A stretch of DNA of 64,000 bases, taken from the NCBI RefSeq assembly GCF_005925325.1, contig NZ_SRMP01000001.1, forward strand, positions 558,001 through 622,000, given 5' to 3'. The notes beneath the pieces were generated by a model that was not told where the DNA came from, did not search any database, and was given only the letters and a program-made list of their open reading frames with translations. The DNA is from Pedobacter helvus (GTDB lineage Bacteria; Bacteroidota; Bacteroidia; Sphingobacteriales; Sphingobacteriaceae). This document shows positions 1 through 64,000 of the stretch, one piece after another (position 1 is the first letter of the stretch; each line of letters starts with the position of its first letter). Position numbers and translations under genes: made by a program.

Positions 1-144
1 GCTAGGCGAGGTTACATTTTTCAAGATAAAAATGTTCAACAATTCTATCAAAAGTTAGATTGGTATATGCCCAATCAAAGTTATAAACCCGATGTAGAGA
101 AACTAACTGAGAGAGAAAGAAAATGGATAACTAAATGGAAATAA
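1..144 (+). CDS. C-terminal fragment of a YARHG-domain protein
   Basis: The reading frame is open from the first base and stops at TAA 142-144, leaving 47 codons of a gene that starts outside the window. The peptide begins ARRGYIFQD, continues with a DWYMP segment and ends in a charged LTERERKW stretch. That order (ARxGY, F, WY, L-t-x-x-E) is the signature of the YARHG domain, a short module usually at the C-terminus of secreted or membrane-anchored bacterial proteins. The rest of the protein cannot be seen, so its role is unknown. Confidence 0.7.
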   Translation, partial: ARRGYIFQDKNVQQFYQKLDWYMPNQSYKPDVEKLTERERKWITKWK

Positions 145-168
145 GATATGCCTTTTCACAGCGAATAC

Positions 169-969
169 CTATATCTTGTAAAGACTAGCTGCAGTTTTTT
201 CAAGAAATCTTTTTGATAAAATTCTCGATGCGAAAGCACCAATTTTATTGGTAAAACCGGGTGTTAATTCTATTTTTCTATTGTACATTGCTTTCAAAGC
301 AATACGTGCAACCTCATTTGGTTGCATGTTAAACCTTTGCGCCATTTTATCTAAAGCACCCAAACCTGCCCTATCTGCAAAACTGGTTTCTACTGGTCCG
401 GGGCAAATACAGGTAACTGAAACAGACGTGTGCTTTAATTCGTAATTGATAGCCCTGCTAAACGAAAGCACAAAAGATTTAGAGGCCGCATACAAAGCGA
501 GCGTTGGCAAAGCTTGAAAGGCAGCAGTACTTGAAATATTAAGAATGTAAGCTTGAGGCTGTGCTTTTAAACTCGGCAAAAACAAGTGACATAGCTTTAC
601 TAAAGCATTCATATTTACTGCTAACATTTCGAGTTGTTTTACTAACGGAACTTCCTCAAACCTCCCGAAAATTCCAAAACCTGCGTTGTTTACTAAAATA
701 TTGATGGCGTAGCTGTGGTCGGTAGTCCATTTAAAAACAGCATCCGCAGCATCCGGAGAACTTAAATCAGTTGCAAAAAAATCAACTTCTACCTGATAAT
801 TAGTTTTGATTTCATCCGCAACTTTTTGTAATTCGCTTTCATTTCTAGCAACCAACAGTAAATTAATTCCCTTACTTGCTAACTGAAGTGCAATCGCTTT
901 ACCAATTCCCTTACTTCCACCAGTTATCAATGCATAATTCTTTTGCTTTTCCATCAAATGTTTAATCAT
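169..969 (-). CDS. SDR-family NAD(P)-dependent oxidoreductase
   Basis: Classical short-chain dehydrogenase/reductase of 266 aa. The Rossmann cofactor motif TGGSKGIG is at residues 16-23, the NNAG motif at 94-97, the catalytic Ser in NISST near 146-147, and the YxxxK pair at Y160/K164. A basic residue after the first strand (AR at 41-42) suggests NADPH rather than NADH. The substrate cannot be predicted. An in-frame ATG at 954 would give a 261-aa protein whose start (MEKQK) looks equally natural. The gene stands alone, convergent with the fragment on its left and divergent from mgtE. Confidence 0.9.
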   Translation of the reverse strand: MIKHLMEKQKNYALITGGSKGIGKAIALQLASKGINLLLVARNESELQKVADEIKTNYQVEVDFFATDLSSPDAADAVFKWTTDHSYAINILVNNAGFGIFGRFEEVPLVKQLEMLAVNMNALVKLCHLFLPSLKAQPQAYILNISSTAAFQALPTLALYAASKSFVLSFSRAINYELKHTSVSVTCICPGPVETSFADRAGLGALDKMAQRFNMQPNEVARIALKAMYNRKIELTPGFTNKIGAFASRILSKRFLEKTAASLYKI

Positions 970-1106
970 AAATTAACAAACCACACTGTGTACAAAAATG
1001 TTGAATAAATTGAAAGGAGAAAACACCGTGTACATAACCGCAATTTGAAAATAAAAACGCAACTTTACACGCCCATAGAGTAAATAACACACAAAATCCA
1101 ACGCTT

Positions 1107-2480
1107 ATGGAAGAACTGCAAGTAGAAGAAGTATTAAATTTGTTGGAAAACGACAGCGATAGGCAGCTAAAAACCTATCTCAATGAACTCAATATCTCTG
1201 ATGTAGAAGAGCTTATTGATGAACTTCCTCAGCATGCAGTTAAATTTATCGAAACACTTTCTAGCAAACGTGCGGTTAATGTGTTCCGTATTCTCGATTT
1301 TCCTACTCAAGAGCGTATCATCAAAAAACTACAGGCCAACAAGTTAACGGAAATCATTAGGCAACTACCACCCGATGATAGGACTGCACTTTTTGGAGAG
1401 CTAAAAGGCGAAGCGGTGAAAAAACTTTTGGTGCTTTTACCAGATAACGATCGTAAAGAGGCGCTAAACCTTTTGGGTTATGCTGAGGATAGTGTTGGTA
1501 GGATGATGACGCCCGATTTCATCGCTGTTAAAACAGATTGGACAGTTAACCGTGTTTTGAACCATATCCGTAGGTACGGAAAAAACTCGGAAACCATTGA
1601 TGTAATTTACGTAATTGATAAAGATGGCGTCTTGTTGGATGACATCCGTATCCGCGAAATTCTGTTATCAGATCCGGAAGCAAAAATTGGTGATTTAACT
1701 GATAATCGCCTAATTTCGTTAAATGTGAACGATCCGCAGGAGGAAGCTATCAATGTATTCAAAATGAACAATCGTGTGGCTTTACCCGTGGTAGATGACC
1801 AAGACGTGCTTTTAGGTATTGTAACCGTGGATGATGTTTTGTGGATAGCTCACGAAGAGTATACCGAGGATATGCATAAAATGGGGGGTACACAAGCCCT
1901 TGATGAGCCTTATTTGGATGTTCCCGTATTTCAACTATACAAGAAGCGAGTGGTTTGGCTAATTGTCTTATTTTTCGGCGAATTGCTAACCATCGCTGCC
2001 ATGTCGGGTTTCGAAGACCAAATAGCGAAAGTAGTAATTTTGGCAACTTTTATTCCATTAATCATCTCAAGTGGCGGCAATAGTGGTTCGCAAGCAGCCA
2101 CCCTCATTATCCAAGCCATGGCCTTAGGTGAAGTAACCATTAGAGATTGGTGGAATGTAATGCGCCGCGAAATTTTTTCAGGAATTTTTCTAGGTTCAAC
2201 CCTATGTTTATTGAGCTTTTGTGTAATTGGTGCATGGCATATTGTGATGCCTGGTTTCAGTGAACATTATGTACGCATTGGCCTAGTAGTGGGTTGTTCG
2301 TTAGTTGGCGTGGTGCTTTGGGGTACTTTAATGGGTTCCATGCTTCCGCTGCTACTTAAAAAACTTGGCGCCGATCCGGCTGCTTCCTCTACTCCATTTG
2401 TAGCTACTTTGGTAGACGTCACAGGCTTAATTATCTATTTTTCTTTTGCACTACTATTTTTAAAAGGAGTATTACTATAA
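1107..2480 (+). CDS. mgtE: Magnesium transporter MgtE
   Basis: Homodimeric Mg2+ channel/transporter of the inner membrane, 457 aa, the usual length. An acidic N-terminal MgtE_N superhelical domain (about 1-135, with repeated LP and DR turns) is followed by a CBS pair (about 138-260) that senses cytosolic Mg2+, and by a five-helix membrane domain (about 280-457). The last part contains PFVATLVDVTG, with the Asp (about 437) that lines the ion pore in this family. It is a single-gene unit. The start ATG at 1107 is the first in frame and gives a complete N domain. Confidence 0.95.
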   Translation: MEELQVEEVLNLLENDSDRQLKTYLNELNISDVEELIDELPQHAVKFIETLSSKRAVNVFRILDFPTQERIIKKLQANKLTEIIRQLPPDDRTALFGELKGEAVKKLLVLLPDNDRKEALNLLGYAEDSVGRMMTPDFIAVKTDWTVNRVLNHIRRYGKNSETIDVIYVIDKDGVLLDDIRIREILLSDPEAKIGDLTDNRLISLNVNDPQEEAINVFKMNNRVALPVVDDQDVLLGIVTVDDVLWIAHEEYTEDMHKMGGTQALDEPYLDVPVFQLYKKRVVWLIVLFFGELLTIAAMSGFEDQIAKVVILATFIPLIISSGGNSGSQAATLIIQAMALGEVTIRDWWNVMRREIFSGIFLGSTLCLLSFCVIGAWHIVMPGFSEHYVRIGLVVGCSLVGVVLWGTLMGSMLPLLLKKLGADPAASSTPFVATLVDVTGLIIYFSFALLFLKGVLL

Positions 2481-2520
2481 TTTTTTTGAAAAGCAAAAGC
2501 AGTGGTTCTTCGGCTACGAT

Positions 2521-2583
2521 AGTCCTGCTTTCACGTATAGTCCCGAATTAACATCGGGAGCTATAACGTTCAATCAGGTTTAG
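2521..2583. repeat. Dispersed palindromic intergenic repeat, short copy
   Basis: Starts AGTCCTGCTTTC, holds the inverted pair TCCCGA / TCGGGA inside an outer TATAG / CTATA pair, and ends in CAATCAGGTTTA. The same ordered pieces occur at 41633-41708 and, in longer form, at 34645-34895. It lies between mgtE and the minus-strand microprotein gene. Confidence 0.6.
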
Positions 2584-2611
2584 CTCACTTATTGCGGCAA
2601 ATGACACAAAC

Positions 2612-2636
2612 AAAAAGGCCAGTATCTCTACTGACC
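2612..2636 (-). terminator. Intrinsic terminator after the 36-aa microprotein gene
   Basis: Read on the minus strand, GGTCAGTA - GAGA - TACTGGCC forms an 8-bp stem (one G-U pair) closed by a GAGA tetraloop and followed directly by TTTTTG. It lies about 41 bases after the stop at 2678, so it would end the transcript of the beta-helix gene and the microprotein. Confidence 0.75.
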
Positions 2637-2677
2637 CAGAGGTGCGTTAAACCAACATCTTTTGTTAAATCAAACTA

Positions 2678-2788
2678 TCAGCTCATTTGAAACAGCCTAG
2701 TATCAAAATAGCACCATACAAAAATCATTGCCAGTAATGCCAATAAAATAAGTAATACCAATAACCTTTGGTTATCCTTTTTCGCCAT
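2678..2788 (-). CDS. Putative 36-aa single-span membrane microprotein
   Basis: A 36-codon frame with a clear membrane-protein layout: a basic head (MAKKDNQR), one hydrophobic helix of about 18 residues rich in Leu, Ile and Ala (about 9-26), and a short tail ending FDTRLFQMS. It begins 14 bases after the stop of the type IX-secreted protein gene on the same strand, and a good intrinsic terminator follows 41 bases after its stop. Both facts support a real small gene at the end of that transcript. I do not recognise the family and no function can be given. Confidence 0.6.
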   Translation of the reverse strand: MAKKDNQRLLVLLILLALLAMIFVWCYFDTRLFQMS

Positions 2789-2802
2789 TTTTTAATTGCT
2801 AT

Positions 2803-5800
2803 CTAATTTTTAATCAGTTTTAAGCTTTCCTTTTTAACTCCCGTAAGCTCTATAAAATAGATCCCCTTTGGCAAAGTAAAGAGCTCAAACGTCAGGAGGT
2901 TTTCATCAGCAATACGTTTGCTAATTAATTGCTGACCATAAATATTGATTAGTTTTGCTTCCTTAAATATGTTTTTCTCTAAACTTACACTGATCACATC
3001 TGTAGCAGGATTTGGGTAAACTTTTAACGCAAGCTCAGCTAACGAGAAATTAATGGTCTGGTATCCCAGCGTGGTCAAAGTTCCATCAATATCAACTTGT
3101 TGTAATTGGTAATAGTTTAAGCCATTTGAAGGATTAGTATCGTAATGCGTATAGTTTGTTAAACTATTAGAATTTCCCTTTGAAACGACACGTCCCACCT
3201 CACTAAAATCTTTTCCATCAGTACTTCTTTTAATAACAAAGGCGCTATTATTGGTTTCTGAAAGAGTTTGCCATTGTAAACGAACCGCAGAAAGTTGTTT
3301 AGTAGCAGTAAAGTCGCCAAATGTAACTGGCAGTACCGATGGAATTTCATAAGCACCTATGTCTATCGTGCCGCCCTCTAAACGAAGATTTCCAGCTAGA
3401 TCTGTGGTGGTTGGAGTAAGATTTGTAAACCATACATTACTACCTGCATTTTTTGCCGGACTGCCTGCTGTTAAAGTAAAATCTTTCGAATTTTGGTTAG
3501 TGAATAACGGATTTGAATTCAAATTTGCTACTCCATTGAAACCACCCTGTACAATACTGTTGGCAACCGTTGTTACTGCTAAACCATTTCCGCTATCCCA
3601 ACTATTCACGTTTTCTATCGGTCCATCACTACCCCATAATATCGAGTTATAAATCTTTGGCTTAACTTTATCGCCATCATTGTAAATTTTCGAATTGTTT
3701 TTAGTACTATAAAAAGTACTGTTGTAAATTATAGGCGCTGTTTCCGAAGCAGAATTCGCATCGTAGTTCTGTATATCTACACCGTAATTCGCATCGTTAT
3801 CATAAAAAAGGCTATTAAAGATGGTTGGAGAAGAGTTTTTTTCGTTATAAATCGCTCCACCAGATTGACTTTCGTTATTTCTAAAAACAACATTAGAAAA
3901 GGTTGGCGAAGCTGAATAATTGGCAATAGCCCCACCATAAATACCGGCTATATTTGCCTCGAAAATGCAGTTGTTGATAGCTGGATTTCCATTGTAAATA
4001 ATTAAACCGCCGCCGGCATTACTTTGTATAACTTGGCCATTTACTGTATATGTAGTCGCAGATACAGCAAATCCGTTTTTAACGGTAAAACCATCCAATA
4101 TTGCTGTGCCTACCCCTCCAGAAGAAATCAATACATGATAAATATCTCCATTATTTGCAGAATTGCTATTATTCAAATCGCCACTTAAAACAGTTGGGTT
4201 CATTGTCGGATTTCGATCTGCCAACAAAGGACTTCCCAAAGCTGGGAAACCACCTAAAAGTTTCACGTTGTTTACTAACAAAAAAGCATTATTTCTGCCA
4301 TCAGCACTGCCAAAATTATTATCAGCCGGACTGTATAGAGGTTTGTAATTACCCCCCGACACCCAAATTTCCTTTATAGCAATATTATTTTTTGCTGCTA
4401 CCAGTGCATCGGCTAATTCGGCAGTAGCATTATCCCAGTTGTTGGCCAAGAAATTACCGCTACCATTTTCTCTTACATACACCACGCCATTGGCATCAGG
4501 TAGCGGGATAGGCGCATAAGCACTTTCGTAAGCACCTAAATCTACCCCACCTTTTTGCAAACGTGAATTACCTGCCACATCCTTATTAGACATCAAATTC
4601 GCACCGTACAAGGTATTACTGCCCCTACTTATTAGCAGACTTGTTTTTTTTAGTGCCAAACCATCATCTGCCGTACCAAAAAAGCCATCGGCACCGGCGG
4701 GATTGGCCGCGTTTACAAATTGAGGATCGTTACTTGCCAATGTCCCATCAAGATTTCCGTCTGTAGTTATGTTTGTGCCCTTTTGCAAGCTATATTTAAA
4801 AACTGGTGAAGCAGAATTCAACAATTTAATATCATCGCCTTGCGTACTCCCCCATAAAATGGTGTTTACTAAGATCATTGTTGTAAAACTGTTATAAATG
4901 GCACCGCCACTAGACCGATTATTGTAAAAAGTACAATTAATAATTTCTTGATTTTTATTGCTAGTAAAAGAATTACGAATTGCGGCACCGTATTCAGCTA
5001 CATTTGCGTTAAAAAGACAATCTGAAATGTTAGCCAGCGTATAAGTTCCCGTGTTAAATATTGCGCCACCGCCATTATTTCCCTGCGTATTAGTTACGCT
5101 ATTTCCAGAAAACACACAAGCTTTTATAACTGGCATAGCATTCTCGTTATATATGCCGCCTCCAGAATTAGCTCCCACATTACCTAAAAACACACAATTG
5201 GTTATCGTCGGGCTGCTTGAGAAATTAGCTAAGCCTCCGCCCCTGGTTGCTGTATTAGCTTTAAATGTGCAATTAATTATAGCTGGCGAAGCAGAACTTT
5301 GATTTAAAATTCCGCCGCCTCCGTAAATAGTATTGTTAATTCCTTGTGTAATCGTAAAACCGTCTAAAACAGCATTCGCATTCATTAGGGTATTATTGCT
5401 AATAACCGAACTGCCATTCCCTTTTAATATAGTTTCTTGGGTTCTATAATTTCTATTACTCATTGTAGGCGAACCCGTATTTGGAAAACCGCCATATATT
5501 TTCACAGCTTGCTTCATAGAAAAACTGGTGTTCGATGCGGGCTGATATTCTCCCTTGGCCACCCAAACTTCTTTTACACCAGTCTGGTTGATAGCCAATT
5601 TTAAATCCCCAATTGCATTGGCCCAACTACTCCCATCTCCAGTCCCACCTTGTTTCACATAGATAATTCCGTTAGCATCGGGAGCTATATTACTCGACAT
5701 ATTTTTAGAGATATGTTCGCTTCGAAACGCTGAAGTAAACTTACCGTTCACATCGTTGTAAAATAGGGAAGCACCAGTTCGAAATTTAGCAGAGGAACTC

Positions 5801-5853
5801 GCTACCATCACTAAGACAGCCAACAATGCCATCGATATTTTTTTGTATATCAT
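2803..5853 (-). CDS. Type IX-secreted protein with two right-handed beta-helix modules
   Basis: The start is placed at ATG 5853, which gives a signal peptide (MIYKKISMALLAVLVMVASS, mature from about SAKF) and 1016 aa. The frame continues upstream to 5979, but that extension is not signal-like and lies upstream of the predicted promoter. Two similar modules follow (about 60-450 and 455-870), each opening with a (I/V)VYV-x-G-x-G-x-x-W-x-N-A segment and filled with short Asn/Gly-rich beta-helix coils (IINCTF, GGAIYN, SSPTI). A short beta-rich domain (VTFGDFTATK, LQWQT) and a C-terminal sorting domain (KVYPNPATD, GIYFIEL) follow, so surface display or secretion is expected. Polysaccharide or adhesion roles are typical, but no catalytic site is evident. 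Confidence 0.88.
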   Translation of the reverse strand: MIYKKISMALLAVLVMVASSSAKFRTGASLFYNDVNGKFTSAFRSEHISKNMSSNIAPDANGIIYVKQGGTGDGSSWANAIGDLKLAINQTGVKEVWVAKGEYQPASNTSFSMKQAVKIYGGFPNTGSPTMSNRNYRTQETILKGNGSSVISNNTLMNANAVLDGFTITQGINNTIYGGGGILNQSSASPAIINCTFKANTATRGGGLANFSSSPTITNCVFLGNVGANSGGGIYNENAMPVIKACVFSGNSVTNTQGNNGGGAIFNTGTYTLANISDCLFNANVAEYGAAIRNSFTSNKNQEIINCTFYNNRSSGGAIYNSFTTMILVNTILWGSTQGDDIKLLNSASPVFKYSLQKGTNITTDGNLDGTLASNDPQFVNAANPAGADGFFGTADDGLALKKTSLLISRGSNTLYGANLMSNKDVAGNSRLQKGGVDLGAYESAYAPIPLPDANGVVYVRENGSGNFLANNWDNATAELADALVAAKNNIAIKEIWVSGGNYKPLYSPADNNFGSADGRNNAFLLVNNVKLLGGFPALGSPLLADRNPTMNPTVLSGDLNNSNSANNGDIYHVLISSGGVGTAILDGFTVKNGFAVSATTYTVNGQVIQSNAGGGLIIYNGNPAINNCIFEANIAGIYGGAIANYSASPTFSNVVFRNNESQSGGAIYNEKNSSPTIFNSLFYDNDANYGVDIQNYDANSASETAPIIYNSTFYSTKNNSKIYNDGDKVKPKIYNSILWGSDGPIENVNSWDSGNGLAVTTVANSIVQGGFNGVANLNSNPLFTNQNSKDFTLTAGSPAKNAGSNVWFTNLTPTTTDLAGNLRLEGGTIDIGAYEIPSVLPVTFGDFTATKQLSAVRLQWQTLSETNNSAFVIKRSTDGKDFSEVGRVVSKGNSNSLTNYTHYDTNPSNGLNYYQLQQVDIDGTLTTLGYQTINFSLAELALKVYPNPATDVISVSLEKNIFKEAKLINIYGQQLISKRIADENLLTFELFTLPKGIYFIELTGVKKESLKLIKN

Positions 5854-5892
5854 AATTACGCTAAATAGAATTTCAATTTTGTGTTGATGACA

Positions 5893-5923
5893 CAAAACTG
5901 TGCGCAATTGATAATTTAAACAA
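5893..5923 (-). promoter_or_regulatory. Probable promoter of the beta-helix protein gene
   Basis: On the minus strand TTG (5923-5921) is followed after 20 bases by CAGTTTTG (5900-5893), one base from the Bacteroidota -7 box TAnnTTTG. An inverted repeat TTTTGTGT / ACACAAAA (5877-5897) overlaps the box and would form a hairpin early in the 5' leader. The site supports translation from 5853. Confidence 0.55.
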
Positions 5924-5971
5924 GGTTTTAGGGCGGACAAAAAGCGGACAAGTAATAAAAATGCAGAAACA

Positions 5972-7723
5972 TTAGACAAGTGACAAGATATAAGTATCGA
6001 TTGTTTGTCCTTCTAAAATTGGCAGTTTGTGTTTTAATCGTCGCTTACTTCTAGCAACACTATCCACGCTTATGCCTAAGGTATTTGCGATTTCCTTATT
6101 GTTCATTTGCAAAAAAATCAAACTTGCTAAACGCTCTTCGGCGGCAGATAAACTTGCAGCTACGGCCAAAAGTCTAGGGTAAAACAAAGGATAAACTTTA
6201 TTAAAGTCTTCTCTAAATTTTGTCCACTCGTCATCCGTAACCAATACATAAGCTAATAGCCTTTTCCCAACTTGTTCTTCATCTAAATTATTTTCGAGAG
6301 CACTTTTTTGCAGCGACTGGCGAAGATTTATAATTAGTTGATCTTTCTCTATCAGTTGATTTCTGAATTGCTGTAAACTACTCTTCGCTTTGTCAATTTC
6401 TGCCTTTGCCTTAACACTCTCTAAGGCCATTTGTTGCTTATCTAATTTAACTTTCAAAGCTTGCCGATTATAAAGCAGCCAGATAAGAATGGTCAAAATT
6501 GCTATAGCGACAATGATGATGTTCCTAGTTCGTTTTAAATCAGAAATGTTTTCATTGGCAATTTCTAAGTTCCGCTGTCCTTTATCAAACAAAATCTTTG
6601 AATTCATCGCAGACAGTTTGCCTTCGTTAACAACCCTTGCCTGTTCCAAAAGATAAGTACTATATGCAGTATGATAACGCAGCGCACTATCGGCTTTTCC
6701 TAATTTGGCATAGCAAAACATTAGGCCATTTGCTGCCTTCACTTTGTCTTCCAATTTACGACTTCGAAGGGCTGCCGAAAGTGCATTTTGAAAAGAAATA
6801 CGTGCATTTGAAAGATCACCTTGCTTAAGAAAATATTCGCCACGAACATTTTCTGCAATAGCAACGTTGTTCCATTGCTTATACTTTACCGCCACAGCCA
6901 AGTGGGCATTGATCAAGGGTAAAGCTTCCGCATATTTACCTTTATAAAACAAGCACCTACCAATATTTCCATTAGCTATTGCGCTCCATAATTCCTTAGC
7001 CTCGTTTTGGTATTCCGCTGATTGTACTGTATCAATAATCGATTGATAGTAACGAATTGCATCATCATATTTTTTTAAAGCCATGTAAGATGCACCGATC
7101 ACATCTAACTGAAAAATATAAACCATAGGATCCCATTTTTGAGACTTGATATTCCTAAAAGCTAGACATTTTTTTCCGTAAGCGATGCTTTCATTAAAAT
7201 CATGAGTTTTATACAAAGCGATACTAGCGCCAAAAAAACGGTTTTGCACAAATGAAAAATATTCGAAACCAATTTGTTGCTGCAGTTCTAAGGCCTTCAA
7301 ATTGTAAAGTAAATAGCCTCCCTCAAAATCAATATCGGCTGCCAAAGCATATATTTCAGCTAACAGTTGGTCGTCGTGCAGATTACGAGCTAGCTTAATT
7401 GCCTTGGCAACTTTTAGTGTGTCTTGCTTGGTTAAGATGAAATGAAATTCTCTTTTTCCCAACACTTGAAACATGTAAACACGTGATTTTAGACGATCAT
7501 CCTTGTGGTTAGAGATATATTGATCGAGCTCATTAGCAACAACCTCAAATTTCTTTTTGGTATAATTCTTTTTTAACGTTAAATAAGTTTCTTCCGCTTT
7601 TTGGGTTTGGGATTTATCACTCTGTGACCACGCTTTTAAAAACAACTTCACATCTTGTTCCTGGGCAAAACACGAAATACTTATGGAAAGTAGGAAGAGT
7701 ATGAAAGTAGTAGATCGGAGCAT
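5972..7723 (-). CDS. TPR-repeat membrane protein with C-terminal LuxR-type HTH
   Basis: 583 aa. An N-terminal signal (MLRSTTFILFLLSISISCFA) exports a TPR region (about 60-370, with repeats such as YDDAIRYYQ and GKYAEALPL). One transmembrane helix (about 400-418) leads into a coiled coil (about 420-480), and a cytosolic C-terminus carries a LuxR/GerE-like helix-turn-helix (LSAAEERLASLIFLQMNNKEIANTLGIS, about 528-556). This one-component layout, sensing outside and binding DNA inside, is common in Bacteroidota. It lies 118 bp upstream of the secreted beta-helix gene on the same strand, so it may regulate it. That link is inference. Confidence 0.85.
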   Translation of the reverse strand: MLRSTTFILFLLSISISCFAQEQDVKLFLKAWSQSDKSQTQKAEETYLTLKKNYTKKKFEVVANELDQYISNHKDDRLKSRVYMFQVLGKREFHFILTKQDTLKVAKAIKLARNLHDDQLLAEIYALAADIDFEGGYLLYNLKALELQQQIGFEYFSFVQNRFFGASIALYKTHDFNESIAYGKKCLAFRNIKSQKWDPMVYIFQLDVIGASYMALKKYDDAIRYYQSIIDTVQSAEYQNEAKELWSAIANGNIGRCLFYKGKYAEALPLINAHLAVAVKYKQWNNVAIAENVRGEYFLKQGDLSNARISFQNALSAALRSRKLEDKVKAANGLMFCYAKLGKADSALRYHTAYSTYLLEQARVVNEGKLSAMNSKILFDKGQRNLEIANENISDLKRTRNIIIVAIAILTILIWLLYNRQALKVKLDKQQMALESVKAKAEIDKAKSSLQQFRNQLIEKDQLIINLRQSLQKSALENNLDEEQVGKRLLAYVLVTDDEWTKFREDFNKVYPLFYPRLLAVAASLSAAEERLASLIFLQMNNKEIANTLGISVDSVARSKRRLKHKLPILEGQTIDTYILSLV

Positions 7724-7742
7724 GATTGGGAAGTATCTGTAC

Positions 7743-7750
7743 CAAAGATA
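7743..7750 (-). promoter_or_regulatory. -7 box for the TPR/LuxR regulator gene
   Basis: TATCTTTG on the minus strand (plus-strand CAAAGATA) is a perfect TAnnTTTG box 20 bases upstream of the start at 7723. No clear TTG is seen at the usual upstream distance. Confidence 0.5.
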
Positions 7751-7777
7751 GTAATCCTGTTTATTTTAGAAACTTTA

Positions 7778-7813
7778 TTGCGAGAGCTAATCGCTATAAT
7801 GTTGTTATCTTTG
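7778..7813 (+). promoter_or_regulatory. Probable promoter of the cvfB-like gene
   Basis: A perfect TAnnTTTG box (TATCTTTG, 7806-7813) lies 18 bases before the chosen start ATG 7832. A TTG is present at 7778-7780, but the 25-base spacing is longer than usual. The box falls inside the longer reading frame that begins at 7778, which argues against that start. Confidence 0.5.
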
Positions 7814-7831
7814 CCTCATTATTTTCATAAC

Positions 7832-8659
7832 ATGATAGAAATAGGCAAATACAATCAACTGCGGGTGGCCGCTAAAAACAGTCAGGGTTTAAGTTTAACA
7901 AATGGTAGCGAAGAAGTCCTTTTACCTTTTCAAGAGGTTCCAAGTGGTTTAAACTTAGGTGACGATGTAGATGCTTTCGTTTATCTTAACAAAGATGGAA
8001 ATACTGTTGCTACTTTAAAAGATGTTTTGGCAACTGCCGATGAATTTGCTCTGCTGACGGTAGTTAGTGTAAATGATGATGGCGCTTTTGTTAATATTGG
8101 TGTAGACAAAGATGTTTTTATACCAAGAAGAGAACAGAAAAAACCTATGGAACTTGGCGAAAGTTATGTAGTTTTTGTTTACCTAGATGACCAATCTAAC
8201 CGATTGTTGGCCTCATCAAAAGTAGACGAATTTGTGGCGCATGAAGGTTTCGATTTTGAAGAAGGTGATGCCGTAAACTTATTAATTGTAGATAAATCTG
8301 ATTTAGGTTACAATGCTATCATCAATGATGAATACATTGGCCTACTGTATCATAACGAAGTTTTTTCTGTAGTAGAACCTGGGCAACGTACTACAGGTTG
8401 GATCAAGACCATTAGGGTTGATGGCAAGATAGATTTAACACTACAGCCTTCGGGTTTTAGCCACATTTTAGAAACTAAAGATTACATTTTAGAGGAACTT
8501 AGAATAGTTGGCGAGATCAACCTGGGCGACAAAAGTACACCAGAGGAGATTTATAACAGGTTTCAGGTTAGTAAAAGTGCATTTAAAAAAGCAATTGGTG
8601 GTTTATATAAGGAACGTTTAATTACACTTTCGGATCATCAAATCAAGTTGGTGAAGTAG
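7832..8659 (+). CDS. cvfB: CvfB-like S1-domain RNA-binding protein
   Basis: 275 aa from ATG 7832 (MIEIGKYNQL), the characteristic start of the CvfB/YitL family. Tandem S1-like OB folds follow: an N-terminal one (about 1-60), a canonical S1 (about 60-125, GAFVNIGVDKDVFIP), a third (about 130-205, LLYHNEVF), and a C-terminal winged helix (about 225-275, TPEEIYNRFQVSKSAFKKAIGGL). Known members bind RNA and influence virulence-gene expression in Gram-positives; the role in Bacteroidota is not established. An upstream extension to 7778 would run through the promoter box and is rejected. Confidence 0.88.
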   Translation: MIEIGKYNQLRVAAKNSQGLSLTNGSEEVLLPFQEVPSGLNLGDDVDAFVYLNKDGNTVATLKDVLATADEFALLTVVSVNDDGAFVNIGVDKDVFIPRREQKKPMELGESYVVFVYLDDQSNRLLASSKVDEFVAHEGFDFEEGDAVNLLIVDKSDLGYNAIINDEYIGLLYHNEVFSVVEPGQRTTGWIKTIRVDGKIDLTLQPSGFSHILETKDYILEELRIVGEINLGDKSTPEEIYNRFQVSKSAFKKAIGGLYKERLITLSDHQIKLVK

Positions 8660-8677
8660 TAGCTGACATTCATTTTT

Positions 8678-8762
8678 CGTCATTTCGAGCGTAGTCGAGA
8701 AATCTTTAGTCTATTTATAACTTCATGATAGATTGCTTCGCAAAGCTCGCAATAACGAAATG
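8678..8762. repeat. GTCATTTCGA-type intergenic palindrome
   Basis: The sequence opens CGTCATTTCGAGCGTAGTCG and closes with CTCGCAATAACGAAATG, so CATTTCG (8681-8687) and CGAAATG (8756-8762) can pair across it. Related copies are at 17101-17175, 34685-34763 and 47380-47433. Confidence 0.7.
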
Positions 8763-8770
8763 TATAAGAA

Positions 8771-8805
8771 CAAAAAAGGAGCAAAATTAATTTGCTCCTT
8801 TTTTG
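8771..8805. terminator. Bidirectional intrinsic terminator between cvfB and metZ
   Basis: A perfect 14-bp inverted repeat, AAAAAAGGAGCAAA (8772-8785) and TTTGCTCCTTTTTT (8791-8804), with a 5-base loop. Runs of T follow the stem on both strands, so it can serve both convergent genes. Confidence 0.9.
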
Positions 8806-8851
8806 TTTACGCTTTAGCAATTGAAAACTGTTAACTGAAAACGGTCTACTA

Positions 8852-10018
8852 TTAACTGCCTAACGCTTGCTCGATATCTTTCAAAATATCGTCAATATGT
8901 TCCAAACCTATAGACAAACGGATAGAACCTTGCTCTATACCTACAATATTGCGTTCTTCTTCACTTAACTTACTGTGTGTACTCGTAGCTGGGTGTGTAG
9001 CAATTGATCTTGTATCGGCTAAATTTGCAGAAATCGAGAACATCTTTAAGCCATCCAAAAAATTACGGGCAGCTTCAATTCCTCCATCAACAACAATGGT
9101 TACAATACCGCCACCTTGTTTCATTTGTTTTTTAGCAATCTCATGCTGAGGATGCGAGGGCAAAAACGGATACTTCACCGACTTAATTTTTGGATGTTTC
9201 TCCAAATGTGTTGCTACTTTAAGAGCGTTTTCACAATGACGATCCATGCGAACTGCCAAAGTTTCTAAGCTTTTCGATAAAATCCATGCGTTAAACGGAG
9301 AAAGTGATGGCCCACTGTGACGAGCAAAAGCCACTACCTCAGCAATTAAAGTTTTGCTTCCTAAAATAATACCACCTAAAGCACGACCTTGTCCATCGAT
9401 GTATTTCGTTGCCGAATGGATTGAAATATGTGCACCCAATTTGATAGGTTGCTGTAAATAAGGAGTAGCGAAACAGTTATCAACTACTAATAAGGTATTA
9501 TGTTTTTTAGCTAATCCACCTAAAAACTCCAGATCAATGATATCAATACCAGGGTTAGAAGGTGTTTCTACGAAAATAATTTTAGTATTTGGCTTGATTA
9601 AGCCTTCCCAATCTTGTGGTTTATCTAAATCGGCATAATCAAAAGTTACACCCCATTTAGCAAATACGTTGGTTAGCAATTGATGTGTAGAACCAAAAAC
9701 CGAGCGACTAGAAACGATATGATCGCCGCTTTTTAGAAACGCAGCAAAAGTGGTAAAAATTGCCGCCATGCCCGTAGCTGTTGCAAAACCATCTTCGGCA
9801 CCTTCCAACAAAGCCATCTTCTCAATAAACTCAGAAGTATTCGGATTAGAGTAACGACTATAAACGTTTCCTTCTTTTTCATTGGCAAACAAAGCACGCA
9901 TTTCTTCGGCATCGTCAAATTTGTAGCTCGATGTTAAATAAATAGGTGATGAATGCTCTTTATGCGAACTTCTTTCAGTTTGAGTGCGTATAGCGATGGT
10001 TTCGAAATTATCAGACAT
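8852..10018 (-). CDS. metZ: O-succinylhomoserine sulfhydrylase / trans-sulfuration PLP enzyme
   Basis: 388-aa Cys/Met-metabolism PLP enzyme. The Schiff-base lysine is K205 in SATKYIDGQGR, with the phosphate-binding YSRYSNPN near 53-60 and ATGMAAI near 81-87. The tail TRSIATHPATSTHSKLSEEER is typical of the family. The SATKYIDGQGR sequence and overall style fit MetZ, which makes homocysteine from O-succinylhomoserine and sulfide in the cytosol. Cystathionine gamma-synthase is the main alternative. A 25-nt repeat shared with tig lies 14 bases upstream of the start. The osmC and ispE genes follow on the same strand upstream. Confidence 0.88.
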   Translation of the reverse strand: MSDNFETIAIRTQTERSSHKEHSSPIYLTSSYKFDDAEEMRALFANEKEGNVYSRYSNPNTSEFIEKMALLEGAEDGFATATGMAAIFTTFAAFLKSGDHIVSSRSVFGSTHQLLTNVFAKWGVTFDYADLDKPQDWEGLIKPNTKIIFVETPSNPGIDIIDLEFLGGLAKKHNTLLVVDNCFATPYLQQPIKLGAHISIHSATKYIDGQGRALGGIILGSKTLIAEVVAFARHSGPSLSPFNAWILSKSLETLAVRMDRHCENALKVATHLEKHPKIKSVKYPFLPSHPQHEIAKKQMKQGGGIVTIVVDGGIEAARNFLDGLKMFSISANLADTRSIATHPATSTHSKLSEEERNIVGIEQGSIRLSIGLEHIDDILKDIEQALGS

Positions 10019-10020
10019 TT

Positions 10021-10058
10021 TTTTAGTAATGAGATATGAGTATTGAGATATGAGATAA
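10021..10058. repeat. GAGATATGAG direct repeat upstream of metZ
   Basis: GAGATATGAG occurs twice, separated by TATT-type bases. The 25 bases 10032-10056 are identical to 52312-52336 upstream of tig. A third, looser copy is at 10521-10545 upstream of the osmC gene. In each case the repeat lies within about 3-14 bases of a minus-strand start codon. Confidence 0.75.
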
Positions 10059-10097
10059 GTTGTAGACTTCTCAGCCTTACACCCTAAACCTTTAACC

Positions 10098-10517
10098 TCA
10101 CCCCTTATTAATGGTATATGTAAAATTTATAGTTGCTGATCTGCCTAAGATGTTGGAAACAGAACAATATTTATCAAAAGTCATTTGAAGAGCACGCTCT
10201 ACTTTTTGAACGCTCACATCACCGAATAGGTTAAACTGGATATCGATCACATCAAAAATCGCAGGCACTTCTTCTTCTTTTCTTGTAGCCTTAATATTGA
10301 TTTTGATATCCGTCAATTCTTCTTTTTGCTTGGTCAGGATATTTACCATGTCAATTCCACTGCATCCACCCAAACCAATCAATAACATTTCCATCGGACG
10401 AAAGCCTTTACCTTCTCCTCCTATGGCTTGTTTTGCATCTAACTCAACGGTAAAACCCGCTTCGTTTTCTGCTTCAAAATTAAATTTACCGCTTTTGCGG
10501 ATGAGGTTGATTTCCAT
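10098..10517 (-). CDS. OsmC/Ohr family protein
   Basis: 139 aa with the two conserved redox cysteines of the OsmC/Ohr fold: C52 in GLGGCSGIDM and C118 in KYCSVSNIL. Family members reduce organic hydroperoxides in the cytosol as swapped dimers; substrate and reductant cannot be read here. It sits between metZ (81 bp downstream) and ispE (58 bp upstream) on the same strand, so all three may share a transcript. The leader carries a GTATTGAGTATTGAG repeat related to those at metZ and tig. Confidence 0.9.
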   Translation of the reverse strand: MEINLIRKSGKFNFEAENEAGFTVELDAKQAIGGEGKGFRPMEMLLIGLGGCSGIDMVNILTKQKEELTDIKINIKATRKEEEVPAIFDVIDIQFNLFGDVSVQKVERALQMTFDKYCSVSNILGRSATINFTYTINKG

Positions 10518-10575
10518 ATTCGTATTGAGTATTGAGATGTGAGACCTTATGCCTTAAACCCTACACCTCAAACCA

Positions 10576-11379
10576 TTAAACATCGTAAAAAACTAAATTC
10601 TCTTTTTCCAATTCTGGCAATTGTACTTCTTTTTCGAATATAGCGAATACCGACGATCCGCTGCCACTCATTAGCGCAAATTTAGCCCCCGCTTGGTAAA
10701 GCTTTGTTTTTATTTCGTCAATTTGTGGATACTTTGCAAAAACAGAAGGCTCAAAACCATTGAAAATGTGAGCTTGCCAATCTTGTAATGGCAAATGTAT
10801 CAAATCTTTTAAAGAACTGGAAGGCTGTTTTACGTTTACATTGCTATAAGCAAGTGCAGTAGAAACATGTACTGGAGGTTTTACTAATACCAAATAGTAA
10901 TCAGATAGATCGACGGAAAGCTCCTCAAATTCATCGCCTTTGGCAAAAGCATAAGTAGGCTTATTTTTAATGAAGAATGCACAATCAGCACCAAGAGGCC
11001 TAACATAGCCTTCCATTTGTTCGTATGTTAAACCTAATTTGAACTTCTGATTGACCAATTTAACCAAGAAAGCAGCATCCGAACTTCCACCACCTAAACC
11101 TGCTCCAACTGGGATATTTTTCAGCAGTACAATCTGTTGGTTTGGCACATTAAAATCTTTTTGTAGTGCTTGAAATGCCTTAAAGCAGATGTTATCGGTC
11201 GCATCACCTGGAATATCAATCCCTTTAATCAACATCGAAGTTTCTTCTGCATCTACCAATTCTACTACATCGTTGATTTTGATGGGATAAAAAACGGTCT
11301 GTAGGTTATGATAGCCATCAGCACGTTTTTCGGTAAGGAATAAGCCTAAATTTATTTTTGCGTTGGCAAATGTTAACAT
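10576..11379 (-). CDS. ispE: 4-diphosphocytidyl-2-C-methyl-D-erythritol kinase
   Basis: GHMP-family kinase of 267 aa in the methylerythritol phosphate pathway to isoprenoids; it phosphorylates CDP-ME at the 2-hydroxyl. The N-terminal AKINLGL supplies K8, the ATP loop VGAGLGGGSSDAAF is at 91-104, the catalytic Asp is D132 in GADCAFF, and a C-terminal GSGSSVFAIF closes the fold. The length is slightly short of the E. coli enzyme but complete. A leader of repeated GATTTACGATT / GAATTACGATT units lies just upstream (11385-11420). Confidence 0.95.
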   Translation of the reverse strand: MLTFANAKINLGLFLTEKRADGYHNLQTVFYPIKINDVVELVDAEETSMLIKGIDIPGDATDNICFKAFQALQKDFNVPNQQIVLLKNIPVGAGLGGGSSDAAFLVKLVNQKFKLGLTYEQMEGYVRPLGADCAFFIKNKPTYAFAKGDEFEELSVDLSDYYLVLVKPPVHVSTALAYSNVNVKQPSSSLKDLIHLPLQDWQAHIFNGFEPSVFAKYPQIDEIKTKLYQAGAKFALMSGSGSSVFAIFEKEVQLPELEKENLVFYDV

Positions 11380-11481
11380 CTTTTTGATTTACGATTGACG
11401 AATTACGATTTTAGATTGAGAAGAGAGCAATGAACAAAGATAAAAGAGCAAAGACTAAATGTATTACTTAAAACGTAAAAC

Positions 11482-12072
11482 CTATAATTTGTAAGTGTAA
11501 TGTCCAATAATCTTCCAAGCGAACAGAATATCTTCAATTACCTGTCCCGAACCGATGTTATGAACAATTAGGTAACGCTTACCATCTGCTGATTTTTTAT
11601 TGATCACCAAACCGATATGTAGTTGTCTCCCGTTTAAATCCCAGCATACGATGTCTCCTGGCAAATAATCTGCTGCATTTTTGGTCATCGGTTTTTTAGT
11701 TCCTTTTCTACCAAAAAACACCATTAAGTTAGGCACACGTCTATGATCGATGTTTTTATCGGTAGTTTTCATGCCCCAGTTTTTTGGATACAGCCTGAAA
11801 TTTGCTTTCATATCCTCATGTACTTCCTTCTGCAAATCGGTACCCAGTTTGCGGTAAGCCCTAATGACCACATCGGTACAAACGCCCCTATCGGCAGGTA
11901 CATCTCCGTTAGGATAAGCTATTTTAAAATAGGCTGGATCATAAACTACTCTATCTTTAGTAAGTGAAATTCCAGCATTGGAAAGCTTTAAAGCCGTCGC
12001 CGATTGCGCTAAGCTTGTAGCTACAAACCATCCGCTAATAAAAACAGAAAAGATTATTTTTCTAAACATCAT
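11482..12072 (-). CDS. Secreted DUF1287 protein
   Basis: 196 aa with a signal peptide (MMFRKIIFSVFISGWFVATS, cleavage near LAQ). The mature part shows the DUF1287 pattern: DRGVCTDVVIRAYRKLG with a reactive-looking Cys, DHRRVPNLMVFF, and GDIVCWDLNGRQLHIGLVIN with Asp, Cys and His. This resembles an NlpC/P60-like papain fold, so a periplasmic amidase role is possible but unproven. A CAAATCTA box (minus-strand TAGATTTG, 12080-12087) lies only 8 bases upstream of the start, so the leader would be very short. Confidence 0.85.
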   Translation of the reverse strand: MMFRKIIFSVFISGWFVATSLAQSATALKLSNAGISLTKDRVVYDPAYFKIAYPNGDVPADRGVCTDVVIRAYRKLGTDLQKEVHEDMKANFRLYPKNWGMKTTDKNIDHRRVPNLMVFFGRKGTKKPMTKNAADYLPGDIVCWDLNGRQLHIGLVINKKSADGKRYLIVHNIGSGQVIEDILFAWKIIGHYTYKL

Positions 12073-12183
12073 TGTGTAGCAAATCTAACGGATTTTAAAG
12101 AGAATATCTCGATTTTGATCATAGAATTCTCATAACCATCAACACTGTTGAAAAACATAAACACGAGGTTGATTTTTAATAGT

Positions 12184-12191
12184 TAGATTTG
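12184..12191 (+). promoter_or_regulatory. -7 box for thyA-folA
   Basis: TAGATTTG is a perfect TAnnTTTG box 40 bases before the thyA start. Transcription from here would place the CCCCTTTAGGGG hairpin directly in the leader, ending at the start codon. No TTG is seen at the standard spacing. Confidence 0.5.
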
Positions 12192-12204
12192 TGTTTCACA
12201 TTTT

Positions 12205-12231
12205 AAAAGCCCCTTTAGGGGTTTGGGGTTA
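12205..12231 (+). repeat. CCCCTTTAGGGG repeat abutting the thyA start
   Basis: A 27-base sequence with a CCCC-TTTA-GGGG hairpin followed by TTTGGGGTTA. Its last base is the A of the thyA ATG. The same 27 bases occur at 13094-13120 inside the 5' end of folA. Confidence 0.85.
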
Positions 12232-13025
12232 TGAAACAATATTTAGATTTGATGCAGCATGTGCTAGATAATGGCACGCAAAAACACGATAGAACGGGAA
12301 CGGGCACCATCAGCGTATTTGGTTACCAAATGCGTTTCAATTTGCAAGAAGGTTTTCCGATGGTGACGACTAAAAAACTGCATTTGAAATCTATCATCCA
12401 CGAGTTGATTTGGTTTCTGCAGGGCGATACCAATATCAAATACCTAAAAGATAACGGCGTACGTATTTGGGACGAATGGGCAGACGAAGATGGAAATCTA
12501 GGTCCTGTTTATGGTTCGCAATGGAGAAGCTGGCCAACGCCAAGCGGTGGCCATATTGATCAGATTACCCAGATCATCAATACCATTAAAAATAACCCTG
12601 ATAGTAGACGTATCATCGTTTCTGCCTGGAATGTTGCCGAAATTGAAAACATGGCTTTGCCTCCGTGTCACGCATTTTTCCAGTTTTATGTGGCTGATGG
12701 AAAATTAAGCTGTCAGTTGTATCAACGCAGTGCGGATATTTTCTTGGGCGTACCATTTAATATTGCATCATATGCTTTGTTAACAATGATGGTGGCGCAG
12801 GTTTGTGGCTTAGAGGCTGGAGATTTCATTCATACTTTTGGCGACGCACATATTTACAACAATCACTTAGATCAAGTAAAATTACAGCTAAGCAGAGATC
12901 CAAAGCCTTTGCCAACCATGAAAATCAATCCTGAGGTTAAAGATATCTTCGATTTCAAATTTGAGGATTTCGAATTGGTAAATTACGAAGCACATCCGCA
13001 TATTAAGGGAGTTGTGGCAGTGTAA
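12231..13025 (+). CDS. thyA: Thymidylate synthase
   Basis: 264 aa, identical in length to the E. coli enzyme and co-linear with it. The catalytic Cys is C146 in [13 protein letters not shown], the folate/dUMP loop [17 protein letters not shown] follows, and R21 in DRTGTGT lies at the N-terminus. It methylates dUMP to dTMP using methylene-tetrahydrofolate, producing dihydrofolate that the next gene, folA, reduces. Only 41 bp separates the two, so they are very likely one operon. Confidence 0.97.
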
Positions 13026-13066
13026 CCCACTACCCCCTGAAGGACGAATTAGCGCAAACGAAATAA

Positions 13067-13591
13067 ATGGAGCAAAATATAAACAGTATACAGAAAAGCC
13101 CCTTTAGGGGTTTGGGGTTAGTAGTTGCCATATCAGAAAATAATGCTATTGGCAAAGACAACCAGTTACTTTGGCACTTACCTGCCGACTTAAAACATTT
13201 CAAGAATATCACTTCTGGGCATACCATTATTATGGGGCGTAAAACATACGACTCTATTGGAAAGCCCCTGCCAAACAGAAGAAACATTGTAATTACACGT
13301 CAAACTGGTTTACAATTAGAAGGTATAGAAGTGGTCAATTCTTTAGATGAAGCCTTGGCGCTTTGCAAGGACGAAAAAGAAGTCTTTATTATTGGTGGTG
13401 CGGAAATTTATAGGCAAGCTATTTCGATTTGCGATAAGATTGAACTTACTCGCGTACATCAAGAATTTGATGCAGATGCGTTCTTCCCCGAATTGGATAA
13501 CGAAACTTGGAAAGAAGTTTGGAAAGAGGACCACTTACCCGACGAAAAGAACAAATTCGCATATACTTTTTCCACTTTAGAGCGTCGTTAA
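13067..13591 (+). CDS. folA: Dihydrofolate reductase with repeat-encoded N-terminal extension
   Basis: 174 aa. The DHFR core starts near residue 19 (LVVAISENNAIGKDNQLLWHLPADLK), with the catalytic Asp in LPADLKHF, then GRKTYDSIG and FIIGGAEIYRQA. It reduces dihydrofolate to tetrahydrofolate and works with ThyA. About 18 residues come before the usual family start, and much of that segment (KSPFRGLGL) is encoded by the 27-base repeat also found at thyA. ATG 13067 is the only in-frame ATG there; a TTG inside the repeat could give a conventional N-terminus. Confidence 0.95.
   Translation: MEQNINSIQKSPFRGLGLVVAISENNAIGKDNQLLWHLPADLKHFKNITSGHTIIMGRKTYDSIGKPLPNRRNIVITRQTGLQLEGIEVVNSLDEALALCKDEKEVFIIGGAEIYRQAISICDKIELTRVHQEFDADAFFPELDNETWKEVWKEDHLPDEKNKFAYTFSTLERR
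13094..13120 (+). repeat. CCCCTTTAGGGG repeat inside folA
   Basis: Exact second copy of the 27-base sequence at 12205-12231, here translated in frame. It lies precisely where the start region of a normal-length DHFR would be. Confidence 0.85.
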
Positions 13592-13664
13592 CACAAAATC
13601 AAGTCTTTTAAGTACTTGTCCTAACAAAATTACAATTAGAGGTTCTATTATTTAAAAAAATAAT

Positions 13665-13672
13665 TAGATTTG
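13665..13672 (+). promoter_or_regulatory. -7 box for secDF
   Basis: TAGATTTG matches TAnnTTTG, 47 bases before the secDF start. The spacer upstream is AT-rich and has no obvious TTG. Confidence 0.45.
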
Positions 13673-13719
13673 CCGACTTGTTAAAAAACAGCTTATTATA
13701 AAATAGATTTAAACAAACA

Positions 13720-16683
13720 ATGCAAGGTAAAGGTTTTATAAAATTTATGGCGATCCTTTTAGGTATCGTCTGTCTGTATTCACTTTCTTTCAACATCATT
13801 ACTTATAACGTAGAGAAAAAGGCTAAGGAATTTGCGAAAGGCGATGAAGCAAAAGAGAAAGCATACTTAGACTCAATGGCTACCGAAAAGGTATATCCAG
13901 TATTGGGCCTTACCTATCAGCAAGTAAAAAGCAAAGAAATTAACTTAGGTCTCGACCTTAAAGGTGGTATGAATGTTACCATGGAAATTTCTTTAGCCGA
14001 GTTAACTAAATCATTAGCTGGCAACACTTCTGACGAAAACTTCAACAGAGCTTTATCAAATGCGCAAACTCAAATGAATGCTGGTGGAAAAGATTTCATC
14101 ACATTGTTTGTAAGCGAATATGAGAAATTAGTTCCTAACGGAAAATTAGCAGATTTCTTCGCTAACCAAGATAACTCAGCGCAATTGAAGGCTACTGCTA
14201 GCAATTCTGAAGTTAAATCTTACTTGAGCAAAGAAGCTAACAGCGCTATCGATCGTTCATTCATCATCTTACGTAGCCGTATTGATGGTTTTGGCGTAGT
14301 ATCTCCTAACATGCAAAAACAGGAAGGTTCTAACAGAATCTTCATCGAGATGCCAGGTATCCAAGACAAAGAACGTGTTCGTAAGTTATTACAAGGTTCT
14401 GCCGAATTACAATTCTGGCAAGTATATCAATCTCAAGAGGTTTATCCTATCTTAGAGAACATTAACAAAACTTTAGCAATTACAGTTAAAGATACTGTAG
14501 CTACCAAAGCAGCGGCTGATACTACTGCCAAAGGTGGCAAATTAGCAGGCTTAACTAAAGGAGCTACTACTCCTGCGGCTAAAGATACTAGCGCAACCGC
14601 TAGAGCAGCTGAATTGGCTAAAACAAGTCCATTAATCAATACATTATTACAATTACCTATCTACCAAGGCGAAAACGGTCAGCCGCAATTAATGCCAGGT
14701 GCTGTAGTAGGTTATGCGCTACAAAAAGATACTGCAAAAGTTAACGCCATGTTAGCTAGACCAGAAATCAAATCTTTAGTTCCTACTACATTGAAATTCA
14801 TGTGGGGAATAAAACCTAGAACTGGTACTAAAGCATTTGAACTTTATGCAATTAAAGTTACTTCATTAGATGGCCGCCCTGATTTAAGTGGTGACGCTGT
14901 TGCTAACGCTCGTGATGGTTACGATCAAAACAACAATCCTGATGTAACCATGTTCATGACCAGCGAAGGTGCTGCGAAATGGAAAAAAATGACTGCAGAA
15001 GCTGCTGCTGATCCTAACAACAAAAAAGCAATTGCTATTGTATTAGACAATTCAGTTTACTCTGCTCCTACTGTACAAAACGAAATTCCTAATGGTGTTT
15101 CCTCAATTACAGGAAGTTTCACTAAAGAAGATACTAAAGATTTAGCTAACGTATTAAAAGCGGGTAAGTTACCTGCTCCTGCTAAAATCGTTTCAGATTT
15201 CGTAGTAGGCCCATCATTAGGTCAACAAGCTATCGATAGCGGTTTGTTATCTTTCGTACTAGCTTTCGTAGTAATCCTTGCTTTCATGGCATTCTACTAT
15301 AACAAAGCGGGTTGGGTGGCAAACATTGCGTTATTAATTAACGTATTCTTTATCATGGGTGTTTTAGCTGCATTCGGTGCAGTGTTAACGCTTCCTGGTA
15401 TCGCGGGTATCGTGTTAACCATCGGTTTATCGGTAGATGCTAACATCCTTATCTTCGAACGTGTTCGTGAAGAATTGGCTTTAGGCAAATCTACCAACGT
15501 AGCCATTAGAGAAGGTTTCAAACACGCAATGTCGTCAATCTTAGACTCTAACATTACCGTATTCATCTTAGGTGTAATCTTATTTGTTTTCGGTTCTGGT
15601 CCAGTACAAGGTTTCGCAACTACCTTATGTGTGGGTATCGTTACTTCATTATTTGCAGCAGTATTGATCTCTCGTTTGATTTTCGAATCAATGATGGATA
15701 AGAAAGCTAACATCACTTTTGATAATAGCATAACAAGAGGAGCATTTAAAAACTTAGCATTCAACTTCGTTGGACGTAGAAAACTTTACTATATCATTTC
15801 TACAGTAATCATTGTAGCTGGTATTGGTATGTACTTCAAAAACGATGGCTTACACTTAGGTGTTGACTTTAAAGGTGGTAGAACTTACATGGTGAAGTTC
15901 GACAAGCAATTGAACACTGAAGAAGTGTCTAAAACTTTATCAGCTAATTTTGAAGGTGAAGAAGCTTTGGTTAAAACTATCGGAACTGATAATTCATTAA
16001 AAATCACTACTCCTTACCACATTACAGACCAAGCAGCAGATGCAGATAAAATTGTTGAAAGTGCATTACGTAAAGGATTAGATGGCTTAGGTGCTAAATA
16101 CACCATCGAGAGCTCACAAAAAGTAACGCCTACAATTGCTAGCGACATCATCACTAGTGCGGTTTATGCGGTATTGTTCTCTTGTTTAGTGATGTTTATT
16201 TACATCTTGGTACGTTTCAAAAAATGGCAGTACGGTTTAGGTGCGGTAATTGCGTTATTCCACGACGTGTTATTGGTACTTTCATTCTACACTATTTTAG
16301 ATGGCGTATTACCTTTCCCGCTAGAAATTGGTCAAGATTTCATTGCAGCGATCTTAACGGTAATGGGTTACACCATGACAGAAACAGTAATCGTTTTTGA
16401 CCGTATCCGTGAGCGTTTAGCAGAAGCTGGTAAAGACGATATGTACGGCGAAGAGCGTAATAAACTAATCAACTTCGCGTTAAACAGTACTTTAAGCCGT
16501 ACCATCTTAACTTCATTATCGGTATTCTTCGTGTTAATCGTGATCTTCATTTTCGGTGGCGATAGCATCCGTGGGTTTATCTTTGCTTTATTAATTGGTC
16601 GTATCATTGGTACATACTCATCATTATGTATCTCTACACCAATCGTAATCGATTTATCGAACGACGAAAAATCAGTTAAATAG
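13720..16683 (+). CDS. secDF: Fused protein translocase subunit SecDF
   Basis: 987 aa joining SecD (about 1-650) and SecF (about 670-987), the arrangement usual in Bacteroidota. The first TM helix is near 7-25. The SecD signature LGLDLKGGMNV is near 77-87, and the RND-like TM bundle of SecD contains GLSVDANILIFERVREE. The SecF half begins LGVDFKGGRTYMVKF and has its own bundle with MGYTMTETVIVFDRIRE. It uses the proton gradient to pull secreted proteins out on the periplasmic side. An Ala/Thr/Lys-rich linker (about 255-295) inside the first periplasmic domain is low-complexity. Codon use looks like that of a highly expressed gene. Confidence 0.97.
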   Translation: MQGKGFIKFMAILLGIVCLYSLSFNIITYNVEKKAKEFAKGDEAKEKAYLDSMATEKVYPVLGLTYQQVKSKEINLGLDLKGGMNVTMEISLAELTKSLAGNTSDENFNRALSNAQTQMNAGGKDFITLFVSEYEKLVPNGKLADFFANQDNSAQLKATASNSEVKSYLSKEANSAIDRSFIILRSRIDGFGVVSPNMQKQEGSNRIFIEMPGIQDKERVRKLLQGSAELQFWQVYQSQEVYPILENINKTLAITVKDTVATKAAADTTAKGGKLAGLTKGATTPAAKDTSATARAAELAKTSPLINTLLQLPIYQGENGQPQLMPGAVVGYALQKDTAKVNAMLARPEIKSLVPTTLKFMWGIKPRTGTKAFELYAIKVTSLDGRPDLSGDAVANARDGYDQNNNPDVTMFMTSEGAAKWKKMTAEAAADPNNKKAIAIVLDNSVYSAPTVQNEIPNGVSSITGSFTKEDTKDLANVLKAGKLPAPAKIVSDFVVGPSLGQQAIDSGLLSFVLAFVVILAFMAFYYNKAGWVANIALLINVFFIMGVLAAFGAVLTLPGIAGIVLTIGLSVDANILIFERVREELALGKSTNVAIREGFKHAMSSILDSNITVFILGVILFVFGSGPVQGFATTLCVGIVTSLFAAVLISRLIFESMMDKKANITFDNSITRGAFKNLAFNFVGRRKLYYIISTVIIVAGIGMYFKNDGLHLGVDFKGGRTYMVKFDKQLNTEEVSKTLSANFEGEEALVKTIGTDNSLKITTPYHITDQAADADKIVESALRKGLDGLGAKYTIESSQKVTPTIASDIITSAVYAVLFSCLVMFIYILVRFKKWQYGLGAVIALFHDVLLVLSFYTILDGVLPFPLEIGQDFIAAILTVMGYTMTETVIVFDRIRERLAEAGKDDMYGEERNKLINFALNSTLSRTILTSLSVFFVLIVIFIFGGDSIRGFIFALLIGRIIGTYSSLCISTPIVIDLSNDEKSVK

Positions 16684-16710
16684 ATATTCAAAACCAAATC
16701 ATAAATCTTA

Positions 16711-16738
16711 AGTCCCGATGCAAGTCGGGACTTTTTTG
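16711..16738 (+). terminator. Intrinsic terminator of secDF
   Basis: AGTCCCGA (16711-16718) and TCGGGACT (16725-16732) form an 8-bp stem with a 6-base loop, followed by a T run to 16738. It lies 28 bases after the secDF stop. Confidence 0.9.
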
Positions 16739-16740
16739 CT

Positions 16741-17437
16741 TTAGGAACTCTGCGTCCCTTGCGAAATCTTAAAAAATACTTTGCGGTAAAATTTGAAGGT
16801 TAGAAAATAAACCACAAAGGCAAAAAGAGCGTCGCAAAGAACGCGAAATATAAAGTCATATTAGACCATCAAGAGGCTAAGAAAAACAGAGACTTAATTT
16901 TGCCCATATTTTAATGGTTTAATCAAATTTAGAAAGCAAACCTCTATAGTAAACAATATTAGTCCCACTATCCACTTTACTCTCCCAATATAAATCATGG
17001 GATCGTGTTCACTCCTATCGGGTTTAAATTGCAAGTGTTGTGCACAGGTTTAACTTACCTAAACCCAATTGTAGCAGAAATACTTTTTGTTTTACTATGT
17101 GTCATCCTGAACGCTAGTGAAGGATCTGTTGTTAGAGAACTATAGAAATAGATTCCTCGTACCTCGGAATGACGGCATGCCTAAACAAAAAGATGATAGT
17201 GTAAAGCGGGCCTATCTTAACCGACAATGCGCTAAAGAATCTTTCAAAAAGATATCTTCTGTCAAATCAATTTAACATTTAGTGACCAATATCATTTTTT
17301 GACCAAAACTACCTACAAAGCAACCAATCGTTCAACTATTTAATTCCTATATTTACCAAAACCAAATAGCATTTGACCTGTTGCTAAGGTGGGTTAGCAT
17401 TATAACTTTTAACCTTTTACTTTCAACTTAAGTTAGT
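16741..17437. other. Gene-free region with dispersed repeats
   Basis: No convincing gene is seen on either strand in these 697 bases. It holds a CACAAAGGCAAAAAGAGCGT-like stretch (16812-16850), a 30-base piece (17018-17047) matching 34812-34840 in inverted orientation at 25 of 28 bases, and a GTCATCCTGAACG / CGGAATGAC palindrome (17101-17175). The last 200 bases before ndh are AT-rich and would hold its promoter, but no good TAnnTTTG box was found. Confidence 0.6.
17101..17175. repeat. GTCATCCTGA-type intergenic palindrome
   Basis: Opens GTCATCCTGAACGCTAGTGA and closes TACCTCGGAATGAC, the same design as the other GTCATTTCGA elements in the window. Confidence 0.6.
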
Positions 17438-18742
17438 ATGGAACAAAAAAAGAAAATCGTAATTATAGGTGGTGGTTTTGGGGGCATTGAACTAGCAAAA
17501 AAACTCAGGAATGAGAACGTAGAAATCATCATTTTAGATAAACATAACTATCACACCTTTCAGCCCCTACTCTATCAAGTGGCTACCGGAGGATTAGAAG
17601 CAGATTCTATTGCTTTTCCTATTCGCAAGATCTTTAAGGGACAAAAAAACCTTAAATTTAGAGTTACCGAAGTAAAGAAAGTAATTCCTGAAGAAAACAG
17701 ATTAGAAACTACCATTGGCGATTATCGCTACGATTACTTGGTAATTGCTACAGGCTCTACGAGTAACTATTTCGGGCAAACAGAGATTTCACAAAACGCA
17801 ATGCCGATGAAATCTATTCCTGAGGCGCTCAATTTGCGTAGCTTAATTCTGCAAAATTTGGAAGCTGCAATTATTGCGAAAGATCCGATTAAGGAGAGCG
17901 AACTACTTAACTTCGTAGTAGTTGGTGGTGGCCCAACAGGCGTAGAAACTGCTGGTGCCATTGCCGAATTAAAAAGGCACGTACTTAAAAACGATTATCC
18001 AGAATTAGATCTAAATAAAGTTAACATCTATCTGATTGAGGGTTCTCCAGAATTGCTGGGTGCTATGTCGCCTCAAGCGCAAAAAAAATCAAAAGAGTTT
18101 TTAGAGGAATTAGGTGTAACCGTTTATACCGAAGCTCGTGTACAAGGCTACGATGGGCAAACACTATCACTCGTTGATGGTAGAAATATCGGCTCTGCCA
18201 CGGTAATTTGGAGTGCAGGTGTAAAAGGTGTAGTGCTAGATGGCTTAAATACAGAAGCAGTAGTAAGAGGCAACCGTTTAAAAGTGAACGAAATTAACTT
18301 GGTGGACGGCTACCAAAATGTATTTGCCATTGGCGATGTAGCAGCCATGATTACCGAAGCTACACCAAACGGACATCCCGGTGTAGCTCCAGCAGCTATC
18401 CAACAAGGTAAACAGTTAGCTAAAAACCTCATCAATATTATAGAGAACAAACCTACTACTCCTTTTAAATATTTCGATAAGGGCGCCATGGCAACCGTTG
18501 GTAGAAATAGAGCGGTGGTAGACATTAATAAAATAAGATTTCAAGGAATATTTGCGTGGTTTACTTGGATGTTTGTACATTTAATGACCTTAGTAGGCTT
18601 TAGGAACAAACTTGTAGTTTTTGTAAACTGGGTTTGGAGTTATTTTAGCTACGATAGAGGTACCAGATTAATTATCAGACGATTTATACCTTACAAAGAA
18701 TTCAAAAAACTACATGACCCAGAAACAGCTGAAGGCCAATAA
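17438..18742 (+). CDS. ndh: Type II NADH:quinone dehydrogenase (NDH-2)
   Basis: 434-aa FAD enzyme that passes electrons from NADH to quinone at the membrane without pumping protons. The FAD Rossmann motif IGGGFGGIE is near the N-terminus, followed by HTFQPLLYQVATGGL typical of NDH-2 and the second dinucleotide motif VVVGGGPTGVETA near 160-172. The FAD site VFAIGDVA is near 295, and the tail YDRGTRLIIR may anchor it to the membrane. Its 3' end overlaps mgsA by 29 bases, implying translational coupling. Confidence 0.92.
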   Translation: MEQKKKIVIIGGGFGGIELAKKLRNENVEIIILDKHNYHTFQPLLYQVATGGLEADSIAFPIRKIFKGQKNLKFRVTEVKKVIPEENRLETTIGDYRYDYLVIATGSTSNYFGQTEISQNAMPMKSIPEALNLRSLILQNLEAAIIAKDPIKESELLNFVVVGGGPTGVETAGAIAELKRHVLKNDYPELDLNKVNIYLIEGSPELLGAMSPQAQKKSKEFLEELGVTVYTEARVQGYDGQTLSLVDGRNIGSATVIWSAGVKGVVLDGLNTEAVVRGNRLKVNEINLVDGYQNVFAIGDVAAMITEATPNGHPGVAPAAIQQGKQLAKNLINIIENKPTTPFKYFDKGAMATVGRNRAVVDINKIRFQGIFAWFTWMFVHLMTLVGFRNKLVVFVNWVWSYFSYDRGTRLIIRRFIPYKEFKKLHDPETAEGQ

Positions 18743-19163
18743 AACAATCGCGTTAGTAGCGCACGATCACCGTAAAGACGATTTGATAAAATGGGCTATT
18801 GTAAACAAAGAAGCACTTAGTCAACACAGCTTATTGGCTACTGGTACTACAGGCCGATTATTGGAGGAAAGTTTGGGTTTGCCCGTGAAAAAGTTGTTAA
18901 GTGGTCCTTTAGGTGGCGACCAGCAAATTGGTGCTTTAATTGCGCAAAGCGAAATTGATGTACTGATTTTCTTTTGGGATCCAATGGAAGCGCAACCTCA
19001 CGATCCAGATGTGAAAGCATTGTTACGTGTAGGCATTGTTTGGAACATTCCAATGGCTTGTGATGTAGCTACCGCCGATTTCTTGATTTCATCACCTTAT
19101 ATGAAAGGTACTTATACCGCAGCCTTAACTGATTATGATGCCTACAAAAACAGAAAAGTTTAA
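18714..19163 (+). CDS. mgsA: Methylglyoxal synthase
   Basis: 149 aa, the full family length. Conserved residues are visible: H17/D18 in ALVAHDHRK, D69 in GPLGGDQQIGAL, D89 in FFWDPMEAQPHDPDV and H96 in the same segment. It converts dihydroxyacetone phosphate to methylglyoxal and phosphate, a bypass of lower glycolysis when phosphate is short. It overlaps ndh by 29 bases upstream and the HMG-CoA lyase by 29 bases downstream, so the three genes form one tightly packed unit. Confidence 0.95.
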   Translation: MTQKQLKANKTIALVAHDHRKDDLIKWAIVNKEALSQHSLLATGTTGRLLEESLGLPVKKLLSGPLGGDQQIGALIAQSEIDVLIFFWDPMEAQPHDPDVKALLRVGIVWNIPMACDVATADFLISSPYMKGTYTAALTDYDAYKNRKV

Positions 19164-20016
19164 TACGCCCATCAAACTCATCGAATGCCCACGTGATGCC
19201 ATGCAGGGTTTGAATGATTTTGTGCCTACAGCACTGAAAATCGAATACCTCAACCTGTTGCTACAAGTTGGTTTTGATACTTTAGATTTTGGCAGTTTTG
19301 TGTCTCCAAAGGCTATTCCGCAAATGCGGGATACGGAAGAAGTATTAGGTGGTTTAGATTTGTCTGGAAGCACCAAATTATTAGCTATTGTGGCAAATTT
19401 GAAAGGTGTAGAAAATGCTGTGGAACATCCTGAGATTACTTATTTGGGTTTTCCTTTTTCTATCTCCGAAACTTTTCAACAACGAAATACCAATTCTAGC
19501 ATTGCGCAATCTTTAAATACAGTTGATGAAATGCTAAACCTTTGTGATCAGCACAATAAACAAGCTGTTGTTTATCTCTCCATGGGCTTTGGCAATCCAT
19601 ATGGTGACGAATGGAATACCGAAATTGTTTCCCACTGGGCAAACGAACTGATACAAAAAGGAGTTCAAATCATTTCTATTGCCGATACCGTTGGCATTTC
19701 TACTCCAGAAAAAATTACGGCGATACTTCCTCCCCTAGTCAAACAATTTCCAAACATCGAATTCGGACTGCATTTACACAGCACACCACAACAACGCTTA
19801 GAAAAGATAGAGGCTGCATTTAATGCTGGCTGTACCCGTATGGATAGCGCTTTAAAAGGTTTTGGTGGCTGCCCTATGGCTGCTGATGATTTGACGGGCA
19901 ACATTGCTACCGAAGATGTGATTAGTTATTTGACCTCACAAGAGGTTGAGTTAAATTTAGATATGCAAAAGTGGGGCGAAGCGATGATGGTTTCGGGGGA
20001 GATATTTAATTCATAA
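19135..20016 (+). CDS. mvaB: Hydroxymethylglutaryl-CoA lyase
   Basis: 293-aa TIM-barrel enzyme of the HMGL-like family that splits HMG-CoA to acetyl-CoA and acetoacetate in leucine breakdown. The N-terminus has KLIECPRDAMQGL (catalytic Arg-Asp) and DFGSFVSPKAIPQM. The middle has the metal-binding HLHSTP, and the C-terminal part has DSALKGFGGCPMA with the active-site Cys. ATG 19135 or 19138 are both possible; each overlaps mgsA. No other leucine-pathway gene is next to it. Confidence 0.9.
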   Translation: MMPTKTEKFNTPIKLIECPRDAMQGLNDFVPTALKIEYLNLLLQVGFDTLDFGSFVSPKAIPQMRDTEEVLGGLDLSGSTKLLAIVANLKGVENAVEHPEITYLGFPFSISETFQQRNTNSSIAQSLNTVDEMLNLCDQHNKQAVVYLSMGFGNPYGDEWNTEIVSHWANELIQKGVQIISIADTVGISTPEKITAILPPLVKQFPNIEFGLHLHSTPQQRLEKIEAAFNAGCTRMDSALKGFGGCPMAADDLTGNIATEDVISYLTSQEVELNLDMQKWGEAMMVSGEIFNS

Positions 20017-20028
20017 AAACGATCCATA

Positions 20029-20475
20029 TTACAGAGCTGATATTACAGCATTAGCAGTAGTATCTTTCGTATTTTTTAAAATATATTTATCGATAATATA
20101 TTTTGTGATTGGCTTCAATTGTTTTTTATCATCAACTGGATGCATCCCACTATCTGTAAAAAACTCAGGAATACTATCGGCTCCCATGTACCAAACTCTG
20201 CCGATGTCTTTATAATTGATAGTATCAATCCTACTTATTTTCTCAAACTTCCTTAATCTTTTCTTATCCATAGCAACTACCCTTACAGTTTGAATATCTT
20301 CATTATCACATGAAACGGCTGTAAATCTTTCTCCATTCCAATACATGCATTGATCTTTTGGCCACAATATAGCTCCAATAACCAATATCATTGCTACCAC
20401 CACTCCTACACGAAAGTACCTTTGATTAAACCATAGTATATTTTCAGACGTATTGCTTCCTTTCTTATAATCAAT
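20029..20475 (-). pseudogene. C-terminal half of a frameshifted single-span membrane protein
   Basis: Open frame from ATT 20475 to the stop at 20029 (148 aa); the first GTG is at 20403. It encodes a hydrophilic lead (DYKKGSNTSENILWFNQRYF), one TM helix (about VVVAMILVIGAILW) and a roughly 100-aa outer part beginning PKDQCMYWNGERF. No ATG precedes the TM segment, while the frame of the upstream gene ends exactly here. Removing one A from CTAAATT near 20476 joins the two into a continuous protein of about 250 aa (...LLTWL-IDYKKG...). I therefore read this as the second half of one gene broken by a single-base insertion, a sequencing error, or a site of +1 frameshifting. Confidence 0.6.
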
Positions 20476-20788
20476 TTAGCCAAGTTAGTAAAGTTACCGT
20501 ACTAGGGTTAGGATTTTCTATCTGCCCTTTCAAGTAGTTATTCAGCGGTTTAAACTTCTCTACATCAGTATTTTCTAAAATATCATTAGCTTGTTGTATC
20601 TCAACTCCCGGAACGGCAAAAGATTGCAAGATATTTCTTATCTCTTCATTTGGTCTTGAGGCATAAACCGCAGCGCATTCATTTCTCAATTTTGCAGTAG
20701 TAGGCTCAGCTAAATTATTAGAGAGGCCTCCTATTTTTCTTAGCTTTTTATACTGCTCCAGTACACTTAATTCTTCTTGTTCAGGCAT
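20471..20788 (-). pseudogene. N-terminal half of the same frameshifted gene
   Basis: Starts at ATG 20788 (MPEQEELSVLEQYKKL) and stops at TGA 20471 after 105 aa. It is a helical, acidic cytosolic domain containing LRNECAAVYASRPNEEIRN and NDILENTDVEKFKPLNNYL. The final LLTWLN* runs into the frame of the following ORF, which supplies the membrane span. The layout, a helical cytosolic domain then one TM then a periplasmic domain, resembles that of anti-sigma-type proteins, but no family was recognised. A TACTTTTG box (minus, 20814-20807) lies upstream. Confidence 0.6.
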
Positions 20789-20980
20789 TTTTAAAGATTT
20801 TATCACCAAAAGTAAACGGAATTTTCGGAATACCTATATACGTATTTGGAATCTATCAGAATCTTAGCGGAATCATTCGGATTCCTTCGTTAAAGGCCAT
20901 TTCAACGCTACATCTTTGCTTTCGAAATCATTCAACACTAACAACTTACAAGACTAAAAGTACGAAACTGATTTCAAAAA

Positions 20981-21116
20981 ATGAGTGGAAATCGCGGTAG
21001 TGAAAAACCGGGTTGGGAAGCAGTTAGCAGCTCCCGCGATTGAAGCTCGAAACACTTCCCAAAAATTTCAGAAGGCCTTCTGAATAACCTACAGTAAACC
21101 TAGCGCATGGTGCGCT
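20981..21116 (+). other. Cluster of three hairpins upstream of the small acidic peptide gene
   Basis: AATCGCGG (20990-20997) pairs with CCGCGATT (21034-21041) across a 36-base interior. TCAGAAGGCCTTCTGA (21068-21083) is a perfect 16-base palindrome. AGCGCA - TGG - TGCGCT (21102-21116) is a tight hairpin. A 20-codon frame (20981-21043, MSGNRGSEKPGW...) runs through the first hairpin. This could be a structured leader, a small RNA, or protein-binding DNA. Confidence 0.45.
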
Positions 21117-21149
21117 TGGAACTGCAATTATTCAAATTCTAAATTTTTG
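21116..21149 (+). promoter_or_regulatory. Possible promoter of the small acidic peptide gene
   Basis: TTG (21116-21118), a 21-base spacer, then TAAATTTTTG (21140-21149), a TAnnTTTG-like box with extra T residues. The start codon follows within 6 bases, so the leader would be almost absent. Confidence 0.4.
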
Positions 21150-21154
21150 ACAAA

Positions 21155-21376
21155 ATGTATATTCCTATTTTCATAGCCATCTTAATGGGCTTAATTTCTC
21201 CTGCAAATCATTCAGCAAATTGCAACAGCGGAGGTACCGTATATATTAACAGTAGCAATGGCGAAGGCGATCCTGAAAGCGACCCAGATGGTGATGATGA
21301 CGAAACAGGCATTGGCGGTCCTGGACCTGCTAATCCTGGTGGTGGTTCTGGGCAAAATCCCCCACCAAAACCTTAA
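21155..21376 (+). CDS. Small secreted acidic Gly/Pro-rich peptide
   Basis: 73 aa: a hydrophobic export signal (MYIPIFIAILMGLISPANHS), then a low-complexity mature part with an acidic run (GDPESDPDGDDDETG) and a flexible GGPGPANPGGGSGQNPPPKP end. I do not recognise a family. A strong terminator lies 17 bases after its stop, and the next gene, a sensor kinase with an outward-facing TPR domain, begins after it. That order suggests, but does not prove, a peptide ligand or accessory factor of the kinase. Confidence 0.6.
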   Translation: MYIPIFIAILMGLISPANHSANCNSGGTVYINSSNGEGDPESDPDGDDDETGIGGPGPANPGGGSGQNPPPKP

Positions 21377-21392
21377 TAGAATCCCTCAAGTG

Positions 21393-21420
21393 AAGCAAGG
21401 CGCCAAGTGCCTTGCTTTTT
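21393..21420 (+). terminator. Intrinsic terminator after the small peptide gene
   Basis: AAGCAAGGC (21393-21401) and GCCTTGCTT (21409-21417) make a perfect 9-bp stem with a 7-base loop and a following T run. It separates the peptide gene from the kinase gene. Confidence 0.9.
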
Positions 21421-21468
21421 TAATAAGCGACATAAGGGATACTTCAATTTTATTTAATTTGTTTTTTG

Positions 21469-21476
21469 TAGTTTTG
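21469..21476 (+). promoter_or_regulatory. -7 box for the TPR kinase gene
   Basis: TAGTTTTG is a perfect TAnnTTTG box 16 bases before GTG 21492. It supports that start over the longer frame that opens at 21258 inside the peptide gene. Confidence 0.55.
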
Positions 21477-21491
21477 GGTAAACTCGAAATC

Positions 21492-23150
21492 GTGATACGC
21501 CTCTACATACTTCTTGCAATTGTTTTTTTAATATACTGCAAATCAAACCAACAGAAGAAAAAAGAAAAGGAAGCCAATTCATTTCATGATCAGGCTTATG
21601 CCTACAGAAATGCATACAAAACAGATAGCGCTTTTATTTTCTTTGCAAAAGCTAAAGAACTTTTTCTTCAACGGAAAGACAGTATTGGCGTAGCGAACTG
21701 TTTGGTAAATTCAGCAATTATCTCTACCAATATTGGAGATTACTTCGGCGGACAAGAACTTTCTCTTGACGCACTCTCTTACCTAAATACAGAAAAAAAA
21801 GAAGATCAAGCGTATCTACATTCTAATTATAACAATCTAGCGATAGCGAGCGAGCGTCTTAGAAATTATGAAGAAGCTATCAAATTTTACGATTTAGCCA
21901 TCAAATTTGCTACAGATTCTAGTGCGATTCTACTTTATCTGAATAATAAAGCAAATGCTTATCAAGGGGCAAAGCAATATAAAAATGCTTTAAATATTTA
22001 CAATAAATTATTGCACAGAACCAATAATGACCAGACGGCTTACGCAAGAGTATTATCTAATATAGCAATTACTAAATGGCAATTAAACCAAAATTACAAT
22101 GCTTTACCTGAGTTAAGAAAAGCCTTATACATTCGCCAAAAGGAAAATGATTTATGGGGTTTAAATTCAAGTTACGACTACATAACCGATTATTACGTCA
22201 AACACGATATAGATTCTACGTTACATTACGCGAAGAAAATGTTAGCCAATGCGCAGCAATTAAATAGCGCAGACGATCAGTTATTTGCCCTACAAAAGCT
22301 AATCAAATTCAGTCCCAAACCAGATCGAGACACCTACTTTGAACGCTACCTAACGCTAGACGACAGCTTACAAACTGCTCGAAATTTGGCCAAAAATCGT
22401 TTTGCATTAATCAAATTTGAAACGGAAAAACACAAGTCAGACAACCTAGTCTTGCAGAAACAAAATTCCGAAAAAACGTATCAAATCATCATCATTACAA
22501 CAGTTTCTTTGCTTGTGTTGATATTGGGAGCGTTCTGGTATCGAAAACGACAACAACATCTTAAAATAACAGCTGAGAAAACAATAAAAGAAAATCAGCT
22601 AAGAACTTCGAAAAAAGTACATGATGTGGTTGCCAATGGCCTTTACAGAGTAATGGCAGAGATAGAAAATGAAGATCAGTTAGATAAGGATCGTATTTTA
22701 GATAAAATCGAAGTTATGTACGAAAAATCTCGTGATATCTCTTACGATCAAGAGATGGATAATTTAAATAACTTCCATGAAACCTTAAATCGTTTGTTAA
22801 GCTCTTTCAAATCATCTAATGTTGAGATCAAAATTAAAGGTAATACTAGAGCGCTATGGCGAAAAGTTAGCACAAAGGTGCTATATGAGGTAGAACATAT
22901 TTTACAAGAATTGATGGTTAACATGGCCAAACATAGCCAAGCAACTAGCGTAAGTTTAACATTTGAACATAATCAGCAAGAAATTACCATTCATTATAGA
23001 GATAACGGAGTGGGATTAATAAAAGGTATTGAATTTAAAAATGGATTAACGAATACGGGAACCCGTATAAATAATATTTCGGGCAGTATTACTTTTGACA
23101 CACAAACCGAAAGAGGATTAGCTATTCATATTTCTTTTCCAATTTCCTAA
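21492..23150 (+). CDS. TPR-containing sensor histidine kinase
   Basis: Start set at GTG 21492 (552 aa), which gives a short N-terminal hydrophobic export/anchor segment (LYILLAIVFLIYC). The longer frame to 21258 crosses the peptide gene and its terminator and is rejected. TPR-like repeats fill about 30-290 (YAYRNAYKTDSAFIFFAKAKELF, YEEAIKFYDLAI, YKNALNIYNKLL). A TM helix lies near 331-352, then the phosphoacceptor segment KKVHDVVANGLY with H377 (HisKA_3-like), and an ATPase domain with ELMVNMAKHSQA (N box), DNGVG and GTRINNISG. A response regulator follows 12 bases later. Confidence 0.88.
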   Translation: MIRLYILLAIVFLIYCKSNQQKKKEKEANSFHDQAYAYRNAYKTDSAFIFFAKAKELFLQRKDSIGVANCLVNSAIISTNIGDYFGGQELSLDALSYLNTEKKEDQAYLHSNYNNLAIASERLRNYEEAIKFYDLAIKFATDSSAILLYLNNKANAYQGAKQYKNALNIYNKLLHRTNNDQTAYARVLSNIAITKWQLNQNYNALPELRKALYIRQKENDLWGLNSSYDYITDYYVKHDIDSTLHYAKKMLANAQQLNSADDQLFALQKLIKFSPKPDRDTYFERYLTLDDSLQTARNLAKNRFALIKFETEKHKSDNLVLQKQNSEKTYQIIIITTVSLLVLILGAFWYRKRQQHLKITAEKTIKENQLRTSKKVHDVVANGLYRVMAEIENEDQLDKDRILDKIEVMYEKSRDISYDQEMDNLNNFHETLNRLLSSFKSSNVEIKIKGNTRALWRKVSTKVLYEVEHILQELMVNMAKHSQATSVSLTFEHNQQEITIHYRDNGVGLIKGIEFKNGLTNTGTRINNISGSITFDTQTERGLAIHISFPIS

Positions 23151-23162
23151 AATGTCTATCAT

Positions 23163-23834
23163 ATGTTTCAAAAAGTATTGATCGCAGAAGATCACGAGAC
23201 CATCAACTACTCTATCCAAAAAACTTTGGAAGACCTTGGTATACCTAATCATAGCAAAAACTATGCTTATTACTGCGACGACGCTATCAAACGTATTGAA
23301 AAAGCTTTAAAAGAAGGCGAACCTTACGAGCTACTGATTACAGATTTATCTTTTGAGGAAGATATCCCTAACCAACACATCACTACCGGACAAGATTTAA
23401 TCAAGGCAGCTAGAAAAATACAACCAAATTTAAAAGTATTAGTTTTCTCTATCGAAAACAGAATCAAAGTAGCTCAATCGCTTTTTAAGGATTTAAACAT
23501 AGATGCTTATGTACCCAAGGCTCGTAGAGATGCAAAAGATTTAAAGACAGCAATAGAAACCATCTATCAAGCAAAAAAACATTTATCGCCAAACCTAAAA
23601 AAGGACATCGGAGAAGAAAAATTCTATAAATTTACCAACTTTGACATCATCATTATTAAACTGCTGTCTAATGGTGTATTACAGAAAGAAATCCCTTATC
23701 ATTTACAACAAAAAAACATCAAACCCTCGGGACTTAGCAGCGTAGAAAAGCGTTTAAGCTTAATTAAAACAACTTTAAATATCTTTAGCAACGAACAGCT
23801 CATTGCTTATTGCAAGGACAAAGAGATCATTTGA
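23163..23834 (+). CDS. Response regulator paired with the TPR kinase
   Basis: 223 aa. The receiver domain has acidic residues D10/H11 (LIAEDH) and phosphoacceptor D61 (LLITDLSF), with a conserved Ser (LVFSIEN, about 96) and Lys (YVPKAR, about 119). The C-terminal domain (about 150-215) has a helix-turn-helix-like LLSNGVLQKEIPYHLQQKNIKPSGLSSVEKRL that resembles, but is longer than, the usual LuxR HTH. It presumably activates genes on phosphorylation by the neighbouring kinase. The targets are unknown. Confidence 0.88.
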   Translation: MFQKVLIAEDHETINYSIQKTLEDLGIPNHSKNYAYYCDDAIKRIEKALKEGEPYELLITDLSFEEDIPNQHITTGQDLIKAARKIQPNLKVLVFSIENRIKVAQSLFKDLNIDAYVPKARRDAKDLKTAIETIYQAKKHLSPNLKKDIGEEKFYKFTNFDIIIIKLLSNGVLQKEIPYHLQQKNIKPSGLSSVEKRLSLIKTTLNIFSNEQLIAYCKDKEII

Positions 23835-24044
23835 AGATACCTTGTTAAAAAATAGAACATTTAGCAGCATTTGGCACCTTTACTCATCTACCACGTTGGC
23901 TCACAACGGCTTTTACCTTATAGCCATCATTATATAAAAAACTCACTTTTGCTATTTAGCAAAAGTGGCTAGTTATTAGGAGGCATTTTATTTCAAGTTT
24001 ATTGATATAATCTGCCTAATCTTGAATTTGACTTATTTCTTATT

Positions 24045-24115
24045 TACTCGGTATTCACTCGCTACTCACTCGGTATTTACTCGTTATAAACACGTTTATT
24101 AAATGAGTAAATACC
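24045..24115. repeat. ACTCGGTATTCACTCG short repeats ending in an inverted pair
   Basis: Variants of TATTTACTCGGTATTCACTCG recur back to back (TTTACTCGG, TTCACTCG, TACTCACTCGG, TTTACTCG). The last copy GGTATTTACTC (24072-24082) pairs perfectly with GAGTAAATACC (24105-24115) across a 22-base loop. The rest of 23835-24290 shows no gene; AATTACGG / CCGTAATT (24252-24271) is a further small hairpin. Confidence 0.65.
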
Positions 24116-24290
24116 TAGTAACTAATAAGTAAACTAATTGTGAAACAATAGGCAATCTACCACTATAGTAAACTTGTAAAATAGTAGTGCTATATCCCGC
24201 TACTTATATCACCTCTGTACGATCAAACATCTTTTTAAAGAAAAGTCCTGCAATTACGGTTTCCCGTAATTTACTGCCTTTTACTCTTTG

Positions 24291-24298
24291 TAGTTTTG
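24291..24298 (+). promoter_or_regulatory. -7 box for the HsdR_N cassette
   Basis: TAGTTTTG, a perfect TAnnTTTG match, lies 20 bases before the start at 24318. A hairpin AATTACGG-TTTC-CCGTAATT sits just upstream (24252-24271) and could be an operator. Confidence 0.5.
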
Positions 24299-24317
24299 AT
24301 TTATAAACCAACAATCG

Positions 24318-25388
24318 ATGGATTTAAAATTAAAACTAGAACAGCTTCACCAAAGGGTAATACACCTCAAAGATCAGATCAATACTGAAGAAGCTACTAA
24401 AAACGCATTTGTCATGCCCTTTATTCAAATTTTGGGCTATGATATTTTTAACCCCACAGAAGTAGTTCCGGAACATATATGTGATATTGGCACCAAGAAG
24501 GGCGAAAAAGTAGACTACATCATTAAAAGAGATAACGACCCGATCCTCATCATCGAATGTAAGCATTGGAAAGAAAATGCGGACGCTCACAACTCTCAAT
24601 TACATCGTTATTTCCATGTGTCTAAAGCCCGCTTTGGTGTACTCACTAATGGTGTTGTCTACAATTTCTATACTGATTTGGAGCAACCCAATATTATGGA
24701 TGAAAAGCCTTTTTTAACCATCAATATTGAAGATCTAAAGGATAATGCGATAAAAGTATTGGAAAGCTTTACCAAAAAAGATTACCATCTGGAAACTATC
24801 CTGGACTCTGCCGAAGCTTTAAAATACATTAAGGCCATCAGAAAAGAGTTTGAGAAAGAAATTGAGCATCCTTCTGACGAATTGGTAAAATTATTGGTAA
24901 ACCGCTTTTTCGACAAGCCTTTAATAGCTAGTAGAATGCTCACATTTAAAGAATATGCAAAGAAAGCACTAGCTATTTCGATTAATGAATCTATCAGTTA
25001 TCGTTTAAAATCGGCCCTACACATCAATGAAAGCATAGAAACAAGAACTGAAGATCAAAATGTAAATCCGGTGGATGACAACAATGATGCGCCTAAAATT
25101 ATCACTACTGAAGAAGAGCTTGAAGGTTTCCAGATTGTAAAGGCCATCCTACGTGAAAAACTCCCCGCAGATAGAATTGCGGCTAGAGATACACAATCTT
25201 ATTTCGGTGTACTGTTAGATGACAACAACCGAAAGCCTCTCTGCAGATTACACTTTAATAGCAGTAATAAATATATCGAGCTATTTCACAACGGCAAAGA
25301 TGCTGGCGAGAAAGTCTTACTAAGCAGTTTGGATGAGATTTATGGGTTTAGGGAGCAGTTGCATGGGGCTAGTCAAAACTACCAATAA
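24318..25388 (+). CDS. HsdR_N-type PD-(D/E)XK nuclease-like protein
   Basis: 356 aa. The N-terminal half matches the type I restriction HsdR N-terminal fold: TEEATKNAFVMPFIQILGYD, then D66 (KVDYIIKRDNDP), E80 and K82 (LIIECKHW) forming the PD-(D/E)XK nuclease triad, and GVLTNGVVYNFYTDL. The rest (about 180-356) is a helical stretch plus a small beta-rich tail ending FNSSNKYIELFHNG. There is no helicase domain and no hsdM or hsdS nearby, so it is a stand-alone nuclease-like protein. Its stop overlaps the next start (TAATG), making it the first gene of a coupled operon. Confidence 0.8.
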   Translation: MDLKLKLEQLHQRVIHLKDQINTEEATKNAFVMPFIQILGYDIFNPTEVVPEHICDIGTKKGEKVDYIIKRDNDPILIIECKHWKENADAHNSQLHRYFHVSKARFGVLTNGVVYNFYTDLEQPNIMDEKPFLTINIEDLKDNAIKVLESFTKKDYHLETILDSAEALKYIKAIRKEFEKEIEHPSDELVKLLVNRFFDKPLIASRMLTFKEYAKKALAISINESISYRLKSALHINESIETRTEDQNVNPVDDNNDAPKIITTEEELEGFQIVKAILREKLPADRIAARDTQSYFGVLLDDNNRKPLCRLHFNSSNKYIELFHNGKDAGEKVLLSSLDEIYGFREQLHGASQNYQ

Positions 25389-25765
25389 TGAAAGCTTTTT
25401 TTATTTTTTGCGGAACCTGTTGCTTCTTCGCAATTGTCAATTGGCCAATAGAATATTATACTTTTCTGAGAATAATTGTTTCATTAGGTTCAATAGTAGC
25501 TGTCTATTACCTTTTTACTCAAAAGACATATTTATTGGCAATTATTTTCATTTTAATATTTATTCTGTTTAACCCCATACTACCTATTTATCTCTATAAA
25601 AAAAGCTTTTGGCTTCCATTTGATATCCTAACTGGTGTATTATTTTATCTACTGACATTTTTTAATAAAAAGAAAAAAATAATTACAAACAATCCAGCTA
25701 TAAAAGCTCCTTTAAAGAGCTATACACGAGATCGAATTATTTCACCTAAAAAACTAAAGCTATAA
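25388..25765 (+). CDS. Small integral membrane protein, DUF6804-like
   Basis: 125 aa with four likely TM helices: FFIFCGTCCFFAIVNW, YTFLRIIVSLGSIVAVYYLF, YLLAIIFILIFILFNPILPIYL and FDILTGVLFYLLTFF. A basic cytosolic tail (KKKKIITNN) follows. The FNPILPIYLYKKSFW segment looks like the DUF6804 pattern as I remember it. It is translationally coupled to the nuclease gene (shared TAATG) and lies 1 base from the next gene. Function unknown. Confidence 0.7.
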   Translation: MKAFFIFCGTCCFFAIVNWPIEYYTFLRIIVSLGSIVAVYYLFTQKTYLLAIIFILIFILFNPILPIYLYKKSFWLPFDILTGVLFYLLTFFNKKKKIITNNPAIKAPLKSYTRDRIISPKKLKL

Positions 25766-25766
25766 T

Positions 25767-26174
25767 ATGGAAACTATCCAAATATCAGAGAATTTAAAAG
25801 CTCACTTTCTTAGACTTTATCAATTGGCAATCTGCGATGATAATTTCAGTTCATTAGAACTAAAAATGCTCTACAAATTTGCCGAAGAAAGAGGTGTAAC
25901 CTCCAAAAGTCTTGATGAAATCTTACTTAAACCTATCGACTCAAAAAATATCATCCCCGATTTATTAGAACATAAAATAGACTATTTGTATGACCTTACC
26001 TTAATGATTTGGGCAGATGAGAAAGTAGATGAAAATGAACGTTCCGCTTTAGAAAAATACATCAAACTATTCGGCTTTTTAGAAGAAAATACGGTTGCAA
26101 TCGCCGATTATTTCTTGGAAGCTGTAAAAAAAGGAAAATCCAAATATGAAATCATTAATGAACTTCAAAACTAA
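25767..26174 (+). CDS. All-helical TerB-like protein
   Basis: 135 aa, acidic, predicted all-helical. LRLYQLAICDDNFSSLELKMLYKFAEERG and LTLMIWADEKVDENERSALEKYIKLFGF each carry the (A/D)-D-x-x-(V/F)-x-x-x-E pattern seen in the paired helical hairpins of TerB-like (tellurite-resistance-associated) domains, which bind metal in some families. The membership is by motif only. It sits between two membrane-protein genes with gaps of 1 and 5 bases, so it is very likely co-expressed with them. Confidence 0.6.
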   Translation: METIQISENLKAHFLRLYQLAICDDNFSSLELKMLYKFAEERGVTSKSLDEILLKPIDSKNIIPDLLEHKIDYLYDLTLMIWADEKVDENERSALEKYIKLFGFLEENTVAIADYFLEAVKKGKSKYEIINELQN

Positions 26175-26179
26175 TTGTC

Positions 26180-27499
26180 ATGACTACGCAAATAAAAAAC
26201 ATTTTTCGTTTAAAATCCATCTTACCTACCCAAACTGAAAAACCAGAAAATAATACAGAGGAAGGAGAAGAAGCAAGAAGAAGAACTTATCATGAAACAG
26301 GTTTTAGAGATAGCTCTAGAAATATGGGAACAGCTCAAGTGCTATCAATTTGTTTAGATGCTATATATGCCAAATTCCAAAATGAGGAGAAATTACAAAT
26401 AGATAAACAACGTCTAGCCAAAGAACCCTACATTAATGAGCAAAAAAACAAAGAGACGGAAATCAAAGCTCTTATCGTAAGTAGGGAGAATAAAGAAGAA
26501 CAAATCAATAGGCTAAATGATAAAATAAAAGGAATTAAAGAAAATGTAGAAACTTTACAATTTGAGATTAATGACTTACCAAGAGATCCAGAAAAATACC
26601 ATGTGAAAGCTGAAAAAGGAGCTACAACTAAGTTTTGGGTTGGTCTTATCATTCTTGTTCCAATCACTCTTTATTTATTTACCTTCTATATTTCAACATC
26701 TTATTCTGCTTTCTTTAAATCCTTTGATCCTGACAGTAACCTTATGGCAAATGTACTAGATCCTAAAGCGTTTGAAAAAGCATGGTTAGATGGGCCTTTA
26801 GAAGGCGCATTCGTTATGCTGATTCCTTTTGTCTTTTTAGGCTTGGGTTACTTGATACATATGTTCAGTGAAAACAAGAATATTGTTAACTATTTTAAGA
26901 TTGCAATTTTATTCATCACCACTTTCATATTCGATGCAATATTAGCCTATCAAATAGAAGATAAAATTTATGAGTTAAATAAAACGTTCGACTCTGCTCC
27001 TTTCGATTTATCCATAGCATTTACCAAAATCCAATTTTGGGGAATCATCTTTGCTGGTTTTGTAGTTTATGTAATTTGGGGGCTCGTTTTCGATTTCATT
27101 ATGAAAGAACATAGGGAAAAAGATAAGATTAAGCATCAACAATATAAACGCCAACAAGATATTCTTATTCATAAAGAGAAAATCAATGATTTCAACAAAG
27201 AAAAAGAGATTCTGATCAAAGAATTAGAGAATATTAGAGAACTGATTGCAAAGGCTCAAGGAAGGGTTTTGGAACTACAGCGAATAATTGATGCAGTAAT
27301 CATCCCTACAAAAGAATACGCATTGTATGCTTCAGAATATGTGCAGGGATGGGTCACGTTTATAACCGAAAAACTGTTTGTTTCGAGAACTGAAAACCAG
27401 AATTTAATTAAAGAGTGTATGGATATATACAACACTCATTGTGGAAATGTAGGTGCTAATGCGGATTCTCAAAATTCAGTTTATTTATCAGTTGTTTAA
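26180..27499 (+). CDS. Four-span membrane protein with flanking coiled coils
   Basis: 439 aa, not recognised. An Arg-rich N-terminus (EEARRRTYHETGFRDSSRN) precedes a long coiled coil (about 70-145, repeated EQINRLNDKIKGIKEN). Four TM helices follow (about 155-177, 210-228, 238-257, 285-305), and then a second coiled coil (about 310-385, HKEKINDFNKEKEILIKELENI). Both coiled coils should be cytosolic. The design suggests a scaffold or a sensor rather than an enzyme. Its start lies 5 bases after the TerB-like gene. Confidence 0.7.
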   Translation: MTTQIKNIFRLKSILPTQTEKPENNTEEGEEARRRTYHETGFRDSSRNMGTAQVLSICLDAIYAKFQNEEKLQIDKQRLAKEPYINEQKNKETEIKALIVSRENKEEQINRLNDKIKGIKENVETLQFEINDLPRDPEKYHVKAEKGATTKFWVGLIILVPITLYLFTFYISTSYSAFFKSFDPDSNLMANVLDPKAFEKAWLDGPLEGAFVMLIPFVFLGLGYLIHMFSENKNIVNYFKIAILFITTFIFDAILAYQIEDKIYELNKTFDSAPFDLSIAFTKIQFWGIIFAGFVVYVIWGLVFDFIMKEHREKDKIKHQQYKRQQDILIHKEKINDFNKEKEILIKELENIRELIAKAQGRVLELQRIIDAVIIPTKEYALYASEYVQGWVTFITEKLFVSRTENQNLIKECMDIYNTHCGNVGANADSQNSVYLSVV

Positions 27500-27621
27500 A
27501 TTTATAGAGCCCCCAAGTGAGAGGCTCTCCTATCTTTAGCTCACCGTTTACAATTGGTATACCAACTAAACATTATCCAACATAAATTCAACATTTTCAA
27601 ACACCCAGCAATGTTAATCAA

Positions 27622-28470
27622 ATGAAAATCAAACCATTAAACCTATTATTAATTAGCTTTCTTGTAACTAGTTTTACTTTGGCTAAAGGACAAAAATCTT
27701 CCAACAATCTAAATCTCAGCTTACTTTTAGATCTGTCTGATCGAATAGACCCTAAAAAATACCCTAGTCTCTATCAAAGAGATTTACAATACATAAAATC
27801 TGTACAAAAAGCTTTTACCAATCACATTAAGGGGAAAAAAATTATTCAGTTGAATGATCAAATGCAAGTTTTTTTTGATCCAGAGCCCCAAAACCCTACA
27901 ATAAATAGTTTGAGCCAACAATTAAAGGTGAATTTCAACAAGAAGTCTGGAAAAAACGAAATCAATAGCTTAGACAAAACCTATTCAGATATTCCAGCGA
28001 AAATATATCAATCTGCCATAAAAGACAAGACCTACTTAGGATCTGATATCTGGAGATTCTTTAAAAACAATGTGAAAGATTATTGCATCAAAGACGATTA
28101 CCGTAACATCCTGGTAATCATCACTGATGGTTATATGTATCATCAAAACAGTAAATTCACAGAAAAAAATAAAAGCTCGTACATCACTCCTGCATTTATC
28201 CAGGCAAAAAAATTAACAACCTCCACCTACAGACAACTTATCGAAAAGGGAGGCTTAGGTTTCATTACTGCCACCGAAAATTTACAAAACTTGGAAATTA
28301 TTGTCCTAGGAATTAACCCATCTAAAAACAACCCTTACGAAAGTGATGTAATTAATCAATATTGGGCTGATTGGCTTAAGTCAATGGGCGTTAAAAAATA
28401 TCATCTTAAAAACAATGATTTACCTACAAACCTAGAGCCTGTTATACTTAAAATTATTTCAAGAAAATAA
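27622..28470 (+). CDS. Secreted VWA-like protein
   Basis: 282 aa with a signal peptide (MKIKPLNLLLISFLVTSFTL, cleavage near AKG). The mature protein starts with a beta strand and metal-site-like LLLDLSDRID and later has ILVIITDGYMYH, together resembling the MIDAS elements (DxSxx and a downstream Asp) of a von Willebrand factor A fold. The first motif is DLSDR, not canonical DxSxS, so metal binding is uncertain. It follows the coiled-coil membrane gene by 122 bp, where AGAGCC / GGCTCT (27506-27528) can form a weak hairpin. Confidence 0.65.
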   Translation: MKIKPLNLLLISFLVTSFTLAKGQKSSNNLNLSLLLDLSDRIDPKKYPSLYQRDLQYIKSVQKAFTNHIKGKKIIQLNDQMQVFFDPEPQNPTINSLSQQLKVNFNKKSGKNEINSLDKTYSDIPAKIYQSAIKDKTYLGSDIWRFFKNNVKDYCIKDDYRNILVIITDGYMYHQNSKFTEKNKSSYITPAFIQAKKLTTSTYRQLIEKGGLGFITATENLQNLEIIVLGINPSKNNPYESDVINQYWADWLKSMGVKKYHLKNNDLPTNLEPVILKIISRK

Positions 28471-28507
28471 GTTTATTTGTTTAAAATTATCTCCAAAAAA
28501 TTAGCTA

Positions 28508-28714
28508 ATGAAACCTCTCCTACTCTCATTTCTTCTTATCATCCTCAACCTGCAAACCGATAAAACCGTTTATATTTGCGACAGCGGCAAGGCACCTCGT
28601 TATCATTACAAATCTAACTGCCGAGGTCTTAGCAACTGCAACTATAAAACCGTAAAAACTACCTTAACAAAAGCAAAAAAAGAAGGCAAGACCTTGTGTA
28701 AATGGGAAGACTAA
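28508..28714 (+). CDS. Small exported Cys-containing protein beside the nuclease
   Basis: 68 aa: a signal sequence (MKPLLLSFLLIILNLQT) then VYICDSGKAPRYHYKSNCRGLSNC and a C-terminal EGKTLCKWED. The (T)G-x-x-YHxxxCxxL ... A-x-x-x-G-x-x-x-C layout recurs in small exported proteins and in domains attached to secreted thermonucleases. Four cysteines plus a His could bind zinc or form disulfides. Its stop overlaps the start of the thermonuclease gene by 13 bases, so the two are coupled. Confidence 0.75.
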   Translation: MKPLLLSFLLIILNLQTDKTVYICDSGKAPRYHYKSNCRGLSNCNYKTVKTTLTKAKKEGKTLCKWED

Positions 28715-29217
28715 CACTACTACTTTTACTACCTACATGGATTTGGGCTCAAGAAAAACCAACAGCCAAACAACTTCGACACCAAACTTTTAGCGCTAAA
28801 GTTATTCGGATTATAGACGGTGATACCATGGAAATCCTTTACCGAAACACGCCCATTAAAATACGTTTAGCACATATTGATTGTCCGGAGAAAAGAAGTA
28901 AACAACCTTTTGGTACACAAGCAAAAACCGCCTTATCAAATCTATGCTTTGGTCAGCAAGTTACCTTGACCAGTCAAAACTCCGACCGTTATGGGCGACT
29001 GATTGCCGTAATTACCAACTGCAAGAAGCAGGTTGTAAACCAAGAAATGATCAAATTGGGGATGGCCTGGCATTTCACTAAATATTCTAATGATAAAACC
29101 TATGCAAAATTAGAACAAGAAGCCCGTAAAAAGAGAATAGGTCTTTGGAGAGAAAACAATCCTACACCACCTTGGAATTGGAGAAAACCAAAATCAATAA
29201 GGAATCTTAAGAGCTAG
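28702..29217 (+). CDS. Secreted thermonuclease (SNase family)
   Basis: 171 aa with a short signal peptide (MGRLTLLLLLPTWIWA, cleavage near AQ). The SNase OB fold is clear: VIRIIDGDTMEI with D41, R55 in IKIRLAHIDCPE with E63, and R99 in DRYGR. These correspond to the catalytic Arg, Glu and Arg of staphylococcal nuclease, so Ca2+-dependent phosphodiester cleavage outside the cytosol is expected. LGMAWHFTKYS and GLWRENNPTPPWNWR complete the domain. It overlaps the small Cys protein gene by 13 bases. Confidence 0.92.
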   Translation: MGRLTLLLLLPTWIWAQEKPTAKQLRHQTFSAKVIRIIDGDTMEILYRNTPIKIRLAHIDCPEKRSKQPFGTQAKTALSNLCFGQQVTLTSQNSDRYGRLIAVITNCKKQVVNQEMIKLGMAWHFTKYSNDKTYAKLEQEARKKRIGLWRENNPTPPWNWRKPKSIRNLKS

Positions 29218-29252
29218 TTAATCAAAACTTAGTGTTCTTTGTGTCTTAGTGG

Positions 29253-29816
29253 TTACTTCAAATCATGCTCTTTCAAAGCCCTGTTCAAACTCCTTAAAGT
29301 AATCCCTAAGTAAGCGGCCATATCTTCCTTACTGATTTTCATCCCCTGCTTATCTTGTAATTCTAACAGCTTGGCCAGACCGTGTTCTACTGTGTATAAC
29401 TGCTGAAACGAAGCCCGACTGCTGGTATTGATGATACGTTCCGCCAATTCGGCTAATAGAATTTTATTTAAGACCAAGTCTTTCGCTAAAAGCTCTTTAA
29501 AGGTCGAAGCTGGAATAACGTAAACTTGCAAAACCGTTAGTGCAGCCACATTGCAGAGGCAATCTATCTGACGGATCACCTCTATCTCGCCCAAAACTTG
29601 TCCCTTACTCATAAATTCTAGAATGTAATCCTTGCCATTTTCTTCTAGAAAAAAACATTTGGCAATGCCTTCTTTAATCACAAAAACACGATGGTTCTTT
29701 TCTCCCTGGCGAAGTAATAAACTATCTTTTTCAAAGCTCTGCAAGCTTATTTCAGGTCGATGGCTTTGGTAAAGCGTATCAACATAAGATAAAAATTCAG
29801 TGTTGGTTCTCAGCAT
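29253..29816 (-). CDS. Crp/Fnr-family transcriptional regulator
   Basis: 187 aa. An N-terminal cyclic-nucleotide-binding-like beta roll (about 25-115, LLRQGEKNHRVFVIKEGIAKCFF, GQVLGEIEVI) leads to the long dimer helix and a C-terminal HTH (ISKEDMAAYLGITLRSLNRALKEHDL, about 161-186). There is no FNR-type N-terminal Cys cluster. It is divergent from a HAD hydrolase gene, with a perfect 12-base palindrome in the 73-base gap, so auto- and cross-regulation are plausible. Confidence 0.9.
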   Translation of the reverse strand: MLRTNTEFLSYVDTLYQSHRPEISLQSFEKDSLLLRQGEKNHRVFVIKEGIAKCFFLEENGKDYILEFMSKGQVLGEIEVIRQIDCLCNVAALTVLQVYVIPASTFKELLAKDLVLNKILLAELAERIINTSSRASFQQLYTVEHGLAKLLELQDKQGMKISKEDMAAYLGITLRSLNRALKEHDLK

Positions 29817-29826
29817 AACTTTTTTG

Positions 29827-29838
29827 GGACAATTGTCC
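29827..29838. promoter_or_regulatory. GGACAATTGTCC palindrome, candidate Crp/Fnr operator
   Basis: A perfect 12-base palindrome 11 bases upstream of the Crp/Fnr start and 52 bases upstream of the HAD start, in the shared divergent control region. Its size and position suit a homodimeric regulator. Confidence 0.5.
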
Positions 29839-29889
29839 TTTTTTTGTGCAGGTTTTTATTTCACCTTTGCAACATTAACAAAGATAACG

Positions 29890-30576
29890 ATGAAGAACCA
29901 AATCAAAACCATTGCCTTTGATGCCGATGATACTTTATGGGAAAACGAGACTTATTTCCGTGAAGCAGAGCTAGAATTTGCTCAGTTATTTCCGCATTTA
30001 CCAAAAGAAAACGTAATTAAAGATTTGTTCGACATCGAAATGAAAAACCTGAAAATTTACGGTTATGGCATTAAAGGTTTCATGCTTTGTATGGTAGAAA
30101 CAGCTGCCAAATTAAGTGGCAGTAAGGTGGATAGCGGTTTAATTAACCAAATATTTGATATCGGCCATAGATTATTGCAAAAACCCATCATACTTTTGGA
30201 TGGTATAGAAGAAACCTTACAGCACCTATATGGTAAATACAGGTTGGTAATGGCAACTAAAGGTGATTTATTAGACCAAGAACGGAAATTGGAAAAATCT
30301 GGCTTAGCCAAATACTTTCATCATATCGAAGTGATGAGCGATAAACAGCCTCGTCATTATGAGAAATTGATTAACCATTTAGATTGTAAGCCAGAAAACT
30401 TTTTGATGGTGGGTAACTCTCGTCGTTCGGATATTGTACCAGTATTAGCTTTAAACGCTTATGCAGTAGAAGTTCCCTACCACACCACTTGGATTCACGA
30501 ATTGCATGAGGAACCCATCGATCATCCTAACTTTGTTTCGGTAACGAGTATTGATCAAATTATTCCTTTGTTGTAA
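29890..30576 (+). CDS. HAD-family hydrolase
   Basis: 228 aa from ATG 29890 (MKNQIKTIAFDADDTLWEN). The frame extends to 29800, but that would run into the Crp/Fnr leader and the palindrome. HAD motif I is D11-x-D13-DT, motif II VMATKGD (Thr/Ser), motif III around K and motif IV MVGNSRRSDIVPVLAL. The helical cap between motifs I and II suggests a small phosphorylated substrate, as in phosphoglycolate phosphatase-like proteins. Specificity is not predictable. Confidence 0.88.
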   Translation: MKNQIKTIAFDADDTLWENETYFREAELEFAQLFPHLPKENVIKDLFDIEMKNLKIYGYGIKGFMLCMVETAAKLSGSKVDSGLINQIFDIGHRLLQKPIILLDGIEETLQHLYGKYRLVMATKGDLLDQERKLEKSGLAKYFHHIEVMSDKQPRHYEKLINHLDCKPENFLMVGNSRRSDIVPVLALNAYAVEVPYHTTWIHELHEEPIDHPNFVSVTSIDQIIPLL

Positions 30577-30638
30577 TCTTCCGCTCATAGTGCGTCATCC
30601 CAGATTTAATCTGGCAAAACAGATAACCGAAGTAACAA

Positions 30639-30675
30639 ACACCCCGCCCGCTGTGGTGGTCGAAGACCGGGGTGT
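30639..30675. repeat. ACACCCCG / CGGGGTGT hairpin
   Basis: Eight-base perfect stem (30639-30646 with 30668-30675) and a 21-base loop in the gap between the HAD and CAT-like genes. No T run follows, so it may be a weak terminator for the HAD gene or a repeat. Confidence 0.45.
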
Positions 30676-30710
30676 CTAACTAGCTGAATAAAAAGCTAAC
30701 TTTAATAAAA

Positions 30711-31334
30711 ATGAAAAAAATCAACATAGAAACTTGGAAACGTAGAGATCATTTCAAACTCTTCAGTCAGTTTGAAGAACCATTTTTTGGTATGGTAGTA
30801 AATATAGACTGCACAATAGCCTACGCAAATGCCAAAGCTGCCAGCAAATCTTTCTTTCTACACTACCTATACCGAGCTTTAAAAGCAGCAAATTCAGTTG
30901 AAGAATTCCGTTACAGAATTTTAAATGAAGACATTATCCTTCATCAACAAGCAAGCATTTCTACTACAATTAACCGCCCTAATGGTACTTTCGGCTTTGG
31001 CTACTTCGATTACAACACCGACGAAAATATTTTTATCGCCGATGCTCAAAAAGCAATAGAAGTAGTGCAAACTACCGAAGGCTTGATACCATCGCAGCCA
31101 GGTGGTAGCGAGATACATTTCTCGGCTATTCCTTGGGTAGATTTCACTTCCCTATCTCATGCCCGCAGTTTTACTTTTCCAGATAGCTGCCCTAAAATAT
31201 CTTTCGGTAAATTAACAGAAAAAAACGGTGTAAAAAGCATGCCTATTTCTGTTCATGTTCATCATGGTTTGGCTGATGGCTTTCATGTAGGAAAATTTGT
31301 AGAGCAATTTCAGAAGCTGATGAACAAAGCGTAA
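30711..31334 (+). CDS. CatA-like (chloramphenicol acetyltransferase fold) protein
   Basis: 207 aa, close to the usual CAT length. The N-terminal INIETWKRRDHFKLF matches the family start, SAIPWVDFTSLSH lies mid-protein, and the catalytic HHGLADGFHVG is at 184-194 with the expected His and Asp. CAT enzymes acetylate the 3-hydroxyl of chloramphenicol using acetyl-CoA. Many Bacteroidota carry chromosomal relatives whose substrate is unknown, so resistance should not be assumed. It is flanked by unrelated genes and shows no mobile-element context. Confidence 0.8.
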   Translation: MKKINIETWKRRDHFKLFSQFEEPFFGMVVNIDCTIAYANAKAASKSFFLHYLYRALKAANSVEEFRYRILNEDIILHQQASISTTINRPNGTFGFGYFDYNTDENIFIADAQKAIEVVQTTEGLIPSQPGGSEIHFSAIPWVDFTSLSHARSFTFPDSCPKISFGKLTEKNGVKSMPISVHVHHGLADGFHVGKFVEQFQKLMNKA

Positions 31335-31368
31335 TTGTCATTCTTTTGAAAGAATAAACGCAACAATA

Positions 31369-31397
31369 TTGCAATTAAAAAATATACTGTACTTTCG
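31369..31397 (+). promoter_or_regulatory. Promoter of the thioredoxin-reductase-like gene
   Basis: TTG (31369-31371), an 18-base spacer and TACTTTCG (31390-31397), one base from TAnnTTTG. The start ATG 31419 follows 21 bases later. This supports that start over the TTG at 31404. Confidence 0.6.
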
Positions 31398-31418
31398 TTA
31401 AACTTGATTGAACAGCAT

Positions 31419-32336
31419 ATGATAAATCAAAAAGAATACGATGTAATCATTATTGGCGGAAGTTACGCAGGACTATCTGCAGCAATGGCTTTGGGCAGAG
31501 CTTTACGAAAAGTTTTAATAATTGACGGTGGCAATCGCTGTAATAAACAAACACCGCATTCGCATAACTTCCTCACGCAAGATGGTAAAACACCAAAGGA
31601 AATTTCGGAATTAGCCAAATCGCAGGTTGTTAGTTATGATACCATCAGCTTTTTAACTGATATTGCAATTAAAGGAGAAAAAAAAGCCAACGGATTTGAG
31701 ATTACAACACAGAACGGATCAATTTTTCAAGGCAGAAAATTAATTTTTGGTACTGGAGTTAAAGACCTAATGCCCAATATCGAGGGTTTTGCTGAATGCT
31801 GGGGCATCAGCGTAATTCACTGTCCATATTGCCACGGTTACGAAGTTCGCCATCAAAAAACGGGTTTGTTTGCCAATGGCGATATCGCTTACGAATTTGG
31901 AAAGCTGCTCTGGAACTGGACAAAAGACCTTACCATATACACTAATGGAAAATCGGACTTGAGTGTTGAACAAACAAAAACCTTAGCTAGCAGGAACATC
32001 AGCATTGTAGAAAAAGAAATCGTAAAAATCGATCACGAAAATGGGCAAATCCAAGCGTTGATTTTTCTGGATGGCAGTGTCCAAAAGCTAGATGCCTTAT
32101 ATGCTAAAATACCTTTTATCCAACACAGTGATATTCCAAAAAGTTTAGGCTGTGAAATCAACGAAATGGGAATGCTAAAGGTAGATATGATACAAAAGAC
32201 ATCTGTAGATGGTGTTTTTGCCGCTGGCGATAGCACTAATTTGATGCGCTCTGTAGCCAATGCTGTTTATGGTGGTAATATGGCGGGAGCCGCAGTTAGT
32301 AAAGAGTTGATTGCTGAGGATTTTGAGACAGCCTAA
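31419..32336 (+). CDS. Thioredoxin reductase-like FAD/NAD(P) oxidoreductase
   Basis: 305 aa from ATG 31419. An N-terminal FAD motif VIIIGGSYAGLSAAMALGRA, a redox-active C135-PY-C138 in VIHCPYCHGYE, and a C-terminal VFAAGDSTNLMRSVANAVYGG are all present. The NADP domain lies between, but the usual GxGxxA is replaced by LFANGDIAYEFG, which may alter cofactor binding. Small single-gene homologues of this type are flavin-dependent disulfide oxidoreductases. The partner is unknown because no thioredoxin gene is adjacent. Confidence 0.88.
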   Translation: MINQKEYDVIIIGGSYAGLSAAMALGRALRKVLIIDGGNRCNKQTPHSHNFLTQDGKTPKEISELAKSQVVSYDTISFLTDIAIKGEKKANGFEITTQNGSIFQGRKLIFGTGVKDLMPNIEGFAECWGISVIHCPYCHGYEVRHQKTGLFANGDIAYEFGKLLWNWTKDLTIYTNGKSDLSVEQTKTLASRNISIVEKEIVKIDHENGQIQALIFLDGSVQKLDALYAKIPFIQHSDIPKSLGCEINEMGMLKVDMIQKTSVDGVFAAGDSTNLMRSVANAVYGGNMAGAAVSKELIAEDFETA

Positions 32337-32601
32337 TGACTAAACTGTTGTTTTGCATCTTCTCTAGCCCTAGCAATAAATCTTCGTTAACCTAAATTCG
32401 GCCTTGGCCTGTTCGGGAGGCACAAAAAAGCATAGCTACTGCCTTTAACAGAACAGGGCGCAGCCGTGGCTTTTTTTGCTTACTTTTTTCAGCTAAAGGA
32501 AAAAAGTTTGTCCGCGAAGCGACTGACATAAAAGAAAACACCTCACTTTTAAGATTCCGAAATAAATTCGGAATGACGAGCTATAAAATATAAATCAAAA
32601 A
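32337..32601. repeat. Repeat-rich gap with several hairpins
   Basis: No gene is seen. The stretch includes a CTGTTCGGGAGGCACAAAAA segment, an ACTTTTTTCAGCTAAAGGAAAAAAGT inverted pair (arms ACTTTTTTC / GAAAAAAGT, about 32482-32508), and ATTCCGA / TCGGAAT (32554-32574) followed by GACG. Its patchwork look matches other intergenic mosaics in this window. Confidence 0.45.
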
Positions 32602-33084
32602 TTATTCTGTCCTCCCGTCATTCACCACATCCTTAATCATCTTAACCATCTTTTGGCGATGTAACTTCTTAGCTGCATCAATAGAATGTGATTTGTGGAT
32701 ATCAGCATCCTCTTCTGCTAGCTTAGCCAAAGTAGCGTAGAACTTATGAAATTGATCAAGCTCCTCTTCTGTTAAATCTTCAATATCTACCATTCTATTA
32801 CTCGCTTTTTCATGAGAAGCTATGAGTTCGTTCAGTTTTAACTGAATGGCTTTTCCATCTTTATTTTGTGCTTTTTGTATTAAAAAAACCATTAAAAAAG
32901 TAATGATGGTTGTACCGGTGTTGATGACCAACTGCCAAGTTTCCGAATAGTTAAATATTGGCCCAGAAACTGCCCAAATCACTACAATTGCAACTGCAGC
33001 AATAAAAGCTGGAGAACTTCCTGTAAATCTTGTAGCTGCATTTGAAAATCTTTCAAACAAACTGATTTTATTTTTTTTGCTCAT
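32602..33084 (-). CDS. Low-affinity iron permease family protein
   Basis: 160 aa. Two TM helices (FIAAVAIVVIWAVSGPIFNY and LVINTGTTIITFLMVFLIQ) are followed by QKAQNKDGKAIQLKLNELI, the hallmark of the low-affinity Fe/Cu permease family (Iron_permease). A cytosolic helical tail rich in Glu, Asp and Lys follows. Bacterial members are small and their transport activity is rarely tested. It is a single-gene unit on the minus strand. Confidence 0.88.
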   Translation of the reverse strand: MSKKNKISLFERFSNAATRFTGSSPAFIAAVAIVVIWAVSGPIFNYSETWQLVINTGTTIITFLMVFLIQKAQNKDGKAIQLKLNELIASHEKASNRMVDIEDLTEEELDQFHKFYATLAKLAEEDADIHKSHSIDAAKKLHRQKMVKMIKDVVNDGRTE

Positions 33085-33246
33085 GCTTTAAATTTTAGTT
33101 TAGAAAATTACGGAATTTATATAGCGATGCACCGCAAATCGTCATATAAAAAATTTAAATTAATGCCTGATTGATATTTATTCACTGCGTAGCTTTCCGC
33201 TTCGCTGCAGGAAGTATCAGTATTAAGCTTAACCTGTAATAGAAAC

Positions 33247-33279
33247 AAAAAGGCCATCCCAAAATTTCGGGATGGCCTT
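33247..33279 (-). terminator. Intrinsic terminator of fbaA
   Basis: AAGGCCATCCC (33250-33260) and GGGATGGCCTT (33269-33279) form a perfect 11-bp stem with an 8-base loop. The A run at 33247-33251 gives the U tract on the minus strand, just after the fbaA stop. Confidence 0.92.
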
Positions 33280-33298
33280 ACTATAGAGATCTTAAATC

Positions 33299-34378
33299 TT
33301 ATAATTTATCGTTCGCGTTAACGCAATTCAAATCTTCGAAAGCTACTTTTAAACGAGCAACAAAAGCTTCTTCCGATTTACGTAACCAAACACGTGGATC
33401 GTAGAATTTCTTGTTCGGTTTATCTTCACCCTCTGGGTTACCAATTTGACCTTGCAAATAAGCTTCGTTCTTTTTGTAGAAACCTAAAATACCATCCCAA
33501 AAAGCCCATTGCAAATCTGTATCGATGTTCATTTTGATAGCTCCGTAAGAAATAGCTTCTCTAATTTCTTCTTGCGAAGAACCAGAACCACCGTGGAATA
33601 CGAAGTTGATTGGCTTCTCAGCAGTTAAGCTATATTTCTCTTTGATGAAATCTTGAGAGTTTTTCAAAATAATTGGTTGTAATTTCACGTTACCTGGTTT
33701 ATAAACACCATGTACGTTACCAAAAGCAGCAGCAACCGTAAACTGATCGCTCACTTTGCTTAATTCTTCGTAAGCGTAAGCAACTTCACTTGGTTGTGTA
33801 TATAATTTAGAGCTATCTACATCGCTGTTATCTACACCATCTTCCTCACCACCAGTCACACCTAGCTCAATTTCAATCGTCATACCTAGCTTTTTCATGC
33901 GCTCTAAGTATTTAGCAGAAATTTCGATATTTTCTTCAATTGGCTCTTCAGAAAGATCCAACATGTGCGATGAGAACAAAGGTTTACCAGTTTCAGCAAA
34001 GAATTTTTCTCCGTGGTCTAACAAACCATCAATCCAAGGTAACAACTTTTTAGCCGCGTGGTCAGTGTGCAAAATAACTGCAACACCATAGTGCTCTGCT
34101 AATAAATGTACGTGTTTAGCAGCAGATACTGCTCCCAAAACACAAGCTTGTAGGTTATCGTTATTTAAGGTTTTACCAGCATAAAACTGTGCGCCACCAT
34201 TAGACAATTGGATGATTACCGGCGAATTAACCGCCTTAGCAGTTTCCATTACCGCATTAATCGTATTGGTTCCTGTTACGTTTACTGCTGGAAGTGCAAA
34301 TTGATGTTTTTTAGCCTGCTCAAACAATTCTTGTACGGCAGCCCCATGGATTACGCCTTTGTAGCCTTTTAAACTCAT
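33299..34378 (-). CDS. fbaA: Class II fructose-bisphosphate aldolase
   Basis: 359 aa, the E. coli FbaA-type length. The zinc and substrate residues are in VILHTDHAAKKLLPW (His, Asp), the IELGVTGGEEDGVDNS loop, AAFGNVHGVYKPGNV (His), NFVFHGGSGSS (His) and KMNIDTDLQWAFWDGI. It splits fructose 1,6-bisphosphate to dihydroxyacetone phosphate and glyceraldehyde 3-phosphate in glycolysis, and it supplies the substrate of MgsA encoded elsewhere in the window. Well-defined promoter and terminator frame the gene as a single unit. Confidence 0.97.
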   Translation of the reverse strand: MSLKGYKGVIHGAAVQELFEQAKKHQFALPAVNVTGTNTINAVMETAKAVNSPVIIQLSNGGAQFYAGKTLNNDNLQACVLGAVSAAKHVHLLAEHYGVAVILHTDHAAKKLLPWIDGLLDHGEKFFAETGKPLFSSHMLDLSEEPIEENIEISAKYLERMKKLGMTIEIELGVTGGEEDGVDNSDVDSSKLYTQPSEVAYAYEELSKVSDQFTVAAAFGNVHGVYKPGNVKLQPIILKNSQDFIKEKYSLTAEKPINFVFHGGSGSSQEEIREAISYGAIKMNIDTDLQWAFWDGILGFYKKNEAYLQGQIGNPEGEDKPNKKFYDPRVWLRKSEEAFVARLKVAFEDLNCVNANDKL

Positions 34379-34442
34379 TTTATATTTAGTTTTATTATTG
34401 TTTCGAAGTTAGGAAATTTTAGCTAACAAACCTCCCTGTTCA

Positions 34443-34472
34443 CAAATGTAATGAAATTTTACTTATTGTCAA
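34443..34472 (-). promoter_or_regulatory. Promoter of fbaA
   Basis: On the minus strand TTG (34472-34470), a 19-base spacer and TACATTTG (34450-34443) match the Bacteroidota consensus in sequence and spacing. The leader to ATG 34378 would be about 55-60 bases. Confidence 0.75.
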
Positions 34473-34490
34473 TTATACACTAAGGTTCTT

Positions 34491-34620
34491 TTGTTGGTTA
34501 ATTGGTTAATCGTTGATTTGGTTAATTGAACATCGCGTTCATTAGCTCATTAGTTTATTTGTTGGTTGTTTTGTTAGTTGAAATTTGATTATTGGCATTT
34601 GGTTATTTACTTAGAAAGCA
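34491..34620. repeat. GGTTAATTGGTTAAT periodic repeats
   Basis: Degenerate units of GTTAATTG / GTTGATTTG / GTTGGTTG recur in tandem beside the fbaA promoter. They resemble in style the short periodic repeats at metZ, ispE, clpX and amn. No gene is seen in 34379-35038 apart from the repeats described here. Confidence 0.5.
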
Positions 34621-34644
34621 ATTGCCGTTTTCTAAACGTTCCAC

Positions 34645-34895
34645 CAGTCCCGCTTTTCGTTATAATCTTTTTGCATGCTGTTTCCGTCATTTCGAACGCA
34701 GAGAGAAATCTGTTATATAGGAATTACTTAACTTCGAGATTTCTCTCTGCGTTCGAAATGACGCCTACAAAAAGTATTTTCACTGCAATCAGGTTTGGGA
34801 GACTTAAGCGTGTGCACAGCACCTGCATTTTAAACCCGACGGTAGCGAGCACGTATCCCGATTTATCGGGAGAAGTAAAGCGTACGGCGGGACTG
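34645..34895. repeat. Composite intergenic element with terminal inverted repeats
   Basis: About 250 bases bounded by CAGTCCCGC (34645-34653) and GCGGGACTG (34887-34895). Inside are a perfect 27-bp inverted repeat opening CGTCATTTCGAACG (34685-34711 with 34737-34763), an AATCAGGTTT module, a GTGCACAGCACCTGC piece shared with 17018-17047, and a CCCGATTTATCGGG hairpin. It encodes no plausible protein. The structure is MITE-like or a stack of intergenic repeats. Confidence 0.65.
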
Positions 34896-34986
34896 AAACC
34901 AAAATAGTTACACCAAATTAGCTTTTCTAACACTTATAACTAACAACTGATACCTGACCACTAATAACCTAGCCCCTAAAAACACT

Positions 34987-35015
34987 TTGCGTTAAATATT
35001 TTTTTCGTTTCTTTG
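34987..35015 (+). promoter_or_regulatory. Probable promoter of accD
   Basis: TTG (34987-34989), an 18-base spacer and TTTCTTTG (35008-35015), one base off TAnnTTTG. The accD start follows 23 bases later. Confidence 0.55.
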
Positions 35016-35038
35016 TAGTCGCATTTTAAAAAATACAC

Positions 35039-35884
35039 ATGTCTTGGTTTAAAAGAGAGAAAAAAGGGATTAGCACCAGTACAGAGGAAAAGAAAGAAGC
35101 TCCAGACGGCTTATGGAACAAGTGTCCGAGCTGTAAGAAAGCGCTGCACAGTGCCGACCTTCAAGAAAGCAAGTGGGTTTGTCAATATTGCAACTACCAC
35201 CTACGTGTAGGTTCAAAAGAATATTTCCACGTACTTTTCGATAATAATGACTTTACAGAGCTTGATGCTAATATGACTTCGGGCGATCCGCTTCACTTTA
35301 TCGATAGCAAGCCTTATACCGATAGAATTATAGAAACCACTAAAAAAACAGGCTTAAAAGACGCTATCCGTGCTGCTTATGGCAAAATAGACGGCGAAGA
35401 AATTGTAATTGCTTGTATGGACTTCAATTTCATTGGTGGTTCTATGGGTTCTGTAGTGGGCGAAAAAATTGCTCGTTCTATCGATTACAGCTTGAAAAAG
35501 AAAATTCCTTTCTTAATGATTTCTAAATCTGGTGGTGCTCGTATGATGGAAGCTGCATTTTCTTTGATGCAAATGGCTAAAACATCAGCAAAACTGGCCT
35601 TATTAAGCCAAGCGAAAATCCCTTATATCTCATTACTAACCGACCCTACTACAGGTGGTGTAACAGCTTCTTATGCTATGCTGGGAGATATTAATATTGC
35701 AGAACCAGGTGCCTTGATAGGTTTCGCTGGTCCTCGTGTAATTAAAGAAACAATCAAAAAAGATTTGCCAAAAGGTTTCCAAACTTCAGAATTTGTATTG
35801 GAGCACGGTTTCCTAGATTTTATTGTAGATCGTAGAGAAATGAAAGCTAAATTGGCGACTTTCTTAAAAATGATGAAAAATTAA
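35039..35884 (+). CDS. accD: Acetyl-CoA carboxylase carboxyltransferase subunit beta
   Basis: 281 aa, standard length. An N-terminal four-Cys zinc ribbon (CPSCKKAL ... CQYCNYHL) precedes a crotonase-like carboxyltransferase domain with [45 protein letters not shown] and [12 protein letters not shown]. With the alpha subunit (not in this window) it transfers CO2 from biotin to acetyl-CoA to make malonyl-CoA for fatty acid synthesis in the cytosol. It stands alone with its own promoter. Confidence 0.97.
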
Positions 35885-36047
35885 TTTTGTTCAATAGTTC
35901 ATTTGTCTAATTTCAAACTAATGAACAAATGACACTAGTGAACTAACTATATTGAAAAGCAGGGTTCGTACATCTTAAACGATGTCAGCCCTGCTTTTTG
36001 CATTTAAGCATATTCAATCGCTACAACAATCAAAACCAAATTATACT

Positions 36048-36055
36048 TACTTTTG
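36048..36055 (+). promoter_or_regulatory. -7 box inside the 5' end of the acyltransferase frame
   Basis: TACTTTTG matches TAnnTTTG perfectly. It lies downstream of ATG 35982 and 16 bases before TTG 36072, which argues that translation starts at the TTG. Confidence 0.45.
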
Positions 36056-36071
36056 CCACAAAGTAAAATCG

Positions 36072-37088
36072 TTGAAAAACTACATTAGCAACTTAAGGAA
36101 CATTGCCACTTTTGCAGTTTTAGTATTGCACGTTACAGCTCCGTTTGTACTTAAATTCAACAAAATTAGTTTTGCATCTTGGCAATTAGCTAATTTATTA
36201 GATTCTATGTTGAGGTTCGGCGTTCCTGTTTTTGTGATGATTTCTGGAGCTGTTCTACTGGATCGCAGCGAACCCTTAAAAATCTTTTTAAGCAAAAGAC
36301 TTAAACGTATTTTTCTACCTTTTTTGTTTTGGAGCATTGTATATTTCATTTTTATCTACGCAGGTCACTTTCAAAAATTTTCGATGATGCAGCTTGCTCA
36401 AATATTAATAGATAAACTTCTTAAAGGCACCTATTACCACCTTTGGTACATTTACATGATATTAGGTATTTACCTCTTCATCCCAATTGTTAGGAAATGG
36501 GTACAAAACAGCACTAAACAAGAGCTTCACTATTTTCTAATACTATGGTCAATAACTCTTTTTATCAATACTGATGCAGCTAAATATATTCCTAGTATTG
36601 AGGTGCTTTATTTCAGTAAATATCTCGGCTATTTAGTATTGGGTTATTATCTTGATAAACATATTGAAATCAACCAATTAAGAAGTGCTTTGTATTTCAT
36701 GCTATTCGTTTTAGGAGCTACGTTAACGCTTGTTTCAACGAGTTATCTATCTATTACGACCAACAAACTTAACATTACTTATTACAATTACCTATCACCA
36801 AATGTGTGTTTAATGGCCATTGGACTTTTCCTTTTAGGTAAAAGCTCATTACAAAAGACGAATACAGGTTTAATGAATTTGGACAGACATAGCTACGGAA
36901 TTTATTTGGCTCACGTATTGGTACTTCATTATGTATACCGAATAATCCCTCCATTTAAGATCAACACAAACTCTCCGTTATTGCTTTTTACATTTATCAT
37001 AAGTGTTTCAATCGTCACTTATATCGTTTCTTATTTTATTATTAGGATATTGGCAATAAACAAAAGAGTACAGCCACTTATTACCTAA
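36072..37088 (+). CDS. Acyltransferase family 3 membrane protein
   Basis: About 10 TM helices and 338 aa from TTG 36072 (MKNYISNLRNIATFAVLVLHVTAPFV). The start NLRNIAxFxVxxLH is the usual AT3 beginning, with the conserved His in LVLHV. FGVPVFVMISGAVLLDR and the SKRLKRIFLPFLFWSIVYF motif follow, then YYHLWYIYMILGIYL. These integral enzymes O-acylate sugars or surface polysaccharides. An ATG at 35982 would add 30 non-family residues spanning a predicted promoter box, so the TTG start is preferred. No glycan cluster is adjacent. Confidence 0.82.
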   Translation: MKNYISNLRNIATFAVLVLHVTAPFVLKFNKISFASWQLANLLDSMLRFGVPVFVMISGAVLLDRSEPLKIFLSKRLKRIFLPFLFWSIVYFIFIYAGHFQKFSMMQLAQILIDKLLKGTYYHLWYIYMILGIYLFIPIVRKWVQNSTKQELHYFLILWSITLFINTDAAKYIPSIEVLYFSKYLGYLVLGYYLDKHIEINQLRSALYFMLFVLGATLTLVSTSYLSITTNKLNITYYNYLSPNVCLMAIGLFLLGKSSLQKTNTGLMNLDRHSYGIYLAHVLVLHYVYRIIPPFKINTNSPLLLFTFIISVSIVTYIVSYFIIRILAINKRVQPLIT

Positions 37089-37139
37089 ATAAAACACTTA
37101 TCCTGGCTTTTTGTTAATGATTAGATCAACCATCATTTT

Positions 37140-37634
37140 ATGAAAAGTAAATACCTTCTAATTACCGTTATCTTTAGTGCGCTATTTTTTGCACTTGGTT
37201 TCTTCATCAATGGCCCTAGTGAGAATTCAGAAGTATTAGCGGACACTACCGCAGTAAAATCTACCACCGAAGAACCTGTGATTACTACAAATCAAACTTC
37301 AGAGAAATCTAAAACCAATTATGCCAAGCTTCTCAAAGGGAAATTTATTTTGGCAGGATCTGATTATGCAGGTTACGAATTTATTGATGCAAAAACTATT
37401 TCTTGGACTAACGAACTTTTTCCTATGGATCCCGACACGATGTCTATAAAATGGATAGATGAAAGTACTTTCATCACCAAATTCTCCAAAAAAACTAACA
37501 AGGACTGCGCACCTGTAATAGGGGTACTCAAGGTTGTAAGTTATAACGATGGGAAATTAGTCTTGAAAGATTATTGGACGGGTTGGAATGACAGGAAAGA
37601 TGAATTGAGCACTTTTCATCAATCTTACGAATAA
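37140..37634 (+). CDS. Exported or membrane-anchored hypothetical protein
   Basis: 164 aa. An N-terminal hydrophobic segment (YLLITVIFSALFFALGFFI) acts as a signal anchor, then a Thr/Ser/Glu-rich linker (about 25-60) and a compact beta-rich domain of about 100 residues (LKGKFILAGSDYAGYEFIDAKTIS ... LVLKDYWTGW). There is no lipobox or catalytic motif. It lies 51 bp after the acyltransferase gene on the same strand. I do not recognise the family. Confidence 0.65.
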   Translation: MKSKYLLITVIFSALFFALGFFINGPSENSEVLADTTAVKSTTEEPVITTNQTSEKSKTNYAKLLKGKFILAGSDYAGYEFIDAKTISWTNELFPMDPDTMSIKWIDESTFITKFSKKTNKDCAPVIGVLKVVSYNDGKLVLKDYWTGWNDRKDELSTFHQSYE

Positions 37635-37643
37635 CAATTCCAA

Positions 37644-37677
37644 TAAAAAAATCCCCCGATAAGATTACCGGAGGATT
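37644..37677. terminator. Terminator between convergent genes
   Basis: AATCC-CCG and CGG-GGATT arms (37650-37658 with 37669-37677), each with one mismatched base inside, with an A run at 37644-37651. The U tract favours the minus-strand metalloprotease gene. Confidence 0.6.
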
Positions 37678-37704
37678 CTAAAAATTTAAACCTAAGCCCT
37701 TTGC

Positions 37705-40269
37705 TTATTTCTTACTATCTAATGCTTTCTCAATACGATCAGATAAATCTTCTAAGTGATATTTGCTTAAAGAATCTGAAGTTGAATTAGCCTTGATTGT
37801 TTTATCTAACTCACGCAATTGTCCTTTAACTACAGAAACTGCATCAGTTTGACTAGCAGATAAACCGCTAGATGCAGCACCACCTCTTCCACCGAAAGCA
37901 GCAGCTAAAGTAGTTTGCGCAGCTGGAGGATTGATAATTGCAATTAATCTTTCTACGTAAGCTTTTTGCAAGTTTCTACGATAAACATCGATAGCTGCAC
38001 CACCTTTTAATTCTGTAAAGATCGATGCATTCAAATCTTTGAATAAATCAGAAATTTTGTAAGCAGTTGCACCATCAGCGGCTTCAGCAGCAATTAAATT
38101 ACCTAAAACTCTAGTAGACACTACTCGAGTTAAGGCCGCATTTTGCAATTTAGAAACTACTACTAATGGACTTTCGCTAATGTTATCTAAAATTGATTGA
38201 TCTAGCAACCATTTTGGTGTAGTGAACACTTGCGCATTTAACCAGTTCATCGCTTCTTTTTGAGTTGCTGCTGGCGTACGCTCATAAATTACACCAGCTT
38301 GATCTACCGTTTTCGGATTTTCGTAAATACCACCTACGTTTTTACTTACGTGACCAATGTAACGACCTAACTGCGTAGTCAATTGACCGTACATGTTACT
38401 TAACTCATCGTAGTTTTCACCTGGTTGTTTAGTCCATGCTTTAAGGTTAGTTAAAATTACTTTTAGGTTCTTGATGCCGTAGTCACTAGCTTTCATCGCA
38501 TTGTCACTCAAATCTTCACTTTGTGAGTGCGGATCATCCGGATTTGTTTCAGTACCGAACCATAAACGTCTGTTTTTGGCAGCTTCTACAGTCATTTTAT
38601 CCAAGATCTTCATATCAGAAGCTACATTTTTGCTATCAGGGAAATATCTGTAACCCCACTCAATCGCCCATTTATCGTAATCGCCGATACGTGGATATAA
38701 ACCAACTTTAGAGATGTTGTCTTCTGGTTGCGCTACGTAATTGAAACGAGCATAGTCCATGATGGATGGTGTATGGCCATTTTCTTCAACCCATTTTTTA
38801 TTACGCAAGTTTTCTGTTGGTACAGTTGAACTTGAACCATGGTTGTGACGTAAACCTAAAGTGTGGCCAACTTCGTGAGAAGAAACGAAACGGATTAAAT
38901 CGCCCATTAATTCATCGCTAAAGTTAACCGTACGAGCTCTTTTATCAACTGCAGCAGTTTGGATAAAATACCAATCGCGTACCAATTTCATTACGTTGTG
39001 GTACCAGTTGATATGACTTTCCATGATCTCACCAGTACGTGGATCTGAAATACTTGGTCCACTAGCATTAGGAATTTCTGATGGTTTGTAAACAATAGCA
39101 GAGTTACGAGCATCATCTAAGCTCCAAGTAGAATCTTGTGCTTTTGTTGGCGCCATTTTACCAATTACTGCATTTTTGAAACCTGCTTTTTCAAAAGCTT
39201 TTTGCCAATCGTTAACACCTGCAATTAAATATGGCACCCATTTTTTAGGCGTAGCTGGATCAATATAGAAAATGATTGGTTTAGCAGGCTCTACCAATTC
39301 GCCACGCTTATATTTAGCCATATCTTGTGGTTTTGGCTCTAATCTCCAACGTTTCACTAACTCTAAATCTTTAACACCCTGTGGATTAGCATCAAAATCT
39401 GTATAACCAATTGCGAAGTAACCTACACGTGGATCGAAATAACGAGGTTTCATCGGGATTTTAGGTAAAGCTACCAATGAAGTGTTTAACTCAATCGTGA
39501 TAGAACCACCAGATGCGCCACCACCCATCATCATAGCACCAGCACCACCAGTTGTAGGAGCAGCGCTCATACTGTAAGTTTTGGTAACGTTAATTTCTGT
39601 GTTAGTCGGGAACGTCTTGATAGAATTGATAAAACTTCTGTCTGCTAACTGAGCACCTAAACGAAATCTAGTTTTCGCCGCTGGAGAAGAGAAATAGAAT
39701 ACATCGTTATCACTATTGATGAAATCTGTAGCATCAACAACAACACCTTTGTTATCTTTAGCATAAGCAGCCACGTTAAATGATGCAGCTATATTTTGTA
39801 CCGTAGAATTTTGTACGTTTTTGTACATTGAAGAGGTAGAGTCTGGGCTATACGCTCTAAAGCTAATTTTACGGATAAATAATTTGTTGTTAGGTCCCTT
39901 TTCGAAGCGGATAACCGAAGAACCAATTTGGTCACCTGCATAAACTTGATTATCTCTAAGCGTGGCCGATGATTTTGAGATCCTGCTTACTACAAGGATA
40001 TCTCTATTCAATACAGAATCTGCAATCTCGAAGAAGTATTTGTCTTCAATTTTGTGTGAGATCACTAAACCCAGTCTAGTTTGAGCTTTGTTGGTAATTA
40101 CCTGATCATAAGGTTTAGGTTTCGCAGCCGCCGCAGCACCTCCCATAGCACCAGGTGCTCTACGAGTACTGTCAGAAGGAACCGCACCACCTTGTGTTGG
40201 TCGTTGAGCATGTGCAAATGTTACCGCTCCAGCAACCATTAATAGTGTAAATAGATTTTTCTTCATCAA
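37705..40269 (-). CDS. Secreted zinc metalloprotease (DUF5117/DUF5118 type)
   Basis: 854 aa with a signal peptide (MMKKNLFTLLMVAGAVTFAHA). An Arg/Pro/Gly-rich linker precedes DUF5118/DUF5117-like beta-rich regions (about 50-380), and the metzincin-like catalytic motif HEVGHTLGLRHN lies near residue 464 with a following SIMDYARFNYVAQPED (Met-turn-like). Two low-complexity Gly/Met/Ala stretches (GGAGAMMMGGGASGG and the N-terminal linker) are notable. It probably acts in the periplasm or at the surface. The substrate is unknown. The gene is a single unit. Confidence 0.88.
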   Translation of the reverse strand: MMKKNLFTLLMVAGAVTFAHAQRPTQGGAVPSDSTRRAPGAMGGAAAAAKPKPYDQVITNKAQTRLGLVISHKIEDKYFFEIADSVLNRDILVVSRISKSSATLRDNQVYAGDQIGSSVIRFEKGPNNKLFIRKISFRAYSPDSTSSMYKNVQNSTVQNIAASFNVAAYAKDNKGVVVDATDFINSDNDVFYFSSPAAKTRFRLGAQLADRSFINSIKTFPTNTEINVTKTYSMSAAPTTGGAGAMMMGGGASGGSITIELNTSLVALPKIPMKPRYFDPRVGYFAIGYTDFDANPQGVKDLELVKRWRLEPKPQDMAKYKRGELVEPAKPIIFYIDPATPKKWVPYLIAGVNDWQKAFEKAGFKNAVIGKMAPTKAQDSTWSLDDARNSAIVYKPSEIPNASGPSISDPRTGEIMESHINWYHNVMKLVRDWYFIQTAAVDKRARTVNFSDELMGDLIRFVSSHEVGHTLGLRHNHGSSSTVPTENLRNKKWVEENGHTPSIMDYARFNYVAQPEDNISKVGLYPRIGDYDKWAIEWGYRYFPDSKNVASDMKILDKMTVEAAKNRRLWFGTETNPDDPHSQSEDLSDNAMKASDYGIKNLKVILTNLKAWTKQPGENYDELSNMYGQLTTQLGRYIGHVSKNVGGIYENPKTVDQAGVIYERTPAATQKEAMNWLNAQVFTTPKWLLDQSILDNISESPLVVVSKLQNAALTRVVSTRVLGNLIAAEAADGATAYKISDLFKDLNASIFTELKGGAAIDVYRRNLQKAYVERLIAIINPPAAQTTLAAAFGGRGGAASSGLSASQTDAVSVVKGQLRELDKTIKANSTSDSLSKYHLEDLSDRIEKALDSKK

Positions 40270-40458
40270 TTTGTAGTATAAGTTAATTGTGAAGTAAAAA
40301 TAAGTTTAGTACTACGAATTTTTCAGAATTAGATATAACTTCTTAGTTACAAGCTGAAGAATTATTGTTTGCCACAGAAGGAATACTAAAAACTGATACA
40401 ATTATCTTAGCAAATGCATCTTATTAAACAAAACATATATATATCTGTAGCTAAAAAC

Positions 40459-41478
40459 TTAATGCAAGATCTTAAACACCAGCTCTTTCAGTAAATCTCC
40501 ATCCGAGACATTTCCAGAACTATCTAGGCCTTTGCTTTTCAGATCATATTCTCTCAGCAAGCTAATGATATCAAAAGTCTTTCCAGCACTGAAAGTTCTC
40601 GCTGCAGCTTCATAATCCTTAATAAAGTACGGACTAACGCCCAATTCTTTGGCAGCATCATTTTTATTAGGCAAATAATGATATTTCAATATTTTAGAGA
40701 AGTAAGAATTTAGGTTTGCCATTACCATAATCATCGGATTTGCCTTTGGATTTCCTGCAAAATAATTGATGATCTGATTGCTCTTCAATACATTTCGGGT
40801 AGCTAGTGCCTTTTGTAATTCGAACACATTATACTCCTTACTGATACCAATATTTCGTTGGATATGATCAGTTTGTATCGTGGTCGACTTATCAATATTC
40901 AAGCAAAGCTTCTCCACTTCGTTTGCTATCTTAGAAAGATCAGTTCCTAAATATTCTGCCATTAATGCCGCAGCTTGCGGGTCTATTTTATAGCCTTTGC
41001 TTTTGATATGATCTTCGATCCAAGGCATCAATTTATAATCTCTTACCGGATCACTCTGGAAAACGAGCCCATTACTATTAATAGCTTTGTAGATTTTCTT
41101 GCGCTTATCGAAATTAGCATACTTATAAGCTAATACCAAAATGGTACTTGGCAGGGGTTTTTCGAAATAGGCTAAAGTAAATTCAGCTTCTTTACTTGTT
41201 CCTTCATTACCCCATTTTAAATCTTGTGCTTCTTTAACAATAATCAATTGATATTCGGACATCATCGGATAACGCTTCGCAGCATTCATGATCGCAGCCA
41301 TATCGGTATCTTTTCCATACAAAACCGTTTGGTTGAAACCTTTTTCACCATCAGAAAGCACATGTTTTTCCATGTAATCTACCACCTGATCAATGTAATA
41401 AGGTTCTTCTCCCTGCAATAAGTAAACTGGCTTAAATTTTCTAGCTTTTAAATCCTTGATGATGTCTTCGGCGGTCAT
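40459..41478 (-). CDS. holA: DNA polymerase III subunit delta
   Basis: 339 aa from ATG 41478 (MTAEDIIKDLKARKFKPVYLLQGEEPYYIDQ), the family's normal start. The frame extends to 41544, but the extra 22 residues are encoded partly by the CCCCTTTAGCGG repeat and are unlikely to be native. The AAA+-like clamp-loader fold shows YLLQGEEPYYID (degenerate P-loop region) and VEKLCLNIDKSTTIQTDHIQRNIGIS. It opens the sliding clamp as part of the replication clamp loader. It is divergent from an HsdR_N-type gene. Confidence 0.92.
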   Translation of the reverse strand: MTAEDIIKDLKARKFKPVYLLQGEEPYYIDQVVDYMEKHVLSDGEKGFNQTVLYGKDTDMAAIMNAAKRYPMMSEYQLIIVKEAQDLKWGNEGTSKEAEFTLAYFEKPLPSTILVLAYKYANFDKRKKIYKAINSNGLVFQSDPVRDYKLMPWIEDHIKSKGYKIDPQAAALMAEYLGTDLSKIANEVEKLCLNIDKSTTIQTDHIQRNIGISKEYNVFELQKALATRNVLKSNQIINYFAGNPKANPMIMVMANLNSYFSKILKYHYLPNKNDAAKELGVSPYFIKDYEAAARTFSAGKTFDIISLLREYDLKSKGLDSSGNVSDGDLLKELVFKILH

Positions 41479-41496
41479 GCTCAAAGTTACAAATTT

Positions 41497-41520
41497 ACCC
41501 CTAACCGCTAAAGGGGAATT
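41497..41520 (-). repeat. CCCCTTTAGCGG repeat upstream of the holA start
   Basis: On the minus strand AATTCCCCTTTAGCGGTTAG then GGGT, a variant of the CCCCTTTAGGGGTTTGGGGTT sequence at thyA and folA, 19 bases before ATG 41478. It is the third start-proximal copy in the window. Confidence 0.7.
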
Positions 41521-41632
41521 ATTGACAAATAGACTAACATCCATATCCCAACCTTAATCATAAAATACTTTTATCTTTCTGTCTGATGTTTTAAAATCAG
41601 GAAAGCAATTTCTGTATTTCATAGTCACCAGC

Positions 41633-41708
41633 AGTCCTGCACTATGTTACAAGTCCTCTCCCGATGAAAAAATCGGGATTGCGGGCTTTCCACTTCGTTC
41701 AGGTTTAT
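41633..41708. repeat. Dispersed intergenic repeat, third copy
   Basis: Opens AGTCCTGCACTATG, has CTCCCGAT / ATCGGGA around a six-A loop, and ends TTCAGGTTTATTG, parallel to the copies at 2521-2583 and in 34645-34895. The rest of 41545-41865 shows no gene. Confidence 0.55.
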
Positions 41709-41865
41709 TGTACAAAATCCTGTCGCACTATCACTTACAACCAAATTGTTTTACGGAAGTATATACGTACCTACTGCCTTTCAGCAAAAGCTGTTAATTT
41801 GCTGGCATTAAAACTTTAGGCCATTTCTTTTTCAACAATCTAGCAATGAAACAATAAAACAATCT

Positions 41866-41873
41866 TATTTTTG
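41866..41873 (+). promoter_or_regulatory. -7 box for the small HsdR_N gene
   Basis: TATTTTTG matches TAnnTTTG and ends only 7 bases before ATG 41881, implying a very short or absent leader. Confidence 0.45.
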
Positions 41874-41880
41874 AAGTCAG

Positions 41881-42339
41881 ATGTTTAACCCTACTCCTCT
41901 TAATCTTCCTTTTTACCCTTTTAAAATTACCCAAAAGGATGGGCTTTACTATATTTTCGATGAAGCAAGAAAAAAGCACTTAGTGCTTACACCTGAAGAA
42001 TGGGTAAGGCAACATTTCATCAAGTATCTAATTAAGGAAAAACAATTTCCGGTAAGTTTGATGCAGATTGAAGGCGGATTAAGCTTAAACCAAACCAAAA
42101 AGCGTAGCGATATCTTAGTGCTAACCAAAGCAGGCGAAAAATTAATGGTGGTAGAATGCAAAGCGCCATCGGTAATTATTACCCAAGCCACTTTTGATCA
42201 GGCTGCTAGATACAACTCGGTGTATAAAGCCAAGTGGATTGTCATCACTAATGGACTAAATCATTACTATGCACAGATAGACCATGCTAATAAAGGTTTT
42301 GCATTTATCAACGAATTACCAATTTACAGTAATCTGTAA
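41881..42339 (+). CDS. Small HsdR_N-type PD-(D/E)XK protein
   Basis: 152 aa. RSDILVLTKAGEKLMVVECKAP supplies D77, E92 and K94 of a PD-(D/E)XK nuclease core, after LTPEEWVRQHFIKYLI and before YKAKWIVITNGLNHYYAQID. The whole protein is the HsdR N-terminal fold without helicase or partner subunits. Stand-alone copies next to holA are, as I recall, frequent in Bacteroidota, so a housekeeping DNA-processing role is more likely than restriction. Activity is untested here. Confidence 0.82.
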   Translation: MFNPTPLNLPFYPFKITQKDGLYYIFDEARKKHLVLTPEEWVRQHFIKYLIKEKQFPVSLMQIEGGLSLNQTKKRSDILVLTKAGEKLMVVECKAPSVIITQATFDQAARYNSVYKAKWIVITNGLNHYYAQIDHANKGFAFINELPIYSNL

Positions 42340-42349
42340 TCACTACTTT

Positions 42350-42727
42350 TTAGATTTGAGTTTCTAAAGCGGCTTTAGACTTGGCCACTTGAGTGAGGAT
42401 CACATTTAATTCGGCTTTAATTTCTGCAAGTGCCGATGGAATGGCGTCCACATTTACACCCTCTTTAGCATTTCTTTCAATTACTTGAACAAAATCCCTA
42501 ACATCTTCCCTACCTACATAGTAAAAGGTAGGTTTCACTTTGTGCGCAAATTCCGAAACGGCTTTCCAATCTTGGGCATCAACTGCTTTTTGTAAATCTT
42601 CGATGTAAACAGGAATTTGTTCTACCAAAGTATCCAACATCTCAATCATAAATTCTGCGCTATCGCCAGACATCTCTCTCAAATATGATAAATCTAAATC
42701 TTCTTTACCTTTAGCGGGGTTGATCAT
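42350..42727 (-). CDS. Hpt (histidine phosphotransfer) domain protein
   Basis: 125 aa four-helix bundle with the phosphoacceptor H62 in SEFAHKVKPTFYYVG, the typical Hpt motif (AHxxK). LDLSYLREMSGDSAEFMIEML lies at the start. It relays phosphate between a hybrid kinase and a response regulator in the cytosol, but no partner is encoded nearby. It starts 2 bases after the folK stop on the same strand, so it is expressed with folK by position only. Confidence 0.88.
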   Translation of the reverse strand: MINPAKGKEDLDLSYLREMSGDSAEFMIEMLDTLVEQIPVYIEDLQKAVDAQDWKAVSEFAHKVKPTFYYVGREDVRDFVQVIERNAKEGVNVDAIPSALAEIKAELNVILTQVAKSKAALETQI

Positions 42728-42729
42728 CG

Positions 42730-43230
42730 TTATATTTCGTTAATTTTTTCGACTGTTAATTCGTCGGTCAAGTTACTCAAAATGCTCGAAACTTTTTCCT
42801 TTAAAGTTGGATGAACAAAATCCGCAGCTATTTCATTTAACGGTTCCAATACAAATCTACGTTTATGCATTTCTGGATGCGGTAAAGTTAATTCTTCGTT
42901 ATTTACAATTCTATCAGCATAGAAAATAATGTCGATATCTATTAATCGCTCTCCCCAACGCTCCAATCTTACCCTGCCCATCTTTTGCTCAATGCCCAAC
43001 AATATGTTTAACAGCACCAAAGGTTCTACCTCAGTTTTAACGCCAAGCGCTAAATTCAAAAAGCCCGGTTGATCGGTTTTGCCCCAAGCTGCAGTTTCAT
43101 AAACACTTGATTTTTTGAAAACTTCACCTACTTCCTTTTCTATAAACGCAATTGCTGTATTTAAGTTTTGTGCTCTATCTCCAAGATTAGTACCCAGTAA
43201 CAAATATGCTTTTGTTTGCTCTAATTTCAT
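42730..43230 (-). CDS. folK: HPPK, 6-hydroxymethyl-dihydropterin pyrophosphokinase
   Basis: 166 aa. YLLLGTNLGDRAQNL near the N-terminus, SSVYETAAWG, QPGFLNLA, and the Mg/ATP-binding RWGERLIDIDIIFYAD with the two conserved Asp residues, then LPHPEMHKRRFVLEPLNEI. It transfers pyrophosphate from ATP to the pterin in folate synthesis, upstream of the reactions served by folA and thyA at 12-13.6 kb. A two-gene unit with the Hpt gene is likely. Confidence 0.95.
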   Translation of the reverse strand: MKLEQTKAYLLLGTNLGDRAQNLNTAIAFIEKEVGEVFKKSSVYETAAWGKTDQPGFLNLALGVKTEVEPLVLLNILLGIEQKMGRVRLERWGERLIDIDIIFYADRIVNNEELTLPHPEMHKRRFVLEPLNEIAADFVHPTLKEKVSSILSNLTDELTVEKINEI

Positions 43231-43336
43231 ATCAACTTTGTTTAGCTAAAAGCATTATATTTTATGCTTGTGTAGCTTAATTGCGGTATATCACAATGCA
43301 ATTTTTATATTTACAAATTAAACGTTATTAAAACTT

Positions 43337-45103
43337 ATGAAAGAATTTTTCAAATATGTTTTCGCTACCGTAACCGGTATTGTCATCTCAGCAGTTATTT
43401 TAGGTATATTGTTTTTCATTGTTTTTGTTGGCATGATTTCTTCAATCGGCAGTGAAAAAGAAACCGTTGTAAAAAAGAACTCTGTTTTATATCTCAATCT
43501 AGATCAAGCTATTATTGAACGCACACCGGAAGGTTCATTTGGAAGTTTATTTGGAGGCTCTAACGATAAAAGCATAGGTTTTAATGATGTAATCAGAGCT
43601 TTAAAAAAGGCACAATCCGATGAAAAAATTCAAGCAGTTTATATCAACGTAAGCGCTCCAAATGCAGGCATGGCAACCATGCTCGAAGTTAGAAACGCGA
43701 TCATTGATTTCAAGAAAAGCAAAAAACCGGTAATAGCGTACAGCGAAGTTTACTCACAAGGAGCTTACTATTTAGCCTCTGCAGCTAACAAAGTTTATTT
43801 AAATCCAGAAGGAGAATTAGAATTTAAAGGTTTTAGTTCTAACCTGATGTTCTTTAAAGGTGCATTGGAAAAATTGGGTATCGAAGCTCAAATTATCCGT
43901 GTAGGGAATTACAAAAGCGCTGTTGAACCTTTGATCAACACCAAAATGAGTGATTACAACCGTCAACAAGTGACCGCTTATGTGAACGGTTTATATGATA
44001 CTTTCTTAACCGGAATTTCGCAAACCCGTAAAATAGATAAAGACAGTTTAGCTCAAATTGCTGATCAGTATAAAATCCAATTACCAAAAGATGCTTTGGC
44101 TTACAAAATGGTTGATGGTTTGAAGTATAAAGATGAAATTTTAGACGAATTAAGAAACATCACCGGAATAGACAAAAAAAAAGAGATCAACTCTGTTAGT
44201 ATCAATGATTATGTAAAAAGCTTAACAACCGAAGGTGAATCTAGCTCTAAAAACAAGGTTGCTGTAATTTATGCCAATGGTGATATTGTTGGTGGCGAAG
44301 GTTCTGATGAGCAAATTGGCTCTGAGCGTATCTCCCGTGCGATCAGAAAAGCCCGTTTAGATGACGACATAAAAGCAATTGTACTTCGTGTTAACTCCGG
44401 CGGTGGTAGTGCCCTAGCTTCTGATGTAATCTGGAGAGAAATGGTGCTGAGCAAAAAGGTGAAGCCGGTTATCGCTTCTTTTGGAGATGTAGCCGCATCT
44501 GGCGGATATTACATCGGCTGTGCTGCTGATAGCATTTTTGTACAACCCAATACCATTACCGGTTCTATCGGTGTTTTCGGTGTAATCTTCAACTTCCAAG
44601 AGTTATTTAACAACAAATTAGGTTTAACCTTTGACGGCGTTAAAACTGGCCAATATGCTGATATCATGAGCAGCAACCGTCCTTTAACCCCTGCTGAAAG
44701 AGCTATTATTCAAAAAGGTGTTAACAATATTTACGATACTTTCATTACCAAAGTAGCTGACGGAAGAAAGAAAACCAAAACTCAAATAGATAGCATTGGT
44801 GGCGGCCGCGTTTGGATTGGTACCGACGCGGTGAAAAATGGTTTGGCCGATAGATTAGGAAGCTTTAGCGATGCTGTAACTTCTGCTGCTAAAAAAGCTA
44901 AACTAAAAGATTACAAAGTAGTTGAGTATCCAGAGAAAATAGACCCTTTGAAAGAATTTCTAGGTTCTGCTAAAGATAATGTAAGCGCTTACTATGCCAA
45001 AAAAGAATTTGGAGAAAACTATGTGTTGTACAAGCAAATGCAAAAAGCGATGAGCAATACTGGCATGCAAGCTAGAATGGAATACGATATTAGAATAAAA
45101 TAA
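43337..45103 (+). CDS. sppA: Signal peptide peptidase SppA, 67K type
   Basis: 588 aa with an N-terminal TM anchor (about 8-36) and two tandem crotonase-like peptidase halves. The general-base lysine is K193 in RVGNYKSAVEPL and the nucleophile is S388 in GDVAASGGYYIGC, the Ser/Lys pair of long SppA enzymes, with GSIGVFGVI after it. It digests leftover signal peptides on the periplasmic face of the inner membrane. PolX follows after a hairpin of GCGTTTGGCGT repeats. Confidence 0.95.
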   Translation: MKEFFKYVFATVTGIVISAVILGILFFIVFVGMISSIGSEKETVVKKNSVLYLNLDQAIIERTPEGSFGSLFGGSNDKSIGFNDVIRALKKAQSDEKIQAVYINVSAPNAGMATMLEVRNAIIDFKKSKKPVIAYSEVYSQGAYYLASAANKVYLNPEGELEFKGFSSNLMFFKGALEKLGIEAQIIRVGNYKSAVEPLINTKMSDYNRQQVTAYVNGLYDTFLTGISQTRKIDKDSLAQIADQYKIQLPKDALAYKMVDGLKYKDEILDELRNITGIDKKKEINSVSINDYVKSLTTEGESSSKNKVAVIYANGDIVGGEGSDEQIGSERISRAIRKARLDDDIKAIVLRVNSGGGSALASDVIWREMVLSKKVKPVIASFGDVAASGGYYIGCAADSIFVQPNTITGSIGVFGVIFNFQELFNNKLGLTFDGVKTGQYADIMSSNRPLTPAERAIIQKGVNNIYDTFITKVADGRKKTKTQIDSIGGGRVWIGTDAVKNGLADRLGSFSDAVTSAAKKAKLKDYKVVEYPEKIDPLKEFLGSAKDNVSAYYAKKEFGENYVLYKQMQKAMSNTGMQARMEYDIRIK

Positions 45104-45116
45104 GACTTGAGTTTAA

Positions 45117-45153
45117 GCGTTTGGCGTTATGCAAAATCCATTACGCCAAACGC
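45117..45153. repeat. GCGTTTGGCGT inverted repeat between sppA and polX
   Basis: GCGTTTGGCGT (45117-45127) and ACGCCAAACGC (45143-45153) are perfect 11-bp arms with a 15-base loop, 14 bases after the sppA stop and 20 bases before the polX start. The same GCGTTTGGCG core flanks the four-helix-bundle gene at 50.5-50.95 kb. Confidence 0.8.
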
Positions 45154-45172
45154 AATACGCTATACTAGTAAA

Positions 45173-46849
45173 ATGGAAAACAAACCTATAGCACGTACAC
45201 TAAGATTGCTATCTCAATTGATGGAGCTTCATAACGAAAATCCGTTTAAGATTAAATCTGTAGCTAACGCAGCATTTAAAATAGATAAATTACCTTTCGC
45301 CATTTCGAGTAAACCTATTAGCGAAATTGACAAAATAGACGGCATTGGTAAAAGTATTGCTGCTAAAATAGTTGAATTGCTAGAAACCGGAACTATAGGA
45401 GAACTGGAAACTTTGTTGAGCCAAACTCCTCCCGGCGTCGTAGAAATGTTGACCATTAAAGGCATTGGTCCAAAAAAGATTGCGGTAATTTGGAACGAAC
45501 TACATATCGAAAGCATTGGCGAGCTTTACTATGCATGTAACGAAAACCGTTTGATCGAGGCTAAAGGTTTTGGATTAAAAACCCAGGAAGAAATCAAAAA
45601 AGTACTGGAATTTAAAATGGCAGCCGATGGCAAATTTTTATATGCCAGAGCAGAACCAATTGTTAACGATATCCACGAAAAGCTCTCCGTTTGGCTTGCA
45701 AAAATAGATCACGAATCATTATTTGGTATTGCCGGTGAATACAGACGATTATGCGAAATTATTGAAGAAGTAGTTTTTGTAATAGGAACTGAAACTCCTG
45801 AGATCGTAGTAACCGACTTAATTAATTTAGAACTTGGTTTTGTAGAGACAGACACCAACATTTTTGCTGCTCAACTAGAAAGCGGCTTAAATGTAAAACT
45901 GTTTATCGTACCAAAAATCAACTTCTACCTTGATTATTTTAGATTAACTGGCAGCGAAAAACATGTTAACGAAGTACTCGCTCTAGCCGGTGATTATCCG
46001 TTTAAAAACGAGGAAGAAATTTACCAAAAAGCAGGCTTAGATTTCGTTGTTCCCGAGTTACGCGAAGGTTTAAATGAGATACAACTTGCCAAACAGCATC
46101 AGTTGCCAACGCTAGTTACCGACAGCGATTTAAAGGGAAGTTTGCATAACCACTCCGATTGGAGCGATGGCGTACACACCTTAGAGGAAATGGCCTTATA
46201 CTGCCGTGATGTGTTGAAACTAGAATATTTAGGTATGTGCGATCACTCTAAATCTGCATTTTACGCCAATGGTTTAAACGAGCAGAGAGTGTATGCCCAA
46301 CATCAGCAAATTGATGAGCTGAACCAAAAATTAGCGCCTTTTAAGATATTTAAAGGTATAGAAAGCGACATTTTATATGATGGTTCTTTAGATTACAGTG
46401 AGGATATTTTAAAAACTTTTGATTTTGTAGTTGCTTCTGTTCACAGTCAACTAAAAATGACGGAAGAAAAAGCTACTGAACGCTTATTGAAGGCGATCGA
46501 AAATCCTTTTACTACTATTTTAGGTCACCCAACGGGGAGATTGCTTTTAAGTAGAAAAGGTTATGATATAGATTATAAAAAAGTGATTGATGCCTGTGCA
46601 GCTAATAAAGTAGTCATCGAGATCAATGCCAATCCACTACGTTTAGATTTAGATTGGCGTTGGCATCGCTATGCGTTAGAAAAAGGAGTTTTGTTATCTA
46701 TCAATCCAGATGCGCACCGCAAAGAAGGTTTCTTGGATATGCGCTATGGTGTAATGGTTGCTCGCAAAGGTGGTTTAACTGCTGAAAAATGTTTAAATGC
46801 ATTTTCTTTAACTGAAATAACTGATTTCTTTGCTTCAAAAAAAGGATAA
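45173..46849 (+). CDS. polX: DNA polymerase X / PHP exonuclease
   Basis: 558 aa from ATG 45173 (MENKPIARTLRLLSQLMELH). The frame to 45107 is dismissed because it reads the GCGTTTGGCGT hairpin. The N-terminal PolXc part has helix-hairpin-helix loops (IDGIGKSIAAKI, IKGIGPKKIAVIW), though the usual catalytic polymerase Asp triad is not obvious. The C-terminal PHP phosphoesterase has LHNHSDWSDGVHTLEEMA, MCDHSKSA, SVHSQ and NPDAHRKE metal ligands. Bacterial PolX fills gaps in base excision repair. This version may rely mainly on its exonuclease. Confidence 0.9.
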   Translation: MENKPIARTLRLLSQLMELHNENPFKIKSVANAAFKIDKLPFAISSKPISEIDKIDGIGKSIAAKIVELLETGTIGELETLLSQTPPGVVEMLTIKGIGPKKIAVIWNELHIESIGELYYACNENRLIEAKGFGLKTQEEIKKVLEFKMAADGKFLYARAEPIVNDIHEKLSVWLAKIDHESLFGIAGEYRRLCEIIEEVVFVIGTETPEIVVTDLINLELGFVETDTNIFAAQLESGLNVKLFIVPKINFYLDYFRLTGSEKHVNEVLALAGDYPFKNEEEIYQKAGLDFVVPELREGLNEIQLAKQHQLPTLVTDSDLKGSLHNHSDWSDGVHTLEEMALYCRDVLKLEYLGMCDHSKSAFYANGLNEQRVYAQHQQIDELNQKLAPFKIFKGIESDILYDGSLDYSEDILKTFDFVVASVHSQLKMTEEKATERLLKAIENPFTTILGHPTGRLLLSRKGYDIDYKKVIDACAANKVVIEINANPLRLDLDWRWHRYALEKGVLLSINPDAHRKEGFLDMRYGVMVARKGGLTAEKCLNAFSLTEITDFFASKKG

Positions 46850-46874
46850 CTATTAAACGTAACTCAGCTTATAA

Positions 46875-47372
46875 ATGAAACAGCTTTTTGTGATTAGACA
46901 TGCTAAATCTGACTGGGGAGATTTTAGCCTCAAAGATTTTGACAGGCCATTAAATGCACGAGGACTTAGAAATGCTCCAGACATGGCAGAGCGCTTTGTA
47001 GCGAAAGGTTTTAAGCCAGATATTATTGTGAGTAGTCCCGCTTTAAGAGCTTTAACTACCGCGAAATATTTTGCCGCTGGCTGGAAAATGGAAGCTGAAC
47101 AACTACATACAAACTCATCCATATACGAAGCTGACGTTAAAACATTATTACGAGTAATCAACGGGTTTAGTGATAAATTCAACAGCATCGCATTATTTGG
47201 ACACAACCCAGGCTTAACTAACCTATTGAATTATTTAACCGATGCGCAAATTGCAAACATGCCAACTTGCAGCGCAGCAGTAATCGAATTTCCTTTTGAT
47301 GAATGGAAATTGATTAGTAGCAACACAGGAAATTTAGTGTTATTTGATTATCCGAAAAACGGATTGGATTGA
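46875..47372 (+). CDS. SixA-like histidine phosphatase
   Basis: 165 aa. The catalytic RHAKSDWGD at 8-16 has H9 as the phosphoacceptor of the RHG superfamily. DRPLNARGLRNAPDMA, VSSPALRALTTAKYF and ALFGHNPGLTNL with the second active His follow. This is the SixA subgroup, which in E. coli dephosphorylates phosphohistidine on signalling proteins. The target in this organism is unknown. It starts 25 bases after polX and may be co-transcribed with it. Confidence 0.9.
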   Translation: MKQLFVIRHAKSDWGDFSLKDFDRPLNARGLRNAPDMAERFVAKGFKPDIIVSSPALRALTTAKYFAAGWKMEAEQLHTNSSIYEADVKTLLRVINGFSDKFNSIALFGHNPGLTNLLNYLTDAQIANMPTCSAAVIEFPFDEWKLISSNTGNLVLFDYPKNGLD

Positions 47373-47379
47373 CAGGGTT

Positions 47380-47433
47380 GTCATTCTGAACGCAGTGAAG
47401 AATTTATTCAATACTTCGAAAGGCTCAGCATGA
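47380..47433. repeat. GTCATTCTGAACG / CAGCATGAC element
   Basis: Opens GTCATTCTGAACGCAGTGAAG and closes AAAGGCTCAGCATGAC, a short member of the same family as 8678-8762 and 34685-34763, in the gap between convergent genes. Confidence 0.6.
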
Positions 47434-47456
47434 CAGGCTCGTCAAATTTTGGATGG

Positions 47457-48329
47457 TTAAAACTGAAGGTGTTTAACCGTTAGACCTCCGTTAATCAATT
47501 GTTTCAACGAGTCTATACCTATTCTTAGATGCGTTTCTACGTAGTTAGCAGTTACTGAGCTATCACTTTCTGTAGTTTTTACACCTTCCGGGATCATTGG
47601 CTGATCTGAAACTAACAATAAAGCACCGGTAGGAATTTTATTAGCAAAACCTGTGGTGAAAACAGTCGCAGTTTCCATATCTACCGCCATTGCACGTAAG
47701 CTTTTCAAGTATTTTTTGAATTCTTTATCATGCTCCCAAACTCTACGGTTGGTAGTGTAGCAAGTTCCGGTCCAGTAATCTCTAGAGTGATCTCTAATGG
47801 TAGTAGAAATAGCCTTTTGCAACGCGAAAGCTGGTAACGCTGGTACTTCTGCAGGTAAATAATCGTTAGAAGTTCCCTCACCTCTAATGGCAGCAATTGG
47901 AAGGATCAAGTCGCCAATTTGGTTTTTCTTCTTTAAACCGCCGCATTTACCCAAAAACAGCACCGCTTTAGGTTGGATAGCTGTTAACAAATCCATCATG
48001 GTAGCAGCAAGTGGACTACCCATACCAAAATTGATAATGGTGATACCATTGGCTGTTACACTTTGCATTGGCTTATCTAAACCATAAATAGGTGCGTTGT
48101 CGTTCCACTCAGAAAACAACGATACGTACTTACTAAAATTCGTTAATAAAATATATTGTCCGAATTCTTCTAAAGGCCTACCTGTGTAACGAGGCAACCA
48201 GTTCTTTACAATATCCTCTTTGGTTTTTAAACCTTTTCTTACCGGCGTTTCAACCTCCTTAGCTTTTTTAGCTTTTTTCACAACTTTTGCTACTTCTTCA
48301 TCTTTTTTTACATCTTTTTCTTCATTCAT
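47457..48329 (-). CDS. amn: AMP nucleosidase
   Basis: 290 aa of the short Bacteroidota type. A Lys/Glu/Val-rich N-terminal tail (about 1-30) precedes the nucleoside phosphorylase-like core: NFGMGSPLAATMMDLLTA, LFLGKCGGLKKKNQIGD, IRGEGTSNDYLPAEVPALPAFAL, and MAVDMETATVFTTGFANKIP with the substrate-binding Met-Glu. LLLVSDQPMIPEGVKTTESD closes it. It hydrolyses AMP to adenine and ribose 5-phosphate. An inverted-repeat-rich leader (48364-48420) lies 35-90 bases upstream of the start. Confidence 0.93.
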   Translation of the reverse strand: MNEEKDVKKDEEVAKVVKKAKKAKEVETPVRKGLKTKEDIVKNWLPRYTGRPLEEFGQYILLTNFSKYVSLFSEWNDNAPIYGLDKPMQSVTANGITIINFGMGSPLAATMMDLLTAIQPKAVLFLGKCGGLKKKNQIGDLILPIAAIRGEGTSNDYLPAEVPALPAFALQKAISTTIRDHSRDYWTGTCYTTNRRVWEHDKEFKKYLKSLRAMAVDMETATVFTTGFANKIPTGALLLVSDQPMIPEGVKTTESDSSVTANYVETHLRIGIDSLKQLINGGLTVKHLQF

Positions 48330-48363
48330 ACATTTTCTCCTTTCTTTAAATTTATTAATTTTT

Positions 48364-48420
48364 GTTCATAGTTTATAGTTAATGGTCAATGGCTATGAAC
48401 TATTCGCTATCAACTATAAA
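48364..48420. repeat. Nested inverted repeats upstream of amn
   Basis: GTTCATAG (48364-48371) pairs with CTATGAAC (48393-48400), and TTTATAGTT (48372-48380) pairs with AACTATAAA (48412-48420). The stretch reads like periodic TTCATAGTTTATAGTTAATG DNA and lies between clpX and amn. Confidence 0.6.
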
Positions 48421-48431
48421 ACCAACGGGTT

Positions 48432-48460
48432 AAAAAAAATCCCGAACAAGTCGGGATTTT
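48432..48460 (-). terminator. Intrinsic terminator of clpX
   Basis: AAAATCCCGA (48436-48445) and TCGGGATTTT (48451-48460) form a 10-bp stem with a 5-base loop. The A run at 48432-48439 gives the minus-strand U tract, 6 bases after the clpX stop. Confidence 0.9.
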
Positions 48461-48465
48461 ATATT

Positions 48466-49704
48466 TTAAGCAGCCTTAAGTTTTTTGAAATCAGATTTCT
48501 CAAACTTCTCTTTGGCATACGCTAATGTAATCTCCAACTCTTTTACATCCGCTTCAGATGGTGTATCGTACATGGCATCCAACATAATCGATTCGCAAAT
48601 CGATCTTAGTCCCCTTGCACCTAACTTATATTCCATTGCTTTATCTACAATGAATTCTAATACTTCATCATCAAACTTCAACGCTACATTTTCATAATTG
48701 AAAAGCTTCACGTATTGCTTGGTTAACGAATTTTTAGGTTCTGTTAAGATGTTGCGTAATGCAGCTTTATCTAACGGCTCTAAGTGTGTCAAAACAGGAA
48801 TACGACCAATTAACTCCGGAATTAATCCAAAAGATTTCAAATCTTGTGGCGTAATGTATTTGTACAAGTTCTTAAAGTCGATATCAACATCATCTTTCTT
48901 CACTTTGTAACCTACAGCCTGCGTACGTAAACGGTTAGCAATTTTCCGCTCGATACCATCGAAAGCACCACCACAGATAAACAAAATGTTGTTAGTGTTT
49001 ACTGCAATCATCTTTTGGTCTGGATGTTTTCTACCTCCTTGTGGCGGTACGTTCACAATCGTTCCTTCCAAAATTTTCAATAATGCCTGTTGTACTCCTT
49101 CACCACTTACATCTCTGGTAATCGAAGGGTTATCGCTTTTTCGAGCAACTTTGTCTACCTCATCAATATAAACAATACCACGTTCTGCCGAAGCTACATC
49201 GTAATCTGCAGCTTGCAACAATCGGGTTAAGATGCTTTCCACGTCCTCTCCTACGTAACCAGCTTCAGTTAAAACCGTAGCATCTACGATACAAAATGGA
49301 ACGTGTAAAATCTTCGCAATTGTTTTAGCTAAAAGTGTCTTACCTGTTCCAGTTTCACCAACTAGCATGATGTTAGATTTTTCGATCTCTACTTCATCTT
49401 TATCAATTTTTTGGCTTAACCTCTTGTAGTGATTATAAACCGCTACTGAAAGTACTTTCTTTGCATCATATTGGCCAATTACATATTGATCCAAATGCGC
49501 TTTTATCTCGGCAGGCTTTAAGAGTTTAAACGACTCATCAAAAGCTTTCCCTTTCTTATTACCCAGCTCTTGTGCCAGTAAAACATTAGCTTGATTAACA
49601 CACTTATCGCAGATATACGCATCCAACCCCTCAATTAACATTAAGGTTTCACTTTTTGGAGTACCACAAAACGAACAGTGTGAATCTTTACTTTGTCTAG
49701 CCAT
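48466..49704 (-). CDS. clpX: ATP-dependent Clp protease ATP-binding subunit ClpX
   Basis: 412 aa. The N-terminal zinc-binding domain has C10/C13 and C32/C35 (CSFCG ... ICDKC). The AAA+ domain has Walker A GETGTGKT, the pore loop GYVGED, Walker [10 protein letters not shown] and sensor 2 LGARGLRSI. It unfolds tagged proteins and feeds them to ClpP. It lies 70 bases downstream of clpP on the same strand. The gap carries a perfect 12-bp hairpin that could set the clpX:clpP ratio. Confidence 0.97.
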
Positions 49705-49709
49705 TTTTT

Positions 49710-49766
49710 TCAGTTTTCAGTTTTCAATTTGCAGTTTACAGTAGTATATTGATCACTGTAAACTGC
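49710..49766. repeat. CAGTTTTCAG periodic repeat with 12-bp inverted arms in the clpP-clpX gap
   Basis: CAGTTTTCAGTTTTCAATTT is followed by GCAGTTTACAGT (49731-49742), which pairs perfectly with ACTGTAAACTGC (49755-49766). The repeat fills the gap and ends 6 bases before the clpX start. A related AACTGTTAACTGAAAAC string lies beside metZ (8823-8842). Confidence 0.75.
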
Positions 49767-49774
49767 CAACTGAG

Positions 49775-50461
49775 TTATTTTGTTCCGCCTAATACCTCAT
49801 CAATCATTCCAAACTCTTTAGCTTCTGCAGAAGTCATCCAATAATCACGATCAGATGCTTTTTCTACCCACTCGTAAGATTGGCCAGAGTGTGATGAAAT
49901 AATATCGTATAATTCTTTTTTCAATTTAAGCATCTCTCTCAAATTGATTTCCATATCTGATGCCACACCTTGTGCACCGCCCGATGGCTGGTGGATCATT
50001 ACTCTTGAGTGTTTTAAAGCTGCACGTTTGCCTTTAGCACCCGCTACTAATAGTACTGCACCCATTGATGCTGCCATACCTGTACAAATTGTAGCCACAT
50101 CTGGTGTGATGTACTGCATGGTATCGTAGATACCTAAACCTGCATATACTGAACCACCTGGAGAGTTGATGTAGATTTGGATATCTCTATCTGCATCTAC
50201 CGATTGTAAGAACAACAATTGCGCTTGAATGATATTTGCGTTTTGATCATAAACAGCATCACCTAAAAAAATGATACGATCCATCATCAAACGAGAGAAC
50301 ACGTCCATTTGCGCTACGTTTAACTGACGTTCTTCAATGATATAAGGTGTCATCCCTTTTGGTGAATTGTTAGTAGCACCAATAAATCTATCTACGTTTA
50401 ATCCGTTAATTCTGTGATGTTTAACGGCATATTTTCTAAATTCGTCTTTATCTATTTTCAT
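49775..50461 (-). CDS. clpP: ATP-dependent Clp protease proteolytic subunit
   Basis: 228 aa. The catalytic Ser is S132 in CTGMAASMGAVLL and the His is H157 in RVMIHQPSGG, with the third residue near D206 (SDRDYW). DRIIFLGDAVYD and YINSPGGSVYAGLGIYD are the usual core motifs. About 40 N-terminal residues before the core may be a propeptide. It forms a 14-mer chamber with ClpX. A GCGTTTGGCG repeat lies 18 bases upstream, separating it from a four-helix-bundle gene. Confidence 0.97.
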   Translation of the reverse strand: MKIDKDEFRKYAVKHHRINGLNVDRFIGATNNSPKGMTPYIIEERQLNVAQMDVFSRLMMDRIIFLGDAVYDQNANIIQAQLLFLQSVDADRDIQIYINSPGGSVYAGLGIYDTMQYITPDVATICTGMAASMGAVLLVAGAKGKRAALKHSRVMIHQPSGGAQGVASDMEINLREMLKLKKELYDIISSHSGQSYEWVEKASDRDYWMTSAEAKEFGMIDEVLGGTK

Positions 50462-50478
50462 GTTGCGATTAGGGTTTA

Positions 50479-50497
50479 GCGTTTGGCGCTTAGCGAT
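50479..50497. repeat. GCGTTTGGCG repeat, left flank of the four-helix-bundle gene
   Basis: GCGTTTGGCGCTTAGCGAT on the plus strand. The core and the TAGCGAT are repeated in inverted order at 50930-50955, so the two flanks of the small gene can pair (CGCCAAACGC with GCGTTTGGCG, ATCGCTA with TAGCGAT). Confidence 0.65.
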
Positions 50498-50514
50498 CTA
50501 TCCAACGCACCAAA

Positions 50515-50877
50515 CTATATCTTTAATAAATATTTTCTTAGGTTGGTTAATTTCCGTGCCAATTTATCTAATTCTTCTAGGTAATCAGCTAATTCAATGT
50601 CAGAAATTATTTTTCTCCTCTCCAATACTACTAAAATATTTGCATTTTCAAATACAGATCTATGTGCAATATTCAGATAATGAGCAAATTCTTTGCTAGA
50701 TACAGAACCTGAACCTTCCGCAATATTATTAGATATGCTAAGAGCAGCCCCATTGAGCTGCTCTGCAAATCTGTATTTTTTATCTTCTGACAAACGGTCA
50801 GCTATATCTAACAATTTGTCTGTAATTGCAATGGCTAATTGCCAAACTTCTAAAGCCTGAAACTTAAACTGCCTCAT
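50515..50877 (-). CDS. Four-helix-bundle protein (23S rRNA intervening-sequence family)
   Basis: 120 aa from ATG 50877 (MRQFKFQALEVWQLAIAITDKLL). The family is clear from F-x-x-L-x-V-W at the start, LNGAALSISNNIAEGSGSVSSKEFAHYLNIAHRS in the middle and LEELDKLARKLTNLRKYL at the end. Family proteins were first noticed in intervening sequences of 23S rRNA genes; their function is unknown. The frame to 50958 would translate the flanking repeat. The gene interrupts the usual tig - clpP - clpX order. Confidence 0.88.
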   Translation of the reverse strand: MRQFKFQALEVWQLAIAITDKLLDIADRLSEDKKYRFAEQLNGAALSISNNIAEGSGSVSSKEFAHYLNIAHRSVFENANILVVLERRKIISDIELADYLEELDKLARKLTNLRKYLLKI

Positions 50878-50929
50878 ATCAAAAGGTAAATGATGAGCCA
50901 ATTTACAAACATTCGACGAATTAAAAGGC

Positions 50930-50955
50930 ATCGCTATACGCCTATCGCCAAACGC
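50930..50955. repeat. CGCCAAACGC repeat, right flank of the four-helix-bundle gene
   Basis: ATCGCTATACGCC then CGCCAAACGC (50946-50955), the inverted counterpart of 50479-50497. It lies 8 bases from the tig stop codon. Confidence 0.65.
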
Positions 50956-50962
50956 CAATCTC

Positions 50963-52309
50963 TTACTTCAATTCAGTGAATTTGTTGTAAGCGATTTCTT
51001 TTTCGTTCAAAGTAGCTACCGATTTGATGTAATCGAAAACTTTCAGTGCCTTTACCTCTTCGAAAATACGATTAGCATTTTCTTTCTCTTGCAAGAAATT
51101 AGCAGCATATTGCGCCAATTGATCTTCTGGAAGTGGAGTTGGGCTATACATTCTGAATTGAGCATCTAAACGTTGTTTAGCAGCTTCGAAAACATCAGCA
51201 TACTCAATTTTGATATCGTTGTCTTTAATGATTTTATTTTCGATTAAAGTCCATTTCAAGTTTTTAGCGAAATCATCATAGCCTTGAGCTAACTCTTCGT
51301 CAGTTAATTTCTCGTTAGTAGCTTTTAACCATTTACGTAAAAACTCATCTGGCAATTGCATCTTAGTTTGCTCAGTAAACTGTGCGTAGATATCGTTTTG
51401 CAATTTGCGATCAGCATCTTGCTTAAACATTGCCTCAATTTCTTCAGTGATTTTAGCAGTGAAACCAGCTTCGTCCTTTACGGCATCAGCACCGAAGATC
51501 TTATCAAAAAACTCTTGATTTAGCTCTGCTTCTTCTAAACGGTTAACGTTTTTAACAGTTACCGAGAATTTAGATTTCAACTCAGCAGCATCTTCTTCGC
51601 TAATGTTTAACAACTTTGCTATCGCAGCAGCGTCGCCACCGAAAGCTTTGTTCACATCAAGCTCAAAAGTATCGTCTTTTTTAACACCAACTAAGCTTTT
51701 TAAGATTTTCTTGTCAGTAACTAAATCTAAACGGATAGAACCAGTAGCTACAATACCGCCTTCAAATTCAGAACCGTCGTTAGCTAATTGTTTCAATTCA
51801 GCGTAAAGTACATCACCTTCAGCAGAAACCTCAGGATTTGTCATTTTACCATAGCTTTTACGGATATTTTTGATACGCTCGTTTAACGTCTCTTCGTCGG
51901 CTTTAACATTGTAGTGGGTAAATTTATCTTTAGAAGAAACTTCGATATCAACAGCAGGCGCTAAACCTAACTCGTAAGAAAAGTTAAAAGTATCGTTGTA
52001 ATCCCAGTTGTATGCACCTTCTTCTTCTTGTACAGGTAACGGTTGACCTAAAATCTCAACGTTGTTATCTGTAAGATATTTTGAGATGTTTTCGTTCAAC
52101 ATATTGTTGATTTCTTCTACTAAGATGCTTTTACCATACATTCTTTTAATGTGTGCAGCTGGCACCATTCCTTTACGGAAACCTGGTAGATTAGCTTTTT
52201 TAGCCTGCTCCTTAATAGCTTTATCTACGTTTGGAGTGTAATCTTCAGGGGCTAAAGTAATTTTTACTAAAGCATTTAAATCGTCAACTTTTTCCTGTGT
52301 AATATTCAT
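50963..52309 (-). CDS. tig: Trigger factor
   Basis: 448 aa. The N-terminal ribosome-binding domain shows the signature LPGFRKGMVPAAHIKRMYG near 38-56 (GFRxGKxP-like loop that docks on L23). A degenerate central PPIase-like region (about 150-240) and a long helical C-terminal chaperone arm follow. It holds nascent chains at the ribosome exit. It is the first gene of the minus-strand tig - four-helix gene - clpP - clpX order. The 25-nt GATATGAG repeat lies 3 bases upstream of the start, and a terminated hairpin RNA candidate lies about 100 bases upstream. Confidence 0.95.
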   Translation of the reverse strand: MNITQEKVDDLNALVKITLAPEDYTPNVDKAIKEQAKKANLPGFRKGMVPAAHIKRMYGKSILVEEINNMLNENISKYLTDNNVEILGQPLPVQEEEGAYNWDYNDTFNFSYELGLAPAVDIEVSSKDKFTHYNVKADEETLNERIKNIRKSYGKMTNPEVSAEGDVLYAELKQLANDGSEFEGGIVATGSIRLDLVTDKKILKSLVGVKKDDTFELDVNKAFGGDAAAIAKLLNISEEDAAELKSKFSVTVKNVNRLEEAELNQEFFDKIFGADAVKDEAGFTAKITEEIEAMFKQDADRKLQNDIYAQFTEQTKMQLPDEFLRKWLKATNEKLTDEELAQGYDDFAKNLKWTLIENKIIKDNDIKIEYADVFEAAKQRLDAQFRMYSPTPLPEDQLAQYAANFLQEKENANRIFEEVKALKVFDYIKSVATLNEKEIAYNKFTELK

Positions 52310-52311
52310 TT

Positions 52312-52336
52312 AGATATGAGTATTGAGATATGAGAT
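52312..52336. repeat. GAGATATGAG repeat at the tig start
   Basis: Twenty-five bases identical to 10032-10056 upstream of metZ, ending 3 bases before the tig start codon on the minus strand. It occupies the place of a ribosome-binding region. Confidence 0.75.
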
Positions 52337-52399
52337 TTGAAACAAAAGGCTAGTCCAAACGCACACATCGATTCATGTTTAATTCTTTATCAATGTCTT

Positions 52400-52490
52400 T
52401 TTAAAATAAAACCGTCCCGATGTGTATCGGAACGGCCTTTATCTTTAGTGCGGAAGAAGGGATTTCGTTCCTTCTGCACCAAAGCTATTC
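52400..52490 (-). ncRNA. Candidate small RNA or attenuator leader upstream of tig
   Basis: Downstream of a TAATTTTG box (52505-52498), the minus strand folds into two hairpins. The first, 52484-52443, pairs CTTT, GTGC and GAAGG with CCTTC, GCAC and AAAG around a 9-base loop with one internal loop. The second, 52435-52412, is CCGTTCCGAT-ACAC-ATCGGGACGG followed by TTTTATTTT. The transcript would be about 90 nt and end before tig. It could be a stand-alone RNA or a conditional terminator for tig. I do not recognise it as tRNA, 6S or SRP RNA. Confidence 0.5.
52405..52435 (-). terminator. Intrinsic terminator in the tig leader
   Basis: CCGTCCCGAT (52412-52421) and ATCGGAACGG (52426-52435) form a 10-bp stem with one mismatched pair on this strand and a four-base loop. 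On the minus strand a TTTTATTTT tract follows. Confidence 0.75.
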
Positions 52491-52497
52491 CGGGCTG

Positions 52498-52505
52498 CAA
52501 AATTA
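52498..52505 (-). promoter_or_regulatory. -7 box upstream of the tig leader RNA
   Basis: TAATTTTG on the minus strand, a perfect TAnnTTTG. The region where the TTG should lie is a T/A tract with no clear match; it is also where prophage DNA appears to begin. Confidence 0.5.
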
Positions 52506-52569
52506 GACTTTTTTTTCATAAAAGAAAATAGATTTTTTATTGTTTTGTGTCTGGAATGTGTCCGTTAAA

Positions 52570-52941
52570 TTATTTGCTATCTCTGTTGTAAAGATCACGG
52601 GTCAATTGCTTTATAATCTTGTCCTGTTGGTCAATTCTACTGGTCAATGCCTCTACCTTATCAATTAGCAATGCGATATTGGTGATAAGGCCTTTCGGCA
52701 ATTCTTCAGCCTTCACCTTCGTACCCTTGCCGGTGTACCACCAATGGAGATTGAGATCATACTTTTCATAAAGATGGTCCACAACCTTCTGTGGAGTTTT
52801 AGACTTCCCTGAAACATAATGCGAAAAAGTGGGTGCAGGTATGTTCATTTCCTGAGCTATGGTAAGCTGCATAACCTTAGTGTGTCTAAGGAAAATTGCC
52901 AACCGAGTAGTAGCGTTTATGTTTTCTGGTGTTTTAGGCAT
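52570..52941 (-). CDS. HTH repressor-like protein of the prophage
   Basis: 123 aa. An N-terminal XRE-like helix-turn-helix (AIFLRHTKVMQLTIAQEMNIPAPTFSHYVSGKSKTP, about 14-49) is followed by YEKYDLNLHWWYTGKGTKV, a phrase typical of phage repressors in Bacteroidota, and a C-terminal coiled coil (about 85-120). It likely binds prophage operators. It is the last gene of the minus-strand lysogeny group and lies 2 bases from the lipoprotein gene. Confidence 0.82.
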   Translation of the reverse strand: MPKTPENINATTRLAIFLRHTKVMQLTIAQEMNIPAPTFSHYVSGKSKTPQKVVDHLYEKYDLNLHWWYTGKGTKVKAEELPKGLITNIALLIDKVEALTSRIDQQDKIIKQLTRDLYNRDSK

Positions 52942-52943
52942 AT

Positions 52944-53339
52944 TTATTTTAGAGATTCGTAAGTTTGATTTGGTTTGCCTAAATCATCAAAGTAAACCAA
53001 TTGATCTAAAGCATTGATTTTATAGTGTTCTTTTCCAATAGGATTTGGATGATAAATCAATGTTTCGCCATCCAATTGCTTAACACTAACAGTGTCCGTA
53101 ATCACGTAATTAGGATATATCAACTTAAAAAGATGAAAACTAGCGCTATCTACTAAAGCGTAATTAATACTGTCGTTTGCTTTCCATACACCTATTGAAT
53201 TTTTTAAAAACGGTCCTGTCTGTTTCTTCAATTGCTCAATTGCGTCAACGGTAATATTTACAGCAACAGATTTGCTATCACTTCCGGCTGAACAACCAAT
53301 TGACGTAGCAGCTACGATTGCGACAAAAATTCTATTCAT
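52944..53339 (-). CDS. Prophage-encoded putative lipoprotein
   Basis: 131 aa. The N-terminus MNRIFVAIVAATSIGCSAGSD has a short basic head, a hydrophobic stretch and a lipobox-like SIGC, so export and lipidation at Cys16 are likely. The mature part (VNITVDAIEQLKKQTGPFLKN ... YHPNPIGKEHYKIN) is not recognised. It is packed between two repressor genes with gaps of 1 and 2 bases, so it should be made in lysogens. That suits a lysogenic-conversion or superinfection-exclusion factor, an inference from position. Confidence 0.65.
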   Translation of the reverse strand: MNRIFVAIVAATSIGCSAGSDSKSVAVNITVDAIEQLKKQTGPFLKNSIGVWKANDSINYALVDSASFHLFKLIYPNYVITDTVSVKQLDGETLIYHPNPIGKEHYKINALDQLVYFDDLGKPNQTYESLK

Positions 53340-53340
53340 A

Positions 53341-53739
53341 TTATAGTATAGTAAAACCCATCCTTAATGCTTCCTTTTTAAATGCCATCAAGAGATTACC
53401 CATTTGACTTATCTCCGTATCCGAAGCTCGAACTTTTACTGAAAGTGTCATCTCTACAGTATTAACATTATTGACATTTGTCAAAGAATATTGACTTTGT
53501 GTTTCTTCAACACTCGCATGTTCCTCAATATTAGACTGCGAGTATCTAGTAAAGTCTAAATCAGTGTGTTTCTTTAGTCTTTCAAGAAAATCTAAATCAA
53601 AATACTTTCTCCTATCAAGCTGATTTATAACCTGCTTACTAACATTCATCTTTTTAGCAACAGCAGTTTGGTTTAATCCCTTTTCCTTGAGAGCGTCTTT
53701 AATGATTTCGCCTAGCGTCTTATTTTCATTGTTTGACAT
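53341..53739 (-). CDS. XRE-family prophage regulator
   Basis: 132 aa. The HTH is clear: LKEKGLNQTAVAKKMNVSKQVINQLDRRKY (about 17-46). A Ser/Asn/Gln/Thr-rich linker and a conserved-looking C-terminal strand/helix region (TVEMTLSVKVRAS ... LMAFKKEALRMGF) follow. It is the first gene of the minus-strand lysogeny operon, opposite the early operon, which is the position of a CI-like master repressor. Confidence 0.85.
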   Translation of the reverse strand: MSNNENKTLGEIIKDALKEKGLNQTAVAKKMNVSKQVINQLDRRKYFDLDFLERLKKHTDLDFTRYSQSNIEEHASVEETQSQYSLTNVNNVNTVEMTLSVKVRASDTEISQMGNLLMAFKKEALRMGFTIL

Positions 53740-53743
53740 TTGA

Positions 53744-53848
53744 CAAAATTATCTTACTAATAGTCAATATCTTACATACTTTTGTATTCATTATTTTAAC
53801 TTTTGTCTGTATTAGTATTGCAAACGTCAATTATATTATTGACTTTTG
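53744..53848. promoter_or_regulatory. Divergent prophage control region with operators
   Basis: For the minus genes, TAATTTTG (minus, 53751-53744) is a -7 box. For the plus genes, TACTTTTG (53777-53784) is a perfect box, and TTG (53818-53820) + 20 bases + GACTTTTG (53841-53848) a near one. An inverted repeat GTCAAT-TATATT-ATTGAC (53826-53843) overlaps the last promoter, and a half-site AGTCAAT lies at 53762-53768. These are good candidates for repressor sites of a lysogeny switch. Confidence 0.55.
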
Positions 53849-53909
53849 TTAAGTGAATTACAAAAATCTCACAAAATTTTAACACAAACAACTACACTTT
53901 TCTGCGAAA

Positions 53910-54149
53910 ATGATTGCGAAGAAAATAGGATACACAAAGAAGGAATTATCAGAAATAAGAAAAAGTCTCGGAAAGGAAGGACTTGAAGATATATGCCTTA
54001 TTGTGAAAATGAATACACAGGCGGTAAGAATGGTACTTTTCGAACCAAAAAGATACAATGAAAAAGTATTTGATGCTGTAGCCACGGTACTAGAAGAACG
54101 CAAACAAAAACACTTAGCCCAAAAGCAAAGAATTAAACAGGCCATATAA
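53910..54149 (+). CDS. Small Cro-like prophage regulator
   Basis: 79 aa. A basic N-terminus, then LSEIRKSLGKEGLEDICLIVKMNTQAVRMVLFEPKRYNEKVFDAVATVL, which reads as an HTH with the recognition helix NTQAVRMVLFEPKRY, and a basic tail. First gene of the early operon, directly across from the XRE repressor, which is where a Cro-type antirepressor sits. Its stop overlaps the next start. Confidence 0.65.
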   Translation: MIAKKIGYTKKELSEIRKSLGKEGLEDICLIVKMNTQAVRMVLFEPKRYNEKVFDAVATVLEERKQKHLAQKQRIKQAI

Positions 54150-54745
54150 TGAAAGGACAATTACACCTTATTGACCATAGTCAAAAATTACCTGGTGGTA
54201 CAATTGACAAATCAGTAGAATTTTTTGTACACGATGGTGAAATGTTTTGTCGTACAGAAGGTGAAACACACAAATTTGATGATTTTCCGCAATGGGTGAT
54301 TGATATCGTACAAAAAGATATGGATAAACACCCAGAGAAGATAGGCTATCTAGTAGAATGGGGCTTATTAACTCAAGACGGTCAAATGCGCCAATATCTT
54401 TTCTGCCTTTACGGTGGGCATGATGACAATCCAGATATCGACGAAAACGGAATAGTACAGCAATCTGAATATGTCGATTGCGGTCTTCGCTGCGGCAAAT
54501 GTGATTATGAGGGCAAAATCTGTAACAGCCTACAACTTCAACATGGCAGGTTGAGTTCACAAGAAATCAAAACACTGATCCTTATCGGCAACAATGCACT
54601 TGATAAAGAAATAGCAGACGAGCTATTCGTAAGCGAGGGTACTATACGCTACTATAAAAACGAAATCATGCGTAAAGCCGGCATGGCTAACGAACGGAAA
54701 ACGGCCCTAGTAGGATTGGCATTTAAACTTGGCCTTGTAAAATAA
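54149..54745 (+). CDS. Prophage regulator with Cys cluster and C-terminal LuxR HTH
   Basis: 198 aa. The first 110 residues are unrecognised. A cysteine cluster CGLRCGKCDYEGKIC (about 111-125) resembles a zinc or Fe-S knuckle. The C-terminal LuxR-type HTH is clear: LSSQEIKTLILIGNNALDKEIADELFVSEGTIRYYKNEIMRKAG. Proteins pairing a C-G-x-R-x-x-C-x-x-E-G-x-x-C segment with an HTH recur in Bacteroidota phages and integrative elements. It is coupled to both neighbours by overlapping stop/start codons. Confidence 0.78.
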   Translation: MKGQLHLIDHSQKLPGGTIDKSVEFFVHDGEMFCRTEGETHKFDDFPQWVIDIVQKDMDKHPEKIGYLVEWGLLTQDGQMRQYLFCLYGGHDDNPDIDENGIVQQSEYVDCGLRCGKCDYEGKICNSLQLQHGRLSSQEIKTLILIGNNALDKEIADELFVSEGTIRYYKNEIMRKAGMANERKTALVGLAFKLGLVK

Positions 54746-54972
54746 TGATGCGTGTTGCCTACATATCCGGCGCTGTGACAGACACGGTGCCTAAAGCAAA
54801 GAAACCATCAAAAAATGAAGCTTTCTTGCAAGAGGTACATGAAGCTATCGCTTTTAGAAAACACACAGATGAAAAACGAGCGGATGAGCTTTTCGCATCG
54901 GAAACCGAACAGTTAGAGAAATTAAAATTAACCCTTAATAAACTTAAACAAACTAGAGATGAAATGTTATAG
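54745..54972 (+). CDS. Small helical prophage protein
   Basis: 75 aa with a mainly helical, charged C-terminal half (TEQLEKLKLTLNKLKQTRDEM, coiled-coil-like). The N-terminal VAYISGAVTDTVPKAKKP has the ring of a nucleotide-related phage protein but is too short to place. It starts in the TAATGATG overlap of the preceding gene and overlaps the next by 14 bases, so translation is coupled. Function unknown. Confidence 0.6.
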   Translation: MMRVAYISGAVTDTVPKAKKPSKNEAFLQEVHEAIAFRKHTDEKRADELFASETEQLEKLKLTLNKLKQTRDEML

Positions 54973-55150
54973 CAACCCAAAGCACAGCGAATACATCAAG
55001 GATGAAAGGTTTGTGCAAAACATAATGAACGATACAAAATCTCAAGAGCGAAAGGATTTCGTCAATGCAGTACTAGGGATTTCTATAGGTGCTGCGGTTA
55101 TCGTGGTATGCTGGGTTGCTGTAGTTTTTTTGGAGGGTTGTCAATGTTAA
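54959..55150 (+). CDS. Small single-span prophage membrane protein
   Basis: 63 aa. A charged N-terminal half (about 1-36) precedes one TM helix (NAVLGISIGAAVIVVCWVAVVF) and a short Cys-containing end (EGCQC). Both ends overlap neighbouring genes (14 bases upstream, 7 downstream), as expected in a packed phage early operon. No family recognised. Confidence 0.6.
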   Translation: MKCYSNPKHSEYIKDERFVQNIMNDTKSQERKDFVNAVLGISIGAAVIVVCWVAVVFLEGCQC

Positions 55151-55512
55151 GAAAAATTGTTTCGCACGAAGAAGCAAACAATCTTATTGAATTGCTTCGT
55201 AAATCACACAGCACGAAATCTACAGCTGTTAAAACAGATGTTTTGCTAAAAAACCACAACCTCGGTTACTCACCACGTCACTTGAGAGCAATTGTCGAAT
55301 TCATTAGACAGAATGATCTTGCCGCCCCCTCCTATTTGGTCAGCAATACTAAAGTTGGTTATTGGCTTACAAGTGACACCGCTGAAATGAAATCATTTTT
55401 AGATCAGGAGCTAGACAGGGTAAGCAACCAGGTAACGAATATCAATGCTTTACGGATGAGGCTGATTACGCCAAAGCAAAAGAAGCAGGTTGAACAACTA
55501 CACATCTTCTAG
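55144..55512 (+). CDS. Winged-helix-like prophage protein
   Basis: 122 aa from ATG 55144 (MLRKIVSHEEANNLIELLRKS). The frame to 55108 would sit inside the preceding gene. LLKNHNLGYSPRHLRAIVEFIRQNDLAAPSYLVSNTKVGYWLT looks like a winged helix (HTH plus a beta wing), followed by a helix TAEMKSFLDQELDRVSNQVTNINALRMRL. Similar small phage proteins with a G-Y-x-x-T wing are common in replication or regulation regions; exact role unknown. Confidence 0.65.
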   Translation: MLRKIVSHEEANNLIELLRKSHSTKSTAVKTDVLLKNHNLGYSPRHLRAIVEFIRQNDLAAPSYLVSNTKVGYWLTSDTAEMKSFLDQELDRVSNQVTNINALRMRLITPKQKKQVEQLHIF

Positions 55513-55514
55513 CT

Positions 55515-55691
55515 ATGGAAAACACTGTAAAATACATCGAAATCAGTAAGGGTTTAAGTATTGGAGTTCCAGTAAACCTTTCTCAAGAAGAAATCGACAA
55601 ACGGGTTGAAAAATACAAGAACAACCTTGAAAATGCGAAGTGCCAACACTACAACCCTCACAAAAAACGCCACGTAAAAAGCAAATTTTAA
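55515..55691 (+). CDS. Small prophage protein, 58 aa
   Basis: ATG 55515 to TAA 55691, 3 bases after the previous stop. It has an amphipathic middle (VNLSQEEIDKRVEKYKNNL) and a basic His-rich tail (HYNPHKKRHVKSKF) that could touch nucleic acid. Tight spacing (11 bases to the next start) supports a real gene. Family unknown. Confidence 0.6.
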   Translation: MENTVKYIEISKGLSIGVPVNLSQEEIDKRVEKYKNNLENAKCQHYNPHKKRHVKSKF

Positions 55692-55702
55692 AACCAAACC
55701 AA

Positions 55703-56266
55703 ATGCAAAACTTTATACAACCTATACACAAACACGAAGATGGCTTAATTAACACCTTTACTGGTAGGCTTTTCGATTATAACAACATTGCTGCTGACAT
55801 GATCTGCATTGAGGATATCGCAAATGCGTTAGCCAACATCTGCAGGTTCGGCGGTCATACCAGAGGACACTACTCGGTGGCTCAACATACTTTGCTCGTT
55901 TGGCACTTGGTGCCCGATCTACTAAAGCCAGCAGCCCTACTACACGATGCAGTTGAAACTTACGTAGGTGATGTTGTAAAACCTTTCAAAAACCTTCTTG
56001 GAGACGTATTCGCCAAATTCGAAAAGGAAATTGAGTTGGCAATATTCACTAAGTACGGTGTGCCGTTCGAACACCTAAAGCTAATCAAACCTTACGACAT
56101 GCAAGCGCTGGAGATTGAGCACAACTATTTCGTGTTCGGCAAACTTGATTTCATGCAAAAATTCTATGAGATCAACGAGCTTTTAGATTACGAAACACCT
56201 CGCAACCAGCTACTAACACTGCTAAGGGAGCATTTCCTACAGAGAGAATTATTCTATAAACCTTAA
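55703..56266 (+). CDS. HD-domain (YfbR-like) nucleotidase
   Basis: 187 aa from ATG 55703 (MQNFIQPIHKHEDGLINTF). The metal ligands of an HD phosphohydrolase are in order: H in HYSVAQHTLLVWH, HD in AALLHDAVETYVGD, and a later Asp in PYDMQALEIEH. The set resembles YfbR-type 5'-nucleotidases acting on deoxyribonucleoside monophosphates. In a phage early operon this would adjust dNMP pools. The longer frame from 55640 overlaps the 58-aa gene and lacks family residues. Confidence 0.82.
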   Translation: MQNFIQPIHKHEDGLINTFTGRLFDYNNIAADMICIEDIANALANICRFGGHTRGHYSVAQHTLLVWHLVPDLLKPAALLHDAVETYVGDVVKPFKNLLGDVFAKFEKEIELAIFTKYGVPFEHLKLIKPYDMQALEIEHNYFVFGKLDFMQKFYEINELLDYETPRNQLLTLLREHFLQRELFYKP

Positions 56267-56298
56267 TTCATTTTAATTATCAATAAAAATTAAACCAA

Positions 56299-56682
56299 AT
56301 GCCATCACCAAAAACAACAATGAGGGGTATCGTTCATGAGATTAGCGATATCGAATTTACAGGTCAGAACAATGACTATCCACGTCAGCGAGTGACACTC
56401 TATTGTCCTTCACAAAGAGATCAGCACACCCAAAAACCACTAGCAAGGGATGAATTTTTCATGTTAGATATTTTGGGTAATAAAGTCGACGAATTAAACA
56501 TCCATGAGCAGTATTTAGATAAAGTGGTAGAAGTAGAAGTAAGGTTTTACGGCGCCTGCTACAAAAAACATGACGAGACACGTGGTTACGCAGTCAATTG
56601 TCGACTAGTCAACATGAATATCATTACACCAGCTGCGGCTGAATTCACCCGTGATGCTGTGGAATTAGAAATGGGCTATTAA
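56299..56682 (+). CDS. Possible OB-fold protein (DUF3127-like) of the prophage
   Basis: 127 aa, mostly beta: TMRGIVHEISDIEFTGQNNDYPRQRVTLYC opens, then EFFMLDILGNKVDELN and VVEVEVRFYGACYKK ... AVNCRLVNMNII. The rhythm (strands, a central K-V-x-V-x-V-x-F-x-G) recalls the DUF3127 / single-stranded-DNA-binding OB fold found in Bacteroidota phages. The match is by eye. It precedes the nucleoid-associated protein by 10 bases. Confidence 0.5.
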   Translation: MPSPKTTMRGIVHEISDIEFTGQNNDYPRQRVTLYCPSQRDQHTQKPLARDEFFMLDILGNKVDELNIHEQYLDKVVEVEVRFYGACYKKHDETRGYAVNCRLVNMNIITPAAAEFTRDAVELEMGY

Positions 56683-56692
56683 ACAAAAAATC

Positions 56693-57691
56693 ATGATCAG
56701 TTTTTTCGAAACCGAAATAGTAGATGTTTTTATACATCGCATCGGAAACAAAATATTTGATGAAGGCAAATTTATTGCCGAAACGCCAGCTTCATTTGAT
56801 GAAGAAAACCAAAGTACTTTAAAGCACATGTTCCTTTCTGGATTTGCCAAAACCAACTTTGCGTACAAGTTCATAAACCCGAACAGTGTTGTTAATACAG
56901 CCGTTTTTGGGATTGGCATTCCAGACCATGAAAGATCTGCTACTATCGCTAACCATCTTTACGAAACATCGGACCATCCAAAAATCAAAGGCGGTGAACT
57001 ATTTACCGTAGAGTTTCACAATGTTCAGTACAAAGGCGATTTACATAGTGCCATTGGTCTTTTTAAATCAGAAAACAAAGAAACTTTCTTTAAGTCTCAA
57101 CCGAGTGACGGATCCTTCAGAATCAACTTCGAAAATCAAGGTGTTTCTATCGACAGGCTCGACAAAGGTGCTTTGATACTGGACAACGGAACCGTATTAT
57201 GCTACGATAATGATAAAACCGGATACTGGAAAGATCAGTTCCTAGAATTAGAAGTTTTAAAGGATGATTTCAGCAATACTTCCGACACCTTAGGTGTAAT
57301 CAAAGAATTTATTACTAATAAACTTGATGAAGAATTTGATGTGGCCTCTACCGACAAAGCGGACCTGCTCAATAAAAGTATTAAGTACTTCAAAGAAAAG
57401 GAAAGCTTTGATGTAGACGAGTTCTGCCATGAGGTTATAGGCAACGAAGAGGCGGCAGCTAAATTTAAATCCTACAGAAGTATCTACGGTGAAGAATTTG
57501 ACGAACTACCGGATAGCTTTAACATCTCTACTCCAGCCGTGAAGAAACAAAGTTCTGCTTTTAAGAAAGTAATTAAGCTGGATAAGAACTTTCACATCTA
57601 CGTTCATGGCAACAAAGAGCTTATACAGAACGGATATGATGAGGAAGTAGGAATGAATTTCTACAAGGTTTTTTACAAAGAAGAAGCTTAA
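56693..57691 (+). CDS. Nucleoid-associated protein (NdpA/YejK family)
   Basis: 332 aa. The N-terminal VDVFIHRIGNK and FDEGKFIAETPASF, the middle GLFKSENKETFF and GVSIDRLDKGALILDNGTVLCYDN, and the far C-terminal fold fit the 37-kDa nucleoid-associated protein family. Phage-borne copies are seen in many mobile elements and may bind DNA or guard replicating phage DNA. It lies within the early operon between a possible OB-fold protein and a small Cys protein. Confidence 0.8.
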   Translation: MISFFETEIVDVFIHRIGNKIFDEGKFIAETPASFDEENQSTLKHMFLSGFAKTNFAYKFINPNSVVNTAVFGIGIPDHERSATIANHLYETSDHPKIKGGELFTVEFHNVQYKGDLHSAIGLFKSENKETFFKSQPSDGSFRINFENQGVSIDRLDKGALILDNGTVLCYDNDKTGYWKDQFLELEVLKDDFSNTSDTLGVIKEFITNKLDEEFDVASTDKADLLNKSIKYFKEKESFDVDEFCHEVIGNEEAAAKFKSYRSIYGEEFDELPDSFNISTPAVKKQSSAFKKVIKLDKNFHIYVHGNKELIQNGYDEEVGMNFYKVFYKEEA

Positions 57692-57698
57692 TCGGTAA

Positions 57699-57857
57699 AT
57701 GGCAAAACTTACTATTCCAATAGTCAAGTGCATAGGCTGTCAATACTATGAAGGTAGCGATGTAAAATCAATCATGTACTGCCACAAAGCAAAGATGCCT
57801 ATGCGCTATTTGGAAAGCAGACCATGCGCATTTAAATCACAACAAACTAAAAAATAA
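57699..57857 (+). CDS. Small four-Cys (zinc-knuckle-like) prophage protein
   Basis: 52 aa. C11-x2-C14 (VKCIGCQYY), C28 (YCHK) and C43 (RPCAF) could hold one zinc ion. It starts 7 bases after the nucleoid-associated protein stop and ends 2 bases before the helicase-methyltransferase start, so it is part of the packed operon. Such knuckle proteins often sit beside phage replication genes; function unknown. Confidence 0.65.
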   Translation: MAKLTIPIVKCIGCQYYEGSDVKSIMYCHKAKMPMRYLESRPCAFKSQQTKK

Positions 57858-57859
57858 CA

Positions 57860-60367
57860 ATGTTAAATTACACCGAATTTTTAGAGAATAAGATTGTTGT
57901 CGCTGAAAAATACGGAGTGGATATTTATCCTAACCAACTTTCGGAGATACTGCTAGGTCATCAAGGGGTGATAGTTCCATGGTGTATATCTGGTGGCAGG
58001 CGTGCGATTTTTGCCAGCTTCGGTCTAGGTAAGACCTTGATGCAGTTAGAAATAGCCAAACAGGTAATTAGAATAACTGGAAAGCCTTTTTTAATCTGTA
58101 TGCCTTTGGCAGTTGTTGGGGAATTTAGGCGTGATAACGAAATGCTGCAGACTGGACATGATGTAGTTTACATTACGGACACCGATGAGGTTGGTGAACT
58201 TATGCCACAGATATATGTTACGAACTACGAGCGTGTAAGGATGGGCGACATCGATGCTGCGGCTTTCGGTGGAGTAAGTTTCGACGAAGCATCAATCATC
58301 CGTAACCTCAAAACAGAAACTACAAACTACGTTTTAAAGCATTTCAAAGATGTAGCATTCAGATTTGTTGCAACCGCTACCCCTACTCCTAACGATTTTA
58401 TAGAAATACTTAACTATGCCGATTTTCTAGGAGTAATCGACAGAGGTCACGCTTTGACACGCTTTTTTCAAAGGGATAGCACCAAAGCTGGACACCTAAC
58501 CCTTTACCCTCATAAAAAAGAAGAATTCTGGAAGTGGGTTAGTACGTGGGCTGTTTTCATCAATAAACCGTCTGATCTTGGTTTTGATGATACTGGCTAT
58601 AACCTACCTAAAATGAACTTCCATGAAGTTGAGGTAGAAATCTATAGCCCGGACGGATATACAGATGATAATGGCCAGCCTAAACTTTTCAAAAAACTTG
58701 CAAAGGGTGCTAAAGGCGCTCAGGAAGAAAAGCGAACAAGCATAGCTGAACGTGTAGCAAAAACTGTTGAGATTGTAAAACAGCATCCAGGTAAGCGATT
58801 TATACTTTGGCATCACAGGGAAGCTGAACGTGAAGCTTTGGAAAAAGCATTTAAGGGCTATAATACAATCTCTGTATTTGGCTCACAATCAAATGCAGAA
58901 AAGGAAAAACATCTTATTGACTTTAGTGAAGGCAAATACGATATCCTAATCACGAAACCACAGATAGCTGGTTCTGGCTGCAACTTCCAGCACGTTTGCC
59001 ACAATATGATTTTCGTAGGTATCGATTACAGATTTAACGACTTCATACAGGCTATACACAGGATTTTCAGATTTAGGCAGCAGTTCGAATGTAATATTTG
59101 GGCCTTGTACACGAACAATGAAACCGATGTTCTTAAAAAATTAAAAACCAAATGGGCACAGCACATAGAGCTTAACGAGGAGATGATAAACCTTGTTAGA
59201 AACTACGGCCTAAACGATAGCAAAATAGCTGCGGACATGAAAAGACAATTATTCTCAAAACCTAGAATGGCCGTAGTTGGGGATGCTACGGTACATAACA
59301 ACGATACGACAATCGTGCACCATGATATGGAAAGTAACAGTACTGGTATGATACTTACATCCATCCCTTTCGGTGACCACTACGAGTACAGCGATAATTA
59401 TAACGACTTTGGACATAACCACGGTAATGAAGAATTCTTCAAACAGATGGATTATCTGACACCAGAATTGTTGAGAACGTTAAAGCCTGGTAGAATTGCA
59501 GCAATACACGTTAAAGACAGGATCCGTTACAGTTACCAAAATGGCACTTCTTTTACGACCATATCAGATTTCAGCGGTCAAACAGTTTCCCATTTCGAAA
59601 AACACGGGTTTTACCTCGTAGGCAAAATCACGATAACAACAGACGTTGTTCGGGAAAATAACCAGACCTATCGCCTTACATGGGGCGAACAACGTAAGGA
59701 TGCTACCAAAATGGGCGTAGGTCTACCGGAATATGTTCTGCTATTCAGAAAAGCGCCATCTACTTTCGATAACGCATACGCATACGATCCGGTGATTAAA
59801 AAGATAGATGAATATCTTTTAAGCCTTTGGCAGCTGGATGCACACGCTTATTGGAAATCTAGTGGTGATCGTTTCCTAAGCTTTGATGAGCTCAGTACTA
59901 TGGATATGAAAACCGTTTTCAATAAATGGAGAACATATGATCCGGCTACCATCTACAACTTCCAGGAGCACCTACGTGTATGCGAAGATTTAGCTAAATG
60001 TGATCGCTTGAGTAAGTTGTTTATGACCATACCTCCGATCAGCAATAGCGAAATGGTTTGGACCGATATCAATCGAATGAACACCCTAAATGCCAACCAA
60101 GCTAACAGGGGAAAAGAAAAGCACATTTGCCCACTGCAGCTCGATATTATTGAAAGATTAATTTATCGATTTACAAACGATGGCGACACTGTAGATGATC
60201 CGTTCGGTGGCCTATTCAGTACAGCTTACAAAGCACTAGATTTAAACCGAAAAGCTGTATCTGCTGAGCTAAAACCAGAATACTACGACGATGGCCTTTT
60301 CTACCTAAAATCGAAAGAATACAAAGTAGCAGCACAATCATTATTTGATCTTTTAGAAACCGCTTAA
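57860..60367 (+). CDS. Fused SF2 helicase and DNA methyltransferase
   Basis: 835 aa. Helicase half (about 1-450): Walker A FGLGKT (about 54-59), FDEAS (motif II, about 138), VATATPTPND (motif III), GSQSNAEKEKHL, LITKPQIAGSGCNF and DYRFNDFIQAIHRIFRFRQ (motifs V/VI). Methyltransferase half (about 490-835): motif IV TSIPFGDHYEYS near 498-508 and SAM-binding VDDPFGGLFSTAYKALDLNRKAVSAEL near 777-803, the IV-before-I order of beta-class N4/N6 enzymes. Motif IV reads SIPF where SPPY or DPPY is usual. It would open or translocate on DNA and methylate it, protecting phage DNA or modulating replication. Confidence 0.85.
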   Translation: MLNYTEFLENKIVVAEKYGVDIYPNQLSEILLGHQGVIVPWCISGGRRAIFASFGLGKTLMQLEIAKQVIRITGKPFLICMPLAVVGEFRRDNEMLQTGHDVVYITDTDEVGELMPQIYVTNYERVRMGDIDAAAFGGVSFDEASIIRNLKTETTNYVLKHFKDVAFRFVATATPTPNDFIEILNYADFLGVIDRGHALTRFFQRDSTKAGHLTLYPHKKEEFWKWVSTWAVFINKPSDLGFDDTGYNLPKMNFHEVEVEIYSPDGYTDDNGQPKLFKKLAKGAKGAQEEKRTSIAERVAKTVEIVKQHPGKRFILWHHREAEREALEKAFKGYNTISVFGSQSNAEKEKHLIDFSEGKYDILITKPQIAGSGCNFQHVCHNMIFVGIDYRFNDFIQAIHRIFRFRQQFECNIWALYTNNETDVLKKLKTKWAQHIELNEEMINLVRNYGLNDSKIAADMKRQLFSKPRMAVVGDATVHNNDTTIVHHDMESNSTGMILTSIPFGDHYEYSDNYNDFGHNHGNEEFFKQMDYLTPELLRTLKPGRIAAIHVKDRIRYSYQNGTSFTTISDFSGQTVSHFEKHGFYLVGKITITTDVVRENNQTYRLTWGEQRKDATKMGVGLPEYVLLFRKAPSTFDNAYAYDPVIKKIDEYLLSLWQLDAHAYWKSSGDRFLSFDELSTMDMKTVFNKWRTYDPATIYNFQEHLRVCEDLAKCDRLSKLFMTIPPISNSEMVWTDINRMNTLNANQANRGKEKHICPLQLDIIERLIYRFTNDGDTVDDPFGGLFSTAYKALDLNRKAVSAELKPEYYDDGLFYLKSKEYKVAAQSLFDLLETA

Positions 60368-60368
60368 T

Positions 60369-60533
60369 ATGATTACAGTAACAGCATCATCGCAAAATTT
60401 CGAAACAAGTAGAAATTTCAAAACTGAAAGAGGTATCAAAACATACCTGTATAAACTTAGGAGATTACACCGTACCCACAGGGACTACAGTAAAAATTCA
60501 ACTTTAAAAATTACAATAGACCACTTAAACTAA
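60369..60533 (+). CDS. Small basic prophage protein, 54 aa
   Basis: ATG 60369 to TAA 60533, 1 base after the preceding stop and 5 bases before the next start. It has a basic, Tyr/His/Arg-rich centre (YLYKLRRLHRTHRDYS) suggestive of nucleic acid contact. No family recognised. Spacing is the main support. Confidence 0.55.
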   Translation: MITVTASSQNFETSRNFKTERGIKTYLYKLRRLHRTHRDYSKNSTLKITIDHLN

Positions 60534-60538
60534 TAATC

Positions 60539-60811
60539 ATGGCTTACGATCAATATCAGGGTTTGATAGAAAAAAATGACGAATTAAACGATCTTCTCAT
60601 TGATTCTAACTCAAAGGTTAGAGAATTACGAGAGGAAAAGCAAACGCTTGAAGCTAAACTCGAAGCAAACAATGTGCTCACAGATGATCCAGAGGATTGC
60701 CGCCGGTCCTTACACTTCGCAATTACAGAACTGGAAGAAGTTGAACGTGGCGAAGTAAGCTTAACCGATAAGCTTTTCGATCTGCGGATGAGGCACTGCA
60801 GATTTTTATAA
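60539..60811 (+). CDS. Coiled-coil prophage protein
   Basis: 90 aa, almost fully helical with heptads (LIEKNDELNDLLIDSNSKVRELREEKQTLEAKLE). A short acidic linker (TDDPEDC) leads to a second helix. It lies between the 54-aa gene and dnaN on the same strand. It may oligomerise; the partner is unknown. Confidence 0.65.
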   Translation: MAYDQYQGLIEKNDELNDLLIDSNSKVRELREEKQTLEAKLEANNVLTDDPEDCRRSLHFAITELEEVERGEVSLTDKLFDLRMRHCRFL

Positions 60812-60832
60812 ACCATCCAAAATAAATTAGAA

Positions 60833-61981
60833 ATGAAATTTACAGCTAACAGAAAAGAACTTTTAGAAGCATTAACCTTAACAGGTAAGGCAATCAACAA
60901 ATCAATAATCCCTGCAATAATGGGATATAGATTTAACATTACAAGTGAAAAGCTAACCATTACCGGTGGAAATATGGAAATGTATATTCATAGCTCAATT
61001 GACATCGATAGCGATTTTGAGGCTACGCTTATAGTCCCTAAACAGAAGGTTTTTGATCTAGTTAAAGAACTGAACGATCCACAACTTGAATTTTCCATCA
61101 CAGTCACAGAGCTGGAAACTGTAAAATCTTTCCGTATGACAATAACATCGCAAAGCGGAAAATACAACATGCCTATTGAAGAAGGAAAAGATTATCCGGA
61201 ATTCGATATCACCACTACTACCGATTTCAATGTTAAATCAGATGATCTAGTTATGGGAATTGATAAAACTTTATTCGCTTGTGCTACTGAGGGCGAAAAG
61301 CTAAACTTGACAGCGATTTATCTACAAATTTCTGCTGGTCGTGCTGTTTATGTGGCGGCCAATGGTGCTGTTTTGAGCGCACAACCAATAGGCAGTGCAG
61401 ACACAGATGAAGCGCATGATGTTTTGTTACCAAAATCAGCAGCTGCGGTAGTCAAAGACCTTCCAAAAGATGAGCATGTAGATATACAAATCACAAACAA
61501 TACCATCACCTTTAAACTAAGTGACGACTTAACCTTCCAATCGATATTAATAGACGAAAAATACCCTAATTACAAGTCGTTAATACAATCTAAAAACGAT
61601 AAGCACTTACACATTGACAGAAAGCAGTTAATGTCTTCTATCAAACGTGTAACAATGTTTTCTAGCGAACAGCAAAATAACGGTATCGCTTTAAGGTTTG
61701 CCGATAAATCATTGCAGGTGCTTGTAAACAATGATGTTGAGGGTACAGCAATTGAAACCTTGGAAGCTAGCTATGAAGGTGAAGCAATTACCGTCGGTTT
61801 TAACGGAAAGGTTCTATTGACAGCTTTGGATAAGATCGACAGTGAAATCGTTTATGCAGACTTTAGCAACGAAAAGCTTGGAATGCTACTACACGATGGC
61901 AGCATAAACCTAAACGATAAGGAAAATTTTATTCTTGTAATGCCGGTATTGTTACATTCCAACTTAGCTAAGGTATCGTAA
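60833..61981 (+). CDS. dnaN: Phage-encoded DNA polymerase III beta clamp
   Basis: 382 aa, close to the cellular beta-clamp length (about 370). Three repeated domains can be traced: MKFTANRKELLEAL, a central HDVLLPKSAAAVVKDL, and HIDRKQLMSSIKRV. The C-terminus ends ILVMPVLLHSNL, similar to the usual VIMPM-type end. It would form the ring holding polymerase on DNA, possibly swapping the host clamp for the phage one. Its stop overlaps the next start (TAATG). Confidence 0.92.
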   Translation: MKFTANRKELLEALTLTGKAINKSIIPAIMGYRFNITSEKLTITGGNMEMYIHSSIDIDSDFEATLIVPKQKVFDLVKELNDPQLEFSITVTELETVKSFRMTITSQSGKYNMPIEEGKDYPEFDITTTTDFNVKSDDLVMGIDKTLFACATEGEKLNLTAIYLQISAGRAVYVAANGAVLSAQPIGSADTDEAHDVLLPKSAAAVVKDLPKDEHVDIQITNNTITFKLSDDLTFQSILIDEKYPNYKSLIQSKNDKHLHIDRKQLMSSIKRVTMFSSEQQNNGIALRFADKSLQVLVNNDVEGTAIETLEASYEGEAITVGFNGKVLLTALDKIDSEIVYADFSNEKLGMLLHDGSINLNDKENFILVMPVLLHSNLAKVS

Positions 61982-63513
61982 TGAAGATTGCTACTGTTTG
62001 TTCCGGAATTGGAAGCCCTGAGCTTGCTGTTGAAAATCTGTCAAAGGAATTAGGATTTGAGTACGAAAACGTCTTTGCCTGCGAAATTGACAAATTCGCA
62101 AGGGCAAGCTATAGTGCAATCCACCGCTGCGGTACCATGTATGAAGATATGACCAAAGAACAATGGGACCAGCCAAACCAGTATGCTGATTTGTTTATCG
62201 GTGGTATACCGTGCCAAGCGTTCAGTTTGGCAGGTAAAAGATTGGGAGAGAAAGATAAACGAGGTGTTTTGTTCTATGATTTCTATCGCTACGTTAAAAA
62301 CCAACAACCTAAGGTTTTCATCATCGAAAATGTAAAGGGTTTACTAAGTGATGCTAAAGGTAGAACGTTTAAAAATTGGTGCGCATTATTAGGTCAGACA
62401 GTCAACTACGCATACAACCTAATTAAACATCAAGACTGCCTCGATTACCATCTACACTATACCGTACTTAACACAAAAGATTTTGGGCTACCTCAAAACC
62501 GTGAACGTGTATTTCTGATAGGCATACGTCCAGATTTAGGTTATGACTTTGAATTTCCAAAAGGATGGCCATTAACCAAAAGGCTAAAGGATGTTTTGGA
62601 AAAAGAAGTTGATGAGAAGTATTATCTCAGTCAAAAGATGATTGAAGCTGTTTTTACGCCAGCTTCAGAAAAATGGAAAAGCGGAAAAATGCAAATCGAC
62701 CTTGAAGTTGCTAGAACCATAAATGCTACAGTCTATAAAATGCACAGAGCTGATACCGATAACTATATTTCAGATAAAATCGAGATTGATGGAGAAATAA
62801 CACCAAATAGCCAGGCTGGTAAAGTTTATTCACCTAACGGTATTTCACCTGCGGTATCAGCTGGTACGCATGGTTACGCATTAGGATATGTTACAGTACA
62901 CGAAGCTACAAAAAAAGGCTTTTCTATAGCCGAACCGGGAGATAGTATCAATCTTAGCAATCCAAATAGCAAAACAAGGTGTGGCAGGGTTGGAAAGCAG
63001 TTAGCAAATACATTAGATACAGCATGTAATCAAGTTGTTGTAGAGCCTATCTGTGGTGCTATTAGAGGCAGAAATCCGGAAAACCCAAAATCACGTGTAG
63101 CTGGCGAACCAACTCAACAAATTCTTGAAGTAAATGACAATCCTTACATAACAAATGTGTTGTCTACAATACAAAAAGATAATGTTGTAGTTGAACCAAG
63201 TGTAAGACAGCTAAACCCTTCGGTAGAGAGTGGTAAAAAACAACCTTACAAACAAAACAGAATTTACGACGGCGACGCTATATCACCTGTTTTGGACACT
63301 GAGTGCGGGAGACCTAGTTACCTAATAAATAGTCGTATTCGCCGACTTACTCCTTTGGAAACCTGGAGACTGCAGGGATTTGCTGATGAAGCTTTTTATA
63401 AAGCAAAAGAAGTGAATAGTGATACACAGTTATACAAGCAATCTGGAAATTCCATAAGCGAGCCAGTTATACAAGCAATCATCAGAAACCTATTGCCAAT
63501 ACTTAACAAATAA
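61981..63513 (+). CDS. C5-cytosine DNA methyltransferase with expanded target region
   Basis: 510 aa. Motif I CSGIGSPELA, motif IV GGIPCQAFSLAG with catalytic C78, motif VI IIENVKG, motif VIII QNRERVFLIGIRPD and motif X SGNSISEPVIQAII are all present. Between VIII and X lie about 270 residues, more than in typical enzymes, with repeated phrases of the type I-S-P-A-V, L-x-x-T-L-D-T and S-P-V-L-D-T. No cognate restriction gene is adjacent, so it is an orphan methyltransferase, which phages often use to evade host restriction. Confidence 0.92.
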   Translation: MKIATVCSGIGSPELAVENLSKELGFEYENVFACEIDKFARASYSAIHRCGTMYEDMTKEQWDQPNQYADLFIGGIPCQAFSLAGKRLGEKDKRGVLFYDFYRYVKNQQPKVFIIENVKGLLSDAKGRTFKNWCALLGQTVNYAYNLIKHQDCLDYHLHYTVLNTKDFGLPQNRERVFLIGIRPDLGYDFEFPKGWPLTKRLKDVLEKEVDEKYYLSQKMIEAVFTPASEKWKSGKMQIDLEVARTINATVYKMHRADTDNYISDKIEIDGEITPNSQAGKVYSPNGISPAVSAGTHGYALGYVTVHEATKKGFSIAEPGDSINLSNPNSKTRCGRVGKQLANTLDTACNQVVVEPICGAIRGRNPENPKSRVAGEPTQQILEVNDNPYITNVLSTIQKDNVVVEPSVRQLNPSVESGKKQPYKQNRIYDGDAISPVLDTECGRPSYLINSRIRRLTPLETWRLQGFADEAFYKAKEVNSDTQLYKQSGNSISEPVIQAIIRNLLPILNK

Positions 63514-63523
63514 ACCAAACGAA

Positions 63524-64000
63524 ATGGCCAGACCTACCAAGAACAATGCTGAATACTTTAGCCATGATGCCGGTATGCGTAATGACCCCAAGATACGGGC
63601 TTTAAGGAAGCGCTTTCCTGCGAGCTGCGGCACTTGTGGTTACAGCGTTTACAATATGCTTTTAGAAGTGCTCACAGATGCTGAATTCTTCTCTATAGAG
63701 ATCGATGAGGTACAGCTAGAATTATTGGCTGGAGACTTCGACACGGATGCTGAAATGCTTTCAAAAATCATTGAATTCTGTGTTAAGATTAAGCTATTTT
63801 CTCAAAAAAACAGCACAATTAGTTCCTGCGGATTAAATAAGCGTTTACAGGGGGTTATTGATAAGAGAAACCGTTCAAAAGAGAAGTTTGAGAAGCAGAA
63901 AATCGAAAAATCAAATGTTTCTGTGACAGAAACGACACAAAGTAAAGTAAAGTATAGTAAAGTAAAAGAAAGTAAAGATAATAATAGTCATTATTATCCT
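63524..64000 (+). CDS. DUF4373 (Lin1244/Lin1753-like) replication protein, partial
   Basis: Open from ATG 63524 to the window edge (159 codons, no stop). MARPTKNNAEYFSHDAGMRNDPKIRALRKRF followed by GTCGYSVYNMLLEVLTDAEFF and a KRLQGVIDKRNRSKEK segment is the DUF4373 pattern, a winged-helix domain typical of phage replication initiators or DnaD-like replisome organisers. The last part contains AGTAAAG-type repeats that encode a Ser-Lys-Val-Lys linker. The C-terminal domain lies beyond the window. Confidence 0.82.
   Translation, partial: MARPTKNNAEYFSHDAGMRNDPKIRALRKRFPASCGTCGYSVYNMLLEVLTDAEFFSIEIDEVQLELLAGDFDTDAEMLSKIIEFCVKIKLFSQKNSTISSCGLNKRLQGVIDKRNRSKEKFEKQKIEKSNVSVTETTQSKVKYSKVKESKDNNSHYYP

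Follow-up and report, generated by a model that had tools for sequence, protein, structure and literature searches.

Seven genes, running from a PD-(D/E)XK nuclease (HsdR_N) to an exported nuclease (SNase), lie on the forward strand at 24318..29217 of the window, the 64,000-nucleotide stretch of Pedobacter helvus DNA analysed here (Table 1). A sequence-only reading had described them as an unrecognized seven-gene cassette. All seven are confirmed as real genes, and searches of Pfam, PADLOC, NCBIfam and PHROG indeed gave no description of the whole set as one system. Its boundary was drawn too narrowly, as it missed an upstream RNA, peptide gene, kinase and response regulator. Literature searches found no paper on the locus; when DUF6804, DUF4407, PF14362 and PF20619 were searched for, DUF6804 and PF20619 appeared in no paper found.

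Table 1. Features of the locus, in window coordinates, with the matches or properties on which each assignment rests.
Feature	Position	Strand	Basis or remark
TMreg	20029..20809	-	Divergent from the rest; related to a single-span protein of ~300 aa
Conserved structured RNA	20911..21085	+	Profile matches, covariation
RNA helix A	20991-21000 with 21031-21040
RNA alternative hairpin	20995-20998 with 21007-21010
RNA helix B	21013-21020 with 21055-21062		Crosses helix A
RNA terminal palindrome	21069-21082
Small peptide gene, 73 aa	21155..21376	+	Hydrophobic start, Gly/Pro-rich tail
TPR histidine kinase	21492..23150	+	TPR and HATPase_c (Pfam)
Response regulator	23163..23834	+	Response_reg, E = 5e-6, below Pfam cut-off
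Array of 11-bp direct repeats, ACTCG core	24041..24095	+	Upstream of HsdR_N
HsdR_N, PD-(D/E)XK nuclease	24318..25388	+	HSDR_N, E = 7e-14; phrog_4225, E = 2e-122
DUF6804 small membrane protein, four spans	25388..25765	+	Pfam; hydropathy
TerB-like helical protein	25767..26174	+	TerB, E = 1e-4
CC	26180..27499	+	Four-span membrane protein; predicted cytosolic coiled coils flanking the spans
Exported VWA protein	27622..28470	+	VWA fold, MIDAS motif
Small Cys protein, optional	28508..28714	+
Exported SNase, optional	28702..29217	+	SNase, E = 2e-26

Gene order was compared in 80 named loci, which are the best 80 of 257 CC relatives from one profile search of genome contigs; they were retrieved through similarity to CC and come mostly from Chryseobacterium and Pedobacter. 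Three further locus sets were hand-picked from search matches, including those of the family-genome and phylum searches. Within the best 80 of 257, VWA lies next to CC in 80/80 loci, DUF6804 lies upstream in 78/79, the kinase and the response regulator each lie upstream of CC in 77/78, HsdR_N is present in 68/78 and the TerB-like protein in 64/79 (missing in 15), while Cys and SNase are present in only 16/76. The conserved order spans several genera and two families. The proposal of a conserved set therefore stands for DUF6804, TerB-like, CC and VWA: because their order is kept, the possibility of scattered homologues fails for these four. It does not extend to SNase and Cys, and HsdR_N occurs scattered as well (38/121 family genomes vs 13/121 for CC). 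That HsdR_N, Cys and SNase can be found separately as well would suit a chance juxtaposition of separate short operons, but this explanation is already disfavoured and very unlikely in view of the near-constant association of CC-VWA, DUF6804, kinase and regulator across genera and families, and of the clean borders of the exchange unit described below. One right flank is common to ~40 of these 80 loci, which fits an inherited chromosomal locus. The carriers of the gene set are several soil and water bacteria.

The upstream head begins with the structured RNA, whose profile matches 102/120 loci. In an alignment of the window with 51 of these 102 loci, 111 cells of compensatory pairs are changed on both sides, compared with 41 after shuffling (0/500 shuffles). 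Rfam covariance models gave a single match in window 20000-30000 (E = 0.91) and four in 12 relatives (E = 0.005-0.24, far below gathering scores), none of them at the RNA. The terminal palindrome has a palindromic centre in 48/52 alignment rows and few rows carry a T-run after it, which argues against a plain terminator and makes a DNA dyad or a kissing loop equally likely. A candidate peptide gene, picked by composition score, precedes the kinase in 70/74 loci, compared with 3/74 in a reverse-strand control and 0/74 in each of two others; these counts cover 74 of 92 loci, and the shuffle control preserves base composition only. Pooled among relatives, the peptide has a pN/pS of 0.31. The kinase reading frame as listed begins at 21258; judged against the N-termini of relatives, the likely start is the GTG at 21492, giving 552 aa, and an inner span is present in 7/8 relatives whose N-termini and spans were compared. 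TMreg, with relatives in 66 loci, is split here over two reading frames (20029-20403 and 20471-20809), and hence looks broken; its profile matches in two pieces, with stops within the N-terminal piece. The ACTCG array occurs at one place in its own genome, and as exact ACTCG arrays of 11-bp period are found in no related locus, it was rejected as a binding site common to all loci.

Of the membrane-associated proteins, VWA has both features expected for membership, the VWA fold and the MIDAS motif. CC has a predicted model of pTM 0.47, and its fold search gave no match at E 0.001 in PDB or BFVD, only generic helical ones. Among 121 family genomes, CC occurs in 13, VWA in 12 and both adjacently in 11; the two CC-only genomes hold 77-residue partial matches, and in the VWA-only genome (G203) VWA adjoins a CC fused to a PLD domain (L095). 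Across the phylum, CC occurs in 28/395 genomes. It matched nothing in a phage collection and gave one weak plasmid match, which argues against CC being plasmid or phage cargo.

The remaining proteins are more widely distributed or less firmly assigned. HsdR_N keeps its catalytic D and ExK in 80/80 relatives, and its relatives include 18 phage records. The SNase matches PADLOC model C3a212 (E = 6e-15). The TerB match of the TerB-like protein (22.9 bits) falls below the Pfam cut-off of 24.4, though some of its 327 relatives carry precomputed PF05099; in PADLOC it matches PDC-S48 weakly (E = 8e-4). Ter gene sets combine a TerB domain, a VWA protein and TerC/TerD-type partners, and a resemblance to ter-type stress systems had been suggested, which the TerB-like domain and the VWA fold would fit. 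Nothing beyond the weak TerB-like protein bears this out: no TerC or TerD-type protein was recognized among the ten scanned (Pfam), the TerB-like protein is missing from the loci noted above and from the module of L093, and the VWA protein is exported. A ter-type system is accordingly set aside as extremely unlikely.

The locus also contains an exchangeable slot. In L093, positions 9732-12892 stand in place of window 25370-28506, between aligned flanks that are 75-90% identical, and the breakpoints fall where HsdR_N ends and Cys begins. The alternative module consists of PLDc_2 fused to CC (E = 2e-25) and a VWA relative; in L093 it lacks the TerB-like protein, and its VWA carries a lipobox identified by eye. 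G247 matches the window on both sides, with a PLD-fused CC and a distant VWA relative between HsdR_N and Cys. A further module, in L094, L114, L124 and L129, comprises an HNH-like protein (identified by eye) and DUF4407 (E = 1e-40), so that the PLD and HNH-like modules follow a common plan, and variant L096 has VWA_2 and a Tubulin_2-like protein. Sequence comparison thus establishes that the slot behind the RNA, peptide gene, kinase and regulator is refilled with alternative, predicted envelope modules, and that within the window's module CC and VWA are the constant pair. At the catalytic His position, 120 PLD-CC relatives have Asn in 73, His in 43, no motif in three and an off-target pattern match in one; Asn in 73/120 makes catalysis by the PLD domain doubtful and weakens the idea that the fused PLD cuts DNA.

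Recurrence near defence genes is seen for distant relatives and not clearly for near ones. In three genomes outside the class, CC-VWA adjoins Csx20 (L105 and L106; E = 2e-37 and 2e-23) or type III-A CRISPR CARF genes (L107), and in G137 Cas10 lies ~15 kb away. Neighbours of distant pairs include NE0113 CARF (E = 7e-69), CARF-PDDEXK (E = 2e-48) and ShosA (E = 4e-48), and further ones, including those of L107/L182, are Cas10 (E = 3e-87), Csm4, Csm5, RT-Cas1 (E = 7e-108), BrxC and PglX; neighbours of three other distant pairs gave no PADLOC match (two proteins each in G330 and G367, one in G174). For near relatives, 105 flanking proteins (L093-L132) were scanned, being what remained of 215 candidates of at least 200 aa after 126 were picked and 21 locus-end or module proteins dropped. 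At 1e-10 they matched 87 PADLOC families, a figure without a background rate, and among the 25 families listed the commonest was mad3, in three proteins, followed by Cas1 and SoFic in two each. With the commonest family in only 3/105, there is no clear sign that near loci are defence islands. The position of distant relatives amid CRISPR and virus-defence genes makes a defence role plausible and suggests that the locus may be an unrecognized, regulated defence system.

These neighbours also raise the possibility that CC-VWA belongs fundamentally to type III CRISPR, as an ancillary membrane effector gated by the cyclic nucleotide that Csx20 removes, with the two-component loci derived and still answering a nucleotide signal. 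The degradation of cA4 by Csx20 (PMC12409355) and the positions of Csx20, CARF and Cas10 genes near the pair are consistent with this. Yet the CRISPR link comprises three loci, without a background rate; neither CARF, SAVED nor another known cOA-binding domain was detected in CC or VWA (Pfam, PADLOC, to E 1), no nucleotide cyclase was recognized among ten window proteins (Pfam) and no CRISPR gene was found among the window-set proteins scanned. Such an origin seems quite unlikely. Like Cam1, Csx23, Cam2 and Cam3, CC is a membrane protein, but it lacks CARF by sequence and is paired with an exported VWA (PMC11229360).

More weight attaches to the possibility, still somewhat unlikely, that the locus serves the cell's own regulated response to envelope stress or extracellular DNA instead of immunity. 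Here the kinase would sense signals from the envelope or of cell density, VWA and CC would stabilize or remodel the envelope, SNase would break down DNA as food or in the turnover of biofilms, and HsdR_N would limit entering DNA. This would fit the two-component control in 77/78 of the best loci, the presence in Pedobacter of Cys and an exported SNase (16/76), and the shared right flank, which an inherited housekeeping locus would be expected to show. Variant L096 moreover resembles the predicted FtsZl1-VWA membrane-remodelling operons, in which a VWA protein also accompanies membrane proteins (PMC2875224); Pfam recognized no FtsZ-like or tubulin-like protein among the window proteins scanned, the Tubulin_2-like protein being confined to that variant. 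Patchy occurrence (13/121 in the family, 28/395 in the phylum), whole-module exchange and the defence neighbours of distant pairs are, however, more typical of conflict systems.

The preferred interpretation, to which we assign a probability of roughly one in two from sequence data, is that the gene set supplies the effectors, as one half, of a conflict locus under two-component control that most likely acts against phages or other incoming DNA, and is probably anti-phage. The exported VWA and the membrane protein CC would form one envelope complex that cooperates with partners in the cytosol, HsdR_N among them. An envelope disturbance, for example DNA injection, would be passed on by CC, across its spans, to its pair of cytosolic coiled coils; these would hold or gate those partners: a TerB-like adaptor and HsdR_N here, and in other alleles either a PLD domain fused to CC or an HNH-like protein that comes with the DUF4407 coiled coil. 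The peptide may be exported and then sensed by the periplasmic TPRs of the kinase; the RNA would tune how strongly peptide, kinase and regulator are expressed, and a signal would thereby switch the locus on. In Pedobacter, SNase and Cys could add an exported DNA-degrading layer. A broader version is fairly doubtful as a whole: a Bacteroidota immunity locus in which the RNA and the peptide-sensing kinase, perhaps in a density-dependent manner, deploy one of several interchangeable envelope-nuclease modules, with CC-VWA a new class of envelope effector used by type III CRISPR loci too. If true, these proposals would add an effector pair that the four family libraries searched do not describe as a system, a single chromosomal slot that takes up alternative effector modules while its regulatory head stays the same, and a new RNA element with a peptide-kinase pair. 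Immunity in Bacteroidota would then be linked to two-component signalling, and a further membrane effector would be indicated for type III CRISPR loci.

Among known systems, SNIPE is built of GIY-YIG and DUF4041, neither of which was found in the seven proteins (Pfam, to E 1), and no PADLOC model for ZorA/ZorB, ZorC/ZorD or ZorE matched them (to E 1); nor were Tss proteins found among ten window proteins scanned (Pfam). TssNQOPR of T6SSiii is a membrane complex of Bacteroidota too and includes TssR, a lipoprotein of the periplasm that contains a VWA domain, but it was set aside on the descriptions of TssN (five spans and a globular domain) and TssR (~790 residues) (PMC10781749). Placement of a nuclease at the membrane where DNA enters, shown for SNIPE and proposed here, is a further likeness; SNIPE is constitutively membrane-localized (PMC13190303), whereas several genes under a regulator would act here. 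Zorya resembles the arrangement proposed here in being an inner-membrane complex with a periplasmic part, a long cytosolic tail and a linked nuclease effector, and differs in that VWA here replaces the peptidoglycan-binding ZorB, the partners are HsdR_N, PLD or HNH-like proteins and control is two-component (PMC11890865).

Two proteins of the locus form a constant pair, the membrane-spanning coiled-coil protein (CC) and its exported partner VWA. Of 7622 candidates, 1773 are related to CC at E 0.001; the TerB-like protein has 327 relatives. Gene order was compared in the best 80 of 257 CC loci from one scan of named genomes, spanning Pedobacter, Chryseobacterium, Elizabethkingia, Epilithonimonas, Tenacibaculum and a few bins, with denominators limited to loci whose flank is long enough to test. 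In these best 80, VWA lies 3' of CC on the same strand without exception (80/80), while the 5' side carries DUF6804 (78/79), the TerB-like gene immediately adjacent (64/79), the PD-(D/E)XK nuclease HsdR_N (68/78), the kinase (77/78) and the response regulator (77/78). The Cys and SNase genes follow CC in 16/76 loci each. Of the seven-gene cassette of the sequence-only reading, DUF6804, TerB-like, CC and VWA recur in the same order, and Cys and SNase are optional. Bordering this core in Chryseobacterium and Elizabethkingia, bPH-SHOCT, TM2 and SH3 genes lie between HsdR_N and DUF6804 (fetched loci L036:6320-7163, L051:6946-7161 and L017:6673-7203). In seven loci, the gene behind HsdR_N encodes a 423-aa protein without a Pfam match, TerB- and PH-like by eye (L020:5607-6878).

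Within the window's family (121 genomes), 13 genomes have CC and 12 have VWA, and the two genes are neighbours in 11. The two CC matches lacking VWA are partial (77 residues), and the VWA lacking a CC match (genome G203) adjoins a PLD-fused CC (L095). HsdR_N is present in 38 of these 121 genomes, and full-length relatives at most 52% identical occur in 18 phage records from varied hosts. CC is patchy over the phylum (12/148 genomes; 28/395 with a wider profile, whose weakest matches are partial). Fifty CC proteins were placed in a quick tree, with long branches flagged. Three Elizabethkingia sequences group there with that of the window and 18 from Pedobacter at SH-aLRT 99, and Chryseobacterium stands apart, which suggests passage of CC between families.

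The slot behind the regulatory head (RNA, peptide gene, kinase and regulator) is exchangeable. Between positions 16001 and 33562 of the window, genome G247 (L093) can be aligned as seven segments with nucleotide identities of 75-90%. Five unaligned gaps are below 0.65 kb, including the region of TMreg and the 11-bp array stretch; the sixth, of 3.1 kb, places L093 9732-12892 where the window has 25370-28506, with borders at the HsdR_N end and the Cys gene start. The replacement encodes a PLD domain fused N-terminally to CC (PLDc_2, E 2e-25) and a second protein with DLSSR and TDG motifs, which Pfam does not name and which is related to the VWA partners of other CCs (E 3e-10 to L105; 7e-11 to L095). 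PLD-CC constitutes a family of its own, with PLDc_2 in 119 of 120 relatives listed; since Asn replaces the catalytic His in 73 of the 120 (43 keep it), this domain may serve for binding and not for cleavage. Behind the same head, four loci (L094, L114, L124 and L129) combine HsdR_N with a DUF4407 coiled-coil membrane protein and a protein judged HNH-like by eye, and L096 carries VWA_2 and Tubulin_2-like proteins in an arrangement resembling the FtsZl1-VWA operons that Makarova and Koonin described (PMC2875224). The L096 slot (10350-14914) also includes a small membrane protein and an uncharacterised 429-aa protein. The head occurs without any of these modules in L113, L115-L121, L123, L126-L128 and L130-L132.

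In the window, the kinase and response regulator lie 5' of HsdR_N, and the kinase likely starts at GTG 21492. Its TPRs are probably periplasmic, because the eight relatives examined have lipoprotein-like starts (by eye) and seven of them an inner span ahead of the kinase part. Regulator ORFs number 91 in 78 loci. A small gene precedes the kinase, and its product begins with a hydrophobic stretch and ends in a tail rich in Gly and Pro. A score for this composition recovers it in 70/74 upstream regions (reverse strand 3/74, shuffled DNA 0/74, downstream DNA 0/74); its pooled pN/pS of 0.31 (85 close, non-independent pairs) indicates that it is coding. The divergent TMreg gene encodes a single-span protein of ~300 aa. 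Several variations were seen in the head: TMreg lies in two ORFs in the window (20029-20809) and appears broken, with intact copies in relatives; G247 has a tandem pair of peptide-like ORFs ahead of the kinase (L093:5637-6030); and L045, L051, L058, L059 and other Chryseobacterium have a kinase-regulator gap of ~790 bp, apparently containing a second regulator.

Features of the locus in the window
Feature	Position	Place	Remarks
Conserved structured RNA	20911-21085 (175 bases)	ahead of peptide gene	source of the search profile; also L163-L168
HsdR_N	24318-25388		PD-(D/E)XK nuclease
CC	26180-27499 (+)		four-span, coiled-coil
VWA	27622-28470 (+)		exported

The RNA profile matches 102/120 loci, some of the 18 misses being truncated or distant. 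In the 52-row alignment, a long-range helix shows compensatory variation (one pair is C-G 19, A-U 16, U-A 7 and G-U 4) and is crossed by an almost invariant GGGAAG/CTTCCC helix, forming a pseudoknot. Across helices and terminal palindrome, 93.5% of cells pair and 14 pairs change on both sides; none of 500 shuffles reaches any of five measures. When the partner is shifted by 1-3 columns, pairing falls to 48-59%. The occurrence of G-U intermediates favours an RNA over paired DNA sites. A short hairpin using the same CGG is likewise supported, so that alternation between two folds is possible. RNAalifold chooses this hairpin with the crossing partner helix, its covariation term being small. No Rfam family matches the element, either in the window region or in 12 relatives. 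A covariance model places the RNA at 32 sites in 31 of the 121 family genomes, with TMreg no more than 2 kb away at 31/32 and the regulator no more than 5 kb away at 31/32. In the phylum it has 11 sites in 10 of 148 genomes, all of them next to a TMreg match when two hit tables are compared by eye. Eight of 39 TMreg places have no RNA match.

On its cytosolic side, CC-VWA is joined to or accompanied by PLD, TerB-like and HsdR_N partners, and HNH-like and DUF4407 proteins fill an analogous slot. In coupling nuclease partners to an envelope complex, this plan resembles the working of Zorya (PMC11890865) or SNIPE (PMC13190303), though by Pfam and PADLOC the window set belongs to neither. An inducible envelope-linked defence module is therefore proposed, at a probability of about one half: the peptide would act on the kinase, the RNA on expression, and VWA through CC on the nuclease. 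The main alternative is a regulated response that acts on the envelope or scavenges DNA. As regards the defence reading, three genomes outside the class carry the pair inside defence loci, without the two-component head. In G009 (L105), ShosA and a ShosT-like gene are followed by Csx20, which degrades cA4 (PMC12409355), and then directly by CC. The order in G011 (L106) is CC, VWA, an uncharacterised gene and Csx20, with PglX ~10 kb and BrxC ~15 kb from Csx20; the contig also has an array in which a repeat occurs seven or more times. In G137 (L107, L182), CARF-PDDEXK and NE0113 CARF genes adjoin the pair, RT-Cas1 lies a few kb beyond, and Csm5, Csm4 and Cas10 lie within ~17 kb. Other results speak against a defence context: PADLOC matched none of the neighbours tested beside the CC-VWA pairs of G330 (two neighbours), G367 (two neighbours) and G174 (one neighbour), the G367 pair adjoins dnaN, and defence genes are not clearly enriched among 105 proteins flanking nearer loci.

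Short repeats were also observed. Just 5' of HsdR_N are 11 bp direct repeats with an ACTCG core (24041-24095); this is their single site in the genome, and they were not found in related loci. Two Pedobacter-type loci have arrays of 11-bp period with a TTACC core 3' of the cargo (L095:5792, L038:12797).
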